Shown one piece after another: positions 1 to 62,777 of a stretch of DNA of 62,777 nt (position 1 is its first letter; every line of letters begins with the position of its first letter). The notes under the pieces were generated by a model that was given only the letters and a program-made list of their open reading frames with translations, was not told where the DNA came from and searched no databases. Position numbers and translations under genes: made by a program. Source of the DNA: Eubacterium sp. (GTDB lineage: Bacteria > Bacillota > Clostridia > Oscillospirales > Acutalibacteraceae); NCBI GenBank assembly GCA_017463985.1, contig JAFUEH010000022.1, forward strand, positions 1 through 62,777. Direction: 5' to 3'.

Positions 1-204
1 AGACGCGGTAATCCTTATGACAATGCTTTAGCAGAAAACTTTTTCTCTATCCTCAAAACCGAGTGTATCCATCGCGTTAAGCTGCGCAGCTATGAGGAGG
101 CGCGCCTCCTCATAGCTGAATACATCAATTTCTACAACAATCACAGAATTCAATACAAAACGAAACAGATACCTATTGAACAAAGATGTCAGTTCGTTGC
201 TTAA
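1..204 (+). CDS. IS3-family transposase (OrfB), C-terminal fragment
   Basis: The frame is open from base 1 to a TAA at 202-204 and encodes the last 67 residues of an rve/DDE integrase-type transposase. The block GNPYDNALAENFFSILKTE carries the third catalytic acidic residue (E of ALAEN) and the usual surroundings of IS3/IS150 OrfB. The YINFYNNHRIQ block near the end is also typical. The upstream part is cut by the window edge, so intactness cannot be judged. Confidence 0.9.
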   Translation, partial: RRGNPYDNALAENFFSILKTECIHRVKLRSYEEARLLIAEYINFYNNHRIQYKTKQIPIEQRCQFVA

Positions 205-265
205 ATCCTAATATTCTATCTTTCAGGTGCTTTTTTGTGCTGTCTGCACCATCTGGGGCAGTTCA
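1..265 (+). mobile_element. IS3-family insertion sequence, 3' portion
   Basis: The window opens inside an IS element. It holds the transposase C-terminus and then a right terminal inverted repeat ending in ggggcagttca (255-265), matching the TGAACTGCCCC-type ends of IS3-family elements. The left end lies outside the window. It sits outside the prophage 1 attachment core, so it is an insertion in the flanking host DNA. The exact boundary is inferred from the family-type end because the target duplication cannot be checked. Confidence 0.75.
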
Positions 266-419
266 AAATAACCAACCTTAATAACATTTCTATTGCTCAC
301 ACGTTCAAATTTTCGGTGGAAGCCCGGTGGAAGTCCGGTGGAACGGTGAGTGGGCCGGAGAAATGTCCGTATCGTCCGTTTTTTGAAAAAAGTGAGTATT
401 TAAGCCATTTTTCTGCTCA

Positions 420-454
420 TATAAAAACAGCTCAAATCTACTGAAATGAGCTGT
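420..454 (-). terminator. Probable intrinsic terminator, minus strand
   Basis: An 8-bp perfect inverted repeat (427-434 with 447-454, acagctca/tgagctgt) is followed on the minus strand by a run of T. It lies just outside the prophage 1 att core, on the host side, and could end minus-strand transcription leaving the integrase. Confidence 0.45.
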
Positions 455-456
455 CC

Positions 457-467
457 TTTGGTCGAGG
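457..467. repeat. Prophage 1 left attachment core (attL)
   Basis: tttggtcgagg is repeated exactly at 39958-39968. It lies just downstream of the minus-strand integrase, as attL cores usually do. The longer right-hand copy (tggtcgaggtgac) looks like the reverse complement of a tRNA 3' end, ...GTCACCTCGACCA. That assignment is inference. Confidence 0.6.
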
Positions 468-510
468 AACCGTGAGTATTGAGTGTTTGCAGTGGGCGGA
501 GGGGAAGGTT

Positions 511-529
511 GTTACCAATGTGTTACCAA
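511..529 (+). repeat. Left arm-type sites, two GTTACCAA copies
   Basis: GTTACCAA occurs at 511-518 and 522-529, 11 bp apart, between attL and the integrase gene. Three more copies with the same 11-bp spacing and orientation occur at 39847-39876, just inside attR. This paired placement is what is expected of arm-type integrase or accessory-factor binding sites. Confidence 0.5.
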
Positions 530-549
530 CGGGCTGGTTTTGGCGGATT

Positions 550-1593
550 TTAGGTGGTATGGATTTTATTTACCGCTTCGATTTTTGTTTTCATGTACAC
601 GTGCGTATAGACGCGCTCGGTGAACGACTTTGCCGCCTTATGGCCGACGATTTCTTTAATAACAGACGGGTTGACGTCGTGGACGGTGAGCTGCGTTATG
701 CAGGTGTGCCGTGCCTCATGCGTGGTGTGCTGCATTCCCAGCGCGGCAAGCGTTTCTTTTTGCTTCCTTCGCCACCAATCGTCCCTGTATTTAGTGTTTC
801 CCTTGTCGCTCGTTGTAAAGACATAACTGCAATGTGACTTCCCGACGAAGTAACGAAAGAGGGGAACGATCACATCAGCAATCGGTACCGGACGGACACC
901 GGCTTTTGTTTTTGACTCGATCACGTCAAACCACTGATCGTCAAGGTGTAGGTTCTCCTTTTTTAAATTCAGTAGTTCATTGCAGCGCACGCCGGTGTAA
1001 ATGTAAATCAATATCAGCTTTACGATCTCGTCGTCCTTATGTTTCCAAAGCACATCAATCTCATCGTCCGAATAGGGAACTTTTTCCTTTTGCACGGTTG
1101 ACGGTGAACCTATTTGCAAATGCTCTGCTTTATTCTCCTTCACGTACTCCTGACGGAGAGCGTATTGATACAACTTGCTGGCGAGGTTTTTCATGAAACG
1201 CCTAGCTGTATATCCGCTATTGCATAAGTCTATGCACATTTGCATATCCGGTATTTTGATCTTGCAAAAGGATTTTAAATGCAGCAGCTCGTAATCATTA
1301 TAGGCGGTGCCGTATTGCTTCTTGGCACTGGCTGATAATTTTTGGTACTCATTTGTGAGAACCCAAGCCTTGTAAACGTCGGTAAATGTTAACTTTTGAT
1401 TGGTTACATCGAACGGATCGCGGTTAAAATCCGCTAGCGCCTCACTGGCTTTTGTATATGACGGATAATAGCCCAATACTGTCCGGATCAGATAACCGTC
1501 CTGATCCTTTCCGGTTGTAATCCTGACCACATACGGATTGCGGCGCTTGCCTTTTAGCTTAGTAATTGAGCCGTAGCCATTTGGTAATTTCAT
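550..1593 (-). CDS. int: Site-specific tyrosine recombinase (phage integrase)
   Basis: This 347-residue protein integrates and excises prophage 1. The catalytic set of the tyrosine recombinase family is visible: R203 (TGVRCNELL), K228, H292-E-A-R295, H318 (VGHKA) and nucleophile Y329 (ERVYTHV). The N-terminal 60 residues resemble an arm-binding domain, followed by a SAM-like core-binding domain. The ATG follows a GGGAG ribosome site. The gene reads toward attL, and upstream on the opposite strand lies a promoter-hairpin element also seen beside the prophage 2 integrase. No disruption is visible. Confidence 0.95.
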   Translation of the reverse strand: MKLPNGYGSITKLKGKRRNPYVVRITTGKDQDGYLIRTVLGYYPSYTKASEALADFNRDPFDVTNQKLTFTDVYKAWVLTNEYQKLSASAKKQYGTAYNDYELLHLKSFCKIKIPDMQMCIDLCNSGYTARRFMKNLASKLYQYALRQEYVKENKAEHLQIGSPSTVQKEKVPYSDDEIDVLWKHKDDEIVKLILIYIYTGVRCNELLNLKKENLHLDDQWFDVIESKTKAGVRPVPIADVIVPLFRYFVGKSHCSYVFTTSDKGNTKYRDDWWRRKQKETLAALGMQHTTHEARHTCITQLTVHDVNPSVIKEIVGHKAAKSFTERVYTHVYMKTKIEAVNKIHTT

Positions 1594-1642
1594 TGTATCA
1601 CTCCCTTGGGTATGCTTATTAAAGGGCGCAATAATGCCCTGC

Positions 1643-1671
1643 TTGACTTTTTTAGCAGGGTGTGATACAAT
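1643..1671 (+). promoter_or_regulatory. Promoter TTGACT-17-TACAAT, divergent from integrase
   Basis: The -35 TTGACT (1643-1648), 17-bp spacer and -10 TACAAT (1666-1671) form a strong sigma-A type promoter pointing away from int. The motif AGCAGGGTGTGATACA overlapping spacer and -10 has a partial inverted copy at 1691-1707. CCCTGC/GCAGGG (1637-1642/1655-1660) forms a second dyad around the -35. The same layout occurs at 41426-41454 in prophage 2. Confidence 0.65.
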
Positions 1672-1677
1672 CTATAT

Positions 1678-1748
1678 ACGCTTTATGGATGTGTACCACG
1701 TCCTGCTTTCCCCGTGAGCTGTTGGCGCAGCTCATGGGGATTTTTTTT
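1678..1748 (+). ncRNA. Candidate short transcript beside integrase
   Basis: A promoter at 1643-1671 would start a transcript near 1678 that meets a strong hairpin plus T-run at 1710-1748, giving about 70 nt. No plausible protein fits; a 10-codon reading frame (ATG 1685) has no ribosome site. The matching unit in prophage 2 (41461-41542) argues for a conserved element. Its function is unknown; regulation of int is only a guess from position. Confidence 0.4.
1710..1748 (+). terminator. Intrinsic terminator
   Basis: A 12-bp stem (1710-1721 with 1728-1739, ccccgtgagctg/cagctcatgggg) with a 6-nt loop ttggcg is followed by attttttttat. It is unidirectional for the plus strand and ends just inside the 3' end of the 206-residue membrane protein gene. 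Confidence 0.8.
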
Positions 1749-2367
1749 ATTTAATGTTCCATTCAACAAAAACTAGAATAATTGCTAAAAGTTGTGTAAT
1801 GCCACCAACGACGCTATAGACCTTTATTATACCCTTTCTTTCGCCGAGAGCCGTACACATAGTAAGCAAAATGTCGTTTGTATTATCTTGAATATATTGC
1901 TTTTCATTTTCTGTGAGCTGACTGTCAGGAGCGGGTATGTTCCTACTTGTGTAATAGTAATTAATGTGCTTTTTCGTGTTGTCGCACTTACCGCTCTCTA
2001 GTAACGCGTGAAATGCCACGGCAATTATGATTTCGACAAACAAGGCCACAAACTTTAGCCATGTTATAGTGAGGTGTGATAGTGGATGTAGTGCAGATAT
2101 CCCAAGAATTAACATTTGTGTAATAAGCCTTGAGCCATAATTGTCAAACACCTCGTGTGGGTTTTTCTGTGCATCAATGTTTTTTAAAAGTCTGTACGTA
2201 TCGTCGTTTTTATTTTCGACACTGTAACGTATGTATTTGATCACATTGTTCGTGTCTGAGTATGGCATTTCGCTATGTACAGAAGTTACACGGCGAGATA
2301 ATGAATAAAGTAAAAATAAAACCACTTCTGCCGATCCCGACAACAATAAATAACCACTATTTGTCAT
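1747..2367 (-). CDS. Putative integral membrane protein of the lysogeny module
   Basis: This 206-residue protein has hydrophobic stretches near residues 5-25, about 85-120 and 180-200, so about three or four membrane helices with a charged middle segment. I do not recognise a family. It lies in the minus-strand lysogeny block between the ImmA-type peptidase genes and the integrase. Prophage 2 has a TM2-domain membrane protein in the same position. Membrane proteins expressed beside repressors often act in superinfection exclusion, but nothing in the sequence proves that here. Confidence 0.7.
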   Translation of the reverse strand: MTNSGYLLLSGSAEVVLFLLYSLSRRVTSVHSEMPYSDTNNVIKYIRYSVENKNDDTYRLLKNIDAQKNPHEVFDNYGSRLITQMLILGISALHPLSHLTITWLKFVALFVEIIIAVAFHALLESGKCDNTKKHINYYYTSRNIPAPDSQLTENEKQYIQDNTNDILLTMCTALGERKGIIKVYSVVGGITQLLAIILVFVEWNIK

Positions 2368-2410
2368 TTTTCCTCCTCACGGAAATAAATGCCGCATAAA
2401 TTTACCCGAT

Positions 2411-2725
2411 TCACTCCCCGTGGATTTCAGCAAACTCCTCCGGTGACATTTCTGCAAAATCGTCATTGCACTTTTCGTATCCTTCGTTATAACCTTCATC
2501 GTATCCCGAACGATAGCCTTCGTCCCAGCCGGCGTCTTTGCCTATTTCGTATGCGTATTCATAGCCGGTTTCGTAGCCATCGTCCCAGCCTTTGTCATAC
2601 GCTTCCTCTGCAGCGTCCTCTTTTTGTGCATCCGTAGAATTGTACCATCCAGACCAGATGCCAAGTCCCATTGCTAACAATACCGCTAATACGGCGAGAA
2701 CGTTCCTTACTTTATCTTTAATCAT
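2411..2725 (-). CDS. Membrane-anchored protein with Gly-Tyr/Trp repeats
   Basis: This 104-residue protein has one N-terminal membrane helix (about residues 8-27). An acidic tail follows, built of a roughly four-residue pattern in which G is followed by Y or W (KGWDDGYETGY, DEGYRSGYDEGYNEGYEK). Signal-anchor topology is likely, with the repeat region on one face of the membrane. The gene follows the ImmA-type gene closely, with 4 bp between them, so they are probably cotranscribed. The family is unknown to me; the repeat suggests a binding or assembly surface. Confidence 0.7.
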   Translation of the reverse strand: MIKDKVRNVLAVLAVLLAMGLGIWSGWYNSTDAQKEDAAEEAYDKGWDDGYETGYEYAYEIGKDAGWDEGYRSGYDEGYNEGYEKCNDDFAEMSPEEFAEIHGE

Positions 2726-2729
2726 TGTT

Positions 2730-3125
2730 TTACCTAAAATAATAGTAATACGCTTGCCAAAGGAATTCTTCTGTCACGCCGAGCAGCTCAGCGATCTCAT
2801 CCATACGGTAGCATTCACGAAGATAACACTGCAGCGTTTCCTTCGGAACGAAATGCTTAATCGCCCAGACGTTCGCGCGGCGTTCACAGCGCGCTTGCAG
2901 ATACAACGGTGTGTCGGCGCTATACAAGGCGCCGGTCATACAGTGACCTAACTCGTGGATCGTCGCCGTCGTGCGTTCTGCTGTGGTCTCCAGCAGTTTT
3001 TCATTAATGCCGATATATAGCTGCCGGTCGTGCTCGATAGAGCAAGCCTTTATGTTTTTAAACGGATAATTAATAATCGATATGTTATTGCTTTCTGCCA
3101 TGTCATTCACAATCTGACGTGTCAT
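2730..3125 (-). CDS. ImmA/IrrE-family zinc metallopeptidase
   Basis: This 131-residue protein carries the zincin motif H57-E-L-G-H61, with a downstream CERRAN segment offering the third ligand. ImmA-type peptidases are known to cleave or inactivate partner Xre-type repressors and trigger induction. The gene lies directly downstream of the repressor, as in ICEBs1-type pairs, and the same pair exists in prophage 2. I chose ATG 3125 because GGTGAGG precedes it at good spacing; an upstream in-frame ATG at 3149 lacks a site. Confidence 0.88.
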   Translation of the reverse strand: MTRQIVNDMAESNNISIINYPFKNIKACSIEHDRQLYIGINEKLLETTAERTTATIHELGHCMTGALYSADTPLYLQARCERRANVWAIKHFVPKETLQCYLRECYRMDEIAELLGVTEEFLWQAYYYYFR

Positions 3126-3216
3126 TTCCTCACCGCCTCGTCTATTCACCTAATCAATAACATAAAATGCGTTGAAATGCTATATGTAATTTTTTCACTG
3201 TACCAATAAGTGTACG

Positions 3217-3597
3217 TCAATTATTATCTTCGCCTTTACTCTTGACAAACGCTGCAAAGCGCTTGACCTCCTCCAGTGCCTCGTCTGACACTTCGCCGCC
3301 GAACAGGGCAAACATCAGGTCTTTGTCCGAAACGGTTTTGTCATCCTTCGGCTTTTCTTTTGGTACATCATAGCCCATCAACCACGCTTCGGACACGTTG
3401 AGCGCTTCGGATAACACAGTAATTTTATCCTGTCCTGGCTCTACCTTACCGTTAACATATTGGCTGATGTCGTTGCGACCTAAACGCAGACCATATTTTT
3501 TGCAAATCGGTTGGCATAATGTGACTATATCTATTTGCTTCAAACCTTTACGGTTCATAATTTCTTTAAGTCTTTCAGAAGTAGAACTTGTTTTCAT
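3217..3597 (-). CDS. XRE-family repressor (CI-like)
   Basis: This 126-residue protein has an N-terminal helix-turn-helix (SERLKEIMNRKGLKQIDIVTL... NDISQYVNGK) and the segment EAWLMGYD, typical of phage Xre repressors. The C-terminal half (FALFGG... EEVKRFAAFVK) is nearly the same as in the prophage 2 repressor, while the DNA-binding half differs. The start ATG 3597 follows CAGGAGGTGAAATA. Operator-like dyads TTGAA/TTCAA overlap its own promoter and the divergent one, so it likely represses both early transcription and itself. Confidence 0.9.
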   Translation of the reverse strand: MKTSSTSERLKEIMNRKGLKQIDIVTLCQPICKKYGLRLGRNDISQYVNGKVEPGQDKITVLSEALNVSEAWLMGYDVPKEKPKDDKTVSDKDLMFALFGGEVSDEALEEVKRFAAFVKSKGEDNN

Positions 3598-3616
3598 TAT
3601 TTCACCTCCTGACCAT

Positions 3617-3645
3617 AGTATAGCACACTTGATTGAAATGTTCAA
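3617..3645 (-). promoter_or_regulatory. Repressor promoter TTGAAC-17-TATACT with overlapping dyad
   Basis: Read on the minus strand: -35 TTGAAC (3640-3645), 17-bp spacer, -10 TATACT (3617-3622). The -35 is part of a dyad TTGAA-atg-TTCAA (3633-3645), related to the strong operator at 3719-3741, which suggests autoregulation. Confidence 0.65.
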
Positions 3646-3686
3646 GAAGATTTTGCAAAAAATTCAAAAAAGTTGAACAAAACGTA

Positions 3687-3715
3687 TTGACAAGATCGTA
3701 ATGATATGCTATTAT
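3687..3715 (+). promoter_or_regulatory. Early rightward promoter TTGACA-17-TATTAT
   Basis: The -35 is TTGACA (3687-3692), the spacer 17 bp and the -10 TATTAT (3710-3715). It faces the Cro-like gene and the early operon. The main operator (3719-3741) covers the expected start point. An extra half site, gttgaacaa, lies just upstream (3672-3680). Confidence 0.75.
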
Positions 3716-3718
3716 GTG

Positions 3719-3741
3719 ATTGTTCAAAATAATTGAACAAT
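3719..3741. promoter_or_regulatory. Operator ATTGTTCAA-N5-TTGAACAAT
   Basis: This is a perfect 9-bp dyad around AATAA, placed at the start site of the early promoter. Its central 19 bases recur exactly at 4002-4020. It is the probable repressor/Cro binding site. Confidence 0.75.
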
Positions 3742-3762
3742 TCGAAGAGAGGGGGGAAAGGT

Positions 3763-4017
3763 TTGTTTAGTCCTAAATCAAGCAATGAAACAATAAGATA
3801 TGACTACAAGAGATTGGTAGGCAGAATTATCGAGAAATATGGTACGCGCGAGACTTTCGCCAAGGCGTTTGGCTGTTCCGTTGAACATTTATCACGTTTT
3901 CTAAACAATAAATGGTATTTGAAGCAGCCAAGCATTGATCGCATGTCGGCGTTGCTAGAAATTCCTGATAACGAAGTCTACCTATATTTTTTTGTAAAAG
4001 ATGTTCAAAATAATTGA
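3763..4017 (+). CDS. Cro-like antirepressor-region protein (DUF739-like)
   Basis: This 84-residue helix-turn-helix protein belongs to the DUF739/Cro-like type (YDYKRLVGRIIEKYGTRETFAKAFGCSVEHLSRFLNNK) and ends in the usual EVYLYFF. TTG 3763 is chosen because GAGGGGGGAAAGG precedes it; an in-frame TTG at 3733 overlaps the operator and would lack a site. It is the first gene of the rightward transcript and opposes the CI-like repressor. Its own 3' end contains a second operator copy. Confidence 0.8.
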   Translation: MFSPKSSNETIRYDYKRLVGRIIEKYGTRETFAKAFGCSVEHLSRFLNNKWYLKQPSIDRMSALLEIPDNEVYLYFFVKDVQNN

Positions 4018-4020
4018 ACA
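4002..4020. promoter_or_regulatory. Second operator copy overlapping the cro stop codon
   Basis: TGTTCAAAATAATTGAACA is identical to the centre of 3719-3741 and includes the TGA stop of the Cro-like gene. Centres are 281 bp apart. Prophage 2 has the same arrangement with its own operator (43029-43045 and 43302-43318). Confidence 0.65.
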
Positions 4021-4031
4021 CACAACCGTTT

Positions 4032-4148
4032 TCAACCTTGAGCGAAGTGCGCCGTTGAATCGTCAATTATTTGGTATTTGCCCGTAAGTACAACATGAAT
4101 CTTATGATACGGACAATATCCAATTTGGCCGGATGTGGTTATGCGCAT
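4032..4148 (-). CDS. Small protein of unknown function (38 aa)
   Basis: This 38-residue reading frame begins MRITTSGQIGYCPYHK and is supported by an AAAGGGGG ribosome site and a good promoter upstream on the same strand (4175-4203). It contains a CPYH segment but no second metal-binding half. I do not recognise it. It converges with the Cro-like gene and belongs to an island of tiny genes with mixed orientation. Confidence 0.45.
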   Translation of the reverse strand: MRITTSGQIGYCPYHKIHVVLTGKYQIIDDSTAHFAQG

Positions 4149-4174
4149 TATAAATTTACCCCCTTTCTGTGATT

Positions 4175-4203
4175 AGTTTATCACAGAACAGAGGGCAAGT
4201 CAA
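4175..4203 (-). promoter_or_regulatory. Promoter TTGACT-17-TAAACT with palindromic operator
   Basis: On the minus strand the -35 is TTGACT (4198-4203) and the -10 TAAACT (4175-4180) with a 17-bp spacer. A perfect 7-bp dyad CTGTGAT/ATCACAG (4167-4173/4180-4186) brackets the -10, suggesting regulation. It drives the 38-residue gene at 4032-4148. Confidence 0.55.
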
Positions 4204-4225
4204 AAGATGTAAAGGAGGTGACGGA

Positions 4226-4393
4226 GTGCCGGTCTGCATTGGATTCAACCCAAAAGGTTATTTCTTGCTTTTGGTTTATAGGGATATGGACGAATATGAG
4301 AATAACAAACCCGCCAACAAAAACCAAAAGATTATTGTTGACGGTAAAGAAAACGGATTAGGCGAATTTGTTATAGTTGGACTTTTTGATTAA
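4226..4393 (+). CDS. Small hypothetical protein (55 aa)
   Basis: GTG 4226 is preceded by a full AAAGGAGGTGA site, which decides the start over an upstream ATG at 4169. The product begins MPVCIGFNPKGYFLLLVYRD and ends GEFVIVGLFD. There is no recognised domain and no membrane helix long enough to be certain. Its 3' end overlaps by 4 bp the 3' end of the minus-strand gene at 4390-4578. Confidence 0.6.
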   Translation: MPVCIGFNPKGYFLLLVYRDMDEYENNKPANKNQKIIVDGKENGLGEFVIVGLFD

Positions 4394-4578
4394 GGATAAT
4401 AAATTGGCGGATGCGGCGCAGCGGAGTTTTGGTTCCACCGAAACGTTAAACTTTTCGGCAATTCTCCCTCCGGTATATCCGCACTAACAAATTCCCAGCC
4501 CAACGATTGGTATTGAAATATTACTAATTCTACTTCGTTCGGGCTTCCGTCCTTCAATAAGTAACAAAATTCATGCAT
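4390..4578 (-). CDS. Small protein, DUF4177-like
   Basis: This 62-residue product contains the core ELVIFQYQSLGWEFVSADIP, which resembles the short LxxLGxxGWELVSV core of DUF4177-type proteins. The start follows GAGGGGGTGA, and a promoter with a perfect TATAAT lies upstream (4602-4630), so it is probably transcribed on its own, including in the lysogen. The function is unknown. Confidence 0.6.
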   Translation of the reverse strand: MHEFCYLLKDGSPNEVELVIFQYQSLGWEFVSADIPEGELPKSLTFRWNQNSAAPHPPIYYP

Positions 4579-4601
4579 AATAAATCACCCCCTCTAAGGG
4601 G

Positions 4602-4630
4602 ATTATACCAAACAGCCTCTTTTAACGCAA
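4602..4630 (-). promoter_or_regulatory. Promoter TTGCGT-17-TATAAT
   Basis: On the minus strand the -35 is TTGCGT (4625-4630) and the -10 TATAAT (4602-4607), spacer 17 bp. It faces the DUF4177-like gene. Confidence 0.6.
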
Positions 4631-4643
4631 GGGGATGAAAGCC

Positions 4644-4823
4644 ATGGGGAAAACACACAATCCCAACTTCAACCACTTTACCGGAAAAACAAAGCCTCTG
4701 TGTAAAGGCACAAGTAAAAAGGTTGTAAGAACACGCCGTGTTCATAAAAACAAATACCGGCAATATTCAAAAGTTGAAAGCGTTTTAGCCACTCGAAAGA
4801 AGCAAGAACGAAAAAGGAGGTGA
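4644..4823 (+). CDS. Small basic hypothetical protein
   Basis: This 59-residue, strongly basic product (MGKTHNPNFNHF... ending TRKKQERKRR) could bind nucleic acid but has no known domain that I can see. ATG 4644 is preferred because the purine-rich AAGGGG is correctly spaced from it, while the in-frame ATG 4635 lies right against that site. Its last codons overlap the ribosome site of the next gene. Confidence 0.55.
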   Translation: MGKTHNPNFNHFTGKTKPLCKGTSKKVVRTRRVHKNKYRQYSKVESVLATRKKQERKRR

Positions 4824-4832
4824 ACGCGACGA

Positions 4833-4997
4833 ATGAATGTTCAAAATAAAATGGCTGATCGTGTCGATTGCTTAATAATAACCATATCAGATTTGCTATC
4901 AAAGGAACACGAATTGACGGAGGTTGGCGCTTGTACAATAAAAGCCCTAGCCGATTTAATAACGGCAAGGGCGCTACTTAATGACGACTATTGTTGA
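4833..4997 (+). CDS. Small hypothetical protein (54 aa)
   Basis: ATG 4833 follows AAAAAGGAGGTGAACGCGACGA. The product is mostly helical (MADRVDCLIITISDLLSKE... TIKALADLITARALL) with no recognised family. It converges with and overlaps by 10 bp the minus-strand gene at 4988-5158. Confidence 0.6.
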   Translation: MNVQNKMADRVDCLIITISDLLSKEHELTEVGACTIKALADLITARALLNDDYC

Positions 4998-5158
4998 TTA
5001 TCCTTTGTGAATTCATCAGCAATAGCATTGTAAAAATCAATAATTTCAACAGCCAAATCTTTACCATGCGTATGTGTGCTGATTGTCCCGTTTTCAACAA
5101 CTAGTTTAGTTAAATTAAGCGCAATTTTATGAGCTTCAAACTTGTCAAACTTAATCAC
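4988..5158 (-). CDS. Small hypothetical protein (56 aa)
   Basis: GTG 5158 follows AAAGGAGGTGTCATATAA. The product (MIKFDKFEAHKIALNLTKLV... HGKDLAVEIIDFYNAIADE) looks like a short helical phage protein; I recognise the style but not a function. A near-consensus promoter with extended -10 lies directly upstream (5184-5212), so it is expressed independently of the early operon. Confidence 0.65.
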   Translation of the reverse strand: MIKFDKFEAHKIALNLTKLVVENGTISTHTHGKDLAVEIIDFYNAIADEFTKDNQQ

Positions 5159-5183
5159 TTATATGACACCTCCTTTCATTGAG

Positions 5184-5212
5184 ATTATAACATTGAGGAA
5201 GAGAGCGGTCAA
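5184..5212 (-). promoter_or_regulatory. Promoter TTGACC-17-TGT-TATAAT
   Basis: On the minus strand the -35 is TTGACC (5207-5212) and the -10 TATAAT (5184-5189), with a 17-bp spacer and a TGn extension. It faces the 56-residue gene at 4988-5158. Confidence 0.7.
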
Positions 5213-5238
5213 TAACTAAAGGCACTCGGTAAAAGGAG

Positions 5239-5478
5239 GTGAACACAACGACGGTAAAATACGGCAGGCAGACGCCGGACTGCCGCTGCAGCGATTGCTT
5301 TGGCTGTCAGAACGGACGGTGCATGGTGCTGGTAGCGACGATCCGGGACAAGCAGTGCCCGTTCTTCAAGACAGCCGGCAGGCTGGGACACGAGCGCCAG
5401 CAGAGCGCCGACAAAATTGAAAAGCAATACGGCATGTCATACAAGCTGTATTGCGAAACAAAAGGATATAAAATTTAA
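5239..5478 (+). CDS. Small Cys-rich phage protein
   Basis: The product has C-x-C-x2-C-x2-C-x4-C (CRCSDCFGCQNGRC) and a later CPFFKTAG, a layout common in small Cys-rich early phage proteins that probably bind zinc. The start is unclear. GTG 5239 lies inside the AAAAGGAGGTGA sequence itself, and the codons at normal spacing are ACG ACG, with no ATG, GTG or TTG. Either the GTG works at short spacing or an ACG start is used. Confidence 0.6.
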   Translation: MNTTTVKYGRQTPDCRCSDCFGCQNGRCMVLVATIRDKQCPFFKTAGRLGHERQQSADKIEKQYGMSYKLYCETKGYKI

Positions 5479-5479
5479 G

Positions 5480-5550
5480 GCCGCCTGCTGCAACAGGCGA
5501 CCAAGTGAGGCGTTAGCCATGATCTATATATACAGTATAGCAGACGCCTC
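5480..5550. other. Structured leader: two inverted repeats
   Basis: GCCGCCTG/CAGGCGAC (5480-5487/5494-5501) forms a short hairpin. A 7-bp dyad GAGGCGT/ACGCCTC (5507-5513/5544-5550) encloses an AT-rich segment ending in tacagtatag. They lie between the Cys-rich gene and the excisionase-like gene and may regulate the latter or end the former transcript. No clear T-run is seen. Confidence 0.35.
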
Positions 5551-5571
5551 CGGAAAAATCAAGGAGGAATT

Positions 5572-5790
5572 ATGAATTACAAAAACACAGAGACCATGAC
5601 GGTAGCAGAGGCGGCGAAGCTGATGCGGAAAAATCCGTGCTTCGTTCGGCAAGGGTTGATTGACAAGCGGTTCGGCTTTGGCTATGCCGTGAAGATGGCC
5701 GGCAAGATCAACGAGCGCTGGAACTATTACATCAACCGAAAGAAATTCTACGAGGAAACCGGCATTGAGCCGACGGAGGTAGAAGCATGA
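5572..5790 (+). CDS. Excisionase-like / helix-turn-helix protein
   Basis: This 72-residue protein begins NTETMTVAEAAKLMRKNPCFVRQGLIDKRFGFGYAV, a MerR/Xis-like winged helix arrangement (TVAEAAKLM then recognition helix and wing). It follows AAGGAGGAATT ATG. A recombination directionality factor for the prophage 1 integrase is the most likely role; a general phage regulator is the alternative. It overlaps the next gene by 4 bp. Confidence 0.6.
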   Translation: MNYKNTETMTVAEAAKLMRKNPCFVRQGLIDKRFGFGYAVKMAGKINERWNYYINRKKFYEETGIEPTEVEA

Positions 5791-6632
5791 AGGCATATAA
5801 AGGATTTAATAAAGACATGACTTGCCGTGGCTTCCAGTACGAGGAGGGCGAGACTTATGAAACGGACAAAGCTGAACTGTGCGAGGCAGGCTTCCACGCT
5901 TGTCTTGATCCGATGGACTGCTTCACCTATTATAGCCCAGCCGATAGCGTATACCACGAGGTTGAAATCGAGGATAACGGTCAAAGGAACGAAGAGGACA
6001 GCAAGGTCGTAGGTAGAAAAATAACGATCGGCAGCGAACTATCACTTCAAATGATCGCTGATCTTCATGTTGATTTTGTGAAATCGAGAGCTGAAAGTAC
6101 AGAGTCTAACACAGGCACCTGGAGCGCTGCCACTAACACAGGCGACCGGAGCGCTGCCACCAACACAGGCACCTGGAGCGCTGCCACTAACACAGGCACC
6201 TGGAGCGCTGCCACTAACACAGGCGACTGTAGCGCTGCCACCAACACAGGCGACTGTAGCGCTGCCACCAACACAGGCGACTGTAGCGCTGCCACTAACA
6301 CAGGCGACCGGAGCGCTGCCACTAACACAGGCGACCGGAGCGCTGCCACCAACACAGGCGACTGGAGCGTTGCCACTAACACAGGCGACCGGAGCGCTGC
6401 CACCAACACAGGCGACCGGAGCGCTGCAGCTGTAAGTGGTCACGCCAGCGTTGCTGTTACAACGGGATATAAGAGTGCTGCAAAAGCCAGTCTTGGTTCT
6501 GCAATTGTTTTGACGCTACGGGATGTTTCCGGCAATCTGATCGATATCAAGGCCGCTATCATTGACGGTGAAAAACTGAAGCCTGACACATTTTACAGGC
6601 TGGACGAAAAGGGAAAATTCACAGAGGTTTAG
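5787..6632 (+). CDS. DUF7666-like protein with tandem nonapeptide repeats
   Basis: This 281-residue protein starts MKAYKGFNKDMTCRGFQYEEG, an opening shared by a phage family annotated as DUF7666. The middle (from residue 108) is twelve tandem copies of a nine-residue unit NTG-x-x-SAAT, followed by degenerate copies and a C-terminal domain. The repeat probably folds as a regular beta-solenoid; that is inference. Only the two x positions vary (TW, DR, DC, DW). The enzyme or binding function is unknown. The gene ends with TAG, showing TAG is a normal stop here. Confidence 0.7.
   Translation: MKAYKGFNKDMTCRGFQYEEGETYETDKAELCEAGFHACLDPMDCFTYYSPADSVYHEVEIEDNGQRNEEDSKVVGRKITIGSELSLQMIADLHVDFVKSRAESTESNTGTWSAATNTGDRSAATNTGTWSAATNTGTWSAATNTGDCSAATNTGDCSAATNTGDCSAATNTGDRSAATNTGDRSAATNTGDWSVATNTGDRSAATNTGDRSAAAVSGHASVAVTTGYKSAAKASLGSAIVLTLRDVSGNLIDIKAAIIDGEKLKPDTFYRLDEKGKFTEV
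6108..6431 (+). repeat. Tandem 27-bp repeats, 12 units
   Basis: There are twelve in-frame 27-bp units beginning aacacaggc and containing agcgctgcca. Differences are confined almost wholly to codons 4 and 5 plus silent third positions (act/acc, aac). The high identity suggests recent expansion or gene conversion. Confidence 0.9.
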
Positions 6633-6641
6633 GAGGAGCAC

Positions 6642-6872
6642 ATGACGATATTAGATAACCGTGATGGATTGATGATGTTGGCCGGCATCGGCGTATGGCT
6701 GGCGAGCTACGGCTTGATCGAGCTACTGTTTTTCGTGATCCGGAAGCTGCGGCAGCGCCGGCGCGACCGTCGGAACGAACAGGCAGCCAGACGAATCAGA
6801 AGGATGCAGCGTCACGCAGATAACCAGCGCAAGGCGGAATATGAGAACGAGCTGCGGAGGTACGGACTATGA
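6642..6872 (+). CDS. Small membrane protein with basic tail
   Basis: This 76-residue protein has one hydrophobic helix (about residues 12-34) followed by a long Arg-rich tail (RKLRQRRRDRRNEQAARRIRRMQRH), so the tail is cytoplasmic by the positive-inside rule. Prophage 2 has a protein of the same design at 44196-44486. The start follows AGGAGGAGCAC. The function is unknown. Confidence 0.65.
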   Translation: MTILDNRDGLMMLAGIGVWLASYGLIELLFFVIRKLRQRRRDRRNEQAARRIRRMQRHADNQRKAEYENELRRYGL

Positions 6873-7036
6873 CGAAATGTAACGGGCACGGCGACTGTGA
6901 CAGCTGCCACAACGCGCACTGCGAGCAGTTGGTAGAGTGCGACAACTGCGGTGAAAAGCTGGACTACTGTATTGAGCTGCCGGAGGGTACGTTCTGCCGC
7001 GGCTGTATAGAAGATTTGTACGGTCATTACGTATAA
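6869..7036 (+). CDS. Small Cys-rich zinc-binding-type protein
   Basis: This 55-residue product begins at ATG 6869, overlapping the previous stop by 4 bp (ATGA). Cysteines form CDSCHNAHC, then CDNCGEKLDYC and FCRGC, consistent with one or two zinc ribbons. It is early-operon cargo of unknown role. Confidence 0.6.
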   Translation: MTKCNGHGDCDSCHNAHCEQLVECDNCGEKLDYCIELPEGTFCRGCIEDLYGHYV

Positions 7037-7045
7037 GGAGGCTGT

Positions 7046-7177
7046 ATGAATTATCAGGAACTGGATGAATTTGTTGACCGCTACGGGTTCAGCAATCAGA
7101 CGGAGATAGACGACAAGGCGGTAGCAATGACGGTTACCGCCATCAGAAAGGAAAAGAACAATGGCAACGCTTTATGA
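7046..7177 (+). CDS. Small hypothetical protein (43 aa)
   Basis: ATG 7046 follows AAGGAGGCTGT. The product begins MNYQELDEFVDRYGFSNQTE. Its 3' end overlaps the start of the Gp157-like gene by 17 bp, suggesting translational coupling. No domain is recognised. Confidence 0.5.
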   Translation: MNYQELDEFVDRYGFSNQTEIDDKAVAMTVTAIRKEKNNGNAL

Positions 7178-7652
7178 AATGACCGCCGAGGTCGCAGAAC
7201 TGTACGAGGCGCTGCAGGACGCACCGCTGGACGACGAAACGGCGCAGCAGGTGCTCACTGACCATATAGAGGGGATCGGCGCAGATAAGAAGGTGGAGGC
7301 GTACTGTCAGATCATTAAGCAACTGGCGGCTGACAGCGAAATGTACGCCGCAGAGATCAGACGGTTGTCCGCGCGAAGAAAAACGGCAGAGAACGCCGCA
7401 GAACGCCTGAAAAAGACGCTGGCAGAATTCCTTACAGCCAGCGGCCAAAGAAAGCTACAGGGCGGTACGTTTACGGTATCCCTGCGCAGCAACGCGGCGG
7501 TAAACATACTGGATGAAACGGCGATCCCATCGATGTATCTGATAGCGCCACCGCCAAAGGTGGACAAAGCTGCGATTAAAAAAGTGTTTGCCGCCGGCGG
7601 CGCTGTCGCCGGCTGTGAGCTGACGGAAAACACGGGGGTAATGATTAAATGA
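7161..7652 (+). CDS. Siphovirus Gp157-family protein
   Basis: This 163-residue protein has the Gp157 family layout: an N-terminal helical bundle (MATLYEMTAEVAELYEAL), a long coiled coil, then a C-terminal part around IPSMYLIAPPPKVDKAAIKKVFAAGG and GCELTENTGVMIK. In Firmicute phages it sits directly upstream of single-strand annealing proteins, as here with a 4-bp overlap to ERF. A role with the recombination machinery is inferred from that linkage. Confidence 0.85.
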   Translation: MATLYEMTAEVAELYEALQDAPLDDETAQQVLTDHIEGIGADKKVEAYCQIIKQLAADSEMYAAEIRRLSARRKTAENAAERLKKTLAEFLTASGQRKLQGGTFTVSLRSNAAVNILDETAIPSMYLIAPPPKVDKAAIKKVFAAGGAVAGCELTENTGVMIK

Positions 7653-8128
7653 TTACGGAAATTTTACAGAATATACAGACGAATTTGAAGGCACCGAAAA
7701 GCCAGTATAACAACTTTGGCAAATACAAGTACCGCAGCTGCGAGGATATACTGGAGGCGGTTAAGCCACTGCTGCTACCGCACAAAGCTGCCTTGACGCT
7801 CGATGATGAAATCGTGATGGTCGGTGAGCGGTACTATATCAAGGCGACAGCGACGCTGCAGGCCGGCGACGAGGCCGTCAGCACCACAGCGTATGCACGC
7901 GAGGACGCGAGCAAAAAGGGGATGGACGGCGCACAGCTGACCGGTGCAACGTCCTCTTATGCAAGGAAGTACGCACTGAGTGGTTTGCTGGCGCTCGACG
8001 ACACCAAGGACGCGGACGATCCTGCGACGCAAGGAAACAGCAATACAATACCGAAAAGCAAAGCCGGAAGCGCCGGTGTGCAAGCACTGCGGCAAGCCGA
8101 TCGCCGGATACACCGCCAAGAACGGTAA
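7649..8128 (+). CDS. erf: ERF-family single-strand annealing recombinase, frameshifted C-terminus
   Basis: Residues 1-125 match the ERF core (NNFGKYKYRSCEDILEAVKPLL, then DGAQLTGATSSYARKYALSGLLALDD with the conserved Tyr/Arg/Lys block). ERF proteins anneal complementary single strands for phage recombination. After about residue 135 the frame leaves the family: the expected zinc-ribbon tail lies in the +1 frame (8052-8210). Loss of one A from the AAAA at 8054-8057 would rejoin them. Core annealing might survive truncation. Slippage, mutation or sequence error are all possible. Confidence 0.85.
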   Translation: MITEILQNIQTNLKAPKSQYNNFGKYKYRSCEDILEAVKPLLLPHKAALTLDDEIVMVGERYYIKATATLQAGDEAVSTTAYAREDASKKGMDGAQLTGATSSYARKYALSGLLALDDTKDADDPATQGNSNTIPKSKAGSAGVQALRQADRRIHRQER

Positions 8129-8210
8129 GGAGGTCACTGCGGAGCAGGCCGCTGTTAACCTGAAGGGCTTGTGTCAGGAATGCTACAGAATACAGATGGT
8201 GAATGCGTAA
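8052..8210 (+). pseudogene. Out-of-frame zinc-ribbon tail of the ERF gene
   Basis: The +1 frame reads KPEAPVCKHCGKPIAGYTAK... LKGLCQECYRIQMVNA, a CxxC...CxxC ribbon typical of Firmicute ERF C-termini. It has no start codon or ribosome site of its own. Its TAA overlaps the ATG of the next gene by one base, which fits an originally continuous operon. Confidence 0.7.
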
Positions 8211-8716
8211 TGGAATTCAAAGCAAGCATTATTGACGTCGCCAAGAGCATTAGCGGCAAAATTCGGTTGACGCTGGAATTCGACGGCAACCTTGCCGACC
8301 TGGAAAAGTATTTGAAGAAGGAGCTGCGGATTACGCTGAAACGGTGGCGCGAGAAGCGCTCACCGGACGCAAACGCCTATTGCTGGGCGCTGATCGGTCA
8401 GATCGCGAACGTGACGCGCCTCAGCAAGCAGGAGGTATATATGGATATGCTGCGCGACTACGGCCAGTCGATGGTGGTGCCGGTGCTGTCCGACGTGGAC
8501 GTGAGCGGCTTTTTCAAATACTACGAAATGCAAGGACACCGGTATCACCACGGCGCGCATTATACGGACTATATCGTGTACAAAGGCTCGTCGGAATATG
8601 ATACGTATGAAATGAGCGTACTGATCGACGGCGTGATCCACGAAGCAGAACAGCTCGGCATTCCGACGATTACACCGAGGGAAGCGGAGCGGCTGCTCGA
8701 GAGGTGGGCTGCGTGA
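8210..8716 (+). CDS. NinB-like phage recombination protein
   Basis: This 168-residue product begins MEFKASIIDVAKSISGKIRLTLEF and contains SPDANAYCWALIGQIA, then the YKGSSEYDTYEMSVLIDGVI block. These are features of the NinB-type family common beside ERF/SSB in Firmicute phages and thought to take part in recombination and to bind DNA. ATG 8210 overlaps the preceding stop (TAATG); an upstream GTG at 8171 has no ribosome site. Confidence 0.7.
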   Translation: MEFKASIIDVAKSISGKIRLTLEFDGNLADLEKYLKKELRITLKRWREKRSPDANAYCWALIGQIANVTRLSKQEVYMDMLRDYGQSMVVPVLSDVDVSGFFKYYEMQGHRYHHGAHYTDYIVYKGSSEYDTYEMSVLIDGVIHEAEQLGIPTITPREAERLLERWAA

Positions 8717-9000
8717 AGTACAACAGCATTTTACAGAACGACGACACGGCCTGTTGGCTGTGCGGCCGGTATATCGCCGCCGGCGGCGACTGGCACCACG
8801 TGTTCAACGCCGCTAATAAGAAACGGTCGGAGCGCTACGGTCTGATGGTGAAGCTCTGCCGTGAGTGCCACGACGAGCTACACGCCGGTAAGCACGGGCA
8901 GATGGCCGCTTTAAAAAAGCGTGTCCAGCGTGAGGCAATGCAGCATTACGGCTGGTCAGCGCAACAGTTTATTACCTTATTCGGAAAGAGTTATTTATGA
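8713..9000 (+). CDS. HNH-like small protein
   Basis: This 95-residue product has CWLCGRY... DWHHVFNAANKKRSERYGLMVKLCRECHDELH, i.e. two CxxC pairs around HH and a final H, the layout of an HNH/treble-clef nuclease. GTG 8713 follows GAGG at good spacing and overlaps the NinB-like stop by 4 bp. It lies in the recombination cluster and probably acts on DNA. Confidence 0.7.
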   Translation: MKYNSILQNDDTACWLCGRYIAAGGDWHHVFNAANKKRSERYGLMVKLCRECHDELHAGKHGQMAALKKRVQREAMQHYGWSAQQFITLFGKSYL

Positions 9001-9013
9001 GGAGGAAAATATT

Positions 9014-9412
9014 ATGCTTAATACAGTTGCCCTGATGGGCAGATTAACGTACGATCCTGAATTAAAAACAACGCCCTCCGGCGTATCCGTCCTGCGGTTT
9101 CAGCTTGCCTGCGACCGGACGTATCAGAAAGCAGGCGCAGAAAGACAGGCGGACTTCATTGACTGCGTTGCCTGGCGGCAGACGGCGGAGTTTATCAACC
9201 GTTACTTCCACAAGGGCTCTATGATCGCCGTGGAGGGCTCTATTCAGACGCAGAACTATACCGACAGAGACGGTAACAAGCGTAAATCCGTCGAGGTGAT
9301 GGCAAACAACGTCAGCTTCTGCGGCAGTCGTGAAAACGCCTCACAGACGGCCTCTGAGGACGTAACGGAAAGCTATGAAGAAATCATTGACGGCGACGAT
9401 CTGCCATTTTGA
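9014..9412 (+). CDS. ssb: Single-stranded DNA-binding protein
   Basis: This 132-residue SSB has the OB-fold opening MLNTVALMGRLTYDPELKTTPSGVSVLRFQLACDR, FIDCVAWRQTAEFI and the acidic C-terminal tip EEIIDGDDLPF, which in SSBs docks partner proteins. ATG 9014 follows GAGGAGGAAAATATT. It coats single strands during phage replication and recombination; its neighbours ERF and DUF4373 fit. Confidence 0.95.
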   Translation: MLNTVALMGRLTYDPELKTTPSGVSVLRFQLACDRTYQKAGAERQADFIDCVAWRQTAEFINRYFHKGSMIAVEGSIQTQNYTDRDGNKRKSVEVMANNVSFCGSRENASQTASEDVTESYEEIIDGDDLPF

Positions 9413-9420
9413 GGTGTGAT

Positions 9421-9699
9421 ATGAAAAAGAAGATTCAAGTGAGGGTGGCTGACAAGCCGAAGAAGAAGTTAACGCAAAACGATAGAGTTATTCAATATAT
9501 GCGTGATTTCGGCAGCATAACAACCCGTGAGGCAATGCTTGACCTCGGCTGTATGCGACTGGCCAGCCGTATACACGAGCTGCGGCGCGACGGTTTCCCG
9601 ATTGGGGACAAGCTGGAGTCGGCAAAGAACCGTTACGGCGAGACCGTGAGCTACAAACGGTATTTTTTAAAGGAGGAGCAAAGTGGCAGCACCGTTTAA
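9421..9699 (+). CDS. Winged helix-turn-helix phage protein
   Basis: The product (92 aa from ATG 9421) carries KKLTQNDRVIQYMRDFGSITTREAMLDLGCMRLASRIHELRRDGFPI, a winged HTH common in Firmicute phage replication modules. GAGGTG precedes the ATG; an in-frame TTG at 9409 overlaps the ssb stop. DNA binding is likely; a regulator or replication accessory is the likely role. Confidence 0.75.
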   Translation: MKKKIQVRVADKPKKKLTQNDRVIQYMRDFGSITTREAMLDLGCMRLASRIHELRRDGFPIGDKLESAKNRYGETVSYKRYFLKEEQSGSTV

Positions 9700-10483
9700 G
9701 AACGGACTTGACTACTTTACTTGTGATTGCTTTTTTGACGATAAAACAGAACTGGTGATAGCAGAATTCGGGCTGAAGGGACTAGGCGTGTTAGTACGTC
9801 TATGGCAAAAGATTTACAGCACCGAGGGCTACTATTGTCAATGGAACGAGGACGTTGCGCTGATGTTTGCGAGCAAGAACGCCGTGAGTGTCAGCGCCGT
9901 GTCTGAAATCATAAACGCTTGCGTGCGCCGTGGTGTGTTTGACTGTGGAATGCTGGAGCGTTGCGGAATATTAACCAGCAGAGGTATTCAGAAACGCTAT
10001 TTTGAAGCCGTCAAACGGCGGACTAATCAAAGTGTGATCGGTGACTACCTTTTGATTGACGTACCTGGCGTTAGCGTTAATGTCAACAATAACGCGATTA
10101 ATGTCAACAATAACGGCAAAAATGCACGCAGTAATCAACAAAGTAAAGTAAAGGAAAGTAAAGTAAAGGAAAGTAAAGTAAAAGAGAGTAATAAGTCGCC
10201 TTACGGCGCCTTCGCGAACGTGTACTTGACAGAGGAAGAATATGCCAAGATCACGGAGCAAGGTTTGCTGGAGGTGCTGGAGGAACTGTCGGAAGCGATT
10301 GAGAGTAAGGGATACAAGTACAAATCCCACTACGCTACCATATTAGCATGGCACCGACGTAACCGGCAGAAGCAGCAGTCCACCAAGCAACAGCCGCCGA
10401 AAGGCAAAATGCAGCGCGCACCGTCGTTTGATATTGAAGCGATCAAGCGCGACGCCCTGCTGAATGAGGATTACGATATTTAA
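9683..10483 (+). CDS. DUF4373 / Lin1244-type replication protein
   Basis: This 266-residue protein has the N-terminal domain typical of DUF4373 (NGLDYFTCDCFFDDKTELVIAEFG, then GYYCQWNEDVALMFA), a winged-helix type found in phage replication initiators. The middle (residues 130-170) is low complexity and encoded by two sets of direct repeats, a candidate origin as in lambda O. The C-terminal part (YLTEEEYAKITEQ... YATILAWHRRNRQK) resembles replisome-organiser tails. It overlaps the previous gene by 17 bp. Confidence 0.8.
   Translation: MAAPFKNGLDYFTCDCFFDDKTELVIAEFGLKGLGVLVRLWQKIYSTEGYYCQWNEDVALMFASKNAVSVSAVSEIINACVRRGVFDCGMLERCGILTSRGIQKRYFEAVKRRTNQSVIGDYLLIDVPGVSVNVNNNAINVNNNGKNARSNQQSKVKESKVKESKVKESNKSPYGAFANVYLTEEEYAKITEQGLLEVLEELSEAIESKGYKYKSHYATILAWHRRNRQKQQSTKQQPPKGKMQRAPSFDIEAIKRDALLNEDYDI
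10077..10186 (+). repeat. Iteron-like direct repeats inside the replication gene (candidate origin)
   Basis: TTAATGTCAACAATAACG occurs at 10077-10094 and 10098-10115, a 21-bp period, i.e. two helical turns. Three 15-bp units agtaaagtaaaggaa follow at 10142-10156, 10157-10171 and 10172-10186 (the last with changes). They lie in the linker of the DUF4373 protein. The region is AT-rich, as origins often are. Confidence 0.5.
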
Positions 10484-10501
10484 AGAATTAGTGAGGTAAA
10501 A

Positions 10502-11626
10502 ATGTCAGAAACAGTAATAGAACGAATGAACAGGATCGGCGCGGCAAGGAAAATAGCTGATTTTATGGCGAAAGAAAGAATGCCGTACGATTTTAAGGTG
10601 AAATATGCAACAAATCGCGCTCGGGAATTTGTACGTGAATGCGATAAGCGTGAATTAAATTATCACGTATCTGTGGGCGGGCTTGACAGCATCACATTGT
10701 ACCTGTTCTTGAAGTCAATACACATTGACGCTCCCGGCATTAGCGCTTCTCACTTAGAAGACAGCAGCATTCAGAAGGTGCACAAGCAGCTTGGAATAGA
10801 AACGCTAAAGCCGTTAAAAAGAGCGGATGGGACATATTGGACAAAGGCAAAGGTTATTCAGGAATTTGGATTTCCTGTTCTGTCAAAAGAAGTTGCCGGA
10901 AAAATAGAATTACTTCAAAATCCCACAGAGAAAAATAAAACGGTTCGCCACGCGATTATTACCGGCGAAACGGGAGAGTATGGCGGCTTTCAAACTAACA
11001 GCCGCATGAAGATGGCGCAAAAATGGTTAGAACTATTTGGTGGCTATGAAAACGAAAACGAGGGCGTCGACTATAAAATACCGCCGTTTAAGGTCTCCAG
11101 TAAGTGCTGCTATTATCTGAAAGAAAAGCCCTGCGATGACTGGGCTAAGGAACACAACAGCGTACCGTTTTTGGGATTGATGGCTTCGGAAGGAGGACGA
11201 AGGGCAAAGTCGCTACGTATCAATGGCTGTAATTATTTCGGTGAAAGCACTATCAGAAGTTGTCCGTTTGCCATTTTTTCACGTCAGGATTTATTGCAAC
11301 TTGCACTTGATTTAGATGTTCCGGTTCCTGAAATATATGGAACGATTGAACGACAAGCAGACGGAACGCTTTATACTACTGGAGCACAGCGGACAGGCTG
11401 CGATATGTGCGGCTTCGGTATTCATTTAGAAAAGAAACCGAACCGATTTGACAAGCTACACGATCGTAATCCGAAGCAGTGGCACTATTGGATGTACGAC
11501 TGCTGCAAGGATGAAAACGGCGAGCGCTACGGATGGGGGCGCGTGCTGACGTACATCGGGGTACCGTGGGAACACGATGATGCGGGACACATGGTAGAGC
11601 TTGATGGCCAAGTGAAGCTATTTTAA
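10502..11626 (+). CDS. Phage PAPS-reductase-like PP-loop protein
   Basis: This 374-residue member of the adenine nucleotide alpha-hydrolase superfamily has the PP-loop S57-V-G-G-L-D-S63, a variant of SGGxDS. Cysteines cluster at SSKCCYYLKEKPC and CDMCGFGIH, which could hold an iron-sulfur cluster or zinc. Phage members are usually called phosphoadenosine phosphosulfate reductase; true PAPS reduction is unproven, and sulfur transfer or DNA modification is an alternative. ATG 10502 follows GTGAGGTAAAA. Confidence 0.8.
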   Translation: MSETVIERMNRIGAARKIADFMAKERMPYDFKVKYATNRAREFVRECDKRELNYHVSVGGLDSITLYLFLKSIHIDAPGISASHLEDSSIQKVHKQLGIETLKPLKRADGTYWTKAKVIQEFGFPVLSKEVAGKIELLQNPTEKNKTVRHAIITGETGEYGGFQTNSRMKMAQKWLELFGGYENENEGVDYKIPPFKVSSKCCYYLKEKPCDDWAKEHNSVPFLGLMASEGGRRAKSLRINGCNYFGESTIRSCPFAIFSRQDLLQLALDLDVPVPEIYGTIERQADGTLYTTGAQRTGCDMCGFGIHLEKKPNRFDKLHDRNPKQWHYWMYDCCKDENGERYGWGRVLTYIGVPWEHDDAGHMVELDGQVKLF

Positions 11627-11644
11627 AAAAACGGAGGAAAAAGA

Positions 11645-11911
11645 ATGACAGCACAGGAAGCAATTAAAATTCTGAAAGAGGAAAAAGAAAACGCGTGCGA
11701 TATTGATATCGAACCAAAGTATACGCGTGACTGCGAAACCGCTTTTGATATGGCGATTGCCGCCCTCGAAAAACAGATACCTAAAAGAGTGATAAACAAA
11801 AACAAAAAAGGCACTGTCGGCAAATGCCCTGTTTGCCACAATGATAATTATTCATACTATTCGTTTTGCTGCAGTTGCGGACAGGCTTTAGATTGGAGTG
11901 ATGAAGAATGA
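11645..11911 (+). CDS. Small zinc-ribbon protein
   Basis: This 88-residue product starts MTAQEAIKILKEEKENACDID and has a helical N-terminus of the kind seen in many phage small proteins (AFDMAIAALEKQIP). It ends with a zinc ribbon CPVCHNDNYSYYSFCCSCGQ. The start follows ACGGAGGAAAAAGA. It overlaps the next gene by 4 bp (ATGA). Likely nucleic-acid or protein binding. Confidence 0.7.
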   Translation: MTAQEAIKILKEEKENACDIDIEPKYTRDCETAFDMAIAALEKQIPKRVINKNKKGTVGKCPVCHNDNYSYYSFCCSCGQALDWSDEE

Positions 11912-12102
11912 ACAGAGAATATCAAACAGCGCTCGGTGGGTTTGTGACCTGCGAGCAGTGCTATTACGGCAGAGACCTCGGCGGCGGTGCTTACGGTTGT
12001 CGGAGCGAAAGGCGACGGGAGCTGAACCGGACGAAGCCTAGCAACACGATGGTAAATCGGAAGGACTTCACTTGTGAGTATGCCGAGGCAAAGTACGTAT
12101 GA
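11908..12102 (+). CDS. Small hypothetical protein with CxxC motif
   Basis: This 64-residue product begins MNREYQTALGGFVTCEQCYYGRD, with a later CRSERRR and TCEYAE. The cysteines could bind one zinc. It is translationally coupled to both neighbours by ATGA overlaps. The function is unknown. Confidence 0.6.
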   Translation: MNREYQTALGGFVTCEQCYYGRDLGGGAYGCRSERRRELNRTKPSNTMVNRKDFTCEYAEAKYV

Positions 12103-12428
12103 GTAAATACCACAATCAAAAAACGCGGCTCGACGGGATCGTGTTTGACAGCAAAAAGGAAGCGTAGCGGTATGCAGAGCTGAAGCTGCTGCTGCGCTGC
12201 AGCGCCATCCGTGATCTGAAGCTGCAACCGGAATACGTCCTGCAGCCCAGCTACCGGAAAGATGGCAAGACCGTCCGTAAGATCGTGTACAAGGCTGATT
12301 TCGAGTACATTGACGCCGCTACCGGCAAGGTCATCGTCGAGGATGTAAAGGGCGTGAAAACGGACGTGTACAAGCTCAAGAAAAAACTATTTGAATACCG
12401 TTATGATCTAACGGTAACGGAGGTATAA
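12099..12428 (+). pseudogene. DUF1064 nuclease (resolvase-like) with in-frame amber codon
   Basis: From ATG 12099 (ATGA overlap with the previous gene) to TAA 12426-12428 the frame encodes a 109-codon DUF1064 protein: MSKYHNQKTRLDGIVFDSKKEA, then after one codon RYAELKLL, QPEYVLQPS, YKADFEYID, VIVEDVKG. The family has a PD-(D/E)xK-like nuclease core and is thought to include Holliday-junction resolvase-like enzymes. Codon 23 is TAG (12165-12167), where family members have a sense codon. No restart codon follows, so the gene is dead unless suppressed. Confidence 0.85.
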
Positions 12429-12434
12429 AGAAAC

Positions 12435-12836
12435 ATGATAAAAAGAGTGTTTACGCCGGAAGAAACGGCGGCAATTGTTAACGATTATAAAAACAATGTG
12501 GTAGTAAGAGATATATACTCAAAATATAGACTTACCAGCAATCAGCTAACGAAAATTTTGCAAGAAAACGGCGTGGAACAGAGAATGCCAAGAGGAAACT
12601 CCACCAACAGTACAAAGAGGTTCAGAACCTGTCAGTGCTGCAAGCGCAAGGTCGAAGTGCGCGGTGCGCGGTTCTGTCCGTCCTGCGGCAGCGATATACG
12701 CAGCGAGGAGCAGCTGTTGAACGAACGGCTGAACAAGCTGTTTACCATGCTGATGGCGCTGCCGTCCAGTCAACGCGACGAAGCGCAGCAGATCATTAAG
12801 GACGTAGCAGTTTATCTGAACAAGCAGGTGAATTAA
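12435..12836 (+). CDS. Helix-turn-helix plus zinc-ribbon phage protein
   Basis: The 133-residue product has an N-terminal helix-turn-helix-like segment (FTPEETAAIVNDYKNNVVVRDIYSKYRLTSNQLTKIL). A zinc ribbon CQCCKRKVEVRGARFCPSCG follows, then a C-terminal helical part. The last gene before the late region often regulates late transcription, and a DNA-binding role would fit, but the family is not certain. Confidence 0.65.
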   Translation: MIKRVFTPEETAAIVNDYKNNVVVRDIYSKYRLTSNQLTKILQENGVEQRMPRGNSTNSTKRFRTCQCCKRKVEVRGARFCPSCGSDIRSEEQLLNERLNKLFTMLMALPSSQRDEAQQIIKDVAVYLNKQVN

Positions 12837-12838
12837 TC

Positions 12839-13081
12839 ATGTCGCAGCAAACCGGAAAGCAAGGGCACTGGGTGCTGATTAAATGTCCGTTCTTCCACTG
12901 TGACGACGCCAAGGGCATTAACTGTGAAGGTGTAAAAGAAGATAGCACGCTCAGGCAGATATTCAGAACAAAAGAGGACAAGCGGCAATGGGAAAAGCAG
13001 TATTGTGAGCTGCTGCACCGGTACGCCGAGTGCCCTATCTACCGTGCTGCCATGAAAAAATACGAAGAAAGCGAAGAATAA
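12839..13081 (+). CDS. Conserved small phage protein with Cys/His
   Basis: This 80-residue product starts MSQQTGKQGHWVLIKCPFFHCDDAKGINCEGV and ends in charged helices. CPFFHC plus a later C and the final CPIY suggest a zinc site. Similar small proteins often end early operons just before terminase. The ribosome site is CAGGTGAATTAATC. The function is unknown; a late activator role is possible. Confidence 0.6.
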   Translation: MSQQTGKQGHWVLIKCPFFHCDDAKGINCEGVKEDSTLRQIFRTKEDKRQWEKQYCELLHRYAECPIYRAAMKKYEESEE

Positions 13082-13092
13082 CACGCTACAGC

Positions 13093-13122
13093 GTGGGGGG
13101 TTACAGCCTCCCACTTTTTTTA
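13093..13122 (+). terminator. Intrinsic terminator, repeated hairpin copy 1
   Basis: The GTGGGGGG...CCTCCCAC stem (13093-13113) is followed by eight or more T. It separates the early operon from terminase. Related hairpins occur at 17513-17549 and 35422-35455. Confidence 0.8.
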
Positions 13123-13152
13123 TTTATTCTAAACATTGCAGGGGGATTACAA

Positions 13153-13689
13153 ATGAAGTTTAACGTGAAAAAAGCGGAACAGGATTATGTGACCGACACT
13201 GCGATGAGCTACCGTAGGCTGGCAGAAAAGTACGAGGTAAGCGCCCGGACAATTCAAAAAGTAGGCAAGAAGAATAACTGGGTGCAAAAACGAAAAGAGT
13301 ATGCGGAAAAGGTTAGCCGAAAATTCGCTGAAAAGCAGAGTGAAAAGGAGGCGGATAAGCTGGCGCAGCTGAGCACGGCCACGGACAAGGCAATCGCATT
13401 GGCGTCAAAGCTGGTCGACGAAGCGGCACAGGACGGGATCACCGTTAACGGGCTGAAAGAAATAGCAAACACGCTAAAGATATTGACCGGCGTGCAACGT
13501 GACCTGAACGGCATACTGACAAAAGCAGAACTGAACGCGCTGGAATTAGCGCGCGAAAAGCTCCAGCTGGAGCGTGACCGTCGCGGACTGGACGAAGGCG
13601 ACGGTGGCGAGTGCGGTATCGTGATGATGCCGGAGGTCGTCAGCGATGTTGCAGATGACATTGTATATGAAGGTGACAGCGATGCCTAA
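13153..13689 (+). CDS. terS: Terminase small subunit
   Basis: This 178-residue protein opens with a helix-turn-helix (QDYVTDTAMSYRRLAEKYEVSARTIQKVGKKNNWVQKRKEYAEK), the usual DNA-recognition domain of Firmicute phage TerS. A long helical oligomerisation segment and an acidic C-terminus follow. ATG 13153 is preceded by GGGGGATTACAA. It overlaps terL by 8 bp. It recognises the packaging site and recruits the large subunit. Confidence 0.85.
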   Translation: MKFNVKKAEQDYVTDTAMSYRRLAEKYEVSARTIQKVGKKNNWVQKRKEYAEKVSRKFAEKQSEKEADKLAQLSTATDKAIALASKLVDEAAQDGITVNGLKEIANTLKILTGVQRDLNGILTKAELNALELAREKLQLERDRRGLDEGDGGECGIVMMPEVVSDVADDIVYEGDSDA

Positions 13690-15118
13690 CGTGATATGGA
13701 GACCGCAGCCAAAGCAGGTCGCCTTTATGCAAAGGCCGGAATACGAATGTCTTTACGGCGGTGCTGCCGGTGGCGGCAAAAGCGACGCACTGTTGATCGA
13801 AGCCTTGCGGCAGGTAGACAAACGCAATTACCGCGGTATTATCTTCCGTAAAACCTATCCACAGTTGGAGGCGCTGATAGCGCGCAGCTTTGAGTTGTAT
13901 CCGAAGATCTATCCTAGCGCGCGATACAACGCAGCGGAAAAGCGCTGGCTGTTTCCCAGCGGTGCGCGTATTTTTTTCGGATATATGCAGCACGAGCAGG
14001 ATAAATACAATTACCAAGGCAAGCCGTATGACTTTATCGCCTTTGACGAGCTAACGCATTTTACCTACTCACAGTATATGTATCTGATGAGCCGTAACCG
14101 ACCGAACGGCAGCGGCACACGCGTCTATATGCGCGCAACGGCCAATCCGGGCGGTATTGGCCATGCATGGGTAAAGGAACGCTTCATATCACCGGCGCCG
14201 CCACTGACGCCGATTGAAAAGCGATATAACATACTGACGCCCGACAGAAAAACTATTCAGATCGCCAAGCGCAGGATATTTGTTCCGGCAACCGTCTTTG
14301 ATAATCAAGCGCTGCTGCAGAACGATCCAAACTATTTGGCAACACTGGCGGCATTGCCGGAGGCGGAACGTGAAGCGCTGCTGTACGGCAGCTGGGACAG
14401 CTTTGACGGGCAGGTGTTCAGTGAGTGGCAGAACGACCCAAGTCATTATCTTGACCGCAAGTGGACGCACGTGATCGAACCGTTTGAAATTCCGTTTAAC
14501 TGGCGGATTTTAAGAGTGTTTGACTTTGGCTACAGCAGACCGTTCGCGGTGGCGTGGCTGGCGTTTAATGAGGACGGCAAGTGCTATATCATCCGTGAGT
14601 ATTACGGCTGGAACGGAACGCCGAACCAAGGCGCAAAGCTGGCACCGGATAAGATCGCGGCAGATATCAAGTATTACGAAACGCATGACGAACGGTTAAA
14701 GGGACACGACATCTACGGCGTGGCTGATCCGTCAATATGGGATAAGTCGCGCGGCGAAAGCATTGCGAGAGTTATGGAAAAACATCCGAATTACATTCAC
14801 TTTAAGCCGGGCAAAAACGATCGGCTCAGCGGCTTAATGCAATACCACTACCGGTTGCATTTTGACGGTGACGGTGAGTGTATGCTGCAGGTGTTCAAGG
14901 ACTGCAAGCAGATCATCAGAACGCTGCCGGCGCTGGTGTACGACGAGAGCCGCGCAGAGGATATAGACACAGACGGCGAAGATCATTTGTATGACGCGAT
15001 CCGATACGGCTTGATGGAGCACACGGTAGCGCCGCGCGTACCGAAGGAGCTGCCGGATATGCGCGATGATCCGCTCAATCTGATGAGAGATTATTATAAC
15101 AACAGGAGAATAAGGTAA
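13682..15118 (+). CDS. terL: Terminase large subunit
   Basis: The 478-residue motor shows Walker A GGAAGGGKSDAL (about residues 26-37), Walker B FIAFDEL, the motif RATANPGGIGH and a C-terminal RNase-H-type nuclease with FDFGYSRPFAVAW and GVADPSIW. It packages and cuts the phage DNA at the portal. ATG 13682 follows GAAGGTGACAGCG and is coupled to terS. Length and motifs look intact. Confidence 0.95.
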   Translation: MPNVIWRPQPKQVAFMQRPEYECLYGGAAGGGKSDALLIEALRQVDKRNYRGIIFRKTYPQLEALIARSFELYPKIYPSARYNAAEKRWLFPSGARIFFGYMQHEQDKYNYQGKPYDFIAFDELTHFTYSQYMYLMSRNRPNGSGTRVYMRATANPGGIGHAWVKERFISPAPPLTPIEKRYNILTPDRKTIQIAKRRIFVPATVFDNQALLQNDPNYLATLAALPEAEREALLYGSWDSFDGQVFSEWQNDPSHYLDRKWTHVIEPFEIPFNWRILRVFDFGYSRPFAVAWLAFNEDGKCYIIREYYGWNGTPNQGAKLAPDKIAADIKYYETHDERLKGHDIYGVADPSIWDKSRGESIARVMEKHPNYIHFKPGKNDRLSGLMQYHYRLHFDGDGECMLQVFKDCKQIIRTLPALVYDESRAEDIDTDGEDHLYDAIRYGLMEHTVAPRVPKELPDMRDDPLNLMRDYYNNRRIR

Positions 15119-17175
15119 TGCCAAGACGTAAAAAGATTAACGAGGACGATGAAACCATCTTCCGCCCGACAGAGGAACAGCCGCCGGAGGAAATGACTGA
15201 CGATCTGCCGGAGGTATCTGCCGAACCGGAAGAAGAAATCGCGGATGATTATGACAGGGAAGCTGTGCAGCGCGACATTGAAGAAACGATCAACCGCGCG
15301 GAAGGAAACTTCCTGCAACGTAACAATGCGGCGATTGGTGAGCCGAAGCCACGCGAAAAGCGGCACCTGTCAGTGATCGGTGAAGCAGAGATCAGAAAAG
15401 CCATGGAAACGCTGAAGGCGTACAAGGATCACAAGTCGAAGCTTGATCAGCGTGTGATTGACAACGAGGAGTGGTGGAAGCTGCGCCACTGGTCACGGCT
15501 CAATAAAAGTCAATATTTCAGCACGGAGCCAACGTCCGCGTGGCTGTTCAACAGCATCATGAACAAGCTAGCGGATTACAGTGATAATTTTCCGGAGCCG
15601 AACGTACGCGCCCGTACTGTCAAGGATGTACAGGAGGCGGAACGCATAAAAAATATCCTGCCGATGATCTTTGAAGCAAACGACTACGAGGATACATATA
15701 TGGACGTATGCCTTTCCAAAATCAAAAACGGCACGGGCATTACCGGCGTATTTTGGAACGTTGACAAGGATGATATTGATATCCGGCCGATCGATATTCT
15801 GTCGCTTTACTGGGAACCGGGTATTAAGAACATTCAGGCAAGCCGGAACGTATTCACTATTGAACTGGTGGATAACGAAGTCCTCAAGGAACGGTATCCG
15901 GACAAGGATTTCAAAACCGGCGACGAGTTGGTTAAAAAGGAATATGTCTACGAGGACGCGATCGACACAACGGATAAGTCGCTGGTAGTGGACTGGTACT
16001 ATAAAAAGAAAGGCAAGCTGCATTACTGCAAATTCGTAAACGGTACGGTGCTGATCGCAACAGAAAACGAGCCGGACGATTATCCGAACGGTTTATACGA
16101 TGACGGCGAGTATCCGTTTATCATCGATACACTGTTTAAGATGGAGGGCACGATTGCCGGTTTTGGCTATCTTGATGTGTGTAAGTCGCCGCAGGAATAT
16201 ATTGACAGACTCGATCAGGCGATTATTCAAAACGCGTTAATGTGTGCTCGGCCGCGCTATTTCACACGGCATAACTCCTCTATCAATAAAGACGAATTTC
16301 TGGATTGGAACGTGCCGCTGGTGGAAACCAAGGACGGACTGGGTGAGGACGATATACGGCGTATTCAGGTGGAACAGCTGGACGCTGCCGTATACAACGC
16401 GCGCGACGGCAAAATACAGGAGCTAAAGCAGACAAGCGGTAACAGCGATGTGAATACCGGTACCTCTGCCAGCGGTGTAACGGCGGCGTCCGCTATTTCT
16501 CAGTTGATTGAAACCGGTTCAAAGGGCAGCCGACACACCATCAAGGGCACCTACAGAGCATACCGGCGCATGGTGTACATGGTGATTGAACGTATGCGCC
16601 AGTTCTATGACGAGCCGCGCTATGTCCGTATCATCGGTGACGACGGCACAGAGAGCTTTGACGAATACGACAACACCGGATTGGTCGAGCAAAGCACGAC
16701 GGGAATTGACGGCGAAGTCAGCCGCCTGCCAATGTTCGATATAGAGGTGTCAGCACAGAAAGCCTCACCTTACAACAAAATGAGCCAAAACGAGCTGGCG
16801 TTACAATTCTACGGTAACGGCTTCTTTGCCGCACAAAATGCCGATATGACACTGGCGGCACTGAACATGATGGACTTTGAACACAAGGACGACGTGATCC
16901 GGCAGGTGAAGCGAAACGGAACGATGTACGATATGCTGATGCAGGCGGAGCAGGAGCTCGCAAAGCTGCGCGCATTGACGGATATGGCGTACGGCAGTAA
17001 TCTGAGCGGCAATGCCCAGCAGATACCGCCGCCGGTGCAGACGGGCGCTAATCCGACGGAGGAAGAAATGCAGGCGGCATTTGGCAAAACAAGCAACTCG
17101 ATCAGAGAGGGCGACGGTACGAATTCTAAGGCAGAGCAGATGCGCCGACAGGCGGCGGATGCGACGGAGGTATAA
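15118..17175 (+). CDS. Portal protein (podovirus type)
   Basis: The 685-residue product has an acidic N-terminus. A portal-like core follows (NEEWWKLRHW, TSAWLFNSIMNKLADYSDNFPEPNVRARTVKDVQEAE, KNGTGITGVFWNVDKDDIDIRPIDILSLYWEPG, then CKSPQEYIDRLDQAII), with a helical C-terminal part. The size and the EPNVRAR block fit portals of short-tailed phages. The ATG overlaps the terL stop by one base. It forms the dodecameric DNA channel. Confidence 0.85.
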   Translation: MPRRKKINEDDETIFRPTEEQPPEEMTDDLPEVSAEPEEEIADDYDREAVQRDIEETINRAEGNFLQRNNAAIGEPKPREKRHLSVIGEAEIRKAMETLKAYKDHKSKLDQRVIDNEEWWKLRHWSRLNKSQYFSTEPTSAWLFNSIMNKLADYSDNFPEPNVRARTVKDVQEAERIKNILPMIFEANDYEDTYMDVCLSKIKNGTGITGVFWNVDKDDIDIRPIDILSLYWEPGIKNIQASRNVFTIELVDNEVLKERYPDKDFKTGDELVKKEYVYEDAIDTTDKSLVVDWYYKKKGKLHYCKFVNGTVLIATENEPDDYPNGLYDDGEYPFIIDTLFKMEGTIAGFGYLDVCKSPQEYIDRLDQAIIQNALMCARPRYFTRHNSSINKDEFLDWNVPLVETKDGLGEDDIRRIQVEQLDAAVYNARDGKIQELKQTSGNSDVNTGTSASGVTAASAISQLIETGSKGSRHTIKGTYRAYRRMVYMVIERMRQFYDEPRYVRIIGDDGTESFDEYDNTGLVEQSTTGIDGEVSRLPMFDIEVSAQKASPYNKMSQNELALQFYGNGFFAAQNADMTLAALNMMDFEHKDDVIRQVKRNGTMYDMLMQAEQELAKLRALTDMAYGSNLSGNAQQIPPPVQTGANPTEEEMQAAFGKTSNSIREGDGTNSKAEQMRRQAADATEV

Positions 17176-17177
17176 CG

Positions 17178-17504
17178 ATGTTGAAAATACAGATTGACAG
17201 GAACGTAAAAACCGGCGGCTATCGGTTAAAGATGAAAGGTCATTGCGGCTTTGATAAGGAAGGACGCGATATTGTGTGTGCCGCGGCGAGTATCCTTTGT
17301 CTCTCTATGGCGCAGGTGCTGCGTGAGAACAAGGACAAGCTGGAGGACAAGCCGCGTATTATCATCCACAACGGCAAGTGCCTATTAGAGTGGCAACCGA
17401 AGGCGCGGTATGAAGGTGCGCTGTTGAATTCGCTGTACACCGTCAAGGCCGGCTTGCGTGTGCTGCAGAATGAATATCCGGATTACATTGAAATGCGCGA
17501 ATAA
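17178..17504 (+). CDS. prp: Prp-family cysteine protease
   Basis: This 108-residue protein has the Prp signature MKGHCGFDKEGRDIVCAAAS, with H22 and C34 matching the catalytic His and Cys of the ribosomal-processing protease Prp. Host Prp trims the N-terminus of ribosomal protein L27 and, in phage 80alpha of Staphylococcus, structural proteins at LQ-hydrophobic-FA motifs. Here the gene lies between portal and scaffold, and both the scaffold (NLQLFA) and capsid (MLQLFA) carry such a motif, so they are the likely substrates. Confidence 0.88.
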   Translation: MLKIQIDRNVKTGGYRLKMKGHCGFDKEGRDIVCAAASILCLSMAQVLRENKDKLEDKPRIIIHNGKCLLEWQPKARYEGALLNSLYTVKAGLRVLQNEYPDYIEMRE

Positions 17505-17512
17505 ATCTATCA

Positions 17513-17549
17513 GGTGGGGGGTTACAAAGCCCTCCACTATTTATTTTAT
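17513..17549 (+). terminator. Hairpin terminator, repeated copy 2
   Basis: The stem GTGGGGGG/CCCTCCAC around ttacaaag (17514-17537) is followed by tatttatttta. The same sequence occurs at 35422-35445 and a shorter version at 13093-13113. It sits between prp and scaffold and may tune the ratio of upstream to capsid transcripts. Confidence 0.65.
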
Positions 17550-17601
17550 GATAACCGTAAGGTCGTGACTTACCACAGATTATGAAAGGGAGTTCACCTA
17601 T

Positions 17602-18495
17602 ATGAACGATTTGATGAAATGCAATCTGCAGCTTTTTGCTGATGGCAGTGAAGGCGGCGCGGATGCCGTCGGGATTGCAGGCGGTGCGGACGGAGAGTCC
17701 GCAGGTCAGTTCGCCACTGACACAGGAGCCACAGCTGCCGGTGGTGACGAAAATGCCGATGCACAGAAGGAAGCAACGTTCAGTGAAATGATCGGTGGCG
17801 AATACAAGCAGCAGTACGAGCGCGCGTTAAAACGTACGCTGGGACAGCGCTTGAAAACCCGTGACAAAAAGATTGCGGAGCATGAAACCTTCAGGGGACA
17901 GGTAGCACCGCTGCTTGACAAGCTGGCAGTCAAGTACGGCGTGAGCGACGCGTCCAATATTGAAGCGATCATGCAAGCGGCCGATAAGGACAATTCGTTC
18001 TACGAACAGTATGCAGCACAGCGTGGCGTCGATATCGAGACAGCCAAGCAACTGCTGGTGGCAGAACGGATCACCAAAGAACAAGAACGCAGGCAGGCAG
18101 ACGAGCAGCGCCAACAGGAATTCCAGCAGAAGTATAACGGCTGGCTGCAACAGGCGGCGCAGGTACAGCAGATTTATCCTGAGTTTGATTTTGAAACGGA
18201 AAGCACCAACGAAGCAACGGGCGAAAATTTCCGCCGACTGCTTAACAGCGGTGTAGACGTTCGTACCGCTTACGAGGTCATTCACAGGGATGAGGTGATG
18301 GGCGGCGCAATGCAGTACGCCTATCAGTCCGCCAAGCGGGATATGGCTGACGCCAGAACCTCCCGTAAAGCTCGCGTAAACGAAAACGGCACTTCTTCTC
18401 AGCAAGCACCGGCAGTGTATGACGACATGGCAAAATTGTCCTACGAGGACGATCAAAAAAATCAGAGCTGCTATCCGTCGAGGAGAAAAGGTTAA
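17602..18495 (+). CDS. Scaffold protein with N-terminal Prp motif; 3' end frameshifted
   Basis: The 297-residue product starts MNDLMKCNLQLFADGSEGG (Prp-type motif NLQLFA). A Gly/Ala-rich linker and a long charged coiled coil follow (KEQERRQADEQRQQEFQQKYNG), as in DUF4355-like scaffolds. Near the end, after YEDDQK, the frame leaves the expected capsid-binding tail. The +1 frame gives IRAAIRRGEKVNDRNFRDFL with a stop at 18521-18523. One fewer A in the A7 run at 18455-18461 would restore it. Mutation, transcript slippage or sequence error could explain this. Confidence 0.82.
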   Translation: MNDLMKCNLQLFADGSEGGADAVGIAGGADGESAGQFATDTGATAAGGDENADAQKEATFSEMIGGEYKQQYERALKRTLGQRLKTRDKKIAEHETFRGQVAPLLDKLAVKYGVSDASNIEAIMQAADKDNSFYEQYAAQRGVDIETAKQLLVAERITKEQERRQADEQRQQEFQQKYNGWLQQAAQVQQIYPEFDFETESTNEATGENFRRLLNSGVDVRTAYEVIHRDEVMGGAMQYAYQSAKRDMADARTSRKARVNENGTSSQQAPAVYDDMAKLSYEDDQKNQSCYPSRRKG

Positions 18496-18567
18496 CGACA
18501 GGAATTTCAGAGACTTCCTGTAAACGGACTTCCCCTCGCAGCAGCCAAAAACGAGGAGAAGATGATA

Positions 18568-19641
18568 ATGAAAACAAATTACAAATTCGGTATGCTGCAG
18601 CTCTTTGCAGCGAACACCAACACAACCGGTCAGAGAACCGGCACGCAGGAGCCGTATGAAAACGATCTGAGCATCGGTATGAAAACATACTATGATACGC
18701 AGCTACTTAAGAACGCAAGAACACAGCACTATTTCAGTCAGTTCGGCATGAAGGTTTCCCTGCCGAAGGGCAGAGGCAAAACGGTGGAGTTCAGAAAGTG
18801 GAATACTTTCTCCCCCAAGACCACGCCGCTGACCGAAGGTGTAACGCCTGACGGCAGCAAGTTCGGTCAGACCCACATCACCGCCGCCATTTCGCAGTAC
18901 GGTGATTATGCTGAGTTTACCGACGTGCTGGAGCTGACCTACTACGACGATGTTATTTTAGGTGCTACCGAGGAATTCGGCGCTGCCGGTTCCGAGACAC
19001 AGGACTTTGTGGTGCGTAACGCGATTAATGCGGACATTACTACCGGTCAGAACGTCTATTATGCACCGAAGTCCAGCGGCACTGCGGTAACGAGCCGTTC
19101 CGGCTTAGACGCTACCTGCCTGATGACGCCGAAGCTTGTTAACAGGATCGCGACGATCCTGAAGAAGAACAAGGCGCCGAAGATCAAGGGCGACTACATT
19201 GCGCTGATCCATCCGTCCGTGGCGATGGATTTAAGAGATTGCGATGGCTGGATTGACGTACACAAGTACGCACATCCGGAGGAAATCTACAACGGTGAGA
19301 TCGGCAAGCTGCACGGTGTCAGGTTCATCGAAACCATCAATACAAGAGTATGGGGCGCTGAGGTATCCGCTAACGGCACGCCGCAGAATTTATCTGTTTA
19401 CGGCTGCATTTTCTTTGGTCAGGACGCTTGGGGCGAAATCGACCCTGAAGGCGCCGGCATGGAAATGATCATCAAGCAGAAAGGCAGCGCCGGTACGGCT
19501 GACCCGTTGAACCAGCGTTCCACAGTAGGTTATAAGTTCTCTAATGCAGCGGTTGTGCTTTATCCTGAGAGACTGATCAGGGTAGAGTGTGTGTCCTCCT
19601 TTGGCAAGGATGATACCGATAACGGCTATGAAGCCGCATAA
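18568..19641 (+). CDS. Major capsid protein, N4-gp56 family
   Basis: The 357-residue product fits the N4-gp56 capsid family (MKVSLPKGRGKTVEFRKWNTFSPKTTPLTEGVTPDG, then YIALIHPSVAMDLRD and FGQDAWGEIDPEGAGMEMIIK). Its N-terminus MKTNYKFGMLQLFAANT holds a second LQLFA motif, a probable Prp cleavage site giving a mature N-terminus near residue 15. ATG 18568 is preferred for spacing from GAGGAG; ATG 18562 is possible. It lies directly after the scaffold. Confidence 0.92.
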   Translation: MKTNYKFGMLQLFAANTNTTGQRTGTQEPYENDLSIGMKTYYDTQLLKNARTQHYFSQFGMKVSLPKGRGKTVEFRKWNTFSPKTTPLTEGVTPDGSKFGQTHITAAISQYGDYAEFTDVLELTYYDDVILGATEEFGAAGSETQDFVVRNAINADITTGQNVYYAPKSSGTAVTSRSGLDATCLMTPKLVNRIATILKKNKAPKIKGDYIALIHPSVAMDLRDCDGWIDVHKYAHPEEIYNGEIGKLHGVRFIETINTRVWGAEVSANGTPQNLSVYGCIFFGQDAWGEIDPEGAGMEMIIKQKGSAGTADPLNQRSTVGYKFSNAAVVLYPERLIRVECVSSFGKDDTDNGYEAA

Positions 19642-19659
19642 CAAAGAAAGGGAGTAACA

Positions 19660-19953
19660 ATGGGAAACAAAGCAACAACAGCGCCGGAAACTACGCAGAA
19701 AGCGGTAGAAGAAACGACCGAGGAAATGGTAGAGGTTATTTTGCCGGTCGACGCTTCCAACGAAGCTGATCCAAATTATTACTGCGCCGTTAACGGTGTG
19801 GCTATGCTGATACCGAAGGGTGTACCGGTATCCATCCCGAAGCCTTACGCTGAGGTGGTGCTGAATGCTATGCGCGAGCGTAAGCTGATGAGGGACGCTG
19901 ACGCCAAGCGCATTGAAAAGGCAGAACAGCAGCGCGGCAATATGAATTACTAA
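19660..19953 (+). CDS. Small structural-region protein
   Basis: This 97-residue product has an acidic N-terminal linker and a compact domain (VEVILPVDASNEADPNYYCAVNGVAMLIPKGVPVSIPKPYAEVVLNAM). A short domain of this kind regularly follows capsid genes in related phages. Its role is unknown, perhaps a capsid decoration or minor head protein. The ribosome site is AAAGGGAGTAACA. Confidence 0.7.
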   Translation: MGNKATTAPETTQKAVEETTEEMVEVILPVDASNEADPNYYCAVNGVAMLIPKGVPVSIPKPYAEVVLNAMRERKLMRDADAKRIEKAEQQRGNMNY

Positions 19954-19972
19954 CAAGGCAAGAACGCACTGA

Positions 19973-20007
19973 AAGGGGCGAGGGTTAACAGCCCTTGCCC
20001 TTATTTC
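19973..20007 (+). terminator. Weak hairpin terminator or attenuator
   Basis: Imperfect stem AAGGGGCGAGGG/CCCTTGCCCTT (19973-20002) around ttaacag is followed by atttc. It resembles the larger repeated hairpins in its loop. It probably attenuates transcription after the capsid genes. Confidence 0.45.
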
Positions 20008-20021
20008 TATAGGAGACGATG

Positions 20022-20399
20022 ATGAAAACAACCACAATTGACGAGGCGATCAACTACTTTGATGAGCAGTGCCCGAACCAGTATTCAAGAGAGGAAAAGA
20101 TCGGCTGGCTCAGTGAGCTGGACGAACAAATATACGAGGAAATTATCAAGACGCGTGTCGGCGCACCGGCGGCGTTTGACGGCTATGACGACGAGACGGC
20201 AGGCGATACGGTGCTCTTGGTACCGTCATTATTTAAAGAAATATACCGGTATTGGTTGGAAAAGAGCGTAGATTACAACAACCGAGAAATGGGAGCTTTT
20301 AACAATGCAATGGCGATGTATCAAACTTATTACGACAATTATTTCGCTTGGTATAACCGGCACCACCGCGTTAAAGAAACTAAGCAGTTCATTATATAG
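20022..20399 (+). CDS. Head-tail connector / head completion protein
   Basis: This 125-residue all-helical protein (TTTIDEAINYFDEQCPNQYSREEKIGWLSELDEQIYEEII... FKEIYRYWLEKSVDYNNREMGAFNNAMAMYQTYYDNYFAWYNR) matches the style of connector proteins that follow the capsid gene. ATG 20022 is spaced better from GGAG than 20019. It likely closes the portal vertex. The assignment is from fold style and position. Confidence 0.65.
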   Translation: MKTTTIDEAINYFDEQCPNQYSREEKIGWLSELDEQIYEEIIKTRVGAPAAFDGYDDETAGDTVLLVPSLFKEIYRYWLEKSVDYNNREMGAFNNAMAMYQTYYDNYFAWYNRHHRVKETKQFII

Positions 20400-20412
20400 G
20401 AGACTAAAAAAT

Positions 20413-22830
20413 ATGAGATTTCCGGTGCTGACAGAATACGCCACCTATAAAGACAACACGGAACAGTTCGCCGGGTATAACCACAACGCGCGTATTGCGA
20501 ACGGCGAATGGCACGACCAAAGGAATATGACAATGGATCACTATCCGGTCGCGGCGACGAGAGAAAAGCGCGCACTGGTGGCAGCGTGCGAGGATACGCA
20601 CCTTTATACCGAACAGGCGACCTACGACGTGACCGGCAATCAGGGTATGGTATATACCGACGATGCACTGATTACGCTGGCGGATGTCAAAAAGAACGGT
20701 GAACCGGTCGGTCAGTGGTTATTCCGCAACGGTGAGCTGGTGGCGATGGATGAAGCGATCCCCTTTGCTTTTGACACAGCGCAAGTGTCCTACCCTGATG
20801 CGCAACCGCTGCAGAACGACATGGCGTCGATCGTGACCGGCGAAAAAATGCTGATCGAAAATATCACTGTTGACACGCAAGAAATCGCCGTAGGTGACGA
20901 GGTACGGGTACAGCTGTACAGAGTAGCGGAATATACCGCAAATCGCCCGGTGTATGAGCGTGGCCGCTCTATTTCCGGCGTTGTGGAAGGTGTTACCGAG
21001 ACGTCGGTATTACTGACGATCACTTCATTCACTGTCAGCAAAGCAAACTGGGCTGATATAAAAGGCACACTGAAGCTCGACCTCGTGACGCCAAAACAGG
21101 CAAGAAAGTCAAACTTACCGGCGGAAAGCGTAGAAAGTTATCTAAAATACTTCACCTACGGCCAGCAAAAGCAGGTCGTTCGCATGGGTTCGTATCTTTG
21201 TGTGCTGCCTGACGGTGTCGTCTATGAGCCAGAAAATACGACCGCGCCGGTGCCGGTGTTTCGGATAGAAAGCAGTTGCGATATCACCAGTATCAGCGTT
21301 GATGACGGCAAATACTACATCAACATGGCGTGCGCCAGGAAAAGTGACAGCGGCGACGGCTGGGAGACGGTGTTTGGCAGCGGTGCCGACAACACACAGT
21401 TTATTTTTAATGAAAATAAATGGCGGATACAGGACGACACGCTACAAGAGTATTTGTCCGATCAGGGCTTATGGGTCACGCGTCAGGCCTACACTATGAT
21501 TACCTATAGCCAAAAACGAACAGCAGACGAGGCCGTGATTTCACCGGTATCCGTTCCGAAAGTTGAAAATATGTTCGGTGATCTTGACGTGGGCGATACG
21601 GTCACGTTGGCGCTGCAGGATACGGTGGACGCCAACCGACAGGTATACGGCATTGTCCATGCAGATTACGACAATCCGGAGTCGTATGTGCCGTGCAGTA
21701 AAAAGATCATTGATAAAGGCAAGTGGAGCGATGGCCGCGAGTATATCGTCGTGGAAGGCTTAACCTACGCGAAGCGAACAAAGGATAAGGTGATCACCAC
21801 CGAAAGCCTGTACCGCGGCGATCATCTGACGCTCACGAGAAAAAAGCCGGACTTTGCGTCGATCGGCTGCGAGAGCCAAAACCGGCTTTGGAGCTGTTCA
21901 CGTGACGGGCACGAAATCTACGCCAGTACGCTTGGTAAGCCGTATAACTTCTACGATTTCAGCGGCATTGCCACGGACAGCTATGCGGTTAACGTTGGCA
22001 CGTACGGACAGTTCACCGGCTGCATTAACTTCCTTGGCAGACCGCTGTTCTTCAAGGAAAATGCGCTGCATTATGTCACCGGCAGTTACCCGACGAACGG
22101 CGGCGAGCTGGACAGCATGAGCTATGCGGTGACGCAGGTAACGGACTTCAAGGGCGTAGAAAAGGGAAGTGAACGCAGCTTGGCGATCATTGACAATGTG
22201 CTTTATTACAAGTCGTCTGCCGGTATTGTCGCGTATGACGGCTCGATGACAAGCGTGATTTCTTACCAGCTGGGGAACGGCAAATACAAAAATGCGGTTG
22301 CCGGTGCGTATAAGAATAAATATTACGTGTCCATGGAGGACGCGGATGGCAAGTGGCATCTGTTCGTATACGATACGCGGTACGGCGCATGGTGCCATGA
22401 GGATAACGTTCACGTCAAGCAGTTCCTGAACGTGAACAATATGCTGGTATTTGCGGACGCTGACACGGGACGCGTGTATAACGTGTGCGACGAGGATATT
22501 TTTGAAAACGGAGACTACCAGCCGGAGGGCGACTTTGAGTGGATGTGTGAAACGGGCACGCTCGGTTATTCCTACCCGAACAACAAATATTTGTCACGCT
22601 TGCAGCTCCGGCTACAGTTGGCCGCCGGCGCAAAGGCAGCGCTGTATATGCAGTATAACAGCGACGGCGTGTGGCACAAAAAAGGCGAGCTATACGGCAA
22701 GGGAACACGGACGCACCTGCTGCCGATCGTGCCGATGCGGTGCGATCATCTGAAAATGAAGCTGGAAGGCAGCGGCGAAGTACAAATATTTTCAATCGCA
22801 AAAATCTTTGAGGAAGGCGGTGATCGCTGA
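20413..22830 (+). CDS. Large virion protein, beta-rich (tail hub/stabilisation type)
   Basis: This 805-residue beta-rich protein has regularly spaced aromatic beta blades (IDNVLYYKSSAGIVAYDG, GAYKNKYYVSMEDADGKWHLFVYDTRYGAW, MLVFADADTGRVYNV), suggesting a propeller-like second half. It lies between connector and internal proteins, where podoviruses encode the tail tube/stabilisation protein. No catalytic motif is seen. ATG 20413 follows TAGGAGACTAAAAAAT; an upstream in-frame ATG overlaps the previous gene without a ribosome site. Confidence 0.65.
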   Translation: MRFPVLTEYATYKDNTEQFAGYNHNARIANGEWHDQRNMTMDHYPVAATREKRALVAACEDTHLYTEQATYDVTGNQGMVYTDDALITLADVKKNGEPVGQWLFRNGELVAMDEAIPFAFDTAQVSYPDAQPLQNDMASIVTGEKMLIENITVDTQEIAVGDEVRVQLYRVAEYTANRPVYERGRSISGVVEGVTETSVLLTITSFTVSKANWADIKGTLKLDLVTPKQARKSNLPAESVESYLKYFTYGQQKQVVRMGSYLCVLPDGVVYEPENTTAPVPVFRIESSCDITSISVDDGKYYINMACARKSDSGDGWETVFGSGADNTQFIFNENKWRIQDDTLQEYLSDQGLWVTRQAYTMITYSQKRTADEAVISPVSVPKVENMFGDLDVGDTVTLALQDTVDANRQVYGIVHADYDNPESYVPCSKKIIDKGKWSDGREYIVVEGLTYAKRTKDKVITTESLYRGDHLTLTRKKPDFASIGCESQNRLWSCSRDGHEIYASTLGKPYNFYDFSGIATDSYAVNVGTYGQFTGCINFLGRPLFFKENALHYVTGSYPTNGGELDSMSYAVTQVTDFKGVEKGSERSLAIIDNVLYYKSSAGIVAYDGSMTSVISYQLGNGKYKNAVAGAYKNKYYVSMEDADGKWHLFVYDTRYGAWCHEDNVHVKQFLNVNNMLVFADADTGRVYNVCDEDIFENGDYQPEGDFEWMCETGTLGYSYPNNKYLSRLQLRLQLAAGAKAALYMQYNSDGVWHKKGELYGKGTRTHLLPIVPMRCDHLKMKLEGSGEVQIFSIAKIFEEGGDR

Positions 22831-23063
22831 TGATTAACCTACCAAAGCCCTCTTTGCTGAACACGAAGGACGATAGCAAAGCAAACGCGGAGTATCTTGT
22901 CCGCTATCTGACTTCGCTTGTGGCAGCGCTGGAAAATTATTTAGGCGGTCTTAATACGAAGAAAGCAGCAGCGCCGCCAACGGTCGTCAACATCGCGTCC
23001 ACCGACACGAGCATTGTGTTTGTGTGGAGCGACGGCCGACAGCAAATTATACCGAAGGAGTAA
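22830..23063 (+). CDS. Small virion-region protein
   Basis: This 77-residue product has an N-terminal helix (NAEYLVRYLTSLVAALENYLGGL) and a beta-rich C-terminus (VVNIASTDTSIVFVWSDGRQQIIP). It overlaps the previous stop by one base (TGATG). Probably a minor tail component; no family recognised. Confidence 0.6.
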   Translation: MINLPKPSLLNTKDDSKANAEYLVRYLTSLVAALENYLGGLNTKKAAAPPTVVNIASTDTSIVFVWSDGRQQIIPKE

Positions 23064-23067
23064 ACTT

Positions 23068-24051
23068 ATGGCTTGGAAGAAAAACGGTAATAACTGGAAT
23101 TACCTCAACAGCGACGGCTCTAAGAAAACCGGCTGGGTGCAGGATAAGGGTAAATGGTATTACCTCGATAAAAACGGCAATATGAAAACAGGCTGGGTGC
23201 AGTCAGGCGGCAAGTGGTATTACATGAATACCAACGGCGATATGCGTACCGGTTGGGTCAAAGATAAGGGCGAATGGTATTACCTCAATTCTGACGGCGC
23301 GATGGCGACCGGCGCAAAGATTATTGACGGCAAGACCTACGGCTTTGATAACAGTGGCAAGATGACGTTTGAGGATCAGCCGTTCAAGTATAACGGTACG
23401 CTGGAGTCCCAGTCGAAGTCAGCCATGGCGGCGTATAACCGATGGGCTGACTATCCGGAGGCTAACGGCTATAACCGATATATCACGGACGTAAACGACC
23501 TGTACGATCAGGTGATGAACGCCGAGCGTTTCAGCTACGATCCACAACAGGACGCGCTTTTTCAGATGTATAAGCAGCAGTACAACGCGCAGGGTACACG
23601 CGCCATGAATAATCAGATGGGCGTTGGTACCGCCCTGTCCGGTGGCTATAACTCTTCCGCTGCACAGACGGCGGCACAGAGCACCTACCAAAGCTATCTT
23701 GACCAGCTTAACGAAAAGGCGGCGGATACCTATCAAGACGCATTGAGCCGGTATCAATACGACAACCAACAGCGCCTGAACCGATACAACACAGCGCTGG
23801 ATATGAATAACGCCGCCAACGACGCTTACTGGGCACAGCTGAGCGCACGGCAACAGCGCGCTAACATGGCGTATAACGCGTTTACGGACGACAGGAACAA
23901 CCAGTATACCCAGTATTCCGATAACCGTAATTACTGGCTGCAGCAGGCGCAGAACAACCAGTCACAGGCGAACTGGCAGAAGGAATACAGCCAGACGGAG
24001 AGCTGGAACAAGAAGAACTACGAGCTGAATAAAAAAGCGTATACAGGGTGA
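23068..24051 (+). CDS. Virion protein with cell-wall-binding repeats
   Basis: The 327-residue product begins with four choline-binding-type repeats of about 20 residues (TGWVQDKGKWYYLDKNGNMK pattern, residues 1-90). A Gln/Asn/Tyr-rich helical domain with SYDPQQDALFQMYKQQYNAQG follows. That domain recurs in the next gene (NYDPQNDAAFRRYADEYNALSG), so the two are paralogues. A wall-binding head on an internal or tail-tip protein fits attachment or penetration of a Gram-positive wall. ATG 23068 follows GAAGGAGTAAACTT. Confidence 0.8.
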   Translation: MAWKKNGNNWNYLNSDGSKKTGWVQDKGKWYYLDKNGNMKTGWVQSGGKWYYMNTNGDMRTGWVKDKGEWYYLNSDGAMATGAKIIDGKTYGFDNSGKMTFEDQPFKYNGTLESQSKSAMAAYNRWADYPEANGYNRYITDVNDLYDQVMNAERFSYDPQQDALFQMYKQQYNAQGTRAMNNQMGVGTALSGGYNSSAAQTAAQSTYQSYLDQLNEKAADTYQDALSRYQYDNQQRLNRYNTALDMNNAANDAYWAQLSARQQRANMAYNAFTDDRNNQYTQYSDNRNYWLQQAQNNQSQANWQKEYSQTESWNKKNYELNKKAYTG

Positions 24052-24056
24052 TAAGC

Positions 24057-25304
24057 ATGGCGATTAATAAGAACACAGAGGACGAATACAACAAGAGTAA
24101 TGCAGCTTACCGCGAAAATAACAGTACTGCGTCGGCGCGCAACAATCTCACCGGCTTGGGCGCGCAGGCGCCGCAATACCGCAATTCGTATGCCGATCAG
24201 CTGGAAAATATCTACGGTAGGCTGAAAAACGGCGAAAGCTTCAACTATGATCCGCAAAATGACGCTGCCTTCCGTCGCTATGCGGATGAGTACAATGCCC
24301 TGAGCGGCTTGGCGATTGCCGGTAATCAGCAGCAGGCACAGCAGCTCACCGGCGGCTACGGCTCTACGTATGCGCCGGACGTGGCGGAACAGGGCTTAGC
24401 GCGGCTACAGTCCGGCGTAACGGGCGCACAGCCGGGCTTTTATAACGCTGCCCGTCAGGCGTATATGGCAGAGAATGACCGCTTGAATAATATGTACAGC
24501 GCTACCGCCGCCGCAAGAGACGCAGAGCTGGAACAGTATCAAAAACAGGTTGACGCCTATAATAACCGCTATCAGATGGCGCAGCAACGCTACGCGGACG
24601 AGCGCGACTTTGGCTATAACCAATACAAGGACACGCGGAATTACAACGCCAGCCAGTATGAATTTGCACAGAAGCAGGAACAGTTTGATAGCGAGCTGGC
24701 GCAGAAAGAAACGGAGTACAGCCGCGACTATGAGCTGAAGTCCTTTGAGGTGTACACGAAGCTGGCGGCGGTGAAGTGCGCCGAGTACAACGAGGCGAAG
24801 AACAACAGCGGCATGAAGGCATACCTTGACGGCTTAGTAGAGGCAGGCAAGATCACACAGTACATGGCCGATAATCTGTATAACCAGTATAAATATACTG
24901 TTACCTCATCGGGCGGTGGCGGTGGGCGTTCCTCCAGTGGCGGCAAAAAAAGCAGCAGTTCAAGCAGCTACAGTTACGACGGCGGCGACGGTGGCACTGG
25001 CGGTAGTGGCGGCGGTTCTTTCAGCGGTAGCGATAAAACTTCCGACTGGATTGTTGCGCACGACAGTATTAGAAATCGGCACACACATACCTTAAACGGG
25101 CACGAATCCTCTTTAACCGCCGACGGAATGACAAATGCAATACAGTCCGCTTACCAAAGCGGCGAGCTTAGTCAACAAGAGGCCGCTTATCTCTTGAACT
25201 ACTACGGACTTTCAGGACAAGCAAAACAGAGCAGTAGCAAGGGGAACAAAGGCGGTAACGGTGGTTATAACGGATCAACATACAGAACGACGCAAGAAAG
25301 ATAG
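24057..25304 (+). CDS. Internal virion (ejection-type) protein, Gly/Ser-rich C-terminus
   Basis: The 415-residue product shares the YDPQNDAAFRRYADEYNA helical domain with the previous gene. It then has a long coiled coil (residues about 150-260) and a flexible Gly/Ser tract, and ends in GQAKQSSSKGNKGG. Low-complexity and alpha-helical composition between the tail hub and the giant polyvalent protein suggests a protein ejected with the DNA. ATG 24057 follows AGGGTGATAAGC. Confidence 0.65.
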   Translation: MAINKNTEDEYNKSNAAYRENNSTASARNNLTGLGAQAPQYRNSYADQLENIYGRLKNGESFNYDPQNDAAFRRYADEYNALSGLAIAGNQQQAQQLTGGYGSTYAPDVAEQGLARLQSGVTGAQPGFYNAARQAYMAENDRLNNMYSATAAARDAELEQYQKQVDAYNNRYQMAQQRYADERDFGYNQYKDTRNYNASQYEFAQKQEQFDSELAQKETEYSRDYELKSFEVYTKLAAVKCAEYNEAKNNSGMKAYLDGLVEAGKITQYMADNLYNQYKYTVTSSGGGGGRSSSGGKKSSSSSSYSYDGGDGGTGGSGGGSFSGSDKTSDWIVAHDSIRNRHTHTLNGHESSLTADGMTNAIQSAYQSGELSQQEAAYLLNYYGLSGQAKQSSSKGNKGGNGGYNGSTYRTTQER

Positions 25305-25314
25305 GAGATTAAGT

Positions 25315-28300
25315 ATGCCTAAACCGACAACGAGGAAAACAAAAAAAGATTGGGGCGAGGTCGTAGAACTAGCAAAAAACGGCAATTATAATTACGATAA
25401 TATTGACGAACAACGCAATGCTGCTGCAGAGCGCTATAACGTTAATCGCTTTGCCGAGCTTTACGACAAGTCGATAACGGAAGGAAACCGGCTGTCTGAC
25501 AACGCACAAAACGGCAATTCGGCCACGCTTAAAGAGCTGCAAGATTATAAAAGAACGATCAACGCGCTTGACGCTTTTTATAATGATGACCTATTCAAAA
25601 AATATTATGACGAGAGTACAAGGCAAGGTCTTAAAAGCAGTGTTAGCGAGGTCAAAGCCGGTAACGACGCCTTACAAGAGTGGTATTCTGATTATACGAA
25701 TACTGCCGATTATCAGAATGCAAGTTATGAAAAGCAGCATGCCTATCTTGATGAGCAGACCAAGGAAGCGAAAAAGAATAAGTGGGAAAGAATATTCGGC
25801 GCGGTATTGACGGCCGAAGCAAATGCTGCGAACACAAAAGCTTACAACGCCTTGCCAACAAAAAGTAACCGAATGGCGCTTGAATCGACACAGGAGCAAG
25901 CGTCGGAACAGATCGGCAAAGCCATGGAAGCAACGGAAGAAGCTAACTACCGTAACAACCTTGAAATACAGCATTATCACGCCAATATCACTGACAAGTA
26001 CCTTGATATAATCGACAACGATGAGGAGCTGGAGGCAGCGTTAAAGGCACACTACGAAGCAGAGGAAAAGATTGACAATGCTTCTAATGGTATTGCGACG
26101 GCTGGTACTATGGATCTTGTCCAAATTAACGCTAAAAAAGATAAAGAAAAAGCGAGATCGGATATTAAAGCGTTAGGGTATTCGTCTGATGAGACAGACA
26201 ACTTGATCGACGCATATACATGGCGAGAAAATGACAAAAAAGCAAAGGATCAGGCTGAAGCAGTAGAGGAATTCTCAAAAGAACATCCGGTATTAGCTAC
26301 CGGCGCTCACGCTGCCGCCAATGTGGCACAGATTGCCGCCGTGCCGGAAATACTGGCTAACGGTATTGAAAACCAAATCAGCGGTGATTATAAGCCACTG
26401 GATACCAACACGGCCGCCTTTACTGCTACACGGTTCAGAGAAACCGTATCCAATACGGTCAGCCAAAGCATTCTTGATAGCGTATCCGACGAAACATGGG
26501 GACAAGTCCTGTCGTTTGCTTATCAAACCGGACTGTCTATCGTAGACTGTGCTTCGCTGGCGTGGCTGCCTGAACCGATGTCGCTGGCAATCATGGGTAC
26601 GACCGCCGGTGTCGCTGCAACAAAGGATGCCGCCGACCGCGGCGTTTCTGCCGATCAGGCCATGTGGACAGGTATCTTTGCAGGCGCAGCCGAGATTTTC
26701 TTTGAGCGTTTTAGCCTGAGCGAACTTAAAGCGTTTGCAACAACCAACGAGCGCGGATTTAAAAATGCAATAAAGAACATTCTGAAGCAGACGTTTACGG
26801 AAGGCTCTGAGGAATTAGCTACCGATCTGACTAACGCGTTCTTTGATGACCTCATTAACGGCGATCACTCGAATTGGCAGATGCAGTATCAGCAGTTTTT
26901 GGAGGAAGCGGACGGCGACAAGAACGCCGCTATGCAGCAGCTCGCCATCTTCATTGGTAAGCAGCTGGGCGAGTCCTTTGCCGGCGGTGCGCTGTCCGGT
27001 GCGGTCATGGGTACCGGTGGTCACGCTGTTAACCGCGTCATGAACTACGCAAACGGTAATCAGATCTTACATAACGGGACAGAGTTTAATTCCCTGAAGG
27101 ATTACGCGGCACAGTCAGAAAATGCCGAAGTGCAAAAGGTACTGAGTAAGGTAAATACCGCCTTTAGCCGGCAAACGGTCAGCCCTGCGTTAGCTGGCGA
27201 TCTATTCGCTGCGGTGGCGCTGGAGATGGACAATAGCTTTGACGGCGCTAAAAGCATTGACGAGCTGAACCAGCGATATGAAGCGGCTGTCAAAGGCGCT
27301 AACGCTGGCAGCATGGTGCTTGAATATGCAAAAAATGCGTATCAGGCAAAGGCGGATGAGCTGATTAAAAAGCAGAATAAGGCAGACCGCCGAGCCGCCA
27401 AAGAAGAAGCGCGCACAGAACGCCGTGCTGCACGGCAGCAGAATAAAGGTAACACCGCTTCCGTTGGCACTACACGCGGCAACAGAGCGACCGCTAACAC
27501 AGCGGCGCAGACTGACAGCACGGCGCAGGGTACAACGCAAAGCACCACCGGCACAAGCCGCAATGTTGTCGCACAGCTGGTAGATCAGTCCGTTTCCGGT
27601 GAGCATGCCGTAAAGCTCAACGTCACCGACGCCAACGGCGCAGCCGGTACCGTTACGGTTGCCGGTTATAGCGGTAATCACCTAGTGCTGAAAACGGCGG
27701 ACGGCAAGCTGGTCAGCTCCGAAAACGTAAAAACCGGTGACGCGTTTTTAGATAAAGTCCTGAAAGCCGCGAACGACGGCGCAAACGAACGCCGCAATTT
27801 TGGCGCAAACGGTGCCGCTACCTTTATTAAGCTGGCAATGGAACACGGCGATAGCCCTGATTTTCAGGATTACAGTCGTCAGGCAGCCAACGCATACAAC
27901 CTCGGCGTAAGAGAACAACGCACGTTCGATCAGTTGCAACAGGCGATATCGAACGATACTTCCGATTTTACACTGCAGTTATCTCTCAAGCCAGTTCTTG
28001 ATAGCTATATAAAAGTCCTTGGCGAGGACGGTACGCGCGCTTTGTATGAAGCCGGCGCACTTGACCGCAAAGGAAGCTACGGCACTGTTACGCTTGGCTC
28101 TGACTTTAGCTCACAAGCCCAAAAAGGCGACACCGCCGCCAAGAACGAGCAGAAAACCGAAACAAAGGAGAAGTCTGACACCAAGCAAAAAGAGGGCCAG
28201 AAAGGCGCACAAAAGGCAAATAACAGCAAGGTCAACAGCGAAACCAAGGCAAAATTTGATAACGTCATGAAGGCGGCGCCGAAAGCCGGTGTAACCGACG

Positions 28301-31300
28301 TGTCCACGCAGGCGACACCAATGCAGCAGAGCGAAATGTCGCTCTTGAACGAGATCGCCAAGAAAAACGGCGTACAGGTGATCGTGGTGAACAACACCGC
28401 CGAGGTGGGCTATGATGACGCCAACGGCCTGCACAGTCAGGGAAGGATTGTCCTGTCGCTCAATAACGAGGCAGGGCTGATGTCCGTGTACTTCGGTCAT
28501 GAGATGGTGCACCGCTTCAATGGTACCGCCAAGCAGCAGTATACGAAACTGCATGACTTTGTGATCGAGTACCTGAAGAACAGCCCGAATTATGACTATG
28601 ACGAGGAGCTGGCAAAGATCGTCGACCGTTGGGATTTCAAGGGAACGGAAACGGAAAAGATCGCGGCAGCCGAGGAGGAGATGGTTGCTAACTCCGCGTT
28701 CACCGTCCTGTCAGAGGAGGCGAACTTTAAACGGCTGGTACAGGAGGACAGGCAAGCCGGACAAAAGGTGGTTGATTTCTTCCGTAACTTCGTGGCACAA
28801 ATTCGCGAAGCCCTGCGGCGCCTTACGGGCAATGCAGAGTACCGCGCGTTACAAAACGACCTCGAGGCAAAAGAAAAAATCCTCCGTCTGTGGGAGGACT
28901 GCCTGAACGCGTCAAAGGGGAAGGAAGCCGCAGACAATGGAGAAACGAAATTTAGTATTGACCCGAATTTTGCAAAACAATACGATAACTGGGATAAGAA
29001 AAAGAGTGGATTTGCTTTTAGGATCGGCACCACCTCAAAAGCGTTACAAGAAATAGGTGTGAACGATAAATCTATTTGGTGGGATGCCTCGAAAATTCTG
29101 AAGATAAAAAGGAAACACAGCGCCATGACAGACGAGGTCATTAAGCAGGTTCCAAACGTGCTTGAAAACCCAATGCTTGTTATGGAGTCTAAAACAGCGG
29201 CATCCAGGATAACAATGTTCGGTGAACTTTACGACGCTAACGGCGATCCGGTATTGGCCGTGCTGGAGCTGTCGCCTAACGATAAAGGCGGTAATTCTCT
29301 TGACATATTGAAAGTGGCAAGCGCTTATGGGAAAGATAAAAATCCTCAGAGCTTAATTAACACTAGCGTATTATTATATATAAATGCGGACAAAAATAAA
29401 GTCCGTAATTGGCTGACGGTTAATAGGCTCCAATTGCCGTTACCCAGTTCCAAATACGGACTTGTTAAGAAGTTGAGTTCAACTTCTAACAACAGTATAT
29501 CCAATTCGTCACGAAATGTCAACACCCAAACTACAAAACATTCTGCTAAAGAAGGGCTGGCAGCTGTTGACAGCGAAGGCAATGAGCTGTCTACGCAGCA
29601 GTCAGAGTATTTCAAGGATAGCAAGGTGCGTGATGAAAACGGCAACCTGCTGGTGGTGTATCACGGAACGCCTAACAATTTCACGGTGTTCGAACATAAA
29701 GGTTATAGTAATCTTGGATTTTACTTTACTGCTGATAAAAAATACGCAAATACCTATTCCAAGGGTAATAACGGTACAGCACATAAAGGTAATTTAATGC
29801 AAGGGTATTTGAATATCACAAAGCCTTTTGACATAAACGACCCTGAGACAAGAAAAGTGTTCATACACGATTATGTTAAAGGCGGCTACGCACAGGGAAT
29901 TAACCCTTATATTTCGGAAGCCGAAATTGAAAAGGCCATTGTAAACGGTGTCGACTGGACAGAAGGTGATAATCTTATAGATTTCATTGAAGAAAACGAG
30001 TTGGAATATGACGGCTTAATACTTAATGAAGGCGCTGATACCGTCGTTAATTCAAGTGGTACAGAAGTTTTATACCGTGGAATTAGTTATGTTGCGTTAA
30101 AATCTAATCAGTTTAAAAATATTGACAACACATCGCCAACCATAAACGACGACGTCCGGTACTCTGCTAAAGAAGGCATTACCGTCAATATGAATGAAAA
30201 AGAACGCGCTGATGTGTTGCAACATACAAGCATTGTTCCAACAGTCGACACCAGCAACGACGCAGATATTGATGTTGACGACTATAACGATATCAAAAGC
30301 CGCATTGAAAAGCCGTTAAGGGACAAGTTGGACTCTTTAGGCGTGTTCAAAAAGTATAGAGCTGCCGCGATTGAAGTTGATTTTGAGTTTACGCACAAAG
30401 GTTATAACAAAAGCTTGCATTCACAAAATCAATATGGAGGTAATAATGCTGATTTTGCAAGAGTAATAGCAAACATAGAGCCTTTGCTCGAAAACGCTGT
30501 TTTGATAGAAATGCATACGGATAAAGGAATTGGAACTAAAAAAGAAAAAAATTATATCGACCAATACTTTGTATTAGTGAGTGTTTTAAAAAATGGTGAC
30601 AACATCATTCCTGTACAGTTTGAAATAGAGCAATATTACAACAATGAAAATCGTCTGTATTTGGCTGTTGCAATGACACAAATAAAAGAAGCAGGCGTCG
30701 CGGAAACTGCCACTACCGAAAACGGTGTCGAACAGAATCTGTTACCTGCTTCTGAATACAGTATAGCCGACATTTTCAAAAAAATCAACCCTGTTGATAA
30801 GAATTTCTTGAAGTATGTGCCGGATGAATTCTTGAACCAAGAACAAATCAATGCTAAGAATGAAGCATTAGCAGAGGAACAGCGTAAATACAACGGTATG
30901 CAGTATTCCCGTAAAGGGGACGTAACGGATGTGAATTCTGTGCTGTCGGAGAACGAGGAGCTGCGCGAGGCGGCAGAAGAGCTGCAAAAGGCGCTGGAGA
31001 TCGCCGTGCGGAATAACGATAAGCTCAAGCAGGAGTTCAAGATCACCGGCAAGCGCAACCTGAGCGAAAATGCTACGACAAAGGTGGCGACGTTCCTGCG
31101 GCAGCAGTACGGCTCCAGCATGGACAAGGGCAAGCTGACGGAAAAGCTCATGCAGCTGTACGACTACATGGTAAATGCCGGCGACAGTATCAGCATGGAC
31201 TACGTCGCAAATACCGCAACGGACATTGCGCGCGAGCTGATGTCCGAGACGAATTACTGGGACGACAGCAGACGGCAGGAGTTTAAGGACACAATCAATA

Positions 31301-34300
31301 TGATCCGCAACACGCGCCTGTACGCCAGCGAGGACGTCAAGGGTATCGACGATTATAACGATTTCCGCAAGCGCTCCTTCGGCAAAATCCGGCTGGTGAA
31401 CGACGCGAACGCCATGGGCGTAGAGGAGCTGTACGATATGCTGGCGCAGCAAGGTACAAGCGTTGTTAGCGGTGAAGCCGTCGGCGTGGAAGATCAGCTG
31501 AATGAAATCCTTGACTTCATGGAGTCCACAAAGCCCGTTGTGCGTAACGCGGCAGAGGAACGGGTCGCCGGTGAAGGGCTGACGATAGATGAATATGCTA
31601 ATATCATCGGTGGCGATATAATATACAAATTCTTCGACGTGCCGGAAAAGCTTACCTTTGCCGAAAAGCAGCAAAAGAAGTTCAATCAGGCACTGCAAAA
31701 TTATCAGAACAAGATGGCTGATATGAAGCAAACGTACGAGGATATGCTCGAAGACCAGAAGAAGCATTACGTTGACATGAACAAAAGGCGGACGGAGCGC
31801 CGCAAGATCAGCGAAACGAAAAGCCGTATCCGCCGTCTGAAAGGCAAGCTGGACACCGACCTGCTTCATCCGACGGACAACCGCTATGTACCGCAGTACC
31901 TTGTCAGCGAAGTCATCAAGGCTTGCGAAGTGCTCACAGAGGCAGACCGTATGCGTCAGGACGGTAAGGCAAGATCAGAAAACGTACAGCTACACTTGGA
32001 CAAGCTTAAAACACAGTATGATATGCTGGCAAAGGATGCCGACAGCGACTACAGCGGCGAATACGACAGCGATTTTTCCTATCAGATCGCTGACCTAGCT
32101 GGCAGGCTCAACGGCAAGCAGATCAACGAGCTGTCACTAAAGGAGATCACCGAGGTATACCATACCCTCAAAACCATTTATGACACGCTGCGCGACGCGA
32201 CAAAGCAAATCGGCACAGAAGAAAAAATCAGCAACCACCAACGGGCAGTACAGCTGATTGAAGAAGTCAATGCGACGGCAGGGCAGAGCAATAGAGTGTT
32301 TGGCTTTTTTGAAGGCGAGGGCTTGAACCCGATCCGGTATGTTCGTAAATATTCGGAGTTTAAAAAAGATGCCGTACTGGTGCAACTGATGGACGCGCTG
32401 GAACAGGGCAGCTTTAAGGCGGATAAATTCATTGCCGACGCGTCAAAACCTTTTATCAAGCTACAGGATGTGGCGAAGCAGTACCGCGAATTTTCACAGA
32501 CGCAGCGCGATTTCGGCGTTGTGGATATGGATGGCAAACCGGTCATGATGACAGAGAACCAAGCAGTGCAGCTTTATATGACGGCGCTGCGTAAGGAAGG
32601 GCTCTACCATCTGAACCACGGCGGCGCTGACCTTGCCAATTTAAAGCAGCAGCTCAAGGGTAATAACGGAAAGGCTGCCGATCAGGCTACCCGTATTGCT
32701 GCCGGACAGGGCGAACAGATTTTAGCAATCAGAGGCAAGCTGTCGTCCTACGCGATGGAGTGGGTCAATGCGGCGCAGTATCTGTTTGACACACAGAGTA
32801 AGAAAGCGATCAACGATACATCGCTGGTGCTGAAACACCGCAAGATCGCGACCACCAAGAATTATATCAAGCTTGAGGTAGTCGGGACGCAGGTTGCAAA
32901 AGACCTTGACGTCTTAAAGCACGACAGCACGCTGGAGGGCGCCGGCAATCTGAAAAGCACGGTGCAGAATGCCGGTCAGGCGGTTGTCATCCGCGGTATT
33001 GCTGAAATTGCTAATGACCAAATTAATTTTACGGCGCGCTACAGCGGACTGGCGATCCCGATCCGGAATTTCAATAAAGTGTATAACGGAAAAACGTCTG
33101 CGTATTATGACGCCGATATGGAACAAACGACCGTCAAGGAAGCTATCCAAAACAAGTGGGGAACCGGCGCTACCGGATTGCTTGAAAGTGTAATAACCGA
33201 TCTGCAATCCCCGTCCGCGAGACGGCCTACAACCTTCAAGAACGACAAAATATCGTCTGTTTTGGAAAAGGCTAATTCCAATTTCGTCGTTGCTACGTTG
33301 GCGAACAATATACAGGTGGCCATCAAGCAGGCAGCGTCGTACCCGACCGCCGGCTCTGTCCTGAGCACCGCTTCACTGTTCAAGGGGCTGAAAGGCTTTA
33401 CAGGCGGCGAAAAGTCCGGCTTGTGGGACGAGATCGACGAACATACCGGCTTGCATTTCAAACGCCGTATGGGCTATTCTATCCCCGAAATCGGACAGCT
33501 CAAGGAGCAGCATTCGTGGCTGAACAAGCTACCTAAGCAGATTAATCCGATGAACTGGATACAGGCAATAGACGTTGGTACAACGTCCGCATTGTGGGTC
33601 GCCTCTAAGGCAGAGATTGAACGGACACAACCGGAGTTGGAACGCGGCAGTGCTGCGTACTGGGATGAGGTGGTAAAGACGTACGAGAAAGTCATTACCG
33701 AAACCCAGCCGAATTACGATGCCTTGCACCGCCCGGAAGTACAAAAGTCAGGAAATGCACTGAAAAGGAACCTTTTCATGTTCCGCACACAGCCGATGCA
33801 AAACTCCGGTATCCTTTACGACGCCGCCTTTGAACTGCGGCAGATGGAAAAAAATCTAAAAGCGGACGACACCGAGGCAAACCGCCTGGCATTGACGGAA
33901 GCGAAAAGGAAATTCGGTAAAGCTGTTGCGTCGCAGACGGTCAGCGCGATCGTATTCACCGGTATGACGTTGCTCGGTCAGGCACTTAAGCATAATATGT
34001 TTGGTTACCGTGACGATGATGACGAGGTGACGGCAGAAAGCGTACTGATGGGTGTGCTGAAAAACCTAGGGGAATATGCCTTTGGCCTATTGCTCCCGAT
34101 CGGCGGCAGTGAGCTCGCCAGTGTTATTGAACGTTTGTCCGGAGAGAGTACTTATGATACTTTAAGCGTCCCGGTGGTACAGACGGTGAATGACTACATT
34201 TCATCACTGTATAAGCTGAACCAGCGTCTTGACGACGTGCACGACGCACTGGAAAACGATGAGAGCGTCGAGGCAAATAACATCATCCTTGCTTTGGTGG

Positions 34301-35415
34301 ACGTCGTTACAAAAACGGGTGACTTGGTCGGCTTGCCGGTGTCCAATGCGTATGCGCTGGTCAAAGGTATTTATAACAACATCATGGACTTTGCGCACGG
34401 TGAGCCCTTCAGCTTCCGGAACGGTATCACGAAAAACACCGCGACATATTATCAGGAGCTTTACGATTACAAGACGGAAGGCGACACGAAGAACTACGAC
34501 CGCTTGTACAACAAGCTGCTGGAGGACGGAAAGACCGAGGACGCGATCAGTAACGGCTTGCGCGATATGCTGATACAAAACGATATTCGTATTGCCGAGG
34601 CCGGTATTGCCTACAATGACGGCGACATGGACGCGTACATTGACGCCGTGAACGCGATCATGAAAGAGGGCTATACGGAAAAACAAGCCACGACAGCGAT
34701 CAAAACCTACGCATCTTCGATCGATAAGGCAAGGGAGTACCTTGACGCGGAGGACATCCGCCACTACAACGCAGAGGTCGACTTGCTGACGATGAGCGGC
34801 ATGGAGCGCACGAAGGTAGAAAACGCGATCAACAATGTAGAACCGGAAGAAGAGAGCGAAGCAAAAACTGCTCAGATCTACAAGTATAATGAAATGATAA
34901 CGGCGCTTGACAGCGGCGAGACAGATGCATACCGTCAGATGTATGACAGCATTATCGCTATTGAACAGCAAAACGGTAAGTCAAAGGAAGATGCCGAGAA
35001 AAACATTAAAGGCAAGCTTAAGACTTATTATAAGGATGATTATGTCAAGAATACGGAAGATCGTGCGGAGATCGAGCGCAAGCTTAACGCTACTGGCCTG
35101 TTTGACGACGGCGATTATACATCGTGGGCTGCAGAAGCTTATAACACCGAGAGCATGGTAGAGGCATTTGAGGGCGGCGAAAGCAGCACCAAGAAATATG
35201 TCAGTGAACGTATCAGTGCAAAGGTGGCTAATGGCATGGAAGAAAAGAGCGCTGCTTACGGTATACGCACATCTATTGCTAATCAGTATAAGCAAGAATT
35301 TATTGACGGTGACGACAGCACACGCATGAGGATTATTACTTATATGACCAATACCGGCTTATACGGCAGTCGGTCGGATGTTGTTGACTACATCGATAAG
35401 AACTGGCTGAAATGA
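25315..35415 (+). CDS. Giant polyvalent virion protein (zincin, MuF-C nuclease, ART, LPD modules)
   Basis: The protein has 3366 residues from ATG 25315 (AGGAGATTAAGT). In order: a helical N-terminus; a hydrophobic Gly/Ala-rich segment (about 330-590); zincin H1062-E-M-V-H1066; a MuF-C-type nuclease-like module (about 1215-1407, FAFRIGTTSKALQEIG, ITMFGELYDANGDPVLAVLEL); an ART-type module (about 1411-1614, LVVYHGTPNNFTVF, GFYFTADKKYANTY); an LPD3-like module (1618-1862); coiled coils; and an LPD38-like C-terminal region with two membrane segments. Such polyvalent proteins are known to be packaged and delivered into the host. KFS, KHS, RYS and QYS tripeptides mark module borders. Confidence 0.88.
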   Translation: MPKPTTRKTKKDWGEVVELAKNGNYNYDNIDEQRNAAAERYNVNRFAELYDKSITEGNRLSDNAQNGNSATLKELQDYKRTINALDAFYNDDLFKKYYDESTRQGLKSSVSEVKAGNDALQEWYSDYTNTADYQNASYEKQHAYLDEQTKEAKKNKWERIFGAVLTAEANAANTKAYNALPTKSNRMALESTQEQASEQIGKAMEATEEANYRNNLEIQHYHANITDKYLDIIDNDEELEAALKAHYEAEEKIDNASNGIATAGTMDLVQINAKKDKEKARSDIKALGYSSDETDNLIDAYTWRENDKKAKDQAEAVEEFSKEHPVLATGAHAAANVAQIAAVPEILANGIENQISGDYKPLDTNTAAFTATRFRETVSNTVSQSILDSVSDETWGQVLSFAYQTGLSIVDCASLAWLPEPMSLAIMGTTAGVAATKDAADRGVSADQAMWTGIFAGAAEIFFERFSLSELKAFATTNERGFKNAIKNILKQTFTEGSEELATDLTNAFFDDLINGDHSNWQMQYQQFLEEADGDKNAAMQQLAIFIGKQLGESFAGGALSGAVMGTGGHAVNRVMNYANGNQILHNGTEFNSLKDYAAQSENAEVQKVLSKVNTAFSRQTVSPALAGDLFAAVALEMDNSFDGAKSIDELNQRYEAAVKGANAGSMVLEYAKNAYQAKADELIKKQNKADRRAAKEEARTERRAARQQNKGNTASVGTTRGNRATANTAAQTDSTAQGTTQSTTGTSRNVVAQLVDQSVSGEHAVKLNVTDANGAAGTVTVAGYSGNHLVLKTADGKLVSSENVKTGDAFLDKVLKAANDGANERRNFGANGAATFIKLAMEHGDSPDFQDYSRQAANAYNLGVREQRTFDQLQQAISNDTSDFTLQLSLKPVLDSYIKVLGEDGTRALYEAGALDRKGSYGTVTLGSDFSSQAQKGDTAAKNEQKTETKEKSDTKQKEGQKGAQKANNSKVNSETKAKFDNVMKAAPKAGVTDVSTQATPMQQSEMSLLNEIAKKNGVQVIVVNNTAEVGYDDANGLHSQGRIVLSLNNEAGLMSVYFGHEMVHRFNGTAKQQYTKLHDFVIEYLKNSPNYDYDEELAKIVDRWDFKGTETEKIAAAEEEMVANSAFTVLSEEANFKRLVQEDRQAGQKVVDFFRNFVAQIREALRRLTGNAEYRALQNDLEAKEKILRLWEDCLNASKGKEAADNGETKFSIDPNFAKQYDNWDKKKSGFAFRIGTTSKALQEIGVNDKSIWWDASKILKIKRKHSAMTDEVIKQVPNVLENPMLVMESKTAASRITMFGELYDANGDPVLAVLELSPNDKGGNSLDILKVASAYGKDKNPQSLINTSVLLYINADKNKVRNWLTVNRLQLPLPSSKYGLVKKLSSTSNNSISNSSRNVNTQTTKHSAKEGLAAVDSEGNELSTQQSEYFKDSKVRDENGNLLVVYHGTPNNFTVFEHKGYSNLGFYFTADKKYANTYSKGNNGTAHKGNLMQGYLNITKPFDINDPETRKVFIHDYVKGGYAQGINPYISEAEIEKAIVNGVDWTEGDNLIDFIEENELEYDGLILNEGADTVVNSSGTEVLYRGISYVALKSNQFKNIDNTSPTINDDVRYSAKEGITVNMNEKERADVLQHTSIVPTVDTSNDADIDVDDYNDIKSRIEKPLRDKLDSLGVFKKYRAAAIEVDFEFTHKGYNKSLHSQNQYGGNNADFARVIANIEPLLENAVLIEMHTDKGIGTKKEKNYIDQYFVLVSVLKNGDNIIPVQFEIEQYYNNENRLYLAVAMTQIKEAGVAETATTENGVEQNLLPASEYSIADIFKKINPVDKNFLKYVPDEFLNQEQINAKNEALAEEQRKYNGMQYSRKGDVTDVNSVLSENEELREAAEELQKALEIAVRNNDKLKQEFKITGKRNLSENATTKVATFLRQQYGSSMDKGKLTEKLMQLYDYMVNAGDSISMDYVANTATDIARELMSETNYWDDSRRQEFKDTINMIRNTRLYASEDVKGIDDYNDFRKRSFGKIRLVNDANAMGVEELYDMLAQQGTSVVSGEAVGVEDQLNEILDFMESTKPVVRNAAEERVAGEGLTIDEYANIIGGDIIYKFFDVPEKLTFAEKQQKKFNQALQNYQNKMADMKQTYEDMLEDQKKHYVDMNKRRTERRKISETKSRIRRLKGKLDTDLLHPTDNRYVPQYLVSEVIKACEVLTEADRMRQDGKARSENVQLHLDKLKTQYDMLAKDADSDYSGEYDSDFSYQIADLAGRLNGKQINELSLKEITEVYHTLKTIYDTLRDATKQIGTEEKISNHQRAVQLIEEVNATAGQSNRVFGFFEGEGLNPIRYVRKYSEFKKDAVLVQLMDALEQGSFKADKFIADASKPFIKLQDVAKQYREFSQTQRDFGVVDMDGKPVMMTENQAVQLYMTALRKEGLYHLNHGGADLANLKQQLKGNNGKAADQATRIAAGQGEQILAIRGKLSSYAMEWVNAAQYLFDTQSKKAINDTSLVLKHRKIATTKNYIKLEVVGTQVAKDLDVLKHDSTLEGAGNLKSTVQNAGQAVVIRGIAEIANDQINFTARYSGLAIPIRNFNKVYNGKTSAYYDADMEQTTVKEAIQNKWGTGATGLLESVITDLQSPSARRPTTFKNDKISSVLEKANSNFVVATLANNIQVAIKQAASYPTAGSVLSTASLFKGLKGFTGGEKSGLWDEIDEHTGLHFKRRMGYSIPEIGQLKEQHSWLNKLPKQINPMNWIQAIDVGTTSALWVASKAEIERTQPELERGSAAYWDEVVKTYEKVITETQPNYDALHRPEVQKSGNALKRNLFMFRTQPMQNSGILYDAAFELRQMEKNLKADDTEANRLALTEAKRKFGKAVASQTVSAIVFTGMTLLGQALKHNMFGYRDDDDEVTAESVLMGVLKNLGEYAFGLLLPIGGSELASVIERLSGESTYDTLSVPVVQTVNDYISSLYKLNQRLDDVHDALENDESVEANNIILALVDVVTKTGDLVGLPVSNAYALVKGIYNNIMDFAHGEPFSFRNGITKNTATYYQELYDYKTEGDTKNYDRLYNKLLEDGKTEDAISNGLRDMLIQNDIRIAEAGIAYNDGDMDAYIDAVNAIMKEGYTEKQATTAIKTYASSIDKAREYLDAEDIRHYNAEVDLLTMSGMERTKVENAINNVEPEEESEAKTAQIYKYNEMITALDSGETDAYRQMYDSIIAIEQQNGKSKEDAEKNIKGKLKTYYKDDYVKNTEDRAEIERKLNATGLFDDGDYTSWAAEAYNTESMVEAFEGGESSTKKYVSERISAKVANGMEEKSAAYGIRTSIANQYKQEFIDGDDSTRMRIITYMTNTGLYGSRSDVVDYIDKNWLK

Positions 35416-35421
35416 CAAACA

Positions 35422-35455
35422 GTGGGGGGTTACAAAGCCCTCCACTATTTTTTTA
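35422..35455 (+). terminator. Hairpin terminator, repeated copy 3
   Basis: GTGGGGGG/CCCTCCAC around ttacaaag is identical to 17514-17537, here followed by atttttttat. It separates the polyvalent gene from the tail fibre genes. Confidence 0.75.
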
Positions 35456-35479
35456 TAGTATAACAAAGGAGTTGGTAAG

Positions 35480-37372
35480 ATGAACAAAGCTGTATACAGA
35501 CGCACGCTGGACGTCCAAAAGCACGGCGTTCAGTTTACCGTCAACGCCTATACCAACGAGGCTGACGCACGGCAGCTGGTGATTTCGCTTTGCGACGGCG
35601 GTAAGCCGCTGAATGTAGACGGCGCTTCCATTACCATGCACGGAGAAAAGCCGGACGGCAAGACACTGTATAACGACTGCACGGTTGACGGCGCTACGGT
35701 TACCTATACGATGACTTCCCAGACGCTGACCGCGGAGGGCGAGGTGCGCTGTCATTTAAAAATTATGGATAGCGACACAAAGCAGGTGCTGTATACACCG
35801 TGCTTTACGATCTGTGTACTCGACAGCGGCAGCGAAAGCGATATTGTCTCAACGAATGAATACACGGCGCTAACCGACGCAACACAGGAGGCCTACCACG
35901 CAACGGTTATGGCACTTGAAGCAGCGGAGAATGTACATGACGGCCAACCGGGGCAGGACGGCGCGGACGGCCAGGATGGCAAAAGCGCTTATGAAATTGC
36001 CGTAGATAACGGCTTCAGCGGCACGGCAACGGAGTGGCTGCAGTCTTTGGTGGGCGAAAAGGGCGATACCGGTGCACAAGGTGCACAAGGTGCCAAGGGC
36101 GAAAAAGGCGATAAAGGTGATAAGGGTGACAAAGGCGATCCCGGTCAGGACGGCGCCGACGGTGAAGATGGCGTAACGCCTGACACCGGACGGGAGGCGC
36201 TGGACTTGTCCGTGTATGAGAACGGTTGCGACGTGACGCAGCTGGCGGACGGTGCGTATGACATCACCGGTGAGGGATATATCTGTGATCCTGACGGGTT
36301 AGAGGACGGCTGTACGCTGCCTATGCCGCGCGGTTCGCTGCTGATCAAGGCGAGCGACGAAGAGACGGACGGCTGGTGGCTGGCGGCTGTAACGGACAGT
36401 GCAAGCTGGTATATCGATAGCACCGACATCGACTGGGAAAACACCTACTACCTCCGAGAACGCGATCTTGAGCTTGTCAAAATCAACAACTATCCGACTG
36501 TTGGCTCACAGGTTCCGAGCCTTACAGACGGGTTGTATCTGATCGACGGCACGGCGTCATATTACGTGAACAACAAAACGCAAACCGTAACCGGCCTGAT
36601 CGAGGTGATCGACGGTGTGCATTACGCTTTTTGTAACGGAAAGAAATATTCAGACCTTACTTACAGATCAAACCGCGTCAGAGCTGCGAGCGTAAGCCCT
36701 ATATCGGACACGCTTACTGTTGACGACAACTTTACGTTGACGACTACAGCGGACGGACAACAGTCACTCGGGCTGGTCATGGCTAATTATGACACGGAAA
36801 CCGGCGAGTTTGACGACCCGAACCGTGCGGTGCAGGCTGGCTTCGTTGTCAGCATGCTTGCAGATCTAGGAAACGTAAATACGTATATAATTCAGCAGCT
36901 GTCTGACAAGGCCGACAGCTTCACTGCCGGTACGGACTTGGCTTTTAATACCGTGAACAACCGCCGTGTGCTGAATTTCACCGGCGAAAATAAATACGCG
37001 CTTGTAGCTGATCTGAACGCGCTTAGAGAAACGGAAGATGATACCAGCATAGCCGATGGTTATGTCTCACTGATGGCGAACACACGCCATATCTGCACAA
37101 CTGCCGCCGTGTCTACGTTGGTGCTTGATCCGTCCACGCTGGACACCTCCGGCACCGCCACAGTGATCTTCACGACCGCCGCCACCGGTGATCTTGATAT
37201 CAGCATATCCCAAGAGACATACAGCCTTGCATGGCACGGCGATGTGCCGTCCTTTGAAAATGGCAAGACGTATGAATTGAACTTTGCGCTCCGTGAAGTG
37301 TACGACGCAGACACGCAGGCCGTTAAGTATATCGTGATCGGCGCCGGCGGCGCAGTAGAGGCGGTGAGCTGA
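35480..37372 (+). CDS. Tail fibre / receptor-binding protein with BppU-like N-terminus and collagen-like repeats
   Basis: The 630-residue product starts with a BppU-like domain (RRTLDVQKHGVQFTVNAYTNEADARQLVISLCDGGKPLNVDGA). Two Gly-X-Y collagen-like tracts follow (GQPGQDGADGQDGK and GEKGDKGDKGDKGDPGQDG, residues about 155-235), then variable beta-rich domains. Collagen-like tracts trimerise fibres. ATG 35480 follows AAAGGAGTTGGTAAG. It probably determines host binding together with the next gene. Confidence 0.8.
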   Translation: MNKAVYRRTLDVQKHGVQFTVNAYTNEADARQLVISLCDGGKPLNVDGASITMHGEKPDGKTLYNDCTVDGATVTYTMTSQTLTAEGEVRCHLKIMDSDTKQVLYTPCFTICVLDSGSESDIVSTNEYTALTDATQEAYHATVMALEAAENVHDGQPGQDGADGQDGKSAYEIAVDNGFSGTATEWLQSLVGEKGDTGAQGAQGAKGEKGDKGDKGDKGDPGQDGADGEDGVTPDTGREALDLSVYENGCDVTQLADGAYDITGEGYICDPDGLEDGCTLPMPRGSLLIKASDEETDGWWLAAVTDSASWYIDSTDIDWENTYYLRERDLELVKINNYPTVGSQVPSLTDGLYLIDGTASYYVNNKTQTVTGLIEVIDGVHYAFCNGKKYSDLTYRSNRVRAASVSPISDTLTVDDNFTLTTTADGQQSLGLVMANYDTETGEFDDPNRAVQAGFVVSMLADLGNVNTYIIQQLSDKADSFTAGTDLAFNTVNNRRVLNFTGENKYALVADLNALRETEDDTSIADGYVSLMANTRHICTTAAVSTLVLDPSTLDTSGTATVIFTTAATGDLDISISQETYSLAWHGDVPSFENGKTYELNFALREVYDADTQAVKYIVIGAGGAVEAVS

Positions 37373-38007
37373 TGGATAGAAGAAGATTTTTACAGGCGGC
37401 TGGGAGTAGCGACTATGTGCAAGATGGACTCATTCTGCATCTTGACGGCTTGAATAGAGGCGGCAATACCGGCGAGTGGGTTAACCTGGTTGATGGGAAC
37501 ATATTTACGCTTGATGGGAACTATACCGAAAATGACAACGGGGTGACGTTCGCCAGCGCGTCGTTATATACCATAACAATATATGAACCAGTTAGTGTGC
37601 AATTTGTGATAAATAATAGAAATAACGCCTTCGCAGCATTGTTTCACACAAACACTCGAGATAAAAGCATTTATACTTTAACAAACGGTGATTTGCAATT
37701 CGGTGTATCAAATTCAGAAAATCCCGGGTATACAGTGGCTACGCCGCACGATCAAATTATATCTGTTTCAGCAGATTTCAATGGAAAAAATTATGACGAT
37801 CCTCGGATTAACGGGGCGCCTGTTGAGAAAGTTAAGAACCCAGATCGCTGGGCGTCGCTATATACTGGGACAAAATTCGGTAAATATAATAACGCTTACC
37901 CTTTCGTCGGGGATATTTTATCGATCATGTTTTACGACCGGCAATTAACTGAAGCGGAAAAGGCGAAAAACTTCGCAGTCGATAAGCGCCGATTTAACAT
38001 TGAATAG
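37372..38007 (+). CDS. LamG-like tail-tip/fibre protein
   Basis: The 211-residue product contains a concanavalin/LamG-like sandwich: YVQDGLILHLDGLNRGG near the start and GDILSIMFYDRQLTEAEKAKNFAVDKRRFNI at the end, both classic for phage LamG receptor-binding domains. Its middle is more AT-rich than the neighbours, suggesting exchange. It overlaps the previous gene by one base. Confidence 0.75.
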   Translation: MDRRRFLQAAGSSDYVQDGLILHLDGLNRGGNTGEWVNLVDGNIFTLDGNYTENDNGVTFASASLYTITIYEPVSVQFVINNRNNAFAALFHTNTRDKSIYTLTNGDLQFGVSNSENPGYTVATPHDQIISVSADFNGKNYDDPRINGAPVEKVKNPDRWASLYTGTKFGKYNNAYPFVGDILSIMFYDRQLTEAEKAKNFAVDKRRFNIE

Positions 38008-38018
38008 AGGTAACACAA

Positions 38019-38414
38019 ATGGAATATTACAAATTCATAAACGAAACACTGCTTGATCCAGCACCGAAGCATTTAATCGTGTCAAAGCTGGTCAAAGGCG
38101 AAACGCATACGGTGCTATGCCTTACACCTAGCGAAAAGCAGTATAACGAAAACGGTTACTACCGGCGCGAGTTCACACCGGCGCCGGACGACGGCTATGC
38201 TTACACCGCTTACTGGGACGAGGCAACGAAGGACAGGCCGTACCATGTACAGTGCTGGCGGCGTGGGGAAAAGCTTGATCAGGAGCCGGAGCTGACAGAT
38301 GTACAGCAGGCGTTTAATATCCTTGCTGAAAATGTGCAGGGAGTCACCACCATCAAGGGATTGCGTGAAGCGTTGATTACGTCCGCAAACCAAATCAGCG
38401 AGGTGAGCGAATGA
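38019..38414 (+). CDS. Fibre-associated hypothetical protein
   Basis: This 131-residue product begins MEYYKFINETLLDPAPKHLIVSK and has a C-terminal helix (VQQAFNILAENVQGVTTIKGLREAL). Its position between fibre and holin suggests a fibre assembly chaperone or minor tail protein. No domain is recognised. It overlaps the next gene by 4 bp. Confidence 0.55.
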   Translation: MEYYKFINETLLDPAPKHLIVSKLVKGETHTVLCLTPSEKQYNENGYYRREFTPAPDDGYAYTAYWDEATKDRPYHVQCWRRGEKLDQEPELTDVQQAFNILAENVQGVTTIKGLREALITSANQISEVSE

Positions 38415-38719
38415 CGGTCAATCCGGCAGCTGTGAGCATTATTATATCAATCGCAGGGCTGATCATGACGATATTAACCTTTGTGATTACGACGGCGAAA
38501 AATCAGCAAAAAACACAAGACCAGTTTGAGCTATTAAACACCGAGCTGAAGCACACGAACAGCAATATTCAAACCTTATCAGATCGCGTCGAAAAGCATA
38601 ACGGTGTGATGGAACGCACCTTTAAACTGGAAGAAAATGTGCGCGAAAATGCGCACGATATTGTTGAGTTAAAAACGGATGTTCGGGAAATAAAAAACCA
38701 TATTATATCGAAGGGGTGA
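38411..38719 (+). CDS. Membrane-anchored coiled-coil protein of the lysis cassette
   Basis: The 102-residue product has one N-terminal membrane helix (AVSIIISIAGLIMTILTFVIT) and a coiled coil (LLNTELKHTNSNIQTLSDRVEKH). This is the design of XhlA/hemolysin-like and DUF7365-like lysis accessory proteins. It sits directly before the holin. A holin-regulating role is inferred. Confidence 0.65.
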   Translation: MTVNPAAVSIIISIAGLIMTILTFVITTAKNQQKTQDQFELLNTELKHTNSNIQTLSDRVEKHNGVMERTFKLEENVRENAHDIVELKTDVREIKNHIISKG

Positions 38720-38723
38720 TCTA

Positions 38724-38951
38724 ATGCGTTTTACAAAACAGACGGCAAAGAAAGCACTGCGAACGTTCATTCAGGCGGCGCTGGCTTATATCGCGGTTAA
38801 TATAGCGATCGTTGATTTTACGAGCGGCAAAGAGGCAGCACGGTCGGCGCTGATCGGCTTAGCGGTATCCGCTACGGCGGCAGGCTTAGCGGCTGTGATG
38901 AATTTGGAAAAACAATATCCAACGGAAGAGGAGGAATTTTACGATGAGTAA
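38724..38951 (+). CDS. Phage holin
   Basis: This 75-residue protein has two membrane helices (TFIQAALAYIAVNIAIVDF and SALIGLAVSATAAGLAAVMNL), a basic N-terminus and an acidic C-terminus, directly upstream of the endolysin, which it overlaps by 8 bp. It permeabilises the membrane to release or activate the lysin. The family resembles small two-helix Firmicute holins. Confidence 0.8.
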   Translation: MRFTKQTAKKALRTFIQAALAYIAVNIAIVDFTSGKEAARSALIGLAVSATAAGLAAVMNLEKQYPTEEEEFYDE

Positions 38952-39759
38952 GACAAATACAGGACTGGTGGCTTACGCTAAGGCGCAGCTCGGCAAACCG
39001 TACTGGTATGGCTGTTTTGGACAAACTTCAACCAAGGCGCTTTACGAGGCTAAGAAAAAGCAATATCCCAGCTATTATACGTGGAGCTGTCCGGCTGACC
39101 AGCTTGGCAAGCGCGTGCATGATTGCGTCGGCTTGATCAAAGGCTATCTGTGGAGCGACAGCACGACCGCCACGCCGAAGTACAACGCGGCGCAGGACGT
39201 CTCTGCCAATGGGATGTATGAGAAATGCACGAAGAAAGGCAGCATTGACACGATGCCGGATGTGCCCGGCGTGTTGGTTTTCTTGCCTGGGCACGTCGGC
39301 GTTTACATCGGCGGCGGTCAGGTGATCGAAGCGAAGGGTCACGCCTACGGCGTTGTGCCGACAGCGCTTAAAGATCGCGACTGGAAAACGTGGGGCTACT
39401 GTCCGTGGATTGAATATACAACCACAAGCACAGCCAAGACCACTACCAGCACAAGCACGAGCGCCACCAAAACGGCCACAAAAACAAAAGCGCCGACCTA
39501 CAAGGTAGGCGGCACGTATACGTTAAAGGTGGACGGGCTGGCCGTCAGAACCGGCGCCGGTACAAGCTACCGTCAGAAGAAGCGCTCAGAGCTGACCGTC
39601 AACGCGAAGCTTCACGCTAAGGCAGGCAGCATGGCGAGCCTAAAGACAGGCACGCGTGTCACCGTCAAGGAAGTTAAGACTGTCGGCAGCGACGTGTGGC
39701 TCCGCATTCCTTCCGGCTGGATCGCCGGGTATTACAACGGCAAGGTGTACGTCGGTTAA
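38944..39759 (+). CDS. Endolysin: NlpC/P60 peptidase with SH3b domain
   Basis: The 271-residue lysin has an NlpC/P60 domain with catalytic Cys61 in HDCVGLIKGY and His117 in GHVGVYIGGG. A Thr/Ser/Lys linker (about 143-167) and a C-terminal SH3b cell-wall-binding domain (GGTYTLKVDGLAVRTGAGTSYRQ... WLRIPSGWIAGYYNG) follow. It cleaves peptide stems of peptidoglycan at the end of infection. It is the last gene of prophage 1 and is followed by a terminator. Confidence 0.92.
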   Translation: MSKTNTGLVAYAKAQLGKPYWYGCFGQTSTKALYEAKKKQYPSYYTWSCPADQLGKRVHDCVGLIKGYLWSDSTTATPKYNAAQDVSANGMYEKCTKKGSIDTMPDVPGVLVFLPGHVGVYIGGGQVIEAKGHAYGVVPTALKDRDWKTWGYCPWIEYTTTSTAKTTTSTSTSATKTATKTKAPTYKVGGTYTLKVDGLAVRTGAGTSYRQKKRSELTVNAKLHAKAGSMASLKTGTRVTVKEVKTVGSDVWLRIPSGWIAGYYNGKVYVG

Positions 39760-39785
39760 TTAAATAGCTTTTTCCTCCTTATTAA

Positions 39786-39823
39786 GGCGTCGGGCGGTTC
39801 ATCCTGTCCGGCGCCGTTTTTTT
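39786..39823 (+). terminator. Terminator after the endolysin gene
   Basis: A GC-rich stem (ggcgtcgggcgg/cctgtccggcgcc, 39786-39815) is followed by gttttttt. It marks the end of the late operon. Confidence 0.75.
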
Positions 39824-39846
39824 GCATGAAAGGGCTAAAAATATTT

Positions 39847-39876
39847 GTTACCAACGCGTTACCAACGTGTTACCAA
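39847..39876 (+). repeat. Right arm-type sites, three GTTACCAA copies
   Basis: GTTACCAA occurs at 39847-39854, 39858-39865 and 39869-39876, exactly 11 bp apart and in the same orientation as the two copies near attL. This marks the right phage arm of prophage 1. Confidence 0.55.
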
Positions 39877-39957
39877 CCGTCCAATTTTGACCGGTTTTAG
39901 CCAGTACAAAAAATAAGAAAAAGCCAGTGTTTGCAAGGCTTACACAGGCTTTTTAAA

Positions 39958-39972
39958 TTTGGTCGAGGTGAC
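39958..39972. repeat. Junction att core of prophages 1 and 2
   Basis: tttggtcgaggtgac begins with the same 11 bases as attL of prophage 1 (457-467). It is the right end of prophage 1 and, because the prophage 2 integrase follows within about 100 bp, probably also attL of prophage 2. The sequence looks like the reverse complement of a tRNA 3' end, but the tRNA body is not present here. Confidence 0.55.
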
Positions 39973-40047
39973 CTTCTTGTAACCAGAGCCGCCACCTCTC
40001 AAAAGTACCGTAAATACAGGGCTCGCGAGGTACCACCGAAACCATCG

Positions 40048-40068
40048 GGGAGCAATGCAGGGAGCAAT
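40048..40068 (+). repeat. Direct repeats GGGAGCAAT beside the prophage 2 integrase
   Basis: GGGAGCAAT occurs at 40048-40056 and 40060-40068, 12 bp apart, between the att core and int. This resembles the arm-type pair of prophage 1 in position and spacing. Confidence 0.4.
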
Positions 40069-40073
40069 CAGCG

Positions 40074-41408
40074 CTACCCGAGTAATTTGAGCGATTGCAT
40101 ATACTCCCCAGCCATCTTCATGGCCTTTGTTTCGTATTCCTCAAAGACATCGCAATAGATATTCAGAGTGGTCTGAATATCGGCGTGGCCGAGGACCTTC
40201 TGCAGAACCTTCGCCGGCATGCCGCTCTCAATGCAGCGCGTCGCAAAGGTGTGCCGCAGCATGTGCTGATTGAACGGCTTGGAAGGCGTATGCTTAACAA
40301 AATAATACTTGCCGAAATTATAACTCCAATCAGACGGAGGATCCTTCGGCAGCAGCTGATACTCGCTACCGACCTTCCGATAATATGTGTATTTCTTATA
40401 CGCGATTCGCTCCCTGCCCTTCTCAGCCAGAGGAGTCATCTCCGCAACCATCGGAATGATTTCGTACTTTATCATTATGCGTTTGAAATACAAGTTGACC
40501 TGGTTGTCGGTCAGAACGCTGCCGTCGTCTTTACAGAATAGGAGGTTGTCCTTATTGGAAGGAAGCAGCAGGCAAGCATCAATCAGAGTTTTGCACTGGT
40601 CTGTAATGGTAACTACACGGACACCGTTCAAGGTTTTCGTTGTTTCGCCGATAATGGTCTTGGCGTTCTCGTCTTTGGTAAGGCTACGCTTAACCAGGAT
40701 GCGGCGTTCCTTCAGGTTGATATCCCGGCGGTCAAGAGCCAAGACCTCGCCGATACGCATTCCGGTACAGAGCATAAACTCAACAATATAGGAATACACG
40801 CTCTGGCGCTCCGGACCGTGCAGAACGCTGACAAGTTTCTGCTGCTCGGACACCGTGAGTGCGCTCACCTTTTTGGTGGCAATGACGGACTTCGGACGAG
40901 GAACATCCTCAATAAGATTGCGGTAAATGATTCCCCGGCGCACAGCGTACTTATACGCGTCCCGAACCTCGCGGTACACCTTACCGATAACCGAATTTGA
41001 ATAATGGGTGATTCCGTTAAAGAAACGAATTAACTGCAATTCGGTTATATCGCTGATAGAAAGAGCAGACACAGGCTGCTCACGAATGATGCGCAGCGCA
41101 TTCTTCCGGGTGAGGTAGGTAACCGGAGCAATCTGGTTGAGAGATTTCGCCTTCTCAATTAGATAACTGACAATCTCGGCCAGCGAGGAGGAGTCCGAGG
41201 TAACCAGCATTCCCTTCCGAGCCTGCTCCTTCAGTTCTTCCCATTTCTTTCGGGCGACCTTCTGCTCCTTATCGCTTACCTTCTTCCGAATCGGCTTATC
41301 GTTGAAATCATAGCCGACCGTGACAACACCGTACCAACGCTTCTTGCTTTTATCATAGTAAAGGGAGCCTTCACCATTAGTGCGGCTTTTCGTTTTCTGT
41401 TCAGACAT
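40074..41408 (-). CDS. int: Site-specific tyrosine recombinase (prophage 2 integrase)
   Basis: The 444-residue integrase has an AP2-like N-terminal arm-binding segment (GEGSLYYDKSKKRWYGVVTVGYD), a SAM-like domain, and catalytic motifs CTGMRIGEVLAL (Arg), HMLRHTFATR (His-x-x-Arg), LGHADIQTTLNIYCDV (His and nucleophile Tyr). ATG 41408 follows AGAGGAGTGTGTATTTTT; an in-frame ATG at 41489 lies inside the divergent promoter element and lacks a site. It is larger than the prophage 1 integrase because of an insert before the HxxR box. Confidence 0.95.
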   Translation of the reverse strand: MSEQKTKSRTNGEGSLYYDKSKKRWYGVVTVGYDFNDKPIRKKVSDKEQKVARKKWEELKEQARKGMLVTSDSSSLAEIVSYLIEKAKSLNQIAPVTYLTRKNALRIIREQPVSALSISDITELQLIRFFNGITHYSNSVIGKVYREVRDAYKYAVRRGIIYRNLIEDVPRPKSVIATKKVSALTVSEQQKLVSVLHGPERQSVYSYIVEFMLCTGMRIGEVLALDRRDINLKERRILVKRSLTKDENAKTIIGETTKTLNGVRVVTITDQCKTLIDACLLLPSNKDNLLFCKDDGSVLTDNQVNLYFKRIMIKYEIIPMVAEMTPLAEKGRERIAYKKYTYYRKVGSEYQLLPKDPPSDWSYNFGKYYFVKHTPSKPFNQHMLRHTFATRCIESGMPAKVLQKVLGHADIQTTLNIYCDVFEEYETKAMKMAGEYMQSLKLLG

Positions 41409-41425
41409 AAAAATACACACTCCTC

Positions 41426-41454
41426 TTGAAAAAATAAGCAGAGTGTGATACAAT
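41426..41454 (+). promoter_or_regulatory. Promoter TTGAAA-17-TACAAT, divergent from integrase
   Basis: -35 TTGAAA (41426-41431), 17-bp spacer, -10 TACAAT (41449-41454). AGCAGAGTGTG (41437-41447) in the spacer pairs perfectly with CACACTCTGCT (41487-41497). CACACTC (41416-41422) forms a second dyad with GAGTGTG (41441-41447). It is equivalent to 1643-1671 of prophage 1. Confidence 0.65.
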
Positions 41455-41460
41455 GAATCA

Positions 41461-41542
41461 AGCAGATTTTGTATGGCTCCAACCAACACACTCTGCTGCT
41501 TTTATCGGACATCGCCTGTTGCCGCAGGCGGTGTCTTTTTTT
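41461..41542 (+). ncRNA. Candidate short transcript beside integrase 2
   Basis: The promoter at 41426-41454 would give an RNA of about 80 nt ending at the hairpin-T7 terminator 41508-41542. No coding frame with a ribosome site is present. It matches the prophage 1 element in promoter, dyad and terminator but the body sequence differs. Confidence 0.4.
41508..41542 (+). terminator. Intrinsic terminator
   Basis: Stem gacatcgcctg/caggcggtgtc (41508-41518/41525-41535) with loop ttgccg is followed by ttttttt. The loop is nearly the same as in the prophage 1 element (ttggcg). Confidence 0.8.
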
Positions 41543-41546
41543 ATTT

Positions 41547-41577
41547 AACCTGCATGTTTTAAGAAAAGATGCAGGTT
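41547..41577. terminator. Perfect inverted repeat at the 3' end of the TM2 gene
   Basis: AACCTGCAT/ATGCAGGTT (41547-41555/41569-41577) overlaps the minus-strand TM2 gene stop. It could end the minus-strand lysogeny transcript before the integrase, or slow it; a clear T-run is missing. Confidence 0.4.
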
Positions 41578-42115
41578 ATTTCATTTTAATTACTACATTA
41601 CAGCCGAGGTAATGGTCGCCCTTTCCTCCGGTAATGTCCTTGATAACAACTTCGTCCATTTTATCTGCGAAATCCCTCTTGAGCAGAAGGGAGCGTTCGT
41701 TGCTTATTTCTCCTAAGTCAATGCCCTCATCTGTCACAACCAAGAACACGTCATATCCGTTTGAATTGTATTCCTGCAGATGAACCCTCGTGTGCTCATC
41801 AATATGCTCAAGAGCAAACTGGCGATTCAGACCTTCAACATTAACACAGTCCTTGGTTACTGCTCTCAATTTCGTATACATATTACCATCGTCGCCCAGC
41901 ACAGCGTTGCCATTAGAAATCGTCGCAGAAGACTGACCGCTATAATACTTGATTACATTGATAACCGCTATAACAACATCGTATATCCAGCCGAAGCCGA
42001 GCAGCCCGAGAGTGCAGAGATACAGTACGCCTTTCTTCTTGTCGCCTTCAATGAATTTGTGAACGCCAAATATTCCAAAGAAATAAGTGATAACCAATTT
42101 TAATATCGGATGCAT
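41576..42115 (-). CDS. TM2-domain membrane protein with HIRAN-like C-terminus
   Basis: The first 60 residues are a TM2 domain (FFGIFGVHKFIEGDKKKGVLYLCTLGLLGFGWIYDVV) with two membrane helices. The C-terminal part (NVEGLNRQFALEHIDEHTRVHLQEYNSNGYDVFLVVTDEGIDLGEIS) has the RQ...N-x-YD...V...LG pattern of HIRAN domains, which bind DNA ends. The fusion would place a DNA-end sensor at the membrane. It lies in the same slot as the unknown membrane proteins of prophage 1. Both domain calls are by eye. Confidence 0.65.
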   Translation of the reverse strand: MHPILKLVITYFFGIFGVHKFIEGDKKKGVLYLCTLGLLGFGWIYDVVIAVINVIKYYSGQSSATISNGNAVLGDDGNMYTKLRAVTKDCVNVEGLNRQFALEHIDEHTRVHLQEYNSNGYDVFLVVTDEGIDLGEISNERSLLLKRDFADKMDEVVIKDITGGKGDHYLGCNVVIKMK

Positions 42116-42126
42116 TAACCAACCTC

Positions 42127-42555
42127 CTATGCAATCTCCAACTCACAATAAAAGTGATACGCCTGTTTTATAAAATCCTCGGTTACGTCGTATTCGTCCG
42201 CGAGTTCCCACACGCGGTAGCCCTTCTTGAGAAGAGAGATGAACTCATCCCTATCAATTAGATTATACACGGCCCACTTAGTCGCAGAATACTCCGCCCT
42301 CGCCCGGTGGAATTTATCCTGGTTACGAGTATAAACGGCGCCGCTTACACAGTGTCCGAGTTCATGTGCGACAACCACTCGCTCCACCTTCCGACTCTCC
42401 TGAACGGAAGGATCCATACCAATAACGAAATCGCCATCGCCGTCCGGCATGGCCATAGCCGTGCATTCAGGCAGAGGGAAGGTCAAAATAGAAACGCCTT
42501 CGCGTTCCGCAATTGCATATAAATCGTTATTATTAATCCTTTTTACTCTTTCCAT
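42127..42555 (-). CDS. ImmA/IrrE-family zinc metallopeptidase
   Basis: The 142-residue zincin has H64-E-L-G-H68 and a downstream RARAEYSATKWA segment for the third ligand. It overlaps the repressor gene by 23 bp, indicating coupled expression, and is expected to act on that repressor. ATG 42555 is chosen over GTG 42564, which lies too close to the ribosome site. Confidence 0.88.
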   Translation of the reverse strand: MERVKRINNNDLYAIAEREGVSILTFPLPECTAMAMPDGDGDFVIGMDPSVQESRKVERVVVAHELGHCVSGAVYTRNQDKFHRARAEYSATKWAVYNLIDRDEFISLLKKGYRVWELADEYDVTEDFIKQAYHFYCELEIA

Positions 42556-42901
42556 TTTTATCACGCTCCCTTACAAAACGAGCGAAAGCTTTGACCTCCT
42601 CGAACTGCGCGTCCGTGATGTCGTCAGCGCCTCCGAAGAGGGCAAACTTTATATCATCGTCCGAAACCTTCTGAGCAGGATCACTTCGTGTCATGGGAAC
42701 ATCGTAACCCATCAACCACGCCACATCAACGCCAAGGGCTTCTGCCAGTTTATCAGTATTGGCAGAACTTGGTTTATATGAACCATTGATATAGTGACTC
42801 AAACTGCCACGGTCAATTCCTGTTTTTCTGGCAAGGTCAACAGCCTTCATCTGCCTCATATCCATTGCACGCTTTAATCTAACAGTAAAACTTTCGTTCA
42901 T
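42533..42901 (-). CDS. XRE-family repressor (CI-like)
   Basis: This 122-residue protein has a helix-turn-helix (FTVRLKRAMDMRQMKAVDLARKTGIDRGSLSHYINGSYKPS), then VAWLMGYDVPM and a C-terminal tail FALFGG... FEEVKAFARFVR shared with the prophage 1 repressor. It probably binds GTTGGGAA-N-TTCnCAAC sites at 43029 and 43302. ATG 42901 follows GTGAGGTGTAAAACC; an upstream in-frame start has no site and crosses the operator. Confidence 0.9.
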   Translation of the reverse strand: MNESFTVRLKRAMDMRQMKAVDLARKTGIDRGSLSHYINGSYKPSSANTDKLAEALGVDVAWLMGYDVPMTRSDPAQKVSDDDIKFALFGGADDITDAQFEEVKAFARFVRERDKNGKSKKD

Positions 42902-42932
42902 GGTTTTACACCTCACAAGTCTTCTTGATATG

Positions 42933-42961
42933 AATATACCACAATGTTGGGCGAAAATCAA
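42933..42961 (-). promoter_or_regulatory. Repressor promoter TTGATT-17-TATATT
   Basis: On the minus strand the -35 is TTGATT (42956-42961) and the -10 TATATT (42933-42938), spacer 17 bp. A half operator GTTGGGCGAA lies in the spacer, consistent with autoregulation. Confidence 0.6.
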
Positions 42962-42990
42962 TAAAAATTTGGATTTTCTCAAAAAACATG

Positions 42991-43019
42991 TTGACAAACG
43001 GCAGCGATAGTGATATATT
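42991..43019 (+). promoter_or_regulatory. Early rightward promoter TTGACA-17-TATATT
   Basis: -35 TTGACA (42991-42996), 17-bp spacer, -10 TATATT (43014-43019), with the operator starting 9 bp downstream. It drives cro and the early operon of prophage 2. Confidence 0.75.
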
Positions 43020-43028
43020 TGAGTAGAA

Positions 43029-43045
43029 GTTGGGAACTTCACAAC
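43029..43045. promoter_or_regulatory. Operator GTTGGGAA-C-TTCACAAC
   Basis: A 17-bp near-palindrome (7 of 8 paired positions) at the start point of the early promoter. A sister copy follows cro at 43302-43318. Confidence 0.65.
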
Positions 43046-43064
43046 AACAGAAAGGAGGTTCGGC

Positions 43065-43301
43065 ATGACAAAGAATACACAGATTTATGATTATTCCTTG
43101 TTAAGAGGTAAAATTAAAACTGTATTCGGCTCAGAGAAAAAATTCGCAGAAGCAATCGGAATTGACGCCAACACGCTATCAAATAAGCTTAATCCGAAAC
43201 CGGGACGTGTTTATTTGTTTACGCAGGGAGAAATTGACAAGGCTTGTTTCTTGCTCGGAATCAAGCCGACAGAGATCCATGCTTATTTTTTTACAAAATA
43301 A
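43065..43301 (+). CDS. Cro-like protein (DUF739-like)
   Basis: The 78-residue protein (YDYSLLRGKIKTVFGSEKKFAEAIGIDANTLSNKLNPK... KPTEIHAYFF) belongs to the same DUF739/Cro-like type as the prophage 1 protein at 3763-4017. ATG 43065 follows AAAGGAGGTTCGGC. It is the first gene of the rightward transcript and probably competes with the CI-like repressor. Confidence 0.85.
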   Translation: MTKNTQIYDYSLLRGKIKTVFGSEKKFAEAIGIDANTLSNKLNPKPGRVYLFTQGEIDKACFLLGIKPTEIHAYFFTK

Positions 43302-43318
43302 GTTGGGAAATTCTCAAC
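43302..43318. promoter_or_regulatory. Second operator copy directly after cro
   Basis: GTTGGGAA-A-TTCTCAAC starts one base after the cro stop. Its centre lies 273 bp from that of the first copy, almost the same separation as in prophage 1 (281 bp). Confidence 0.6.
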
Positions 43319-43333
43319 ATTTATAAAAATAAT

Positions 43334-43364
43334 AAAGCACCGGTAACAGCACTACCGATGCTTT
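43334..43364. terminator. Hairpin after cro (attenuator or minus-strand terminator)
   Basis: Stem AAAGCACCGGTA/TACCGATGCTTT (one mismatch) with loop acagcac. On the minus strand it is followed by attatttttat, so it fits a minus-strand terminator. On the plus strand it may attenuate the early operon. Confidence 0.5.
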
Positions 43365-43444
43365 GAGGGAAAGATAGAAATCAATCCACTCGTAAGAATG
43401 ATTATATCAGATTCCCTCCGAGAAATCAATAAGGAGGTAAAAAG

Positions 43445-43708
43445 ATGTTTGTAAGCAACGCCGATGAAGAAATCCGCATGCTCCAGAGGGCGAAGGAAGC
43501 CGGCGAAGAACTCAACAAAATTGAAGCCGACAAATTGTTCATCGACAAAAAGCAGTTAGCGGAAATATGCGGTTGCAGCGAAAAGGTCGCAGGCCGACTG
43601 ATGAAGGAGAAAGACTTTCCGCTCCTTAAACTCGGGAACCGAATGCTCGTGAATATTTTCGCACTCAACGAATACACGCAGCACCGCATTATTTTATCAG
43701 ATAAGTAG
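43445..43708 (+). CDS. Excisionase-like / HTH DNA-binding protein
   Basis: The 87-residue product has FIDKKQLAEICGCSEKVAGRLMKEKDFPLLKLGNRMLVNIFAL, a winged-helix HTH_17-like fold typical of Xis-type proteins. It is the first gene after cro, like the excisionase-like gene of prophage 1. AAGGAGGTAAAAAG precedes the ATG. Confidence 0.65.
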   Translation: MFVSNADEEIRMLQRAKEAGEELNKIEADKLFIDKKQLAEICGCSEKVAGRLMKEKDFPLLKLGNRMLVNIFALNEYTQHRIILSDK

Positions 43709-43720
43709 GAGGCAGAAGAA

Positions 43721-44002
43721 ATGAGCAGAGTAAATCATGGATATGTTATCGACCAGGAACTCCGCATCAGCAACGCAGTTATTGTTCTCGGCGTTAACCC
43801 TAACCTTGTAGATAAAGAGCACACGACTCCATATGTCACTTGGGAAACCGACAAGGACATGAATGATTTTTATTGGGGCCATTACTTCAAGGACAGATAT
43901 GCTGCCGAGCGTGACTTGGTGAAGCGTGGCATGAACAAGGTTCGCTATTTTGACCGTGTTACCGGCTTCCACGACCAACAAAAAGAAGACCAGGAGGAAT
44001 AA
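43721..44002 (+). CDS. Hypothetical early protein (93 aa)
   Basis: The product starts MSRVNHGYVIDQELRISNAVIVLGVNP and contains TWETDKDMNDFYWGHYFKDRYAAERDLVKRG. The VLGVNP and TWE/GHYF pattern recurs in small early proteins of related phages, but I know no function. The ribosome site is AGGAGGCAGAAGAA. Confidence 0.65.
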   Translation: MSRVNHGYVIDQELRISNAVIVLGVNPNLVDKEHTTPYVTWETDKDMNDFYWGHYFKDRYAAERDLVKRGMNKVRYFDRVTGFHDQQKEDQEE

Positions 44003-44004
44003 TA

Positions 44005-44199
44005 ATGCTCTTTCAAGTAATCGGCAAAGACGACAACAAACCCCGTATGAGTACTGACTACGCCAGCTGCATACCGAGACCGGATGAACTGAAGGTCCTG
44101 AATAAGCAGCACACATTCAAACTCAACGGCAAGAAGGCTTCCATGACCGCGGTCGTGGAATACCTCAAAGGACATAAGAAGGAGGCAGCATTGCAATGA
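44005..44199 (+). CDS. Hypothetical early protein (64 aa)
   Basis: This basic 64-residue product (MLFQVIGKDDNKPRMSTDYASCIP... HTFKLNGKKASMTAVVEYLKGHKKE) lies between an unknown early gene and the membrane protein it overlaps by 4 bp. No domain is recognised. Confidence 0.6.
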   Translation: MLFQVIGKDDNKPRMSTDYASCIPRPDELKVLNKQHTFKLNGKKASMTAVVEYLKGHKKEAALQ

Positions 44200-44486
44200 G
44201 TCAAATCCCCCCAGGATTATTCACAATGATTATAATCGGCGGTTTTATGATAGCCGCTGTAATGGTCGGAATCGCAGAAGGAATAAGGGCCCTGAAGCGC
44301 AAAAGAGAACGCAACAAATCATACAAGGCCTACGAGCAGTCCAGAAGAAAGCGCATCCGCGACCTGCGCAGGAAGCAGTTCAGACAGGATGCAGAGGACA
44401 TGGATACTACATACAAAGCGGCGATCAACTATAAGGCTGACCGTGCGCTGGAATGGCTGAGGTGCAGAAATGAAAGTTGCGCTTAA
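44196..44486 (+). CDS. Small membrane protein with basic tail
   Basis: One N-terminal helix (LFTMIIIGGFMIAAVMVGIAEGI) is followed by a long Arg/Lys-rich region (KRKRERNKSYKAYEQSRRKRIRDLRRK). The layout equals that of 6642-6872 in prophage 1 although the sequences differ. It overlaps the next gene by 17 bp. The function is unknown. Confidence 0.65.
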   Translation: MSQIPPGLFTMIIIGGFMIAAVMVGIAEGIRALKRKRERNKSYKAYEQSRRKRIRDLRRKQFRQDAEDMDTTYKAAINYKADRALEWLRCRNESCA

Positions 44487-44853
44487 AAACGGCTTTCTGA
44501 TGATTAAGGAGATGAACCCGGTACAGCTGAACACCATCAAGACTTGGAACCGTATGAAGTACAACCGGAAAGAAAAGATGATGGTAGGCCTGGCCGACAT
44601 AGAACTCCTCACATTATTCGGACAGCTCACGCCGCTCACTCCAAAACTGCAGGCAGAATTCAAGCGGCAAATTGAGTTACAGAACGCGGTGGATGCAGAG
44701 CGGCTCAACGAAGAACCGGTACCCTTTATCAAAATGCCGATAAAGGCAAGACCGTACAAACACCAGATCCGAGGATTCAACATGGCAATGCTGGTCTTCG
44801 GAATAGTAAAACCGAAAGGAAACGATAATGGCAGCAGATTACAAGATAAATAA
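44470..44853 (+). CDS. SNF2-like helicase, separated N-terminal part
   Basis: This 127-residue protein has the N-terminal accessory domain found on phage SNF2 helicases (LKNGFLMIKEMNPVQLNTIKTWNRMKYNRKEKMMVGLADIELL) and the Q-motif region KARPYKHQIRGFNMAMLVFG. It stops just before the Walker A segment, which begins the separate gene at 45414. Two unrelated genes lie between. Related phages appear to encode one continuous protein, so this is a split gene; the halves may still associate. Confidence 0.7.
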   Translation: MKVALKNGFLMIKEMNPVQLNTIKTWNRMKYNRKEKMMVGLADIELLTLFGQLTPLTPKLQAEFKRQIELQNAVDAERLNEEPVPFIKMPIKARPYKHQIRGFNMAMLVFGIVKPKGNDNGSRLQDK

Positions 44854-45211
44854 AATTTATGTGTGTTCCCCGTATCACTCGGAATACAACTACAAAATAA
44901 GCGAGAATGTAGAATTCGCACGCAAGGCTTGCAGGTTCGTCTGCAGCCATGGCAAAGAGTATATGCCGATAGCACCGCACCTTCTCTTCCCTCAGTTTAT
45001 GAACGACGACGACATCGAAGAACGCGGAACAGCAATCAACTACGGACTTCACCTCATAACGCTGTGCGACGAGATATGGGTGTTCGGAGATACCTTCAGC
45101 ACCGGGATGGCGACCGAGGTCGCATTCGCACACCTTCTGATTAACAAGAAGATTCGCTTCTACAAAGAAGACTCCGATGCAGAAGGCGGCTTCTTTGAAA
45201 TAAAGCCGTAG
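44828..45211 (+). CDS. Nucleoside 2-deoxyribosyltransferase-like (DUF4406-type) protein
   Basis: The 127-residue product reads INKIYVCSPYHSEYNYKISENVEFARKACRFVCSHG, then PHLLFPQFMNDDDIEERGTAINYGLHLITLCDEIWVFGD and STGMATEVAFA. This is the fold and motif order of DUF4406/nucleoside deoxyribosyltransferase-like proteins, with the GMATE acidic residue. It could act on phage or host deoxynucleosides. It is inserted between the two helicase halves and overlaps the first by 26 bp. Confidence 0.78.
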   Translation: MAADYKINKIYVCSPYHSEYNYKISENVEFARKACRFVCSHGKEYMPIAPHLLFPQFMNDDDIEERGTAINYGLHLITLCDEIWVFGDTFSTGMATEVAFAHLLINKKIRFYKEDSDAEGGFFEIKP

Positions 45212-45223
45212 GGAGGCAGGAGC

Positions 45224-45421
45224 ATGGATATAAACACGCACTTCCTGGAAGACCTCAACAAAACAGAGCAATCAATGATACTGTTCGCGAGCGGCGTCCT
45301 CATCAGAACGATGGTGGACCAGCGCCTGACACAATTATCATATTACGATGTATGTGAAATTGCCAGAGCCGCCCAGCAGCATATAGATAACGAAACGGAG
45401 GAAGGTGATACAAATGAGTAG
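45224..45421 (+). CDS. Hypothetical protein (65 aa) inside the split helicase
   Basis: The product (MDINTHFLEDLNKTEQSMILFASGVLIRTMVDQRLTQLSYYDVCEIARAAQQHIDNE) is mostly helical, with a hydrophobic patch and an acidic C-terminus. It overlaps the helicase motor gene by 8 bp. It travels with the DUF4406-like gene between the helicase halves. No family recognised. Confidence 0.6.
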   Translation: MDINTHFLEDLNKTEQSMILFASGVLIRTMVDQRLTQLSYYDVCEIARAAQQHIDNETEEGDTNE

Positions 45422-46766
45422 CCCACAGACGAACAAAGGCTTCGGCTTTTTGTACGAAATGGGCTGCGGCAAAACGCTCAACGCAATCGCAGTTGCCGGC
45501 GCGATGTACCTGAACGGATACATAAACAAAGTGCTGATAGTTGCGCCGAGTTCCGTGTGCTCCGTCTGGAACAAGGAGTTCGCCGAATTCGCAGACTTTA
45601 ATGTAACCAGCAAGGTAATGTTCGGAGACAAACGGACGCGCCTCAAACGGCTTCAGGAGTTAAAGGATTACAAATTCAGAGCACTCAAGGTCGCGGTTAT
45701 CAATTATGAATCAGTATGGCGCGACGAAATATACGAGGCTCTGATGGACTGGGATCCGGACCTCGTGATAGCCGATGAATCGCAACGAATAAAAACGCAC
45801 ACGGCAACACAATCCAAAGCAATGCACCAGATAGGCGACCGCGCCCGGTACAAGCTCATCCTGTCCGGAACGCCGGTACAGAATAACGCGATAGACTTAT
45901 ACAGTCAGTTCCGCTTCCTGGACTCGTCCATCTTCGGAAAGAACTACTATCAATTCAGAAGCAGATACGCCGTGATGGGCGGCTTCAACAACAAACAGAT
46001 AGTGGCATATAAGAACATGGACCAACTCATAAAGAAGGAACACAGCATAGCGTACCGCGTGACGAAGGCTGATGCGCTTGACCTGCCGGAGCAGACATTC
46101 CTTACAAGGTATGTTCAGCTGAAGCCGGCAGAAATGAAAATTTACAAAACGCTGAAAAGGAACAGCGTGGTAGAACTCGAAACCGGTAATGTAACCGCAA
46201 CAACTGTTCTCACGAAGTTATTGAGGCTGCAGCAGTTAACCGGAGGCTTCCTGCAGGAAGACGAAGCGGACAAGCCAGAGTTCGTGTCGGATGCCAAAAT
46301 CAAGGCACTCGAAGAAATCCTTGACGACTATGTCCTGGAGTGCGGCAAAAAGCTCGTAGTGTTCTGCAGATTCCGAACGGAGATAGCGCTCATCGAGCAG
46401 CTGCTCTCCAAGAAGAAAATACAGTACGGTCTCATTTACGGCGACATCAAAATCGCCGACCGAGGCGACATAGTCAAAGACTTCCAGGAGAACCCGGAGA
46501 CGAAGGTATTCCTGGCACAGATTGATACAGCCGGGCTGGGCATAACGCTGACAGCGGCCGACACTTGCGTTTATTACTCGGTCAACTACAACTATGCTGC
46601 CTACAGCCAAAGCCTCGCCAGGATTCACCGTATCGGTCAAAAAAACAAATGCACATACATACACCTCGTATGCGAGGATACCGTTGACGAAAAGGTGCTT
46701 GCAGCCCTCGCCAAGAAGGAAGACCTCGCAAAAACGATAGTGGATGAATGGCGTAACTATTTTTAA
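45414..46766 (+). CDS. SNF2-family helicase, motor part
   Basis: The 450-residue protein has Walker A MGCGKT (residues 16-21), motif II D121-E-S-Q, motif III SGTPVQNNAIDLYSQF, motif V-like GLGITLTAADT and motif VI ARIHRIGQK, i.e. both RecA lobes of an SNF2 ATPase. It starts abruptly at MSSPQTNKGFGFLYEMG with no Q motif, which lies in the gene at 44470-44853. ATG 45414 follows GGAGGAAGGTGATACAA. It likely remodels or unwinds DNA in phage replication. Confidence 0.9.
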   Translation: MSSPQTNKGFGFLYEMGCGKTLNAIAVAGAMYLNGYINKVLIVAPSSVCSVWNKEFAEFADFNVTSKVMFGDKRTRLKRLQELKDYKFRALKVAVINYESVWRDEIYEALMDWDPDLVIADESQRIKTHTATQSKAMHQIGDRARYKLILSGTPVQNNAIDLYSQFRFLDSSIFGKNYYQFRSRYAVMGGFNNKQIVAYKNMDQLIKKEHSIAYRVTKADALDLPEQTFLTRYVQLKPAEMKIYKTLKRNSVVELETGNVTATTVLTKLLRLQQLTGGFLQEDEADKPEFVSDAKIKALEEILDDYVLECGKKLVVFCRFRTEIALIEQLLSKKKIQYGLIYGDIKIADRGDIVKDFQENPETKVFLAQIDTAGLGITLTAADTCVYYSVNYNYAAYSQSLARIHRIGQKNKCTYIHLVCEDTVDEKVLAALAKKEDLAKTIVDEWRNYF

Positions 46767-46784
46767 TAAAAAGGAGATAAAAGC

Positions 46785-47141
46785 ATGCAGAAAGTAAACA
46801 GTGTACTCGACTTTTGCAGCGGTGCAATCGTTGAGAGAATCAACTTCGAACTCTATAAGGTTTTCGAGAACATCCAAAATCGCAACACCGACGAGAAGGC
46901 AAGAAAGCTCACAGTTGAGATCGAGCTTACTCCCGTCAATGACAGACAGAATGTCAGAATGAAAACGCAGGTGAAGACCAGACTGAGCCCGACTCATCCG
47001 GTTGAAACTACAGTAAGTTTCAACAACGAAAACGGCCTGCTCCGTGCGTATGAATTCAACGGAATCCCCGATGGCCAGAAGGACATCTTCGGAGATATAC
47101 ACGAACAAAACTACATTGAAATCAAGTCAGAGGAGGAATAA
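46785..47141 (+). CDS. Replication terminator-like phage protein
   Basis: The 118-residue product (VNSVLDFCSGAIVERINFELYKVFENIQNRNTDEKARKLTVEIELTPVNDR... THPVETTVSF) matches a phage family usually labelled replication terminator protein, found between SNF2 helicase and recombination genes. The true function is unproven. The ribosome site is AAAAAGGAGATAAAAGC. Confidence 0.7.
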   Translation: MQKVNSVLDFCSGAIVERINFELYKVFENIQNRNTDEKARKLTVEIELTPVNDRQNVRMKTQVKTRLSPTHPVETTVSFNNENGLLRAYEFNGIPDGQKDIFGDIHEQNYIEIKSEEE

Positions 47142-47144
47142 AAA

Positions 47145-47906
47145 ATGACTGACAACAACAGCTTTGTAAGAGACATCCGCGACATCGTTGAGGCAAACCC
47201 TCAAATTCATGAAATCGAAGGCGAAAAGTATTCCAGCGTTAACCTTCACAGAATCGACACAGAACACCATGTCAGCCAGCTGTGCTTCAACGATTTATCG
47301 TCACTCGTTGAAATTATCAAAACAGAAGCACTCGCCGGACCAACAAGACTGTTCGAACCGGCAGAACACGCTTCCAAGAAGGTTAATATCATCATTAACG
47401 ATCCTTGGTCCGTAACGGTATGCACCACGCTCGGCGAAAAGAACAACCGTGAATATCCATACGGAACCAACGCGGAAAAATCCCCCTTCATGTTCGGCCA
47501 GAGCTACGACTTTGAAAAATTTGTCATCGCGCTGCGCTCGATGTTCGTAGATAACGAAGGCAGAAAATACATTCTCGACCTCCTCAAGCAGGTGGGCTCA
47601 TACGACGACTACAGCATTGACGATAACGGCGTCATGCAGAACATCAAGGCTTCGAGTGGCGTTCATTTAAACGCAGGCGAGAAGGCAATCAACCCGATTG
47701 TACGCCTTATGCCGTACCGCACCTTCAGAGAAGTGCAACAGCCGGAAAGCGACTTCTTATTCAGAGTGTTAAACGATAAACGCTTCGCGCTCTACGAAGC
47801 CGATGGCGGTGTATGGAAACTCGAAGCGAAGGATAACATCCGTGATTATCTCACAGCAGCACTCGGCGATGAAATCGAAAACGGAACCGTGGTCATCTTA
47901 GGATAG
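47145..47906 (+). CDS. Conserved phage replication-region protein (DUF2303-like)
   Basis: The 253-residue product ends with IVRLMPYRTFREVQQPESDFLFRVLNDKRFALYEADGGVWK, a block I associate with DUF2303-like phage proteins. It begins IRDIVEANPQIHEIEGEKYSSVNLHRI. It lies in a replication cluster and the enzymatic role is unknown. GAGGAGGAATAAAAA precedes the ATG. Confidence 0.65.
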   Translation: MTDNNSFVRDIRDIVEANPQIHEIEGEKYSSVNLHRIDTEHHVSQLCFNDLSSLVEIIKTEALAGPTRLFEPAEHASKKVNIIINDPWSVTVCTTLGEKNNREYPYGTNAEKSPFMFGQSYDFEKFVIALRSMFVDNEGRKYILDLLKQVGSYDDYSIDDNGVMQNIKASSGVHLNAGEKAINPIVRLMPYRTFREVQQPESDFLFRVLNDKRFALYEADGGVWKLEAKDNIRDYLTAALGDEIENGTVVILG

Positions 47907-47916
47907 GAGGCGCAGA

Positions 47917-48342
47917 ATGAAACTTACAGACAAACTCGACGAATACAGGGCGCTCCTCGACAGGAAGGATGACCTCGCCCAGCAGACCAAAGACAACAAC
48001 GCAGAAATTGACAAGTGCAAGAAGGAACTCGTTGACCTTATGGTTGAGGAAGAAGTAACCAATGTAACCAAGGACGGTTACAGTTACACACTCGCTCTGA
48101 AGACCTACTACTCCAAGAAATCAGAGGCAGAACTCGCAGCGGCCGGCATCGACTTCTTCGATGTGCTCCGCTCCGAAGGTATGGGCGACCTCATCAAGGA
48201 GACGGTCAACACGCGTACCCTGCAGTCGGCTTGCGCGAATATCGTAGAGGAGCAGGAAGAACTCCCCGAAGCCCTTGCAGAGTGCATCAACTCATACGAA
48301 GCATACGACATCACCAAAAGAAAAAGCAGGAAATCTGCATAA
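47917..48342 (+). CDS. Coiled-coil, Gp157-like phage protein
   Basis: The 141-residue product has an N-terminal coiled coil (DEYRALLDRKDDLAQQTKDNNAEIDKCKKELVDLMVEEEVTNV) and a C-terminal half (IDFFDVLRSEGMGDLIKETVNTRTLQSACANIVEE). It replaces Gp157 in position next to the recombination/primase genes and has a similar overall design. The assignment is tentative. Confidence 0.55.
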   Translation: MKLTDKLDEYRALLDRKDDLAQQTKDNNAEIDKCKKELVDLMVEEEVTNVTKDGYSYTLALKTYYSKKSEAELAAAGIDFFDVLRSEGMGDLIKETVNTRTLQSACANIVEEQEELPEALAECINSYEAYDITKRKSRKSA

Positions 48343-48354
48343 GGAGGAATCACA

Positions 48355-49170
48355 ATGGCTAAGGAATTAGTACCCGTTAAGAATTACAACCTTCAGGTTC
48401 TTGAAGGCGAGGTCATGGCGGTGTTCCAGGAGGAACTCGACGGCCTCGGAGCAATCCCGTTTGACTATATCAAAATCCCCAGTGGCGGCGGCATCGCGTT
48501 CGAGGTGCCTGGAGACGATCCGGACAGCCCCGACCTTGAGAAGAAACTCAAAGGCATTATGCTGCACCACCACCCCATCAACAGTTACTGGATGAGTTCA
48601 GAACTCAGCAATGAGGCTCCGGACTGCCAGAGCAACGACGGCAAACTCGGTGTCGTCAAAGAGACCGGCGAGGTCAGAGACTGCGCGACCTGCCCTCACA
48701 ATCAATTCAAGGAAGACGGTAGCGGCAAAGAGTGTAAGAACTCGCACCGCATCTACTTATTAAGAGAAGGCGAACCGATGCCGGTAATCCTTACATTACC
48801 GCCGACCTCTCTCAGACCGCTCAAAGACTACATCGCAAAGCGCCTTCTCCTGAAGGGCAGAAGACCGATTGAGGTAGTAACAGAAATCTCCTTGAAAAAG
48901 GAACAGAACAAAGACGGAGTAACCTTCGCAATGGCACAGTTCATAAACGCAGGGCTGCTTGATGCAGAGCAGAAGGAAAAGGCTCTGAAAATGCAGGGAT
49001 ACATCAAAGAGATTGCAGGTCTCGTCCCTGCAGTAGACGAAGCCGGCAACGGTGTACAGCAGCAGACCGAAACGAAAAAGCCGAACCTGGACATCGAATA
49101 CAGCGACGAACCTGCAGAGCAGCCGTTCGCTGAAGGCGAGGAAGAACCTGCAGAATTTGAAGAAGTTTAA
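48355..49170 (+). CDS. Conserved phage protein with Cys/His zinc site
   Basis: The 271-residue product starts MAKELVPVKNYNLQVLEGEVMAVFQEEL and contains DYIKIPSGGGIAFEVPGDD, then a metal-site-like CATCPHNQFKEDGSGKECKNSHR, and an acidic tail (AEGEEEPAEFEE) like those of SSB-type proteins. It sits between Gp157-like protein and primase. A single-strand binding or annealing role is inferred from the tail and neighbours only. Confidence 0.65.
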   Translation: MAKELVPVKNYNLQVLEGEVMAVFQEELDGLGAIPFDYIKIPSGGGIAFEVPGDDPDSPDLEKKLKGIMLHHHPINSYWMSSELSNEAPDCQSNDGKLGVVKETGEVRDCATCPHNQFKEDGSGKECKNSHRIYLLREGEPMPVILTLPPTSLRPLKDYIAKRLLLKGRRPIEVVTEISLKKEQNKDGVTFAMAQFINAGLLDAEQKEKALKMQGYIKEIAGLVPAVDEAGNGVQQQTETKKPNLDIEYSDEPAEQPFAEGEEEPAEFEEV

Positions 49171-49178
49171 ATCGAGCG

Positions 49179-49204
49179 TTCCCGGAGGGTAACTCCTCCG
49201 GGAA
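49179..49204 (+). terminator. Perfect hairpin before primase (attenuator)
   Basis: The stem TTCCCGGAGG/CCTCCGGGAA (49179-49188/49195-49204) is followed by aattta rather than a T-run. Read-through to primase is expected; a transcript-level control is possible. Confidence 0.45.
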
Positions 49205-49228
49205 AATTTAGCAGAACGGAGTACAACA

Positions 49229-51865
49229 ATGCAAAGTAATTCAGTAAGAATTGACGACATAGTTGATTACAAAACCGAATACAGCCAGGCAATAGAAAAA
49301 GCCAAAATAACCGGCGATTCTATTTCGGGGTTATGTCCGTTCCATGACGATAAAAACGCAAGTTTCTCTGCAGATTTAAAAACAGGCAAATTCAACTGCT
49401 TCGCCTGCGGTGCCAGCGGTAACTTTACAACCTTTTATTCCAGGCTTCACAACCTTGAGACCAAGGAAGCGTACAAGCAAATCCTTGAGCGTTACGGCGT
49501 GCAGTCGGAGCCAAAGCCGAAGGAATCAAAAGAGGCCAAGCCATATACACTCGGAGAGTACGCCTTCAACAAACGGCTCCCGGAAGAATGGCTCAAGCAA
49601 AAGTGCGGCCTGACCGAAGCCAAAGAAAAAGACGGTACCGGATATATCAGAATACCGTACTACAACGAGCGGCAGGAGGAGCAGCTGTTCCGAAAGAGAT
49701 ACGCATCAACGCATGTGCCGCGTTTCAAGTGGAAATACGGCTCTGCCGGCAAGATACTGATGTATGGCGAATGGAGACTGCCGGCGATTCGCAAAAGCAA
49801 GTACTGCGTACTCGTGGAAGGCGAATCAGATACACAGAGCCTCTGGTTTATGGGCATATCGGCAATGGGCGTACCCGGAGCCTCAATGTTCAAGCCGGAG
49901 TGGGCTGAAAAACTGACAGACCTGAAATTATATCTTCACATAGAGCCGGACCGCGGTGGACAAACCTTCCTGCAGCAGATGACCAGCAAACTGAAGCAGG
50001 CAGACTTCAAGGGGAAGGTGTTCACATGGAGCTGCAGCCAGTTCGGATGCAAGGATCCTTCCGATCTTTACATACAGTACGGCAAGGATGAGGCGAACGC
50101 AAAGATACACCAGGCGCTGCGCGAAGCGAAAGAGGTTGACATTTACAGAGTGGATGTGGTCATCCCGGAGACAATCAAGGGAGAGCCCATCAGCCTGAGA
50201 CAACCGGAGGAATTTGAATTCTCGGACAACGGAATCTTCATGATAGACGAGAAAACTCAAATGCCTATCCTGGTATGCAAAACGCCGATACTCATCACCA
50301 AGAGACTGGAAAGCACGAACACCGGCAACGAGAAAATAGAGATTGCCTTCAAACGCGATAACAAATGGTACCACGCCATCTATCCCCGAAGCGTTATCTT
50401 CCAGGCGAAGAATATCGTTCAGCTCGCAGACCTCGGATGCACCATCACATCAGAGAACGCCAAAAGGACCGTCAAATATCTCCAAGCGCTGGAAGCCGAG
50501 AATATGGATGTCCTCCAAAAAGAGAAAACAACCGCGGTCTTCGGATGGCAGAGCGACGGTACCTTCATGCCGGGAACGAGCAACCTCACGCTTGACATAG
50601 AGCCGAGCCTGCAGAGCTGGGCTGATGCGTATCAGCAGAAGGGCTCATTTGATGAATGGAAGAACCTTCTGAAGGAGCACCGCGAGCGCGACCGTTTTCG
50701 CTTCATTACCTCGGCAGCCTTCGCTGCACCGCTACTCAAGATAATCAAACAGCGAATCTTCATAGTTTACAACTGGGGAGGCTCTAAAGGCGGTAAGACG
50801 GCAGCGCTGAAAGCAGCGCTCTCCGCATGGGGAGATCCTGACCGTCTGATGATTAACTTCAACGCAACCCAGGTAGCGCTGGAACGCATGGCCGGTTTTT
50901 ACTGCGACCTTCCGCTCGGCATTGATGAAAGGCAGCTCGCAGGCGGCAACAACCAGAACAACCTTGAGAAAATCGTTTATATGCTTTCCTCCGGTACCGG
51001 AAGGGCCAGAGGCTCCAAGAGCGGTGGCCTGCAGACGATGCAGCAGTGGCGCACGGTAGCAATGATGACCGGCGAGGAACCGATAACCAGCGAAAGCACC
51101 ATGACCGGTGTCAGCACCCGTGTGCTTGAACTCTACGGTCCACCGTTTGACGATGAGAAGTCCGCATCCGATATGCACAGGCGCACAGGAGAGCACTGTG
51201 GCTGGGCAGGGCCGCGTTTCATCCAGGAGTTAAGTAAGCACAAGGATGAAAAGATAATCGGGCTGTACGAGGAAATGTACGCCGCTGTGGACATAGCATA
51301 CAACGGAAGAAACAACAGCCATGTAACCAGTATCGCAACGGTAGCGACGGCAGACGCGCTCCTTGACAGTTGGATATTTGAGAATAGCGAAACCGTGTTG
51401 CAGAGTTCAAAGGACCGAGCCAAGGCAATGGCGGTGCAGGTGGCTCTGGAGCAAATGACAAGTGAGGTAACCGATGTAAACGAGAACGCCAAGAACTTCG
51501 TGGTGGACTGGATCCTGAGTAACAAGAATCAGTTCAACAACAGCCACAGCGGACCTACGCTCGGCTTCACCGACGAATACGACGACTGTGTATGGATCTT
51601 TAGCAGCGCCTTAAACAAGGCACTCACCGATGCCGGGTACTCAACAAGAAAAACGCTGCGTTACTTCGCAGACGAAGGCTTAATCACCACCAGCAAGGAT
51701 TATACCACTGGCAAGGTAAGATTCTCCACTCCTCGCAAAATAGATAAGCAGTGGATACGAATGATTGAATTCAATCTGCAGAAGGCAATCGGAGAATCAG
51801 ACGACGTGCTTGACGATGACGACATAGAACTCATAGACGGACCGTTCGGAGAAGGGAGCTTATAA
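49229..51865 (+). CDS. Primase-helicase: CHC2 zinc finger, TOPRIM, DUF927
   Basis: The 878-residue protein has a CHC2 zinc finger (C36, H39, C57, C60 in LCPFH...NCFAC), a TOPRIM segment VLVEGESDTQSLW (about residue 194) and LHIEPDRGG. A DUF927 helicase-like C-terminal half carries Walker A NWGGSKGGKTAALKAAL (about residue 515). It would prime and unwind at the phage fork. It is a single continuous gene starting at ATG 49229 after ACGGAGTACAACA. Confidence 0.92.
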   Translation: MQSNSVRIDDIVDYKTEYSQAIEKAKITGDSISGLCPFHDDKNASFSADLKTGKFNCFACGASGNFTTFYSRLHNLETKEAYKQILERYGVQSEPKPKESKEAKPYTLGEYAFNKRLPEEWLKQKCGLTEAKEKDGTGYIRIPYYNERQEEQLFRKRYASTHVPRFKWKYGSAGKILMYGEWRLPAIRKSKYCVLVEGESDTQSLWFMGISAMGVPGASMFKPEWAEKLTDLKLYLHIEPDRGGQTFLQQMTSKLKQADFKGKVFTWSCSQFGCKDPSDLYIQYGKDEANAKIHQALREAKEVDIYRVDVVIPETIKGEPISLRQPEEFEFSDNGIFMIDEKTQMPILVCKTPILITKRLESTNTGNEKIEIAFKRDNKWYHAIYPRSVIFQAKNIVQLADLGCTITSENAKRTVKYLQALEAENMDVLQKEKTTAVFGWQSDGTFMPGTSNLTLDIEPSLQSWADAYQQKGSFDEWKNLLKEHRERDRFRFITSAAFAAPLLKIIKQRIFIVYNWGGSKGGKTAALKAALSAWGDPDRLMINFNATQVALERMAGFYCDLPLGIDERQLAGGNNQNNLEKIVYMLSSGTGRARGSKSGGLQTMQQWRTVAMMTGEEPITSESTMTGVSTRVLELYGPPFDDEKSASDMHRRTGEHCGWAGPRFIQELSKHKDEKIIGLYEEMYAAVDIAYNGRNNSHVTSIATVATADALLDSWIFENSETVLQSSKDRAKAMAVQVALEQMTSEVTDVNENAKNFVVDWILSNKNQFNNSHSGPTLGFTDEYDDCVWIFSSALNKALTDAGYSTRKTLRYFADEGLITTSKDYTTGKVRFSTPRKIDKQWIRMIEFNLQKAIGESDDVLDDDDIELIDGPFGEGSL

Positions 51866-51866
51866 A

Positions 51867-52154
51867 ATGAACGATTTAATCAGCAAAAATGACCTTTACA
51901 AAAAATGCGAAAGCCTTCACAAAAGATTGGTTGAAGGAAAAATCACCGACAAAGAAGCCTTCCGCGATTTATTCAACGCTGTCGCTGATGCACCGCCGGA
52001 AACCGATGTGAAGAAGGTTGTGCACGGACATTGGATAGAAGATAAATACAACTATGTTTATCATTACATTTGTTCTGCTTGCGGTGAAGCTGATGTACAC
52101 AAAAACAATTATTGCCGACATTGCGGAGCAACGATGGAAGGTAAAAACGAATGA
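51867..52154 (+). CDS. Small zinc-ribbon protein
   Basis: The 95-residue product has a helical N-terminus (LISKNDLYKKCESLHKRLVEGKI) with VADAPPETD and a zinc ribbon CSACGEADVHKNNYCRHCG, a widespread small phage protein type. It starts 1 bp after the primase stop using GAAGGGAGCTTATAAA and overlaps the next gene by 4 bp. Confidence 0.7.
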   Translation: MNDLISKNDLYKKCESLHKRLVEGKITDKEAFRDLFNAVADAPPETDVKKVVHGHWIEDKYNYVYHYICSACGEADVHKNNYCRHCGATMEGKNE

Positions 52155-52342
52155 AACGAGAAGACATAACGAAGAACCTGAATCGCAAGGTTAAATACGA
52201 TAACGCGGTCTACATCCTCCGCGGAGTGATGATAAGCCAGGACGAAAGCACCCGGGCTCTGGTTTACACCGCTCACCTGCAGGACTACAAAGCGCCGCAA
52301 TCATACCTCAATTGCGATTTATGGAGAGTAGACACCATATGA
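52151..52342 (+). CDS. Hypothetical protein (63 aa)
   Basis: The product (MKREDITKNLNRKVKYDNAVYILRGVMISQDESTRALVYTAHLQDYKAPQSYLNCDLWRVDTI) reads like a small all-beta domain. It is translationally coupled to the zinc-ribbon gene. I do not recognise it. Confidence 0.6.
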   Translation: MKREDITKNLNRKVKYDNAVYILRGVMISQDESTRALVYTAHLQDYKAPQSYLNCDLWRVDTI

Positions 52343-52355
52343 GGAGGTGGAAACA

Positions 52356-52790
52356 TTGAACTCAAACGATTTCAGAAAATTTGAAATATTATGGCGGTAC
52401 CCGACTACGGACGACCTGGTCAAGGCCTTAAAAGAAGAATGGGGCAGCCACCGCAAGGACGAAATCCTCAAGCGCCTGCGCCGCATCGTCCCGAAGGAGA
52501 GCTTCTACCAGAAGGCAATCCTTAAATACCTTGATGCTCTTGATATACCGCACTGGGCAGTGAAGATTGCGCAGGGACCGTACTCACAGGGCGGTGTGCC
52601 GGACATTCACTTTGAGAGCGGCGGCCGCTGCATCCACTTTGAAGTGAAGCGACCGTATGTCGGCGAAGAATCAGACCTGCAGAAGGAGACCAGGAAAGCG
52701 ATTGAAGCCTCCGGAGGCATGTCGTATGTGGTAACCTTCCCGGAAGAAGTGCAGGCAATACTTACACAGGAGGGATTCATCAATACATGA
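52356..52790 (+). CDS. VRR-NUC domain nuclease
   Basis: The product (144 aa from TTG 52356) has the VRR-NUC layout: ESFYQKAILKYLDALDIPHWAVKI, GPYSQGGVPDIHF, then HFEVKRPYVGEESDLQ and a final helix GGMSYVVTFPEEV, giving the D...E-x-K catalytic set. It probably processes branched or flapped DNA. TTG 52356 is spaced from AGGAGG better than the adjacent GTG 52347. Confidence 0.88.
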   Translation: MNSNDFRKFEILWRYPTTDDLVKALKEEWGSHRKDEILKRLRRIVPKESFYQKAILKYLDALDIPHWAVKIAQGPYSQGGVPDIHFESGGRCIHFEVKRPYVGEESDLQKETRKAIEASGGMSYVVTFPEEVQAILTQEGFINT

Positions 52791-53161
52791 AAAAGCGAAT
52801 AAAGAATCCGTGTGACATAAACATGTCACTGCTCAATGAACCGGTAAAAAGAAAACCGTCGCTGCGTTGGCAAATCAGAAGGTGGCTCTATGTACGCAAA
52901 TCAACCCGTCATGCTGCCAAGGGCATGAGGCTCGTCCGCGAACTGCGCGACTGGGGCTGCGAGACGGTAACATGCGAGCACTGCTACCCGTATCAGAGAT
53001 ACCATAATTGCTATGTTCACGATGAGATTGAAAAGTGGAACCGCAAACTGCTCCGCATTGAAGAAAAATATGCGGATGTGTCAGACGAGCAGGCGGTAAT
53101 ATCAATCCCGGAAATCAAGGCAACAATCGGAATCACCGAGGAGGACGACAACGATGTTTGA
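52787..53161 (+). CDS. Hypothetical Cys-containing protein (124 aa)
   Basis: The basic N-terminal half (KRKPSLRWQIRRWLYVRKSTRHAAKGMRLVREL) is followed by CEHCYPYQRYHNCYVHDEI and an acidic C-terminus. The Cys/His group could bind metal. It overlaps its neighbours on both sides by 4-8 bp. Function unknown. Confidence 0.6.
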   Translation: MKKRIKNPCDINMSLLNEPVKRKPSLRWQIRRWLYVRKSTRHAAKGMRLVRELRDWGCETVTCEHCYPYQRYHNCYVHDEIEKWNRKLLRIEEKYADVSDEQAVISIPEIKATIGITEEDDNDV

Positions 53162-53246
53162 TAGATCCTTCTGGAAAGATACGCTGATCTTTATCGTGGT
53201 CAGCGTAGTAATAATACTTATCACAGAAATCATAGTAGGAGGTTAA
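53154..53246 (+). CDS. Very small membrane peptide (30 aa)
   Basis: The ATG at 53154 overlaps the previous gene by 8 bp, and the TAA at 53244-53246 lies in the ribosome site of the next gene. The product MFDRSFWKDTLIFIVVSVVI continues ILITEIIVGG, a single membrane helix. Tight packing supports that it is real. The function is unknown. Confidence 0.6.
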   Translation: MFDRSFWKDTLIFIVVSVVIILITEIIVGG

Positions 53247-53249
53247 CCT

Positions 53250-54038
53250 ATGGCATATCCATGGACCGATGAGGAAGTAGCACTCCTCAAAGCGAAAATC
53301 AACACGAACATCAAGGCGGCAGACATCGCCGCGCAGATGAACATCCCCGTCAGAGAGGTATACGAGAAATCCTCACAGTTGCGTAAAGCCGGAGAACTTG
53401 ACCGCGTAAGAGAATACAAGCCCCGGAGCACCCCCCCGAAAAATTCCTCACAGGTAGCCGCAGCGCCGCCTGCTTCTGCGGAGTCAGAGGAGGTGTCTAA
53501 GTTGAAAAAAGAAAACGAACGCTTGACCGCTGAACTGCAGAAGGCAAAACAGAACGATGAAAAGTCAACAGAGAGGGCGTTGCGGATTAGTATCCTGAAC
53601 GACGAACTGAAAAAACGCGACGAGGAGAAGAAGGAACTCACAAAAGAGATTTATAAGTACCGGGAAGAAGTCGCCACTCTTAAGAAGGCACTTGAAGCAG
53701 CGCAAACCGCTGCACCTGCCGGGTACACCGACGACACGCTGCCGCTTGATGTGGCTGAACTCCAGGAATGCGTCGACGAAATCAAAATCGGCAACCTTCT
53801 GACAGAAAACCAGCAGGAAACGCTGGTGATTATGATTACCAAAATCCTTCAGGATATGGGAGAAGCAACGCCTACACTTATGGGACCGCCGAGCATCTTC
53901 GCAAGGATATTCAGAGGAAATGGCGTGGCGACAGAACGCATAATCGCCCTGGTTGAAATTTTGAAGATGCTGACCGATGAAACCTATTACAACAAAGGAG
54001 GAGCCAAAGATGACGAAGAAACCGAAGAAGAATCATGA
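53250..54038 (+). CDS. Myb/HTH-like plus coiled-coil protein
   Basis: The 262-residue product begins YPWTDEEVALLKAKINTNIKAADIAAQMNIPVREVYEKSSQLRKAG, a SANT/Myb-like or HTH DNA-binding domain. A Pro/Ser linker, a long coiled coil (EEVSKLKKENERLTAELQKAKQN... about 80-160) and a C-terminal helical domain with an acidic tail follow. Oligomeric DNA-binding protein of unknown role; start after AGGAGGTTAACCT. Confidence 0.65.
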   Translation: MAYPWTDEEVALLKAKINTNIKAADIAAQMNIPVREVYEKSSQLRKAGELDRVREYKPRSTPPKNSSQVAAAPPASAESEEVSKLKKENERLTAELQKAKQNDEKSTERALRISILNDELKKRDEEKKELTKEIYKYREEVATLKKALEAAQTAAPAGYTDDTLPLDVAELQECVDEIKIGNLLTENQQETLVIMITKILQDMGEATPTLMGPPSIFARIFRGNGVATERIIALVEILKMLTDETYYNKGGAKDDEETEEES

Positions 54039-54627
54039 CATCTTGTACCGCGTATTCTGCGTAATCAATATTATTTTTGATGTATGCGCCTTCCTGTTCT
54101 GCGCGGCCGTCGTTATCGCTTACGCGGTGGAAGGCAAACTGTGGCCGAATGGCTTCGTGTTCATAGCGCTGTGCACAGTAATCGCATGGACACACATCAG
54201 AGATTTGAGGATTTTTCTGAAAGGCAAGCGAAGGAGTAAGCAGAACCGAATAACACTCCCGGCAGAACTGGGAACGCGCATATACTTCGTACCTTTAGAG
54301 CGTGACCAGGTAGAATGCGGAGTCGTAATTGGAGGTGCTGCCACTGACGATAAAACCTTTATGATACTGAAAAGAATATATCCTCTTAATGAAGACGAAG
54401 AAAACCCCTGCATTTTCAAAATGAGAACCGACAGCACATTCTTCTTCTCATACGAAGAAGCAAACGCACACCTTGCCGAATTGCTGCCGAAAATAACTGC
54501 TGCCGAAGCAGCCGACAGAATATCAGAAGCGGTACGCAAAGCAGGCTCCTCTATGGATGATGCGTCGCGAGCCCACCGAGAAATAGTAAAAGCCATAAAG
54601 GAGGCAAACGGATATGCAGAAAATTGA
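54010..54627 (+). CDS. Membrane protein with soluble C-terminal domain
   Basis: The 205-residue product has two membrane helices (VFCVINIIFDVCAFLFCAAVVIAYAV and FVFIALCTVIAWTHI). A soluble domain of about 130 residues follows (RIYFVPLERDQVECGVVIGGAATDDKTFMILKRIYPL). The cytoplasmic domain style is not one I recognise. ATG 54010 follows AAAGGAGGAGCCAAAG inside the end of the previous gene. Confidence 0.6.
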   Translation: MTKKPKKNHDILYRVFCVINIIFDVCAFLFCAAVVIAYAVEGKLWPNGFVFIALCTVIAWTHIRDLRIFLKGKRRSKQNRITLPAELGTRIYFVPLERDQVECGVVIGGAATDDKTFMILKRIYPLNEDEENPCIFKMRTDSTFFFSYEEANAHLAELLPKITAAEAADRISEAVRKAGSSMDDASRAHREIVKAIKEANGYAEN

Positions 54628-54919
54628 AACAACGATAGAACTACTCCGTGATATGGCAGAAACAGAACCGCGCGAAGGCTACAAAGTAGCACTTGAGAAC
54701 GCCGCAAATCTCCTGGAAGGCAATCCTACAGAGGAAATGTATGAACAAATCACGGAAGTAATGAAGGATTTAATGCCGGGACTTATTAAGGGAATCACAG
54801 ATGTAGTGAATTCATTGGCAGAAATCCTAAGAACAAAAGGTGATGAAATATTACCATATCTCGCCCGTGCACTTGCTGAAAGAGCGCTTGAGGAGGTAGA
54901 CGATGAACAGCTTGAATAA
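54614..54919 (+). CDS. Helical hypothetical protein (101 aa)
   Basis: This all-helical acidic product (KIETTIELLRDMAETEPREGYKVALENAANLLEGNPTEEM... LMPGLIKGITDVVNSLAEILRTKG) overlaps genes on both sides, by 14 and 17 bp. No family recognised. Confidence 0.6.
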   Translation: MQKIETTIELLRDMAETEPREGYKVALENAANLLEGNPTEEMYEQITEVMKDLMPGLIKGITDVVNSLAEILRTKGDEILPYLARALAERALEEVDDEQLE

Positions 54920-55154
54920 GAAGAAGCGCGAAGCCATCGTCAAACTACTCAAGGATCCATACGCACCTCTGCGCCGGGAAAGCACAGAAAGAATAGTTCA
55001 AACAATCAACGCCCTGCTGCAGATCCTCAACGAACGCGGCGATAGCGCCGCAATCGTCAACTGGGATGACCGCAGCAAGAAAATCGGTCTTATAAAGACC
55101 ATCGGAAGCACTCACTACTTTATGCAGGAGAACCGCTCCGAAAAGCAGGAATAA
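54903..55154 (+). CDS. Hypothetical protein (83 aa)
   Basis: The product starts MNSLNKKKREAIVKLLKDPYAPLRRESTERIVQTINALLQ and has VNWDDRSKKIGLIKTIGSTHYFM at the end. It is small and basic at the N-terminus and unknown to me. GAGGAGGTAGACG precedes the start. It lies just before the ArpU/RinA-like regulator. Confidence 0.55.
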   Translation: MNSLNKKKREAIVKLLKDPYAPLRRESTERIVQTINALLQILNERGDSAAIVNWDDRSKKIGLIKTIGSTHYFMQENRSEKQE

Positions 55155-55171
55155 CAGACAGGAGGTTCGGA

Positions 55172-55684
55172 ATGACATCAGAGGAACAAAAACACCAGCG
55201 AAATATATTGAGGTCTTATCTGTCCCGGTACCGGAGAGCGAAAAACAGAGTGAACAAACTGCGCCGGCGCAGGGAGGACTTCATTGAGGATATGAAATAT
55301 CCCCTCGGAGCCCAGTCGTATTCCGGGCTTCCGAGAAGCAGCGCACCGAACGACGGCGCAGCAACTTATGTGTTCCGGCTCTGTGAGATTGAAGAACGAA
55401 TCATAGAGCAGGAGAAGAACGCGAACAGCATAATGCTTCAGATTATGGACATCATGGACTTTTTGCCGGAGGACAGCGAGAGCCGCTGCGTTATGGAGAT
55501 GAAGTACATTGACGGCCAGAGCGAGAAGCAGATAATGGCGGCGCAGTTTTACAGCAGCCGCACCACCGTCGCGAAATACATAAACGCCGGGCTGGATGAG
55601 CTGCTCACATACAAGAAAATTCAAAGCATCATAAGCCGTTACGAAAAAAAGATGGAGGATATCAACTATGAAGGCTCTTGGTAA
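55172..55684 (+). CDS. ArpU/RinA-like late transcription regulator (DUF1492-like)
   Basis: The 170-residue product has an N-terminal helical region (YLSRYRRAKNRVNKLRRRREDFIEDMKYPLGAQSY) and a sigma-region-4-like helix-turn-helix (RCVMEMKYIDGQSEKQIMAAQFYSSRTTVAKYINAGLDELL). This matches phage regulators that activate late promoters upstream of terminase. Its position at the end of the replication operon fits. Confidence 0.8.
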   Translation: MTSEEQKHQRNILRSYLSRYRRAKNRVNKLRRRREDFIEDMKYPLGAQSYSGLPRSSAPNDGAATYVFRLCEIEERIIEQEKNANSIMLQIMDIMDFLPEDSESRCVMEMKYIDGQSEKQIMAAQFYSSRTTVAKYINAGLDELLTYKKIQSIISRYEKKMEDINYEGSW

Positions 55685-56042
55685 CAGCAAACAAAAACGA
55701 ATGACCGTGCAGCAGCGCGAAGCGGCCGAGAAGATATACCGCGCGTCGTACAAGAAAGATATCATGCACGCCGAGCAGAACACGCAATTCTTCATGACCA
55801 TCGCAATGCTGAAAACACTGGAAGACTATCATCACTTCGGAAAGAAGCGGCGCCATGATTTCATGGCACAGTTTGCAGCGACAGCGAACGCGATCGGCAA
55901 CTACCTTCTCTCAAACAAATGCACCGAGGGCGACTCGGATATAGAAGTCTACGACCGGGACGGTAACCTTGAACGCTTCCAGCAATGGGCCGACTATTAC
56001 GGCATCCCCTTCAACGAGGAATGGTGCGATTACTTTAGTTAA
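55668..56042 (+). CDS. Hypothetical protein (124 aa)
   Basis: The product (QQREAAEKIYRASYKKDIMHAEQNTQFFMTIAMLKTLEDYHHFGKKRRHDFMAQFAATANAIGNYLL) is helical with a C-terminal FQQWADYYGIPFNEEWCDYF. Related helical proteins often sit beside late regulators in these phages. The function is unknown. It overlaps the regulator gene by 17 bp. Confidence 0.6.
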   Translation: MKALGNSKQKRMTVQQREAAEKIYRASYKKDIMHAEQNTQFFMTIAMLKTLEDYHHFGKKRRHDFMAQFAATANAIGNYLLSNKCTEGDSDIEVYDRDGNLERFQQWADYYGIPFNEEWCDYFS

Positions 56043-56060
56043 ATAATGGAGGAAGCTGCG

Positions 56061-56174
56061 ATGACAGGAAACGAATACCAAAAACTCGCAATGAGAACCA
56101 ACGACGGCCTGTGCCAGAGAAGACTACTGGACAGCAATGTCGCAGCATTTGAAAGAAAGAAGGAGACGACGTGA
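56061..56174 (+). pseudogene. Truncated MazG-like N-terminus (37 aa)
   Basis: ATG 56061 follows TGGAGGAAGCTGCG, and the product starts MTGNEYQKLAMRTNDGLC, the typical first residues of phage MazG-like nucleotide pyrophosphohydrolases. It ends after only 37 codons, and no EAGE/EExxE catalytic core follows. The next gene, a Dam methylase, begins at its stop. It looks like the stump left when the methylase gene replaced the rest; a genuine 37-residue peptide cannot be excluded. Confidence 0.5.
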
Positions 56175-56971
56175 TGGACACGCTTCTTAAATACCCTGGT
56201 GGAAAGTGGCGTATTGCTGAATGGATACTATCCTTCTTTCCTGAACACAAGGTTTATTGCGAGCCTTTCTTCGGAAGCGGTGCTTTGTTTTTTAGGAAGA
56301 CTCCGGCGGATATAGAAACGATTAACGATATTGATGGTAATATTGTGAATCTCTTTAAGGTTTGCAGAGAACATCCTGCCGAATTAGCAGCAGCAATAAA
56401 TCTGACTCCTTTCTCACGGGATGAGTTTATAGCCTGCGCTGAAATGGATTCCCAGATGGACGGTGACATTGAACGAGCAAGGAAAACGCTTGTGCGCTAT
56501 CATCAGTCTTTCGGTACCAGTAATAGTACCAAGAACTCCTGGCGTAATGTTCAGAAATACAGCGGTCCCCGTGTGGCAACAATGTGGAATTACCTTCCAG
56601 AAGCAGTTATCAAAACATGTGAACGTCTGAAGGATGCACAAATTGAGCATACCGATGCCTTAACGCTTATTGAAAGGTATGACGAAGAGAATACGTTACT
56701 CTATCTGGATCCGCCTTACTTAATGGATTTAAGAAAAAAGCACCTATACGCAAACGAGATGACCGATGAACAACATATTAGAATGCTTACACTCATAAAA
56801 AAAAGCAAATCTAAAATTGTTTTGAGTGGGTATGACAACGAGTTATATAATTCAGAACTAAAAGGCTGGGTAACAGCCGAAAAAAGCACAACTGCACAGT
56901 TCGGCAAAATGCGTACCGAAAAGTTGTGGATGAATTATTCTCTACAAACACAATTATCATTTGATTTTTAA
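56174..56971 (+). CDS. dam: DNA adenine methyltransferase (Dam/D12 class)
   Basis: The 265-residue protein has LLKYPGGKWRIAEWI (D12 motif X), FFGSGALFF (AdoMet-binding motif I) and YLDPPYLM (motif IV), the alpha-class order of Dam-type N6-adenine methyltransferases. It probably protects phage DNA from restriction or marks replication. ATG 56174 is spaced 8 bp from AGGAG and overlaps the previous stop. It is more AT-rich than its neighbours, suggesting recent acquisition. Confidence 0.9.
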   Translation: MDTLLKYPGGKWRIAEWILSFFPEHKVYCEPFFGSGALFFRKTPADIETINDIDGNIVNLFKVCREHPAELAAAINLTPFSRDEFIACAEMDSQMDGDIERARKTLVRYHQSFGTSNSTKNSWRNVQKYSGPRVATMWNYLPEAVIKTCERLKDAQIEHTDALTLIERYDEENTLLYLDPPYLMDLRKKHLYANEMTDEQHIRMLTLIKKSKSKIVLSGYDNELYNSELKGWVTAEKSTTAQFGKMRTEKLWMNYSLQTQLSFDF

Positions 56972-56984
56972 GGAGGTATAACGT

Positions 56985-57137
56985 ATGAGAATTGCACTTT
57001 ATGTACTGGCCGTCATCGCCTTCCTCGTCGCCATCGCAGCCACCGTGTTTATATTTTTATGCATAATATCCGACTGGTTCCGCGAGGACGGTCCGAACAG
57101 CTACTACGACGGATGTGACGGAGGTGATGAAAAGTGA
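56985..57137 (+). CDS. Small membrane protein (50 aa)
   Basis: ATG 56985 follows AAGGAGGTATAACGT. One long hydrophobic helix (LYVLAVIAFLVAIAATVFIF) is followed by CIISDWFREDGPNSYYDGCDGGDEK. Its stop overlaps the GTG of the ASCH gene by 4 bp. Unknown function; one of several tiny membrane proteins in prophage 2. Confidence 0.6.
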   Translation: MRIALYVLAVIAFLVAIAATVFIFLCIISDWFREDGPNSYYDGCDGGDEK

Positions 57138-57685
57138 AAGCGGTTTTAATAAGCATAAAACCAAAATGGTGCGAACTTATTAAAAGTGGCAAAAAGACGA
57201 TTGAGATCAGAAAGAACGCCCCACGCTTAAAGCCTCCTTTCAAGTGTTACATCTATGAATGCAAAGGAAGGCTTGGTAAAGAAATAGCTTGGCGCACATG
57301 GGAATACGAAGGCAGCGGAAAAATCATTGGCGAGTTTTTTTGTAATCGTATAGATGAAATATATCAATGCAATTCTGGTTACGCATCTGAAAAAGGCTGC
57401 ATTAGCCGTAAGGATTTTTTTGAGTATTTAGGAATTCCTTATGATACACACTTCGGATACGACAAACACGCGTTTGCCTGGCATATTTCCGATCTTATTA
57501 TCTATGATGAGCCAAAGGACTTAAACCAATTTGTGAAGGCGTGTCCGTTTAACAATTGTTATTCATGTAAATATTATGACACAGGTACCTACTGGGAACC
57601 GCCAACTTGCAACTACGAAGATTGGGAAGGGATAAGCCGACCACCACAATCGTGGTGCTATGTGGAGGTGGGGATTAATCCATGA
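57134..57685 (+). CDS. ASCH-domain protein with Cys-rich C-terminus
   Basis: The 183-residue product begins KAVLISIKPKWCELIKSGKKTIEIRKNAPRLKPPFKCYIYECKG, the ASCH/PUA-like opening (ISIKP... G.KTIEIR). It ends with CPFNNCYSCKYYDTGTYWEPPTCNY, a probable metal site. ASCH proteins are predicted RNA-binding or nuclease domains; the exact role here is unknown. GTG start is coupled to the preceding membrane protein. Confidence 0.8.
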   Translation: MKAVLISIKPKWCELIKSGKKTIEIRKNAPRLKPPFKCYIYECKGRLGKEIAWRTWEYEGSGKIIGEFFCNRIDEIYQCNSGYASEKGCISRKDFFEYLGIPYDTHFGYDKHAFAWHISDLIIYDEPKDLNQFVKACPFNNCYSCKYYDTGTYWEPPTCNYEDWEGISRPPQSWCYVEVGINP

Positions 57686-57975
57686 GTGAACAAATAACGC
57701 TATTCGATGTCAGCCCTCGGAATGCAACGCCAGAGCAGAAGCAGAAGCGGAACTGGGAGAATGCCTTCCAGCGCTGGTGCGATAAGCAACACGAAGACGG
57801 TACCACATCACTCGGAAAATGCGGCTACGGCTTTATGTGCGACTGGTGCGATGCTGAAGGCGTAGGCAGACCGTGCGTCAGGGCTCTGAACGCGATGTGT
57901 CGGGAATTGAATATCGTCATTGATTACAGCAACCGCGACTTTTACCTGGCGTGGGCCGGGTTTCATAAAGATTAA
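57682..57975 (+). CDS. Conserved small phage protein with Cys residues
   Basis: The 97-residue product (KQKRNWENAFQRWCDKQHEDGTTSLGKCGYGFMCDWCDAEGVGRPCVRALNAMCRE) has CGYGFMCDWC plus a further C, a likely zinc site. Coupled by ATGA to the ASCH gene. The function is unknown; the style is typical for this type of phage. Confidence 0.65.
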   Translation: MSEQITLFDVSPRNATPEQKQKRNWENAFQRWCDKQHEDGTTSLGKCGYGFMCDWCDAEGVGRPCVRALNAMCRELNIVIDYSNRDFYLAWAGFHKD

Positions 57976-57988
57976 AGGAAGGGTACTG

Positions 57989-58186
57989 ATGATAGAGAAA
58001 TCATACGAATTGTACACACCCGTTTGCGATGGCTGCGGCGAAACGCTGGAGGAGTGCTATACCTTTGAAGGCGCAATAGACGAGTGCAAAGCAAACGGCT
58101 GGAAAATCACAAAAGACGGCGACGAATGGCTACACATCTGCCCGGACTGCCTTGAACACATCAAGAAGGAGTGGAATGGACGATGA
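57989..58186 (+). CDS. Small zinc-ribbon protein
   Basis: The 65-residue product has CDGCGETLEECYTFEGAIDECKANGWKI and HICPDCLEHI, a split zinc ribbon around a helix. ATG 57989 follows GGAAGGGTACTG. It overlaps the next start by 4 bp. Confidence 0.65.
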   Translation: MIEKSYELYTPVCDGCGETLEECYTFEGAIDECKANGWKITKDGDEWLHICPDCLEHIKKEWNGR

Positions 58187-58353
58187 AGCCAGAACGCGAA
58201 CAGTATAAGCAAAACGGAAAAATAAAGACAGGGTACATATGCCCTGTCTGCGGTAACCCGATTAACTCATACGAGGACCGCTATAAATGCCGGTATTGCC
58301 GCCAGCCGCTGGATTGGCCACCGAGAAAACGCAAAGGAGGAAAGAACCGATGA
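58183..58353 (+). CDS. Small zinc-ribbon protein
   Basis: The 56-residue product has CPVCGNPINSYEDRYKCRYCRQPLDWPPRKRK, a classic four-Cys ribbon with a basic tail. ATG 58183 overlaps the previous stop. Probably binds nucleic acid; role unknown. Confidence 0.65.
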   Translation: MKPEREQYKQNGKIKTGYICPVCGNPINSYEDRYKCRYCRQPLDWPPRKRKGGKNR

Positions 58354-58619
58354 ATGTAAAGCCTGTTGGAGCCCGTGTCCTCGTTTTCTTTAAAACTGAG
58401 GAAAAGACACAGGCAGGACTGATACTCGCAAAATCAGCCCAGGAGAAGCCTGAATTCTGCAGCATCCTCGCAGTCGGCGACGGCGTGGAAAACAAAGACC
58501 TGCAGGTCGGCACTAAAGTCATGGTACACCGCTATGCCGGGACCGACATCGAGTACGACGGTATCCAGGCATCGCTGGTGAAGGAATCAGATGTCATTGC
58601 AATCGTGGAGGATGAATAA
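58350..58619 (+). CDS. GroES-like co-chaperonin
   Basis: The 89-residue product (MNVKPVGARVLVFFKTEEKTQAGLILAKSAQEKPEFCSILAVGDG... VGTKVMVHRYAGTDIEYDGIQASLVKESDVIAIVED) fits the whole GroES fold: the roof start, a mobile loop (TQAGLILAKSAQEKP) and the final VKESDVIAIVED. Phage versions such as T4 gp31 replace host GroES to fold the capsid protein. ATG 58350 overlaps the previous stop. No phage GroEL is present here. Confidence 0.9.
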   Translation: MNVKPVGARVLVFFKTEEKTQAGLILAKSAQEKPEFCSILAVGDGVENKDLQVGTKVMVHRYAGTDIEYDGIQASLVKESDVIAIVEDE

Positions 58620-58620
58620 C

Positions 58621-58785
58621 ATGAAGAAACTCTACTATGTTATAATCGGAGTCGCTGCCGTCCTCTACGAAGCAATGCGCTCCATGCTGAAAGACTTATT
58701 CAGCATATTAATATACGAGCCGCTTCGGTACTTATACGATAAAGGCAAAGAAACAGTAACAACCCGAAATAAAGAAAAGGAGTAA
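58621..58785 (+). CDS. Small membrane-associated peptide (54 aa)
   Basis: The product starts KKLYYVIIGVAAVLYEAMRS and carries LFSILIYEPLRYLYDKGKE, one or two short hydrophobic helices with a basic tail. It follows the GroES stop by one base. No family recognised. Confidence 0.55.
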   Translation: MKKLYYVIIGVAAVLYEAMRSMLKDLFSILIYEPLRYLYDKGKETVTTRNKEKE

Positions 58786-58791
58786 AACACT

Positions 58792-58938
58792 ATGGGTATG
58801 AGAAAATACAAGAGAGCAATCGCCAGAAAAAGAATGGAAAAGGAAGGCATCAGACGGATAAACCGTAAAACCCGTCTTCACAAAAACGCAGCTCCCGGCA
58901 AAAGCTACTTTGCGGAGAACTGGCGAGAATATGCATAA
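58792..58938 (+). CDS. Small basic protein (48 aa)
   Basis: ATG 58792 follows AAAAGGAGTAAAACACT. The product MGMRKYKRAIARKRMEKEGI is followed by RRINRKTRLHKNAAPGKSYF, very rich in Arg/Lys, suggesting nucleic acid binding. It is the last plus-strand gene before a terminator. Confidence 0.55.
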   Translation: MGMRKYKRAIARKRMEKEGIRRINRKTRLHKNAAPGKSYFAENWREYA

Positions 58939-58944
58939 AATAAG

Positions 58945-58970
58945 AAGCCTGCTACTGCAGGCTTTTCTTT
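58945..58970 (+). terminator. Intrinsic terminator of the early operon
   Basis: Stem aagcctgc/gcaggctt (58945-58952/58957-58964) with a 4-nt loop is followed by ttcttt. It may also work for the converging minus-strand gene, whose stop lies in the T-tail. Confidence 0.75.
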
Positions 58971-59196
58971 AATTGCGTTCTACAATTCGATTTATTGTTA
59001 TCGTGCGCTCCGTGCCGCCGAAGTATACCAGGCATTCGTCCTCATCGTCGTCATAATCCATAACGCAGGCGTATTCGCTGTTTATCTCGCTGACCAGCAA
59101 GCCATCCTCGTCGCAACACTTAACGAAATCGTTGAGACGACCGAACCAGCCGTTCTCTCTGTCTATTCTTTCAAGTTTTTCGTAACAAGTCATCAT
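58969..59196 (-). CDS. Small acidic hypothetical protein (75 aa)
   Basis: The product (MTCYEKLERIDRENGWFGRLNDFVKCCDEDGLLVSEINSEYACVMDYDDDEDECLVYFGGT) is very acidic and could mimic DNA or bind metal. The start follows AAAGGAGGACACGATT. It is downstream of 59211-59486 on the same strand, probably one transcript. The function is unknown; acidic phage proteins of this size sometimes inhibit nucleases. Confidence 0.55.
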   Translation of the reverse strand: MMTCYEKLERIDRENGWFGRLNDFVKCCDEDGLLVSEINSEYACVMDYDDDEDECLVYFGGTERTITINRIVERN

Positions 59197-59210
59197 AATC
59201 GTGTCCTCCT

Positions 59211-59486
59211 TTACTGCTGCATTGCCCAGGCAATTGCATGTCCGTCGTCTTCAAATTCAACTTCGCTTGCCGCTCTCAAACCGATCGTACCTTCGCAGGA
59301 ATGGTCGTCATCCAGGAACTCGTAGGTAGCGCCGAAGTAGCAAGGCTTGTTCTGACCGTTGTAGTAATAGCCTGCGATGACAACCTTGTCACCGAAGGTG
59401 AGCAACTTGCTCCATCTGCACTCAAGGTCTTCCGGCGTTGTAGGATTCGGAAGTCTGTATTCTCTCATTGCATCTTTAATCGTCAT
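59211..59486 (-). CDS. Small acidic hypothetical protein (91 aa)
   Basis: The 91-residue product starts MTIKDAMREYRLPNPTTPEDLECRWSKLLTFGDKVVIAGYYYNGQNKPCYFGATYEFLDDD and has an acidic C-terminus. ATG 59486 follows AAAGGAAAGGGGTACACCACA; an upstream in-frame ATG at 59546 overlaps the promoter. Transcribed from the regulated promoter 59518-59546. No family recognised. Confidence 0.6.
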   Translation of the reverse strand: MTIKDAMREYRLPNPTTPEDLECRWSKLLTFGDKVVIAGYYYNGQNKPCYFGATYEFLDDDHSCEGTIGLRAASEVEFEDDGHAIAWAMQQ

Positions 59487-59517
59487 TGTGGTGTACCCCT
59501 TTCCTTTTGTTGTCTGT

Positions 59518-59546
59518 ATATTAACATACAATGAGTGGAAAGTCAA
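59518..59546 (-). promoter_or_regulatory. Promoter TTGACT-17-TAATAT with shared operator-like spacer
   Basis: On the minus strand the -35 is TTGACT (59541-59546), -10 TAATAT (59518-59523), spacer 17 bp. The 24 bases 59524-59547 (acatacaatgagtggaaagt continuing caag) recur exactly at 60347-60370 under another promoter, so a common regulator probably binds the spacer. Confidence 0.65.
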
Positions 59547-59615
59547 GTAATATTTTAATCTTTTTTATATATTTTTTGAAAGAAAAATGAGCGGTCAGAG
59601 CCGCCCATTTTTGTC

Positions 59616-59972
59616 TTATTCGTCTTCATATTTTACGATGTTATCAATCACCAGTCGCCTGCACCAATCGGTCGGAGCACGCGAACCGCTATCCCAGTTC
59701 TCAATTGTGCGCCGGGGAATGCCGAGAGCAGCCGACAGCTGCGCCTGAGTCCACCCCTTCGCCTTCCGGGCTTCCTTGACCGTCTCGTACTCCTCGTGCT
59801 CCTCGATGGGCTCGCCCTTTTCAATAGCGGCGACCAGAAGCCGCTCGAGCCAAGGACTGCACTTACGGTGCCCTTCCTCGTAGAACTGCAGCGTAAGCAA
59901 CGGAACGCCCAGAAGGTCGCTCAACTTGACCTGTGACAGCCCAGAGGCAACGCGCGCTTCTTTAATCGTCAT
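59616..59972 (-). CDS. Tandem helix-turn-helix (XRE) regulator
   Basis: The 118-residue protein consists of two HTH units: MTIKEARVASGLSQVKLSDLLGVPLLTLQFYEEGHR and TVKEARKAKGWTQAQLSAALGIPRRTIENWDSGSR. They look like a duplication in one chain, giving a built-in pseudo-dimer. It may control the repeated promoters at 59518 and 60341. ATG 59972 follows AAAGGAAGTAGTT and overlaps the end of the 32-residue gene upstream. Confidence 0.75.
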   Translation of the reverse strand: MTIKEARVASGLSQVKLSDLLGVPLLTLQFYEEGHRKCSPWLERLLVAAIEKGEPIEEHEEYETVKEARKAKGWTQAQLSAALGIPRRTIENWDSGSRAPTDWCRRLVIDNIVKYEDE

Positions 59973-59976
59973 ATAA

Positions 59977-60075
59977 CTACTTCCTTTCATCATTAATTCT
60001 TTTTATGCGAATAACAAAAAGTATAATTGCCAAAACAATGATTGCAACGCCTGCAATGGTAAAAACAACTTTCAT
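59977..60075 (-). CDS. Tiny membrane peptide (32 aa)
   Basis: ATG 60075 follows AGAGAGGGTGTCAAC. The product MKVVFTIAGVAIIVLAIILF continues VIRIKRINDERK, one membrane helix with a basic tail. It lies just upstream of the tandem HTH gene and its stop lies within that gene's ribosome-site region. Toxic small membrane peptides look like this, but no antitoxin is identified. Confidence 0.55.
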   Translation of the reverse strand: MKVVFTIAGVAIIVLAIILFVIRIKRINDERK

Positions 60076-60150
60076 GTTGACACCCTCTCTTTTTTGATTT
60101 ATAATGGAGGTGGCTCAGGAAGCGGATTGCTCCGCCTCCCTTGCCCGAAA

Positions 60151-60279
60151 TTACTTGATTACTTTTGCGAGAAGTAACAAGATAATTCCGACGGATAAGT
60201 CTTTGACAAGCTCAAGAATGAATTCAACGATTTTCTCTTTTTGCTTTTTTGTCAAAGGCTTTTTCTTATGTCTCTTCAT
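60151..60279 (-). CDS. Small basic membrane peptide (42 aa)
   Basis: ATG 60279 follows TCGGAGGTAATTCTT. The product has a Lys-rich start (MKRHKKKPLTKKQKEKIVEF) and one hydrophobic helix (SVGILLLLLAKVIK). It is the first gene behind the minus-strand promoter 60341-60369. The function is unknown; membrane-active or toxin-like peptide is one option. Confidence 0.6.
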   Translation of the reverse strand: MKRHKKKPLTKKQKEKIVEFILELVKDLSVGIILLLLAKVIK

Positions 60280-60340
60280 AAGAATTACCTCCGATTAAAT
60301 TTTGTAATGAAGACCTGACCTCCCCCTTCATTACATCCTT

Positions 60341-60369
60341 ATTATAACATACAATGAGTGGAAAGTCAA
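60341..60369 (-). promoter_or_regulatory. Promoter TTGACT-17-TATAAT with shared operator-like spacer
   Basis: On the minus strand the -35 is TTGACT (60364-60369), -10 TATAAT (60341-60346), spacer 17 bp, near consensus. The 24 bases 60347-60370 are identical to 59524-59547. A third, diverged copy (acatacaataagtggaaaa) is at 60473-60491. Confidence 0.7.
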
Positions 60370-60410
60370 GAGTTTTTTTGAAAAAATCTCAATATTTTTC
60401 AACTTTTTTT

Positions 60411-60434
60411 GCCGGGTTTTGCCCGGCTTTTTTT
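60411..60434 (+). terminator. Intrinsic terminator, plus strand
   Basis: Stem gccggg/cccggc with loop ttttg is followed by ttttttt. No plus-strand gene lies closely upstream, so it may block read-through toward the region to the right. Confidence 0.65.
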
Positions 60435-60493
60435 ATTGCTCCGAAAACAAGGTGATTTTTATTCCCATTTTTACATACAATAAGTGGAAAAAA

Positions 60494-60772
60494 GTTGCCA
60501 CTTTAAAAGAGTGGCAACCGAGTGGCAACCAAAGTGGCAACCTCTGAAAATGGCGAATTTATGCGGTTTTCTTAATCATAGTTGCCACTTTTACCACTAA
60601 TTTTGAAAAATACACTTCACATGAAGCGATTTTTTGTGAAAATTGCGAAAAATCACTCAAAAAAGTTGGTGTGTATTTTTGCCAGAGTGGCAACCGAGTG
60701 AGAAACGCAGGCAAAGTGGCTTGAAATCAAGGGTTAACAAGGTTGCCACTAACCATATAAAAAAGTGGCAAC
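60494..60772. repeat. Cluster of eight GTGGCAAC / GTTGCCAC motifs
   Basis: Direct copies GTGGCAAC are at 60511, 60522, 60534, 60687 and 60765. Inverted copies GTTGCCAC are at 60494, 60581 and 60742. The first three direct copies are 11-12 bp apart. No gene is seen in this stretch. The density and helical spacing point to a protein-binding array: packaging, replication or integrase arm sites are the candidates. Confidence 0.6.
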
Positions 60773-61029
60773 CCCTCAAAAACAGGCACCCCCTATCAGA
60801 ACCCCCACCCCATAGGGTAGGCATAACACAGCGCAATGAAAATACAACCCCTTAGATTAAACCCCACCTACCCACATGGGAGGAGCAGGCGAAAGTATGT
60901 AAGGTAACATACTAACCCCAGAGCCACAGCCCACGGCAGAGGGCTGCCGGACAGCAGTACAAAAGAATAGCACCCCACAAATAAAAGGGTGCCCTTATTA
61001 AATCGTGTACACAAATGTACATCCGAATG

Positions 61030-61038
61030 TGTTATGAT
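61030..61038 (+). promoter_or_regulatory. Extended -10 promoter TGT-TATGAT
   Basis: TATGAT (61033-61038) is preceded by TGT. No good -35 is seen; instead GTGTACAC and ATGTACAT dyads lie at 61005-61022. This suggests a promoter that needs an activator, such as the ArpU/RinA-like protein. A hairpin terminator follows 20 bp downstream. Confidence 0.45.
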
Positions 61039-61057
61039 GATAGCGTAGGAATATATG

Positions 61058-61090
61058 AAGCGAGCGACATTGCTCGCTTTATTTATTTAT
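61058..61090 (+). terminator. Hairpin terminator directly after the promoter
   Basis: Perfect 8-bp stem AAGCGAGC/GCTCGCTT (61058-61065/61072-61079) is followed by tttatttatttat. Transcription from 61033-61038 would give an RNA of only about 45 nt unless anti-terminated. Confidence 0.65.
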
Positions 61091-61347
61091 AGTACCACAC
61101 GATCAAGAGGGGCTCGCCCCCTGGCACAAATAAAAATATTTTTTATTACACACCAACAGAAGCCAGAACGCACGCGCGGATGAAAGCCAGAGACATGCCC
61201 TGCACCCCGTCCCGACCGGCGGCGAAAGCCGTAGGTACTACCAAGAAACCCCTGAGATGCGGGGCGAGGAAGGCCCGAAGAATTTTTGCAAAAAATCAAT
61301 TTAAAATTTTGCATTTCGTTACGCATAGGAGAGGAACCGGAACCAAA

Positions 61348-62748
61348 ATGAAGCAAGATGAAATGAAAATCCAGGTGAAACCGCTCTCATTTTTGAAGCC
61401 GGCCGAATACAATCCGAGGAAGGACCTGCAGCCCGGGGATCCGGAGTGGGAGAAGATTGAGAATTCAATCCGCACCTTCGGATATGTTCAGCCGATACTC
61501 ATCAATGCAGACGGTACCATTATAAGCGGACACCAGCGATTCAAGATTATGCAGCACCTCGGCTACGAAGAAGTGCAGTGTGTCATCGTTGATGTTGACA
61601 AAGAAACAGAAAAGGCGATGAATGTCGCCATGAATAAAATCGACGGCGACTGGGACAAGCAGAAGCTGCTCGATGTTCTTCTTGATTTAGACCTTAATAA
61701 TATTGACCTTTCGCTCACCGGCTTTGAGCGTTCCGAGTTGGAACTGCTCCAGGAGGAGATGGATGCGATCAATATCAGCAGCGAGGCGGTAGACGATGAC
61801 TACGATGCCGAGGCTGAATACGAAAGCATCTCGGAGCCGATGACACGCAGAGGAGATATCTGGGTAATCGGCGAGCACCGTCTGATGTGCGGCGACAGTA
61901 CCGACGAGGGCGATGTTGAAGAACTGATGAACGGCAACAAAGCGGACCTGCTTATAACGGATCCCCCGTATAATGTTAACTACGGCGATAAAGCGGAATA
62001 CCTTGACGAGTATCTGAACAAGGGACACCGCAACCAGCAGCACATCAAAAACGACAATATGGATGATGCGAGTTTTTATGCATTTCTCCGGGCAGCATTT
62101 GAAGCAGCGGAAGGAGCGATGCGCGAGGGAGCCGGAGCGTATGTCTTCCACAGCGAGAACGAGGGCATAAATTTCCGAATGGCCTTCGCCGATGCAGGAC
62201 TCAAGCAGTCGCAATGCCTTATCTGGGAAAAGAATTCCTTCGTCCTCGGTCGCCAGGATTACCACTGGCGGCACGAGCCTATTCTTTATGGATGGAAGGA
62301 AGGCGCTGCACACTACTTCATAGATGACAGAACCCAGGATACCGTCATCGTTGAGGATGAGGTTGTGCTGGAGGACCTCACAAAGAAGGAATTGCTCGGA
62401 ATTATATATGAATTCAAGAGACAAAACGAGAATAAGACCTCCGTTATATTTGAGAATAAGCCGATGAGGAACGCGGAGCACCCGACCATGAAGCCGATAT
62501 CTCTGATCGGCAAGCTGATGCACAACAGCAGCAAGCCAAGATGGAAGGTGCTTGACCTCTTCGGTGGCAGCGGCTCAACGCTGATGGCAGCGGAGCAGCT
62601 GAGCCGGATGGCTTATTTGATGGAACTTGATGAAAAATTTTGTGATGTAATCGTCAACAGGTGGGTAGAATACACCGGCCGTGAAGATGATGTTTATAGA
62701 ATTTCGCCTGACGGAAAGAAGCAGGCGCTTAATGAGATAAGAAGGTGA
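61348..62748 (+). CDS. ParB-like nuclease domain fused to DNA methyltransferase
   Basis: The 466-residue protein starts with a ParB/Srx-like domain (KPLSFLKPAEYNPRKDLQPGDPEW... FGYVQPILINADGTIISGHQRFKIMQHLG). An N4/N6 methyltransferase follows with D205-P-P-Y208 (motif IV) before FGGSGS (about 405-410, motif I), the beta-class order. An insert with acidic residues (TVIVEDEVVLEDLTKKELLG) lies between. Such fusions commonly sit before terminase and modify phage DNA. ATG 61348 follows AGGAGAGGAACC; ATG 61363 is an alternative. Confidence 0.88.
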   Translation: MKQDEMKIQVKPLSFLKPAEYNPRKDLQPGDPEWEKIENSIRTFGYVQPILINADGTIISGHQRFKIMQHLGYEEVQCVIVDVDKETEKAMNVAMNKIDGDWDKQKLLDVLLDLDLNNIDLSLTGFERSELELLQEEMDAINISSEAVDDDYDAEAEYESISEPMTRRGDIWVIGEHRLMCGDSTDEGDVEELMNGNKADLLITDPPYNVNYGDKAEYLDEYLNKGHRNQQHIKNDNMDDASFYAFLRAAFEAAEGAMREGAGAYVFHSENEGINFRMAFADAGLKQSQCLIWEKNSFVLGRQDYHWRHEPILYGWKEGAAHYFIDDRTQDTVIVEDEVVLEDLTKKELLGIIYEFKRQNENKTSVIFENKPMRNAEHPTMKPISLIGKLMHNSSKPRWKVLDLFGGSGSTLMAAEQLSRMAYLMELDEKFCDVIVNRWVEYTGREDDVYRISPDGKKQALNEIRR

Positions 62749-62777
62749 ACACCAAAAAACAGATGGCTTCCTCTGAC

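Follow-up and report, generated by a model that had tools for sequence, protein, structure and literature searches.

A phage Prp-family protease gene and two candidate N-terminal substrates in the head cluster of a Eubacterium sp. contig

The window, that is, the whole stretch of DNA analysed here (62,777 nucleotides of a Eubacterium sp. contig), contains a phage head gene cluster in which a gene for a Prp-family cysteine protease is followed by two structural genes, whose products both bear a potential Prp cleavage site (Table 1). We consider it very probable that this gene encodes the phage's own capsid-processing protease. The evidence comes from the family, active-site residues and predicted fold of the protein, from the gene order and the paired sites, and from the covariation of enzyme and sites and the way they behave across hosts that have a Prp and hosts that do not. 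A similar arrangement appears in numerous relatives of this phage, including some whose hosts seem to lack a Prp of their own.

Table 1. Positions of the protease gene, its neighbours and the candidate cleavage sites in the window
Feature	Position	Strand	Basis
Portal protein, P22-type, directly upstream of Prp	15118..17175	+	PF16510, 102.8 bits
Phage Prp-family cysteine protease, 108 aa	17178..17504	+	PF04327, profile match to 4peo/7kld, AlphaFold model
Hairpin, terminator-like, between protease and scaffold genes	17513..17538	+	hairpin search
Scaffold-slot protein, 297 aa, N-terminal CNLQLF/ADG (cut between F and A); proposed substrate 1	17602..18495	+	phrog_13908, position, motif
LQLFA codons in scaffold-slot gene; predicted cut F12/A13	17626..17640	+	sequence; bond by analogy with L27 and 80alpha
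Major capsid protein (MCP), N4-gp56 family, N-terminal GMLQLF/AAN (cut between F and A); proposed substrate 2	18562..19641	+	TIGR04387, phrog_1357
LQLFA codons in MCP gene; predicted cut F15/A16 (F13/A14 from second ATG)	18595..18609	+	sequence; bond by analogy

The protease and its predicted structure

The first-pass annotation had recognized a Prp signature with H22 and C34, and this assignment was confirmed. The protein scores 56 bits against the Pfam family PF04327 (Peptidase_Prp), above the cut-off of 27, and 62.3 bits against phrog_4478 ('peptidase'). When the protein is aligned with the Staphylococcus aureus enzyme (SaPrp; 4peo/7kld) through a profile of ten sequences, its H22 and C34 fall on the residues with the same numbers in SaPrp, and the loop residues G21, G29, D31 and S38 are present as well. 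The window protein thereby contains all five residues that are reported to be needed in SaPrp, G21, H22, D31, C34 and S38 (PMC9405229). G21, H22, G29, D31 and C34 are invariant in an alignment of 34 phage Prps, which are selected, well-scoring sequences. Of 174 unique Prp hits, 173 show the GH...C pattern, and the remaining one retains the H and the C in a shortened loop.

Structure prediction with AlphaFold gave the Prp fold (pLDDT 93.4) with the element order bbabbab (E E H E E H E), which is the order given for family C108 (PMC9405229). The least confident part of the model comprises residues 21–30, the flexible substrate loop. The HK97-type prohead protease (serine protease domain) gave no match to the protein in Pfam at E values up to 1, and the best model of the ribosomal-processing Prp equivalogs (NCBIfam PRK14553) reached 41.5 bits, below its cut-off of 171. 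On sequence grounds, the window protein is a true Prp homologue (PF04327 / MEROPS C108).

The gene is located in the phage head cluster and not between L21 and L27. Only 2 bases separate the portal stop codon from the Prp start, and the scaffold-slot ORF follows downstream, in agreement with the placement between portal and scaffold that had been described at first pass. A hairpin similar to the one behind the protease gene is found at the matching place in the related locus L176, and none in L018; terminator-like hairpins as a class are not significant in positions 12000–21000 (13 sites, versus 11.6 in shuffles). An Rfam scan of positions 12000–24000 returned no matches.

The two candidate substrates and the proposed processing

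The LQLFA motif is indeed present near the N-terminus of both of the next structural genes, as first noted. The scaffold-slot ORF begins with MNDLMKCNLQLFADG, and the MCP ORF with MIMKTNYKFGMLQLFAANT. Among the ORFs of at least 90 aa in the window, these two alone have a broader version of the pattern in the first 45 residues. The MCP scores 255.6 bits against TIGR04387 (N4-gp56; cut-off 60) and also matches phrog_1357. It has 359 aa, or 357 if translation begins at the second ATG, two codons in, which gives the start MKTNYK quoted at first pass. The upstream ORF is probably the scaffold, judging from its position, size and composition; its family, phrog_13908, carries no functional annotation. 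In both of the loci scanned, which have a capsid of another family, the site-bearing protein in this slot is a DUF4355 Gp46-type scaffold.

In the proposed mechanism, the Prp would be produced from the head gene cluster, directly behind the portal, and would recognize the short N-terminal LQLFA peptide of the scaffold and the MCP, with the C34/H22 dyad cutting between F and A. Cleavage would shorten the scaffold by 12 residues and the MCP by 15 (13 when counted from the second ATG), presumably before or during procapsid assembly. With its own Prp, a phage of the N4-gp56 capsid type would become independent of the host ribosomal Prp.

Recurrence of the arrangement in related phages

The window Prp alone, used as the query, retrieved no related loci, and an alignment query did find them; the sample comprises 123 non-redundant loci. 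By a strict pattern, [LVIMF]Q[LFMHV][FL]A within the first 40 residues, which was fixed after the relatives had been inspected, the motif is found in 98 of the 123 MCPs (70/86 with Prp in the locus and 28/37 without) and in 44 of 98 scaffold-slot ORFs (36/73 with Prp and 8/25 without). The linkage of Prp genes to site-bearing capsid and scaffold proteins, which the first-pass annotation had suggested looking for in other phages, is a recurrent one. A chance motif is ruled out, since only 6 of 1052 other ORFs of the related loci match, a background from which the Prp ORFs (0/86) were kept out. A relaxed pattern, Q.[FLY][AGSDTNV], matches about 10% of the background ORFs, and counts based on it are therefore supportive only; the relaxed match of L218 (QGLS) was scored as no site. 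A simple rule was used to assign the start codons in the relatives, incorrectly in some cases (for example the L010 scaffold, L036, L040, L202 and L248).

In 82 non-redundant loci, the retrieved DNA contained both a portal gene and a Prp gene upstream of that for the MCP, and in 81 of these Prp immediately follows the portal. Across 86 loci, the MCP site is present in 74 of the 75 with Prp on the examined DNA and in 8 of the 11 without (p 0.006). All seven named phages that were fetched have a Prp and a Prp-type site on both the scaffold and the MCP, and their MCPs all belong to other PHROG families. Cultured relatives that share the layout include Latilactobacillus phage TMW 1.1365 P3, Oenococcus phage Krappator149 and Acutalibacter phage Fontainebleau (predicted LQLF/D on both proteins). 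In total, phage Prps were seen together with six PHROG families of MCP (1357, 544, 10, 840, 247 and 29), some of which are distantly related.

By the relaxed pattern, the scaffold slot has no site in 14 of 70 Prp-bearing phages; in three of these (L010, L019 and L232) the site is a variant one or the start was wrongly assigned. In L014, Prp is present and the site is limited to LNLF/D (cut between F and D) on the MCP. Among 21 Prp loci without an N4-gp56 MCP, eight show no patterned site nearby: four end less than 700 bases from Prp, L009 is a fusion, the capsid-like ORF of L166 has DLRLF/D (cut between F and D), the sole site in L161 is on a later ORF of 187 aa, and L147 has no site at all. 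Ten capsid homologues from other phages have neither an upstream Prp nor the strict MCP motif (two are from phages of Bacillus, one of Paenibacillus, two of Streptomyces and four of Gram-negative hosts, and one is from a spring metagenome), and the two relaxed matches among them are not N-terminal LQ.F sites.

Covariation of sites and protease

The scaffold and MCP sites resemble each other more within genomes (24.9) than between them (21.5; 113 pairs), to a degree that none of 20,000 permutations reached. Odd sites, such as LYRF/D (cut between F and D), accompany altered Prp loops, of which L019 and L155 are examples (loop–site covariation, p 1.2e-4, a value that still includes L126 and L134, pattern artefacts that make up two of the four rows with a standard loop and an odd site). 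In some relatives, Prp and the scaffold are fused, with a site at the junction (L009, L011, L013, L150, L153, L168 and L174, in about three groups); in L168 and L174 the predicted release site is LQMF/A (cut between F and A). The window Prp is not fused. The relatives show a protease–substrate system.

Host Prp, L27 and the origin of the phage copy

In the host of the window, a Prp gene separate from the phage copy lies between those for L21 and L27. The host L27 (MLQLNVQLFAHKKG) carries VQLFA and is already made as a Prp substrate. This host Prp could do the same trimming job. Among related hosts, 30 genomes have a short, site-free L27 and no L27-adjacent Prp. A Prp is present elsewhere in 28 of them, on the contig of the capsid gene in 25, as deduced from equal contig sizes, and within 5 kb upstream of the MCP in 22. 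The two genomes without any Prp, an absence that in a MAG can reflect incompleteness, have site-free capsids. In whole-genome Fisher tests, the strict pattern, counted per locus, gave 68/77 versus 0/2 (p 0.018); the relaxed pattern gave p 0.05 when each genome was represented by a single locus and L218 was scored as having a site. The L27 and Prp genome searches covered all of the 80 genome loci but L226, which shares its genome with L217; among the control genomes, E. coli matched L27 and had no match to Prp.

In an unrooted Prp tree, made after removal of 23 Prps without a detected L27 neighbour and then of near-copies (268 to 161 rows), the window Prp clusters with those of L176 and L018 (SH-aLRT 99), and the 21 non-redundant L27-adjacent Prps form one side of a single branch against the diverse phage Prps. 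Its place among other phage Prps, apart from the L27-adjacent Prp of the host, assigns the window Prp to a phage lineage. The earlier proposal that the phage brings its own copy is therefore upheld, both by this lineage and by the location of the gene in the head cluster. A recent capture of this host's Prp is ruled out, because the L27-adjacent Prps lie on another branch than the window Prp.

Comparison with known capsid proteases

In phages of the HK97 type, the prohead protease gene lies between the portal and capsid genes, and the enzyme trims the MCP N-terminus. The window gene shares this layout, but its product is of an unrelated family, with Prp as its sole Pfam match. In lambda C/Nu3 and in the herpesviruses, a single gene combines protease and scaffold, and a cut or a restart separates the two parts. 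These fusions involve other protease families, and the Prp fusions occur in relatives of the window phage rather than in the window.

The window system resembles that of S. aureus Prp and phage 80alpha (MEROPS C108) in its homologous protease, the dyad numbering H22/C34 and the LQ.F/A-type sites on both scaffold and capsid. The 80alpha capsid and scaffold proteins are reported to be cut by the host Prp; mutants with a capsid or scaffold protein that cannot be cut are viable, the phage being able to dispense with processing of CP or SP, and the essential part is described as the N-terminal peptide of the scaffold (PMC5744158). Against this background, the capsid maturation switch suggested at first pass is a tentative idea. 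Whereas the 80alpha protease is the host's, the window gene lies in the phage head cluster, and the phage Prps fall outside the branch of the sampled hosts' L27-adjacent Prps. The protease of Streptococcus phage Cp-1 has been placed in clan CR (PMC9405229) and reported as essential for maturation (Martin 1998); Cp-1 orf13 is probably that protease. Like the window protease it is phage-encoded, and orf13 matches the phage-Prp profile (27.6 bits). However, it falls below the Pfam Prp cut-off (18.5 versus 27 bits) and is not beside the scaffold, and the Cp-1 head protein and scaffold have no LQ.FA N-terminus.

Discussion

Since an L27-adjacent Prp is present in the host, the phage proteins might be cut by this ribosomal enzyme, as in 80alpha, with the phage copy redundant or otherwise employed. 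Borrowing of this kind is suggested by nine loci in 8 long-L27 genomes without a second Prp, where 8 of 9 MCPs match a site pattern and the MCP site is 7.0/10 identical to the host L27 (8 sites), versus 4.1/10 (28 sites; p 8e-4), a comparison of few independent lineages in which L178–L181 are close kin. For the window phage we consider it distinctly unlikely, because 28 of the 30 genomes with a short L27 and no L27-adjacent Prp keep one elsewhere, the phage sites covary with the Prp loop type, and the gene is directly behind the portal in nearly every locus where both were found (81/82). It is also unlikely, if somewhat less so, that LQLFA is mainly a folding or assembly signal, such as a shared chaperone-binding peptide, and that cutting is incidental, which leaves unexplained why the sites track Prp presence and Prp loop changes and why they lie at Prp–scaffold junctions. 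A signal function is compatible with processing by the phage Prp, and both can hold.

The first-pass annotation had further proposed that the phage enzyme could attack host L27. The VQLFA of L27 means that the core of the site overlaps, and action on L27 might either damage the ribosome or boost L27 maturation during infection. The idea did not stand up, and we regard it as very improbable: L27 cutting is normal maturation, which the host itself carries out with a Prp encoded beside L27, phage contigs bear Prp in hosts whose L27 has no site, and the gene belongs to the head cluster. Scarcely credible is an inactive relic, or a Prp-fold protein with an unrelated role; some bacteria are reported to have Prp without a long L27 (PMC9405229), but H and C are kept in 174/174 unique hits, and the window protein has every residue listed above as required in SaPrp. 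Processing of the scaffold and MCP by the phage Prp accordingly remains our preferred reading.

Precedents are known in 80alpha (host Prp) and Cp-1 (own protease). It is conceivable, although on balance doubtful, that phage Prps make up a class of capsid-processing proteases which is widespread, has largely been overlooked and coevolves with paired substrates, that phages shift between owned, scaffold-fused and host-borrowed Prp, the last by L27 imitation, and that the bacterial Prp/long-L27 pair is a domesticated phage capsid system. The position of the L27-adjacent Prps on one branch side against the diverse phage Prps hints at such a phage past, in an unrooted tree that gives no direction.

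The Prp used by 80alpha is essential to its host and not simply removable. Where a phage has a Prp of its own, particularly in a host that seems free of Prp, the function in the capsid is separated from that in the ribosome and becomes accessible to experiment. The paired enzyme–substrate variants, with LQLF/A, LYRF/D, NLRLF/D (cut after F), DLQMY/A (cut after Y) and other sites, form a natural library for an enzyme family that has been discussed as an antibiotic target (PMC9405229). The proposed role would also offer a function for a gene that phage records label 'peptidase', 'ribosomal protein' or hypothetical.

The head gene cluster and its protease

The first-pass annotation had proposed a Prp protease with H22 and C34, encoded between the portal and scaffold genes and followed by two structural proteins with an N-terminal LQLFA. 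The gene order and the sequence bear this out, and the Pfam match spans the full length of the protease. The putative scaffold role of the ORF between Prp and the major capsid protein (MCP) was assigned from position, size and composition.

Features of the window around the phage head genes
Feature	Position	Strand	Placement	Support
Integrase-family gene	550-1593	-		
Terminase	13646-15118		upstream of Prp	Pfam
P22-type portal	15118-17175		upstream of Prp	Pfam
Prp-family protease, 108 aa	17178-17504	+		Pfam Peptidase_Prp, 56 bits (cut-off 27); phrog_4478 'peptidase'
Scaffold-slot protein	17602-18495		downstream of Prp	phrog_13908; LQLFA near start
MCP, N4-gp56 family	18562-19641		downstream of Prp	TIGR04387, 255.6 bits; LQLFA near start
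ORF of 3384 aa (N4-gp56-type phage)	25261-35415		downstream of head genes	
Integrase-family gene	40074-41489	-		
13-mer GTGGGGGGTTACA, three exact copies	13093-13105; 17514-17526; 35422-35434			

A profile of ten Prp sequences retrieved the solved Prps 2g0i, 4peo/7kld, 7jvs, 2idl and 1s12 (E 1e-13 to 1e-8). Through this profile, the segment GHADHGEYGHDIVCA of Staphylococcus aureus Prp (SaPrp) aligns with GHCGFDKEGRDIVCA of the window, so that H22 and C34 are numbered identically in both proteins. Mutation of G21, H22, D31, C34 or S38 is reported to inactivate SaPrp (PMC9405229), and the window Prp has all five residues. The structure prediction suggested earlier likewise gave a Prp fold: the AlphaFold model (34-row alignment; pLDDT 93.4, pTM 0.85) has the predicted element order E E H E E H E, equal to the bbabbab order described for family C108 (PMC9405229), and its confidence is lowest in the crystallographically flexible loop (residues 21-30). 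In SaPrp, residues G29 and D31 of this loop reportedly touch the P3 glutamine of the substrate (PMC9405229). A very short substrate loop, as reported for the T. maritima Prp (PMC9405229), occurs in the Prps of two related loci, L067 (GHSGMAPDLVCA) and L019 (GHTDSRVCNA).

The source genome comprises 2.58 Mb in 41 contigs. The two separate integrase-family genes on the 62.8 kb contig make a temperate phage or prophage likely, and perhaps reflect two elements or a composite prophage. A terminator-like hairpin begins with the repeated 13-mer at 13093 and at 17513, and a similar hairpin lies 3' of Prp in the related locus L176; the 20-mer AAGGTCGTGACTTACCACAG that follows is exact in L176 and matches at 15/20 positions in locus L018. 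The hairpin after Prp could set the protease-to-scaffold ratio.

Predicted cleavage sites on capsid and scaffold proteins

Relatives were collected by MCP alignment, irrespective of Prp, as the best 80 listed loci from viral contigs and the best 80 listed from genome contigs, the latter mostly titled as Clostridia-type MAGs. Ten INPHARED loci and the window bring the total to 171 loci, 123 of them at <90% MCP identity. A separate Prp alignment gave 367 candidate stretches in viral contigs; 258 of these were confirmed, and the best 80 were kept. Where portal and Prp were both present upstream of MCP in the fetched DNA, farther Prps being left out, Prp started -200 to +400 bases from the portal end in 81 of 82 non-redundant loci.

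A strict pattern, [LVIMF]Q[LFMHV][FL]A, fixed after viewing the relatives, was scored in the first 40 residues. It occurred in 70/86 MCPs with Prp in the locus and 28/37 with none, in 36/73 and 8/25 scaffold slots, respectively, and in 6/1052 members of other ORF classes (Prp itself excluded). Four of these six (L054, L060, L062 and L066) look from their sequences like one further family, with an N-terminal NLQ[LF]FA ahead of a stretch of the SIVDYLK or SIVDYM type, which is perhaps a third Prp substrate in some phages. Later ORFs of 174-187 aa in L008 (9695-10219), L162 and L161 (10791-11363) start with MFETGLQLFAEAV, MFKTGLQLFAEAV and MERLNLQRFADT, respectively; these are possibly tail proteins, since a Prp site has been reported on the phi13 major tail protein (PMC5744158). 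For ten capsid homologues taken from phages that infect other hosts, neither an upstream Prp (0/10) nor a strict site (0/10) was found.

When the non-redundant loci were limited to the 86 with ≥4 kb of upstream DNA, Prp was near MCP in 67 and elsewhere in eight more: on a contig sized like that of the MCP in L207, L211, L220, L242 and L247, and farther off within the same virus record in L038, L047 and L048. With the strict pattern or a relaxed one (Q.[FLY][AGSDTNV], matching ~10% of background ORFs), an MCP site was present in 74/75 Prp-positive loci, the exception (L014) reading LNLFD, as compared to 8/11 without Prp on the examined DNA (p 0.006). Of these 11, L089, L096 and L218 also lack the MCP site. 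Searches of whole virus records detected no Prp in five of eight cases; among the five, L064, L070 and L081 have a site. The search for L005 covered its 13 kb locus only.

Scaffold and MCP belong to different families, yet rare site forms are common to both: LYRF|D (L019), NLRLF|D (L155), DLQMY|A (L135), NIQLL|A (L140), DLQWF (L157) and, read by eye, LHT[HQ]MF|D (L010). Over 113 non-redundant pairs, the best shared 7-mer scored 24.9 within genomes, 21.5 between genomes and 15.4 after shuffling, and the within-genome value was reached in 0/20,000 permutations. The window's own pair ranks only 89/113, because both proteins have the common form. A non-Q P3 or a P1' aspartate accompanied 4/6 Prps with a non-standard loop and 4/113 with the standard loop (119 loci, p 1.2e-4, leaving in two standard-loop exceptions that are pattern artefacts). 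Judged from sequence, this association, though small in numbers, runs in the direction predicted for a protease-substrate pair.

Phage-owned and host-owned Prps

Besides the window Prp, the host genome encodes another (88.5 bits) flanked by L21 and L27; this L27 begins MLQLNVQLFAHKKG. A recent copy of this host gene was considered as the source of the window Prp and ruled out: a tree built from 161 Prps (107 columns, 85/157 forks open) clusters the window Prp with those of L176 and L018 (SH-aLRT 99) and places the 21 non-redundant L27-adjacent Prps together on one side of a branch (SH-aLRT 89).

L27 and every Prp were sought for 79 of 80 genome loci (77 genomes), and L27 was matched in 69 genomes. 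In thirty genomes L27 is short (MAHKKG), lacking the N-terminal Prp site, and no Prp adjoins it; 27 of these genomes have one Prp, one has two and two have none. In the 28 with Prp, it lies ≤5 kb upstream of MCP in 22, on a contig sized like that of the MCP in three (L211, L242, L247) and on another contig in three (L195, L221, L235). The MCPs of the two Prp-less genomes (G017/L218 and G054/L223) are site-free.

An L27-adjacent Prp was found for 38 loci (36 genomes), 27 of which also have a local phage Prp. It is the only Prp in the genome for nine loci (8 genomes), and eight of these nine match a site pattern on the MCP; L177 has QLHA there. Such MCP sites resemble the host's own L27 (MLKLNTQLFAH and MLKLNIQLFAH in one pair), with a mean of 7.0/10 identical residues (8 sites) versus 4.1/10 where a second Prp exists (28 sites; p 8e-4), a comparison resting on few independent lineages. 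In L178-L181, which are kin of the window, the scaffold site has decayed to AQPFA (L178, L179) or VQPSA (L180) or is gone (L181); one is kept in L177. The pattern reads as if some phages own a Prp and others borrow the host's, as 80alpha does. In the remaining 11 of the 79 loci, the L27 N-terminus was unreadable or odd. L176, L220 and L224 are titled Bacteroides, Bacteroidales or Bacteroidaceae, yet the L176 genome has a long L27 with an adjacent Prp; MAGs like these may be mistitled.

Fusions and other capsid families

In seven loci, forming about three groups of similar sequences (L009, L011, L013, L150, L153, L168, L174), Prp and scaffold share one open frame with the site at the junction; Pfam confirmed the Prp of L150, L168 and L174. 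No ATG, GTG or TTG lies within the 14 codons preceding the site in L168 and L174, so scaffold release there would need cutting, while an ATG preceded by a purine-rich stretch makes a restart possible in L013 and L150. In L013 (4526-5683), two LQLFA sites follow the Prp domain at a spacing of ~47 residues, resembling a duplicated junction.

The search for other phages linking Prp to site-bearing head proteins succeeded in all seven named phages fetched (of 12 named among 26 Prp-matching records), each having the site on its scaffold as well as its MCP: Dorea DO134P1, Acutalibacter Fontainebleau, Latilactobacillus TMW 1.1365 P3, Lactococcus PLgT-1, Enterococcus phiFL3A, Brochothrix BL3 and Oenococcus Krappator149. 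Their MCPs fall in phrog_544, 10, 29 or 247, and accepted sites include LQVF|T, LQLF|D, LQRF|A, LQKF|A and LQIF|A. The N4-gp56 MCP family is absent from 21 Prp loci (scanned MCPs phrog_544, phrog_10 and phrog_840); by pattern, ten of these have two or more site-bearing ORFs, three have one and eight have none. Four of these eight (L100, L107, L136, L171) stop <700 bases from Prp; the others are the fusion L009, L166, whose capsid-like ORF has DLRLF|D, L161, whose sole site is on its late 187 aa ORF, and L147 (nothing). Staphylococcus phage SA 1306 Kay (163 kb) has a Prp-like stretch (OR844993.1, 150524-150829; 26.5% identity, E 2e-5).

Relation to known systems

That host Prp trims 80alpha proteins, as noted in the first-pass annotation, agrees with reports that the capsid (CP) and scaffold (SP) proteins are cut between F and A; uncleavable CP/SP mutants are described as viable, and scaffold made without its N-terminus gives no capsids (PMC5744158, PMC9405229). 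One other clan CR enzyme is named, that of phage Cp-1, called staphylococcal there (PMC9405229); the phage record is Streptococcus. Cp-1 orf13 matches the phage-Prp profile at 27.6 bits, but falls below the Pfam Prp cut-off. For a Shewanella phage, a protease ORF is predicted and Prps are discussed beside it, and the portions consulted contain no mention of capsid sites (PMC10846135). Prp homology already appears in phage records, as 'domain DUF464' in phiFL3A and as 'ribosomal protein' or 'peptidase' in others; among the matches listed in the open-access literature, no description of a phage-encoded Prp with LQ.FA substrates was found.

The proposal that the window phage owns a Prp for its head proteins is well supported by sequence comparison. 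Both the protease family and the type of substrate are already known, and Cp-1 is a precedent for ownership by a phage. The Prp system seen here is in addition widespread, apparently coevolving and sometimes fused, and it is present also where the host seems to lack a Prp of its own.
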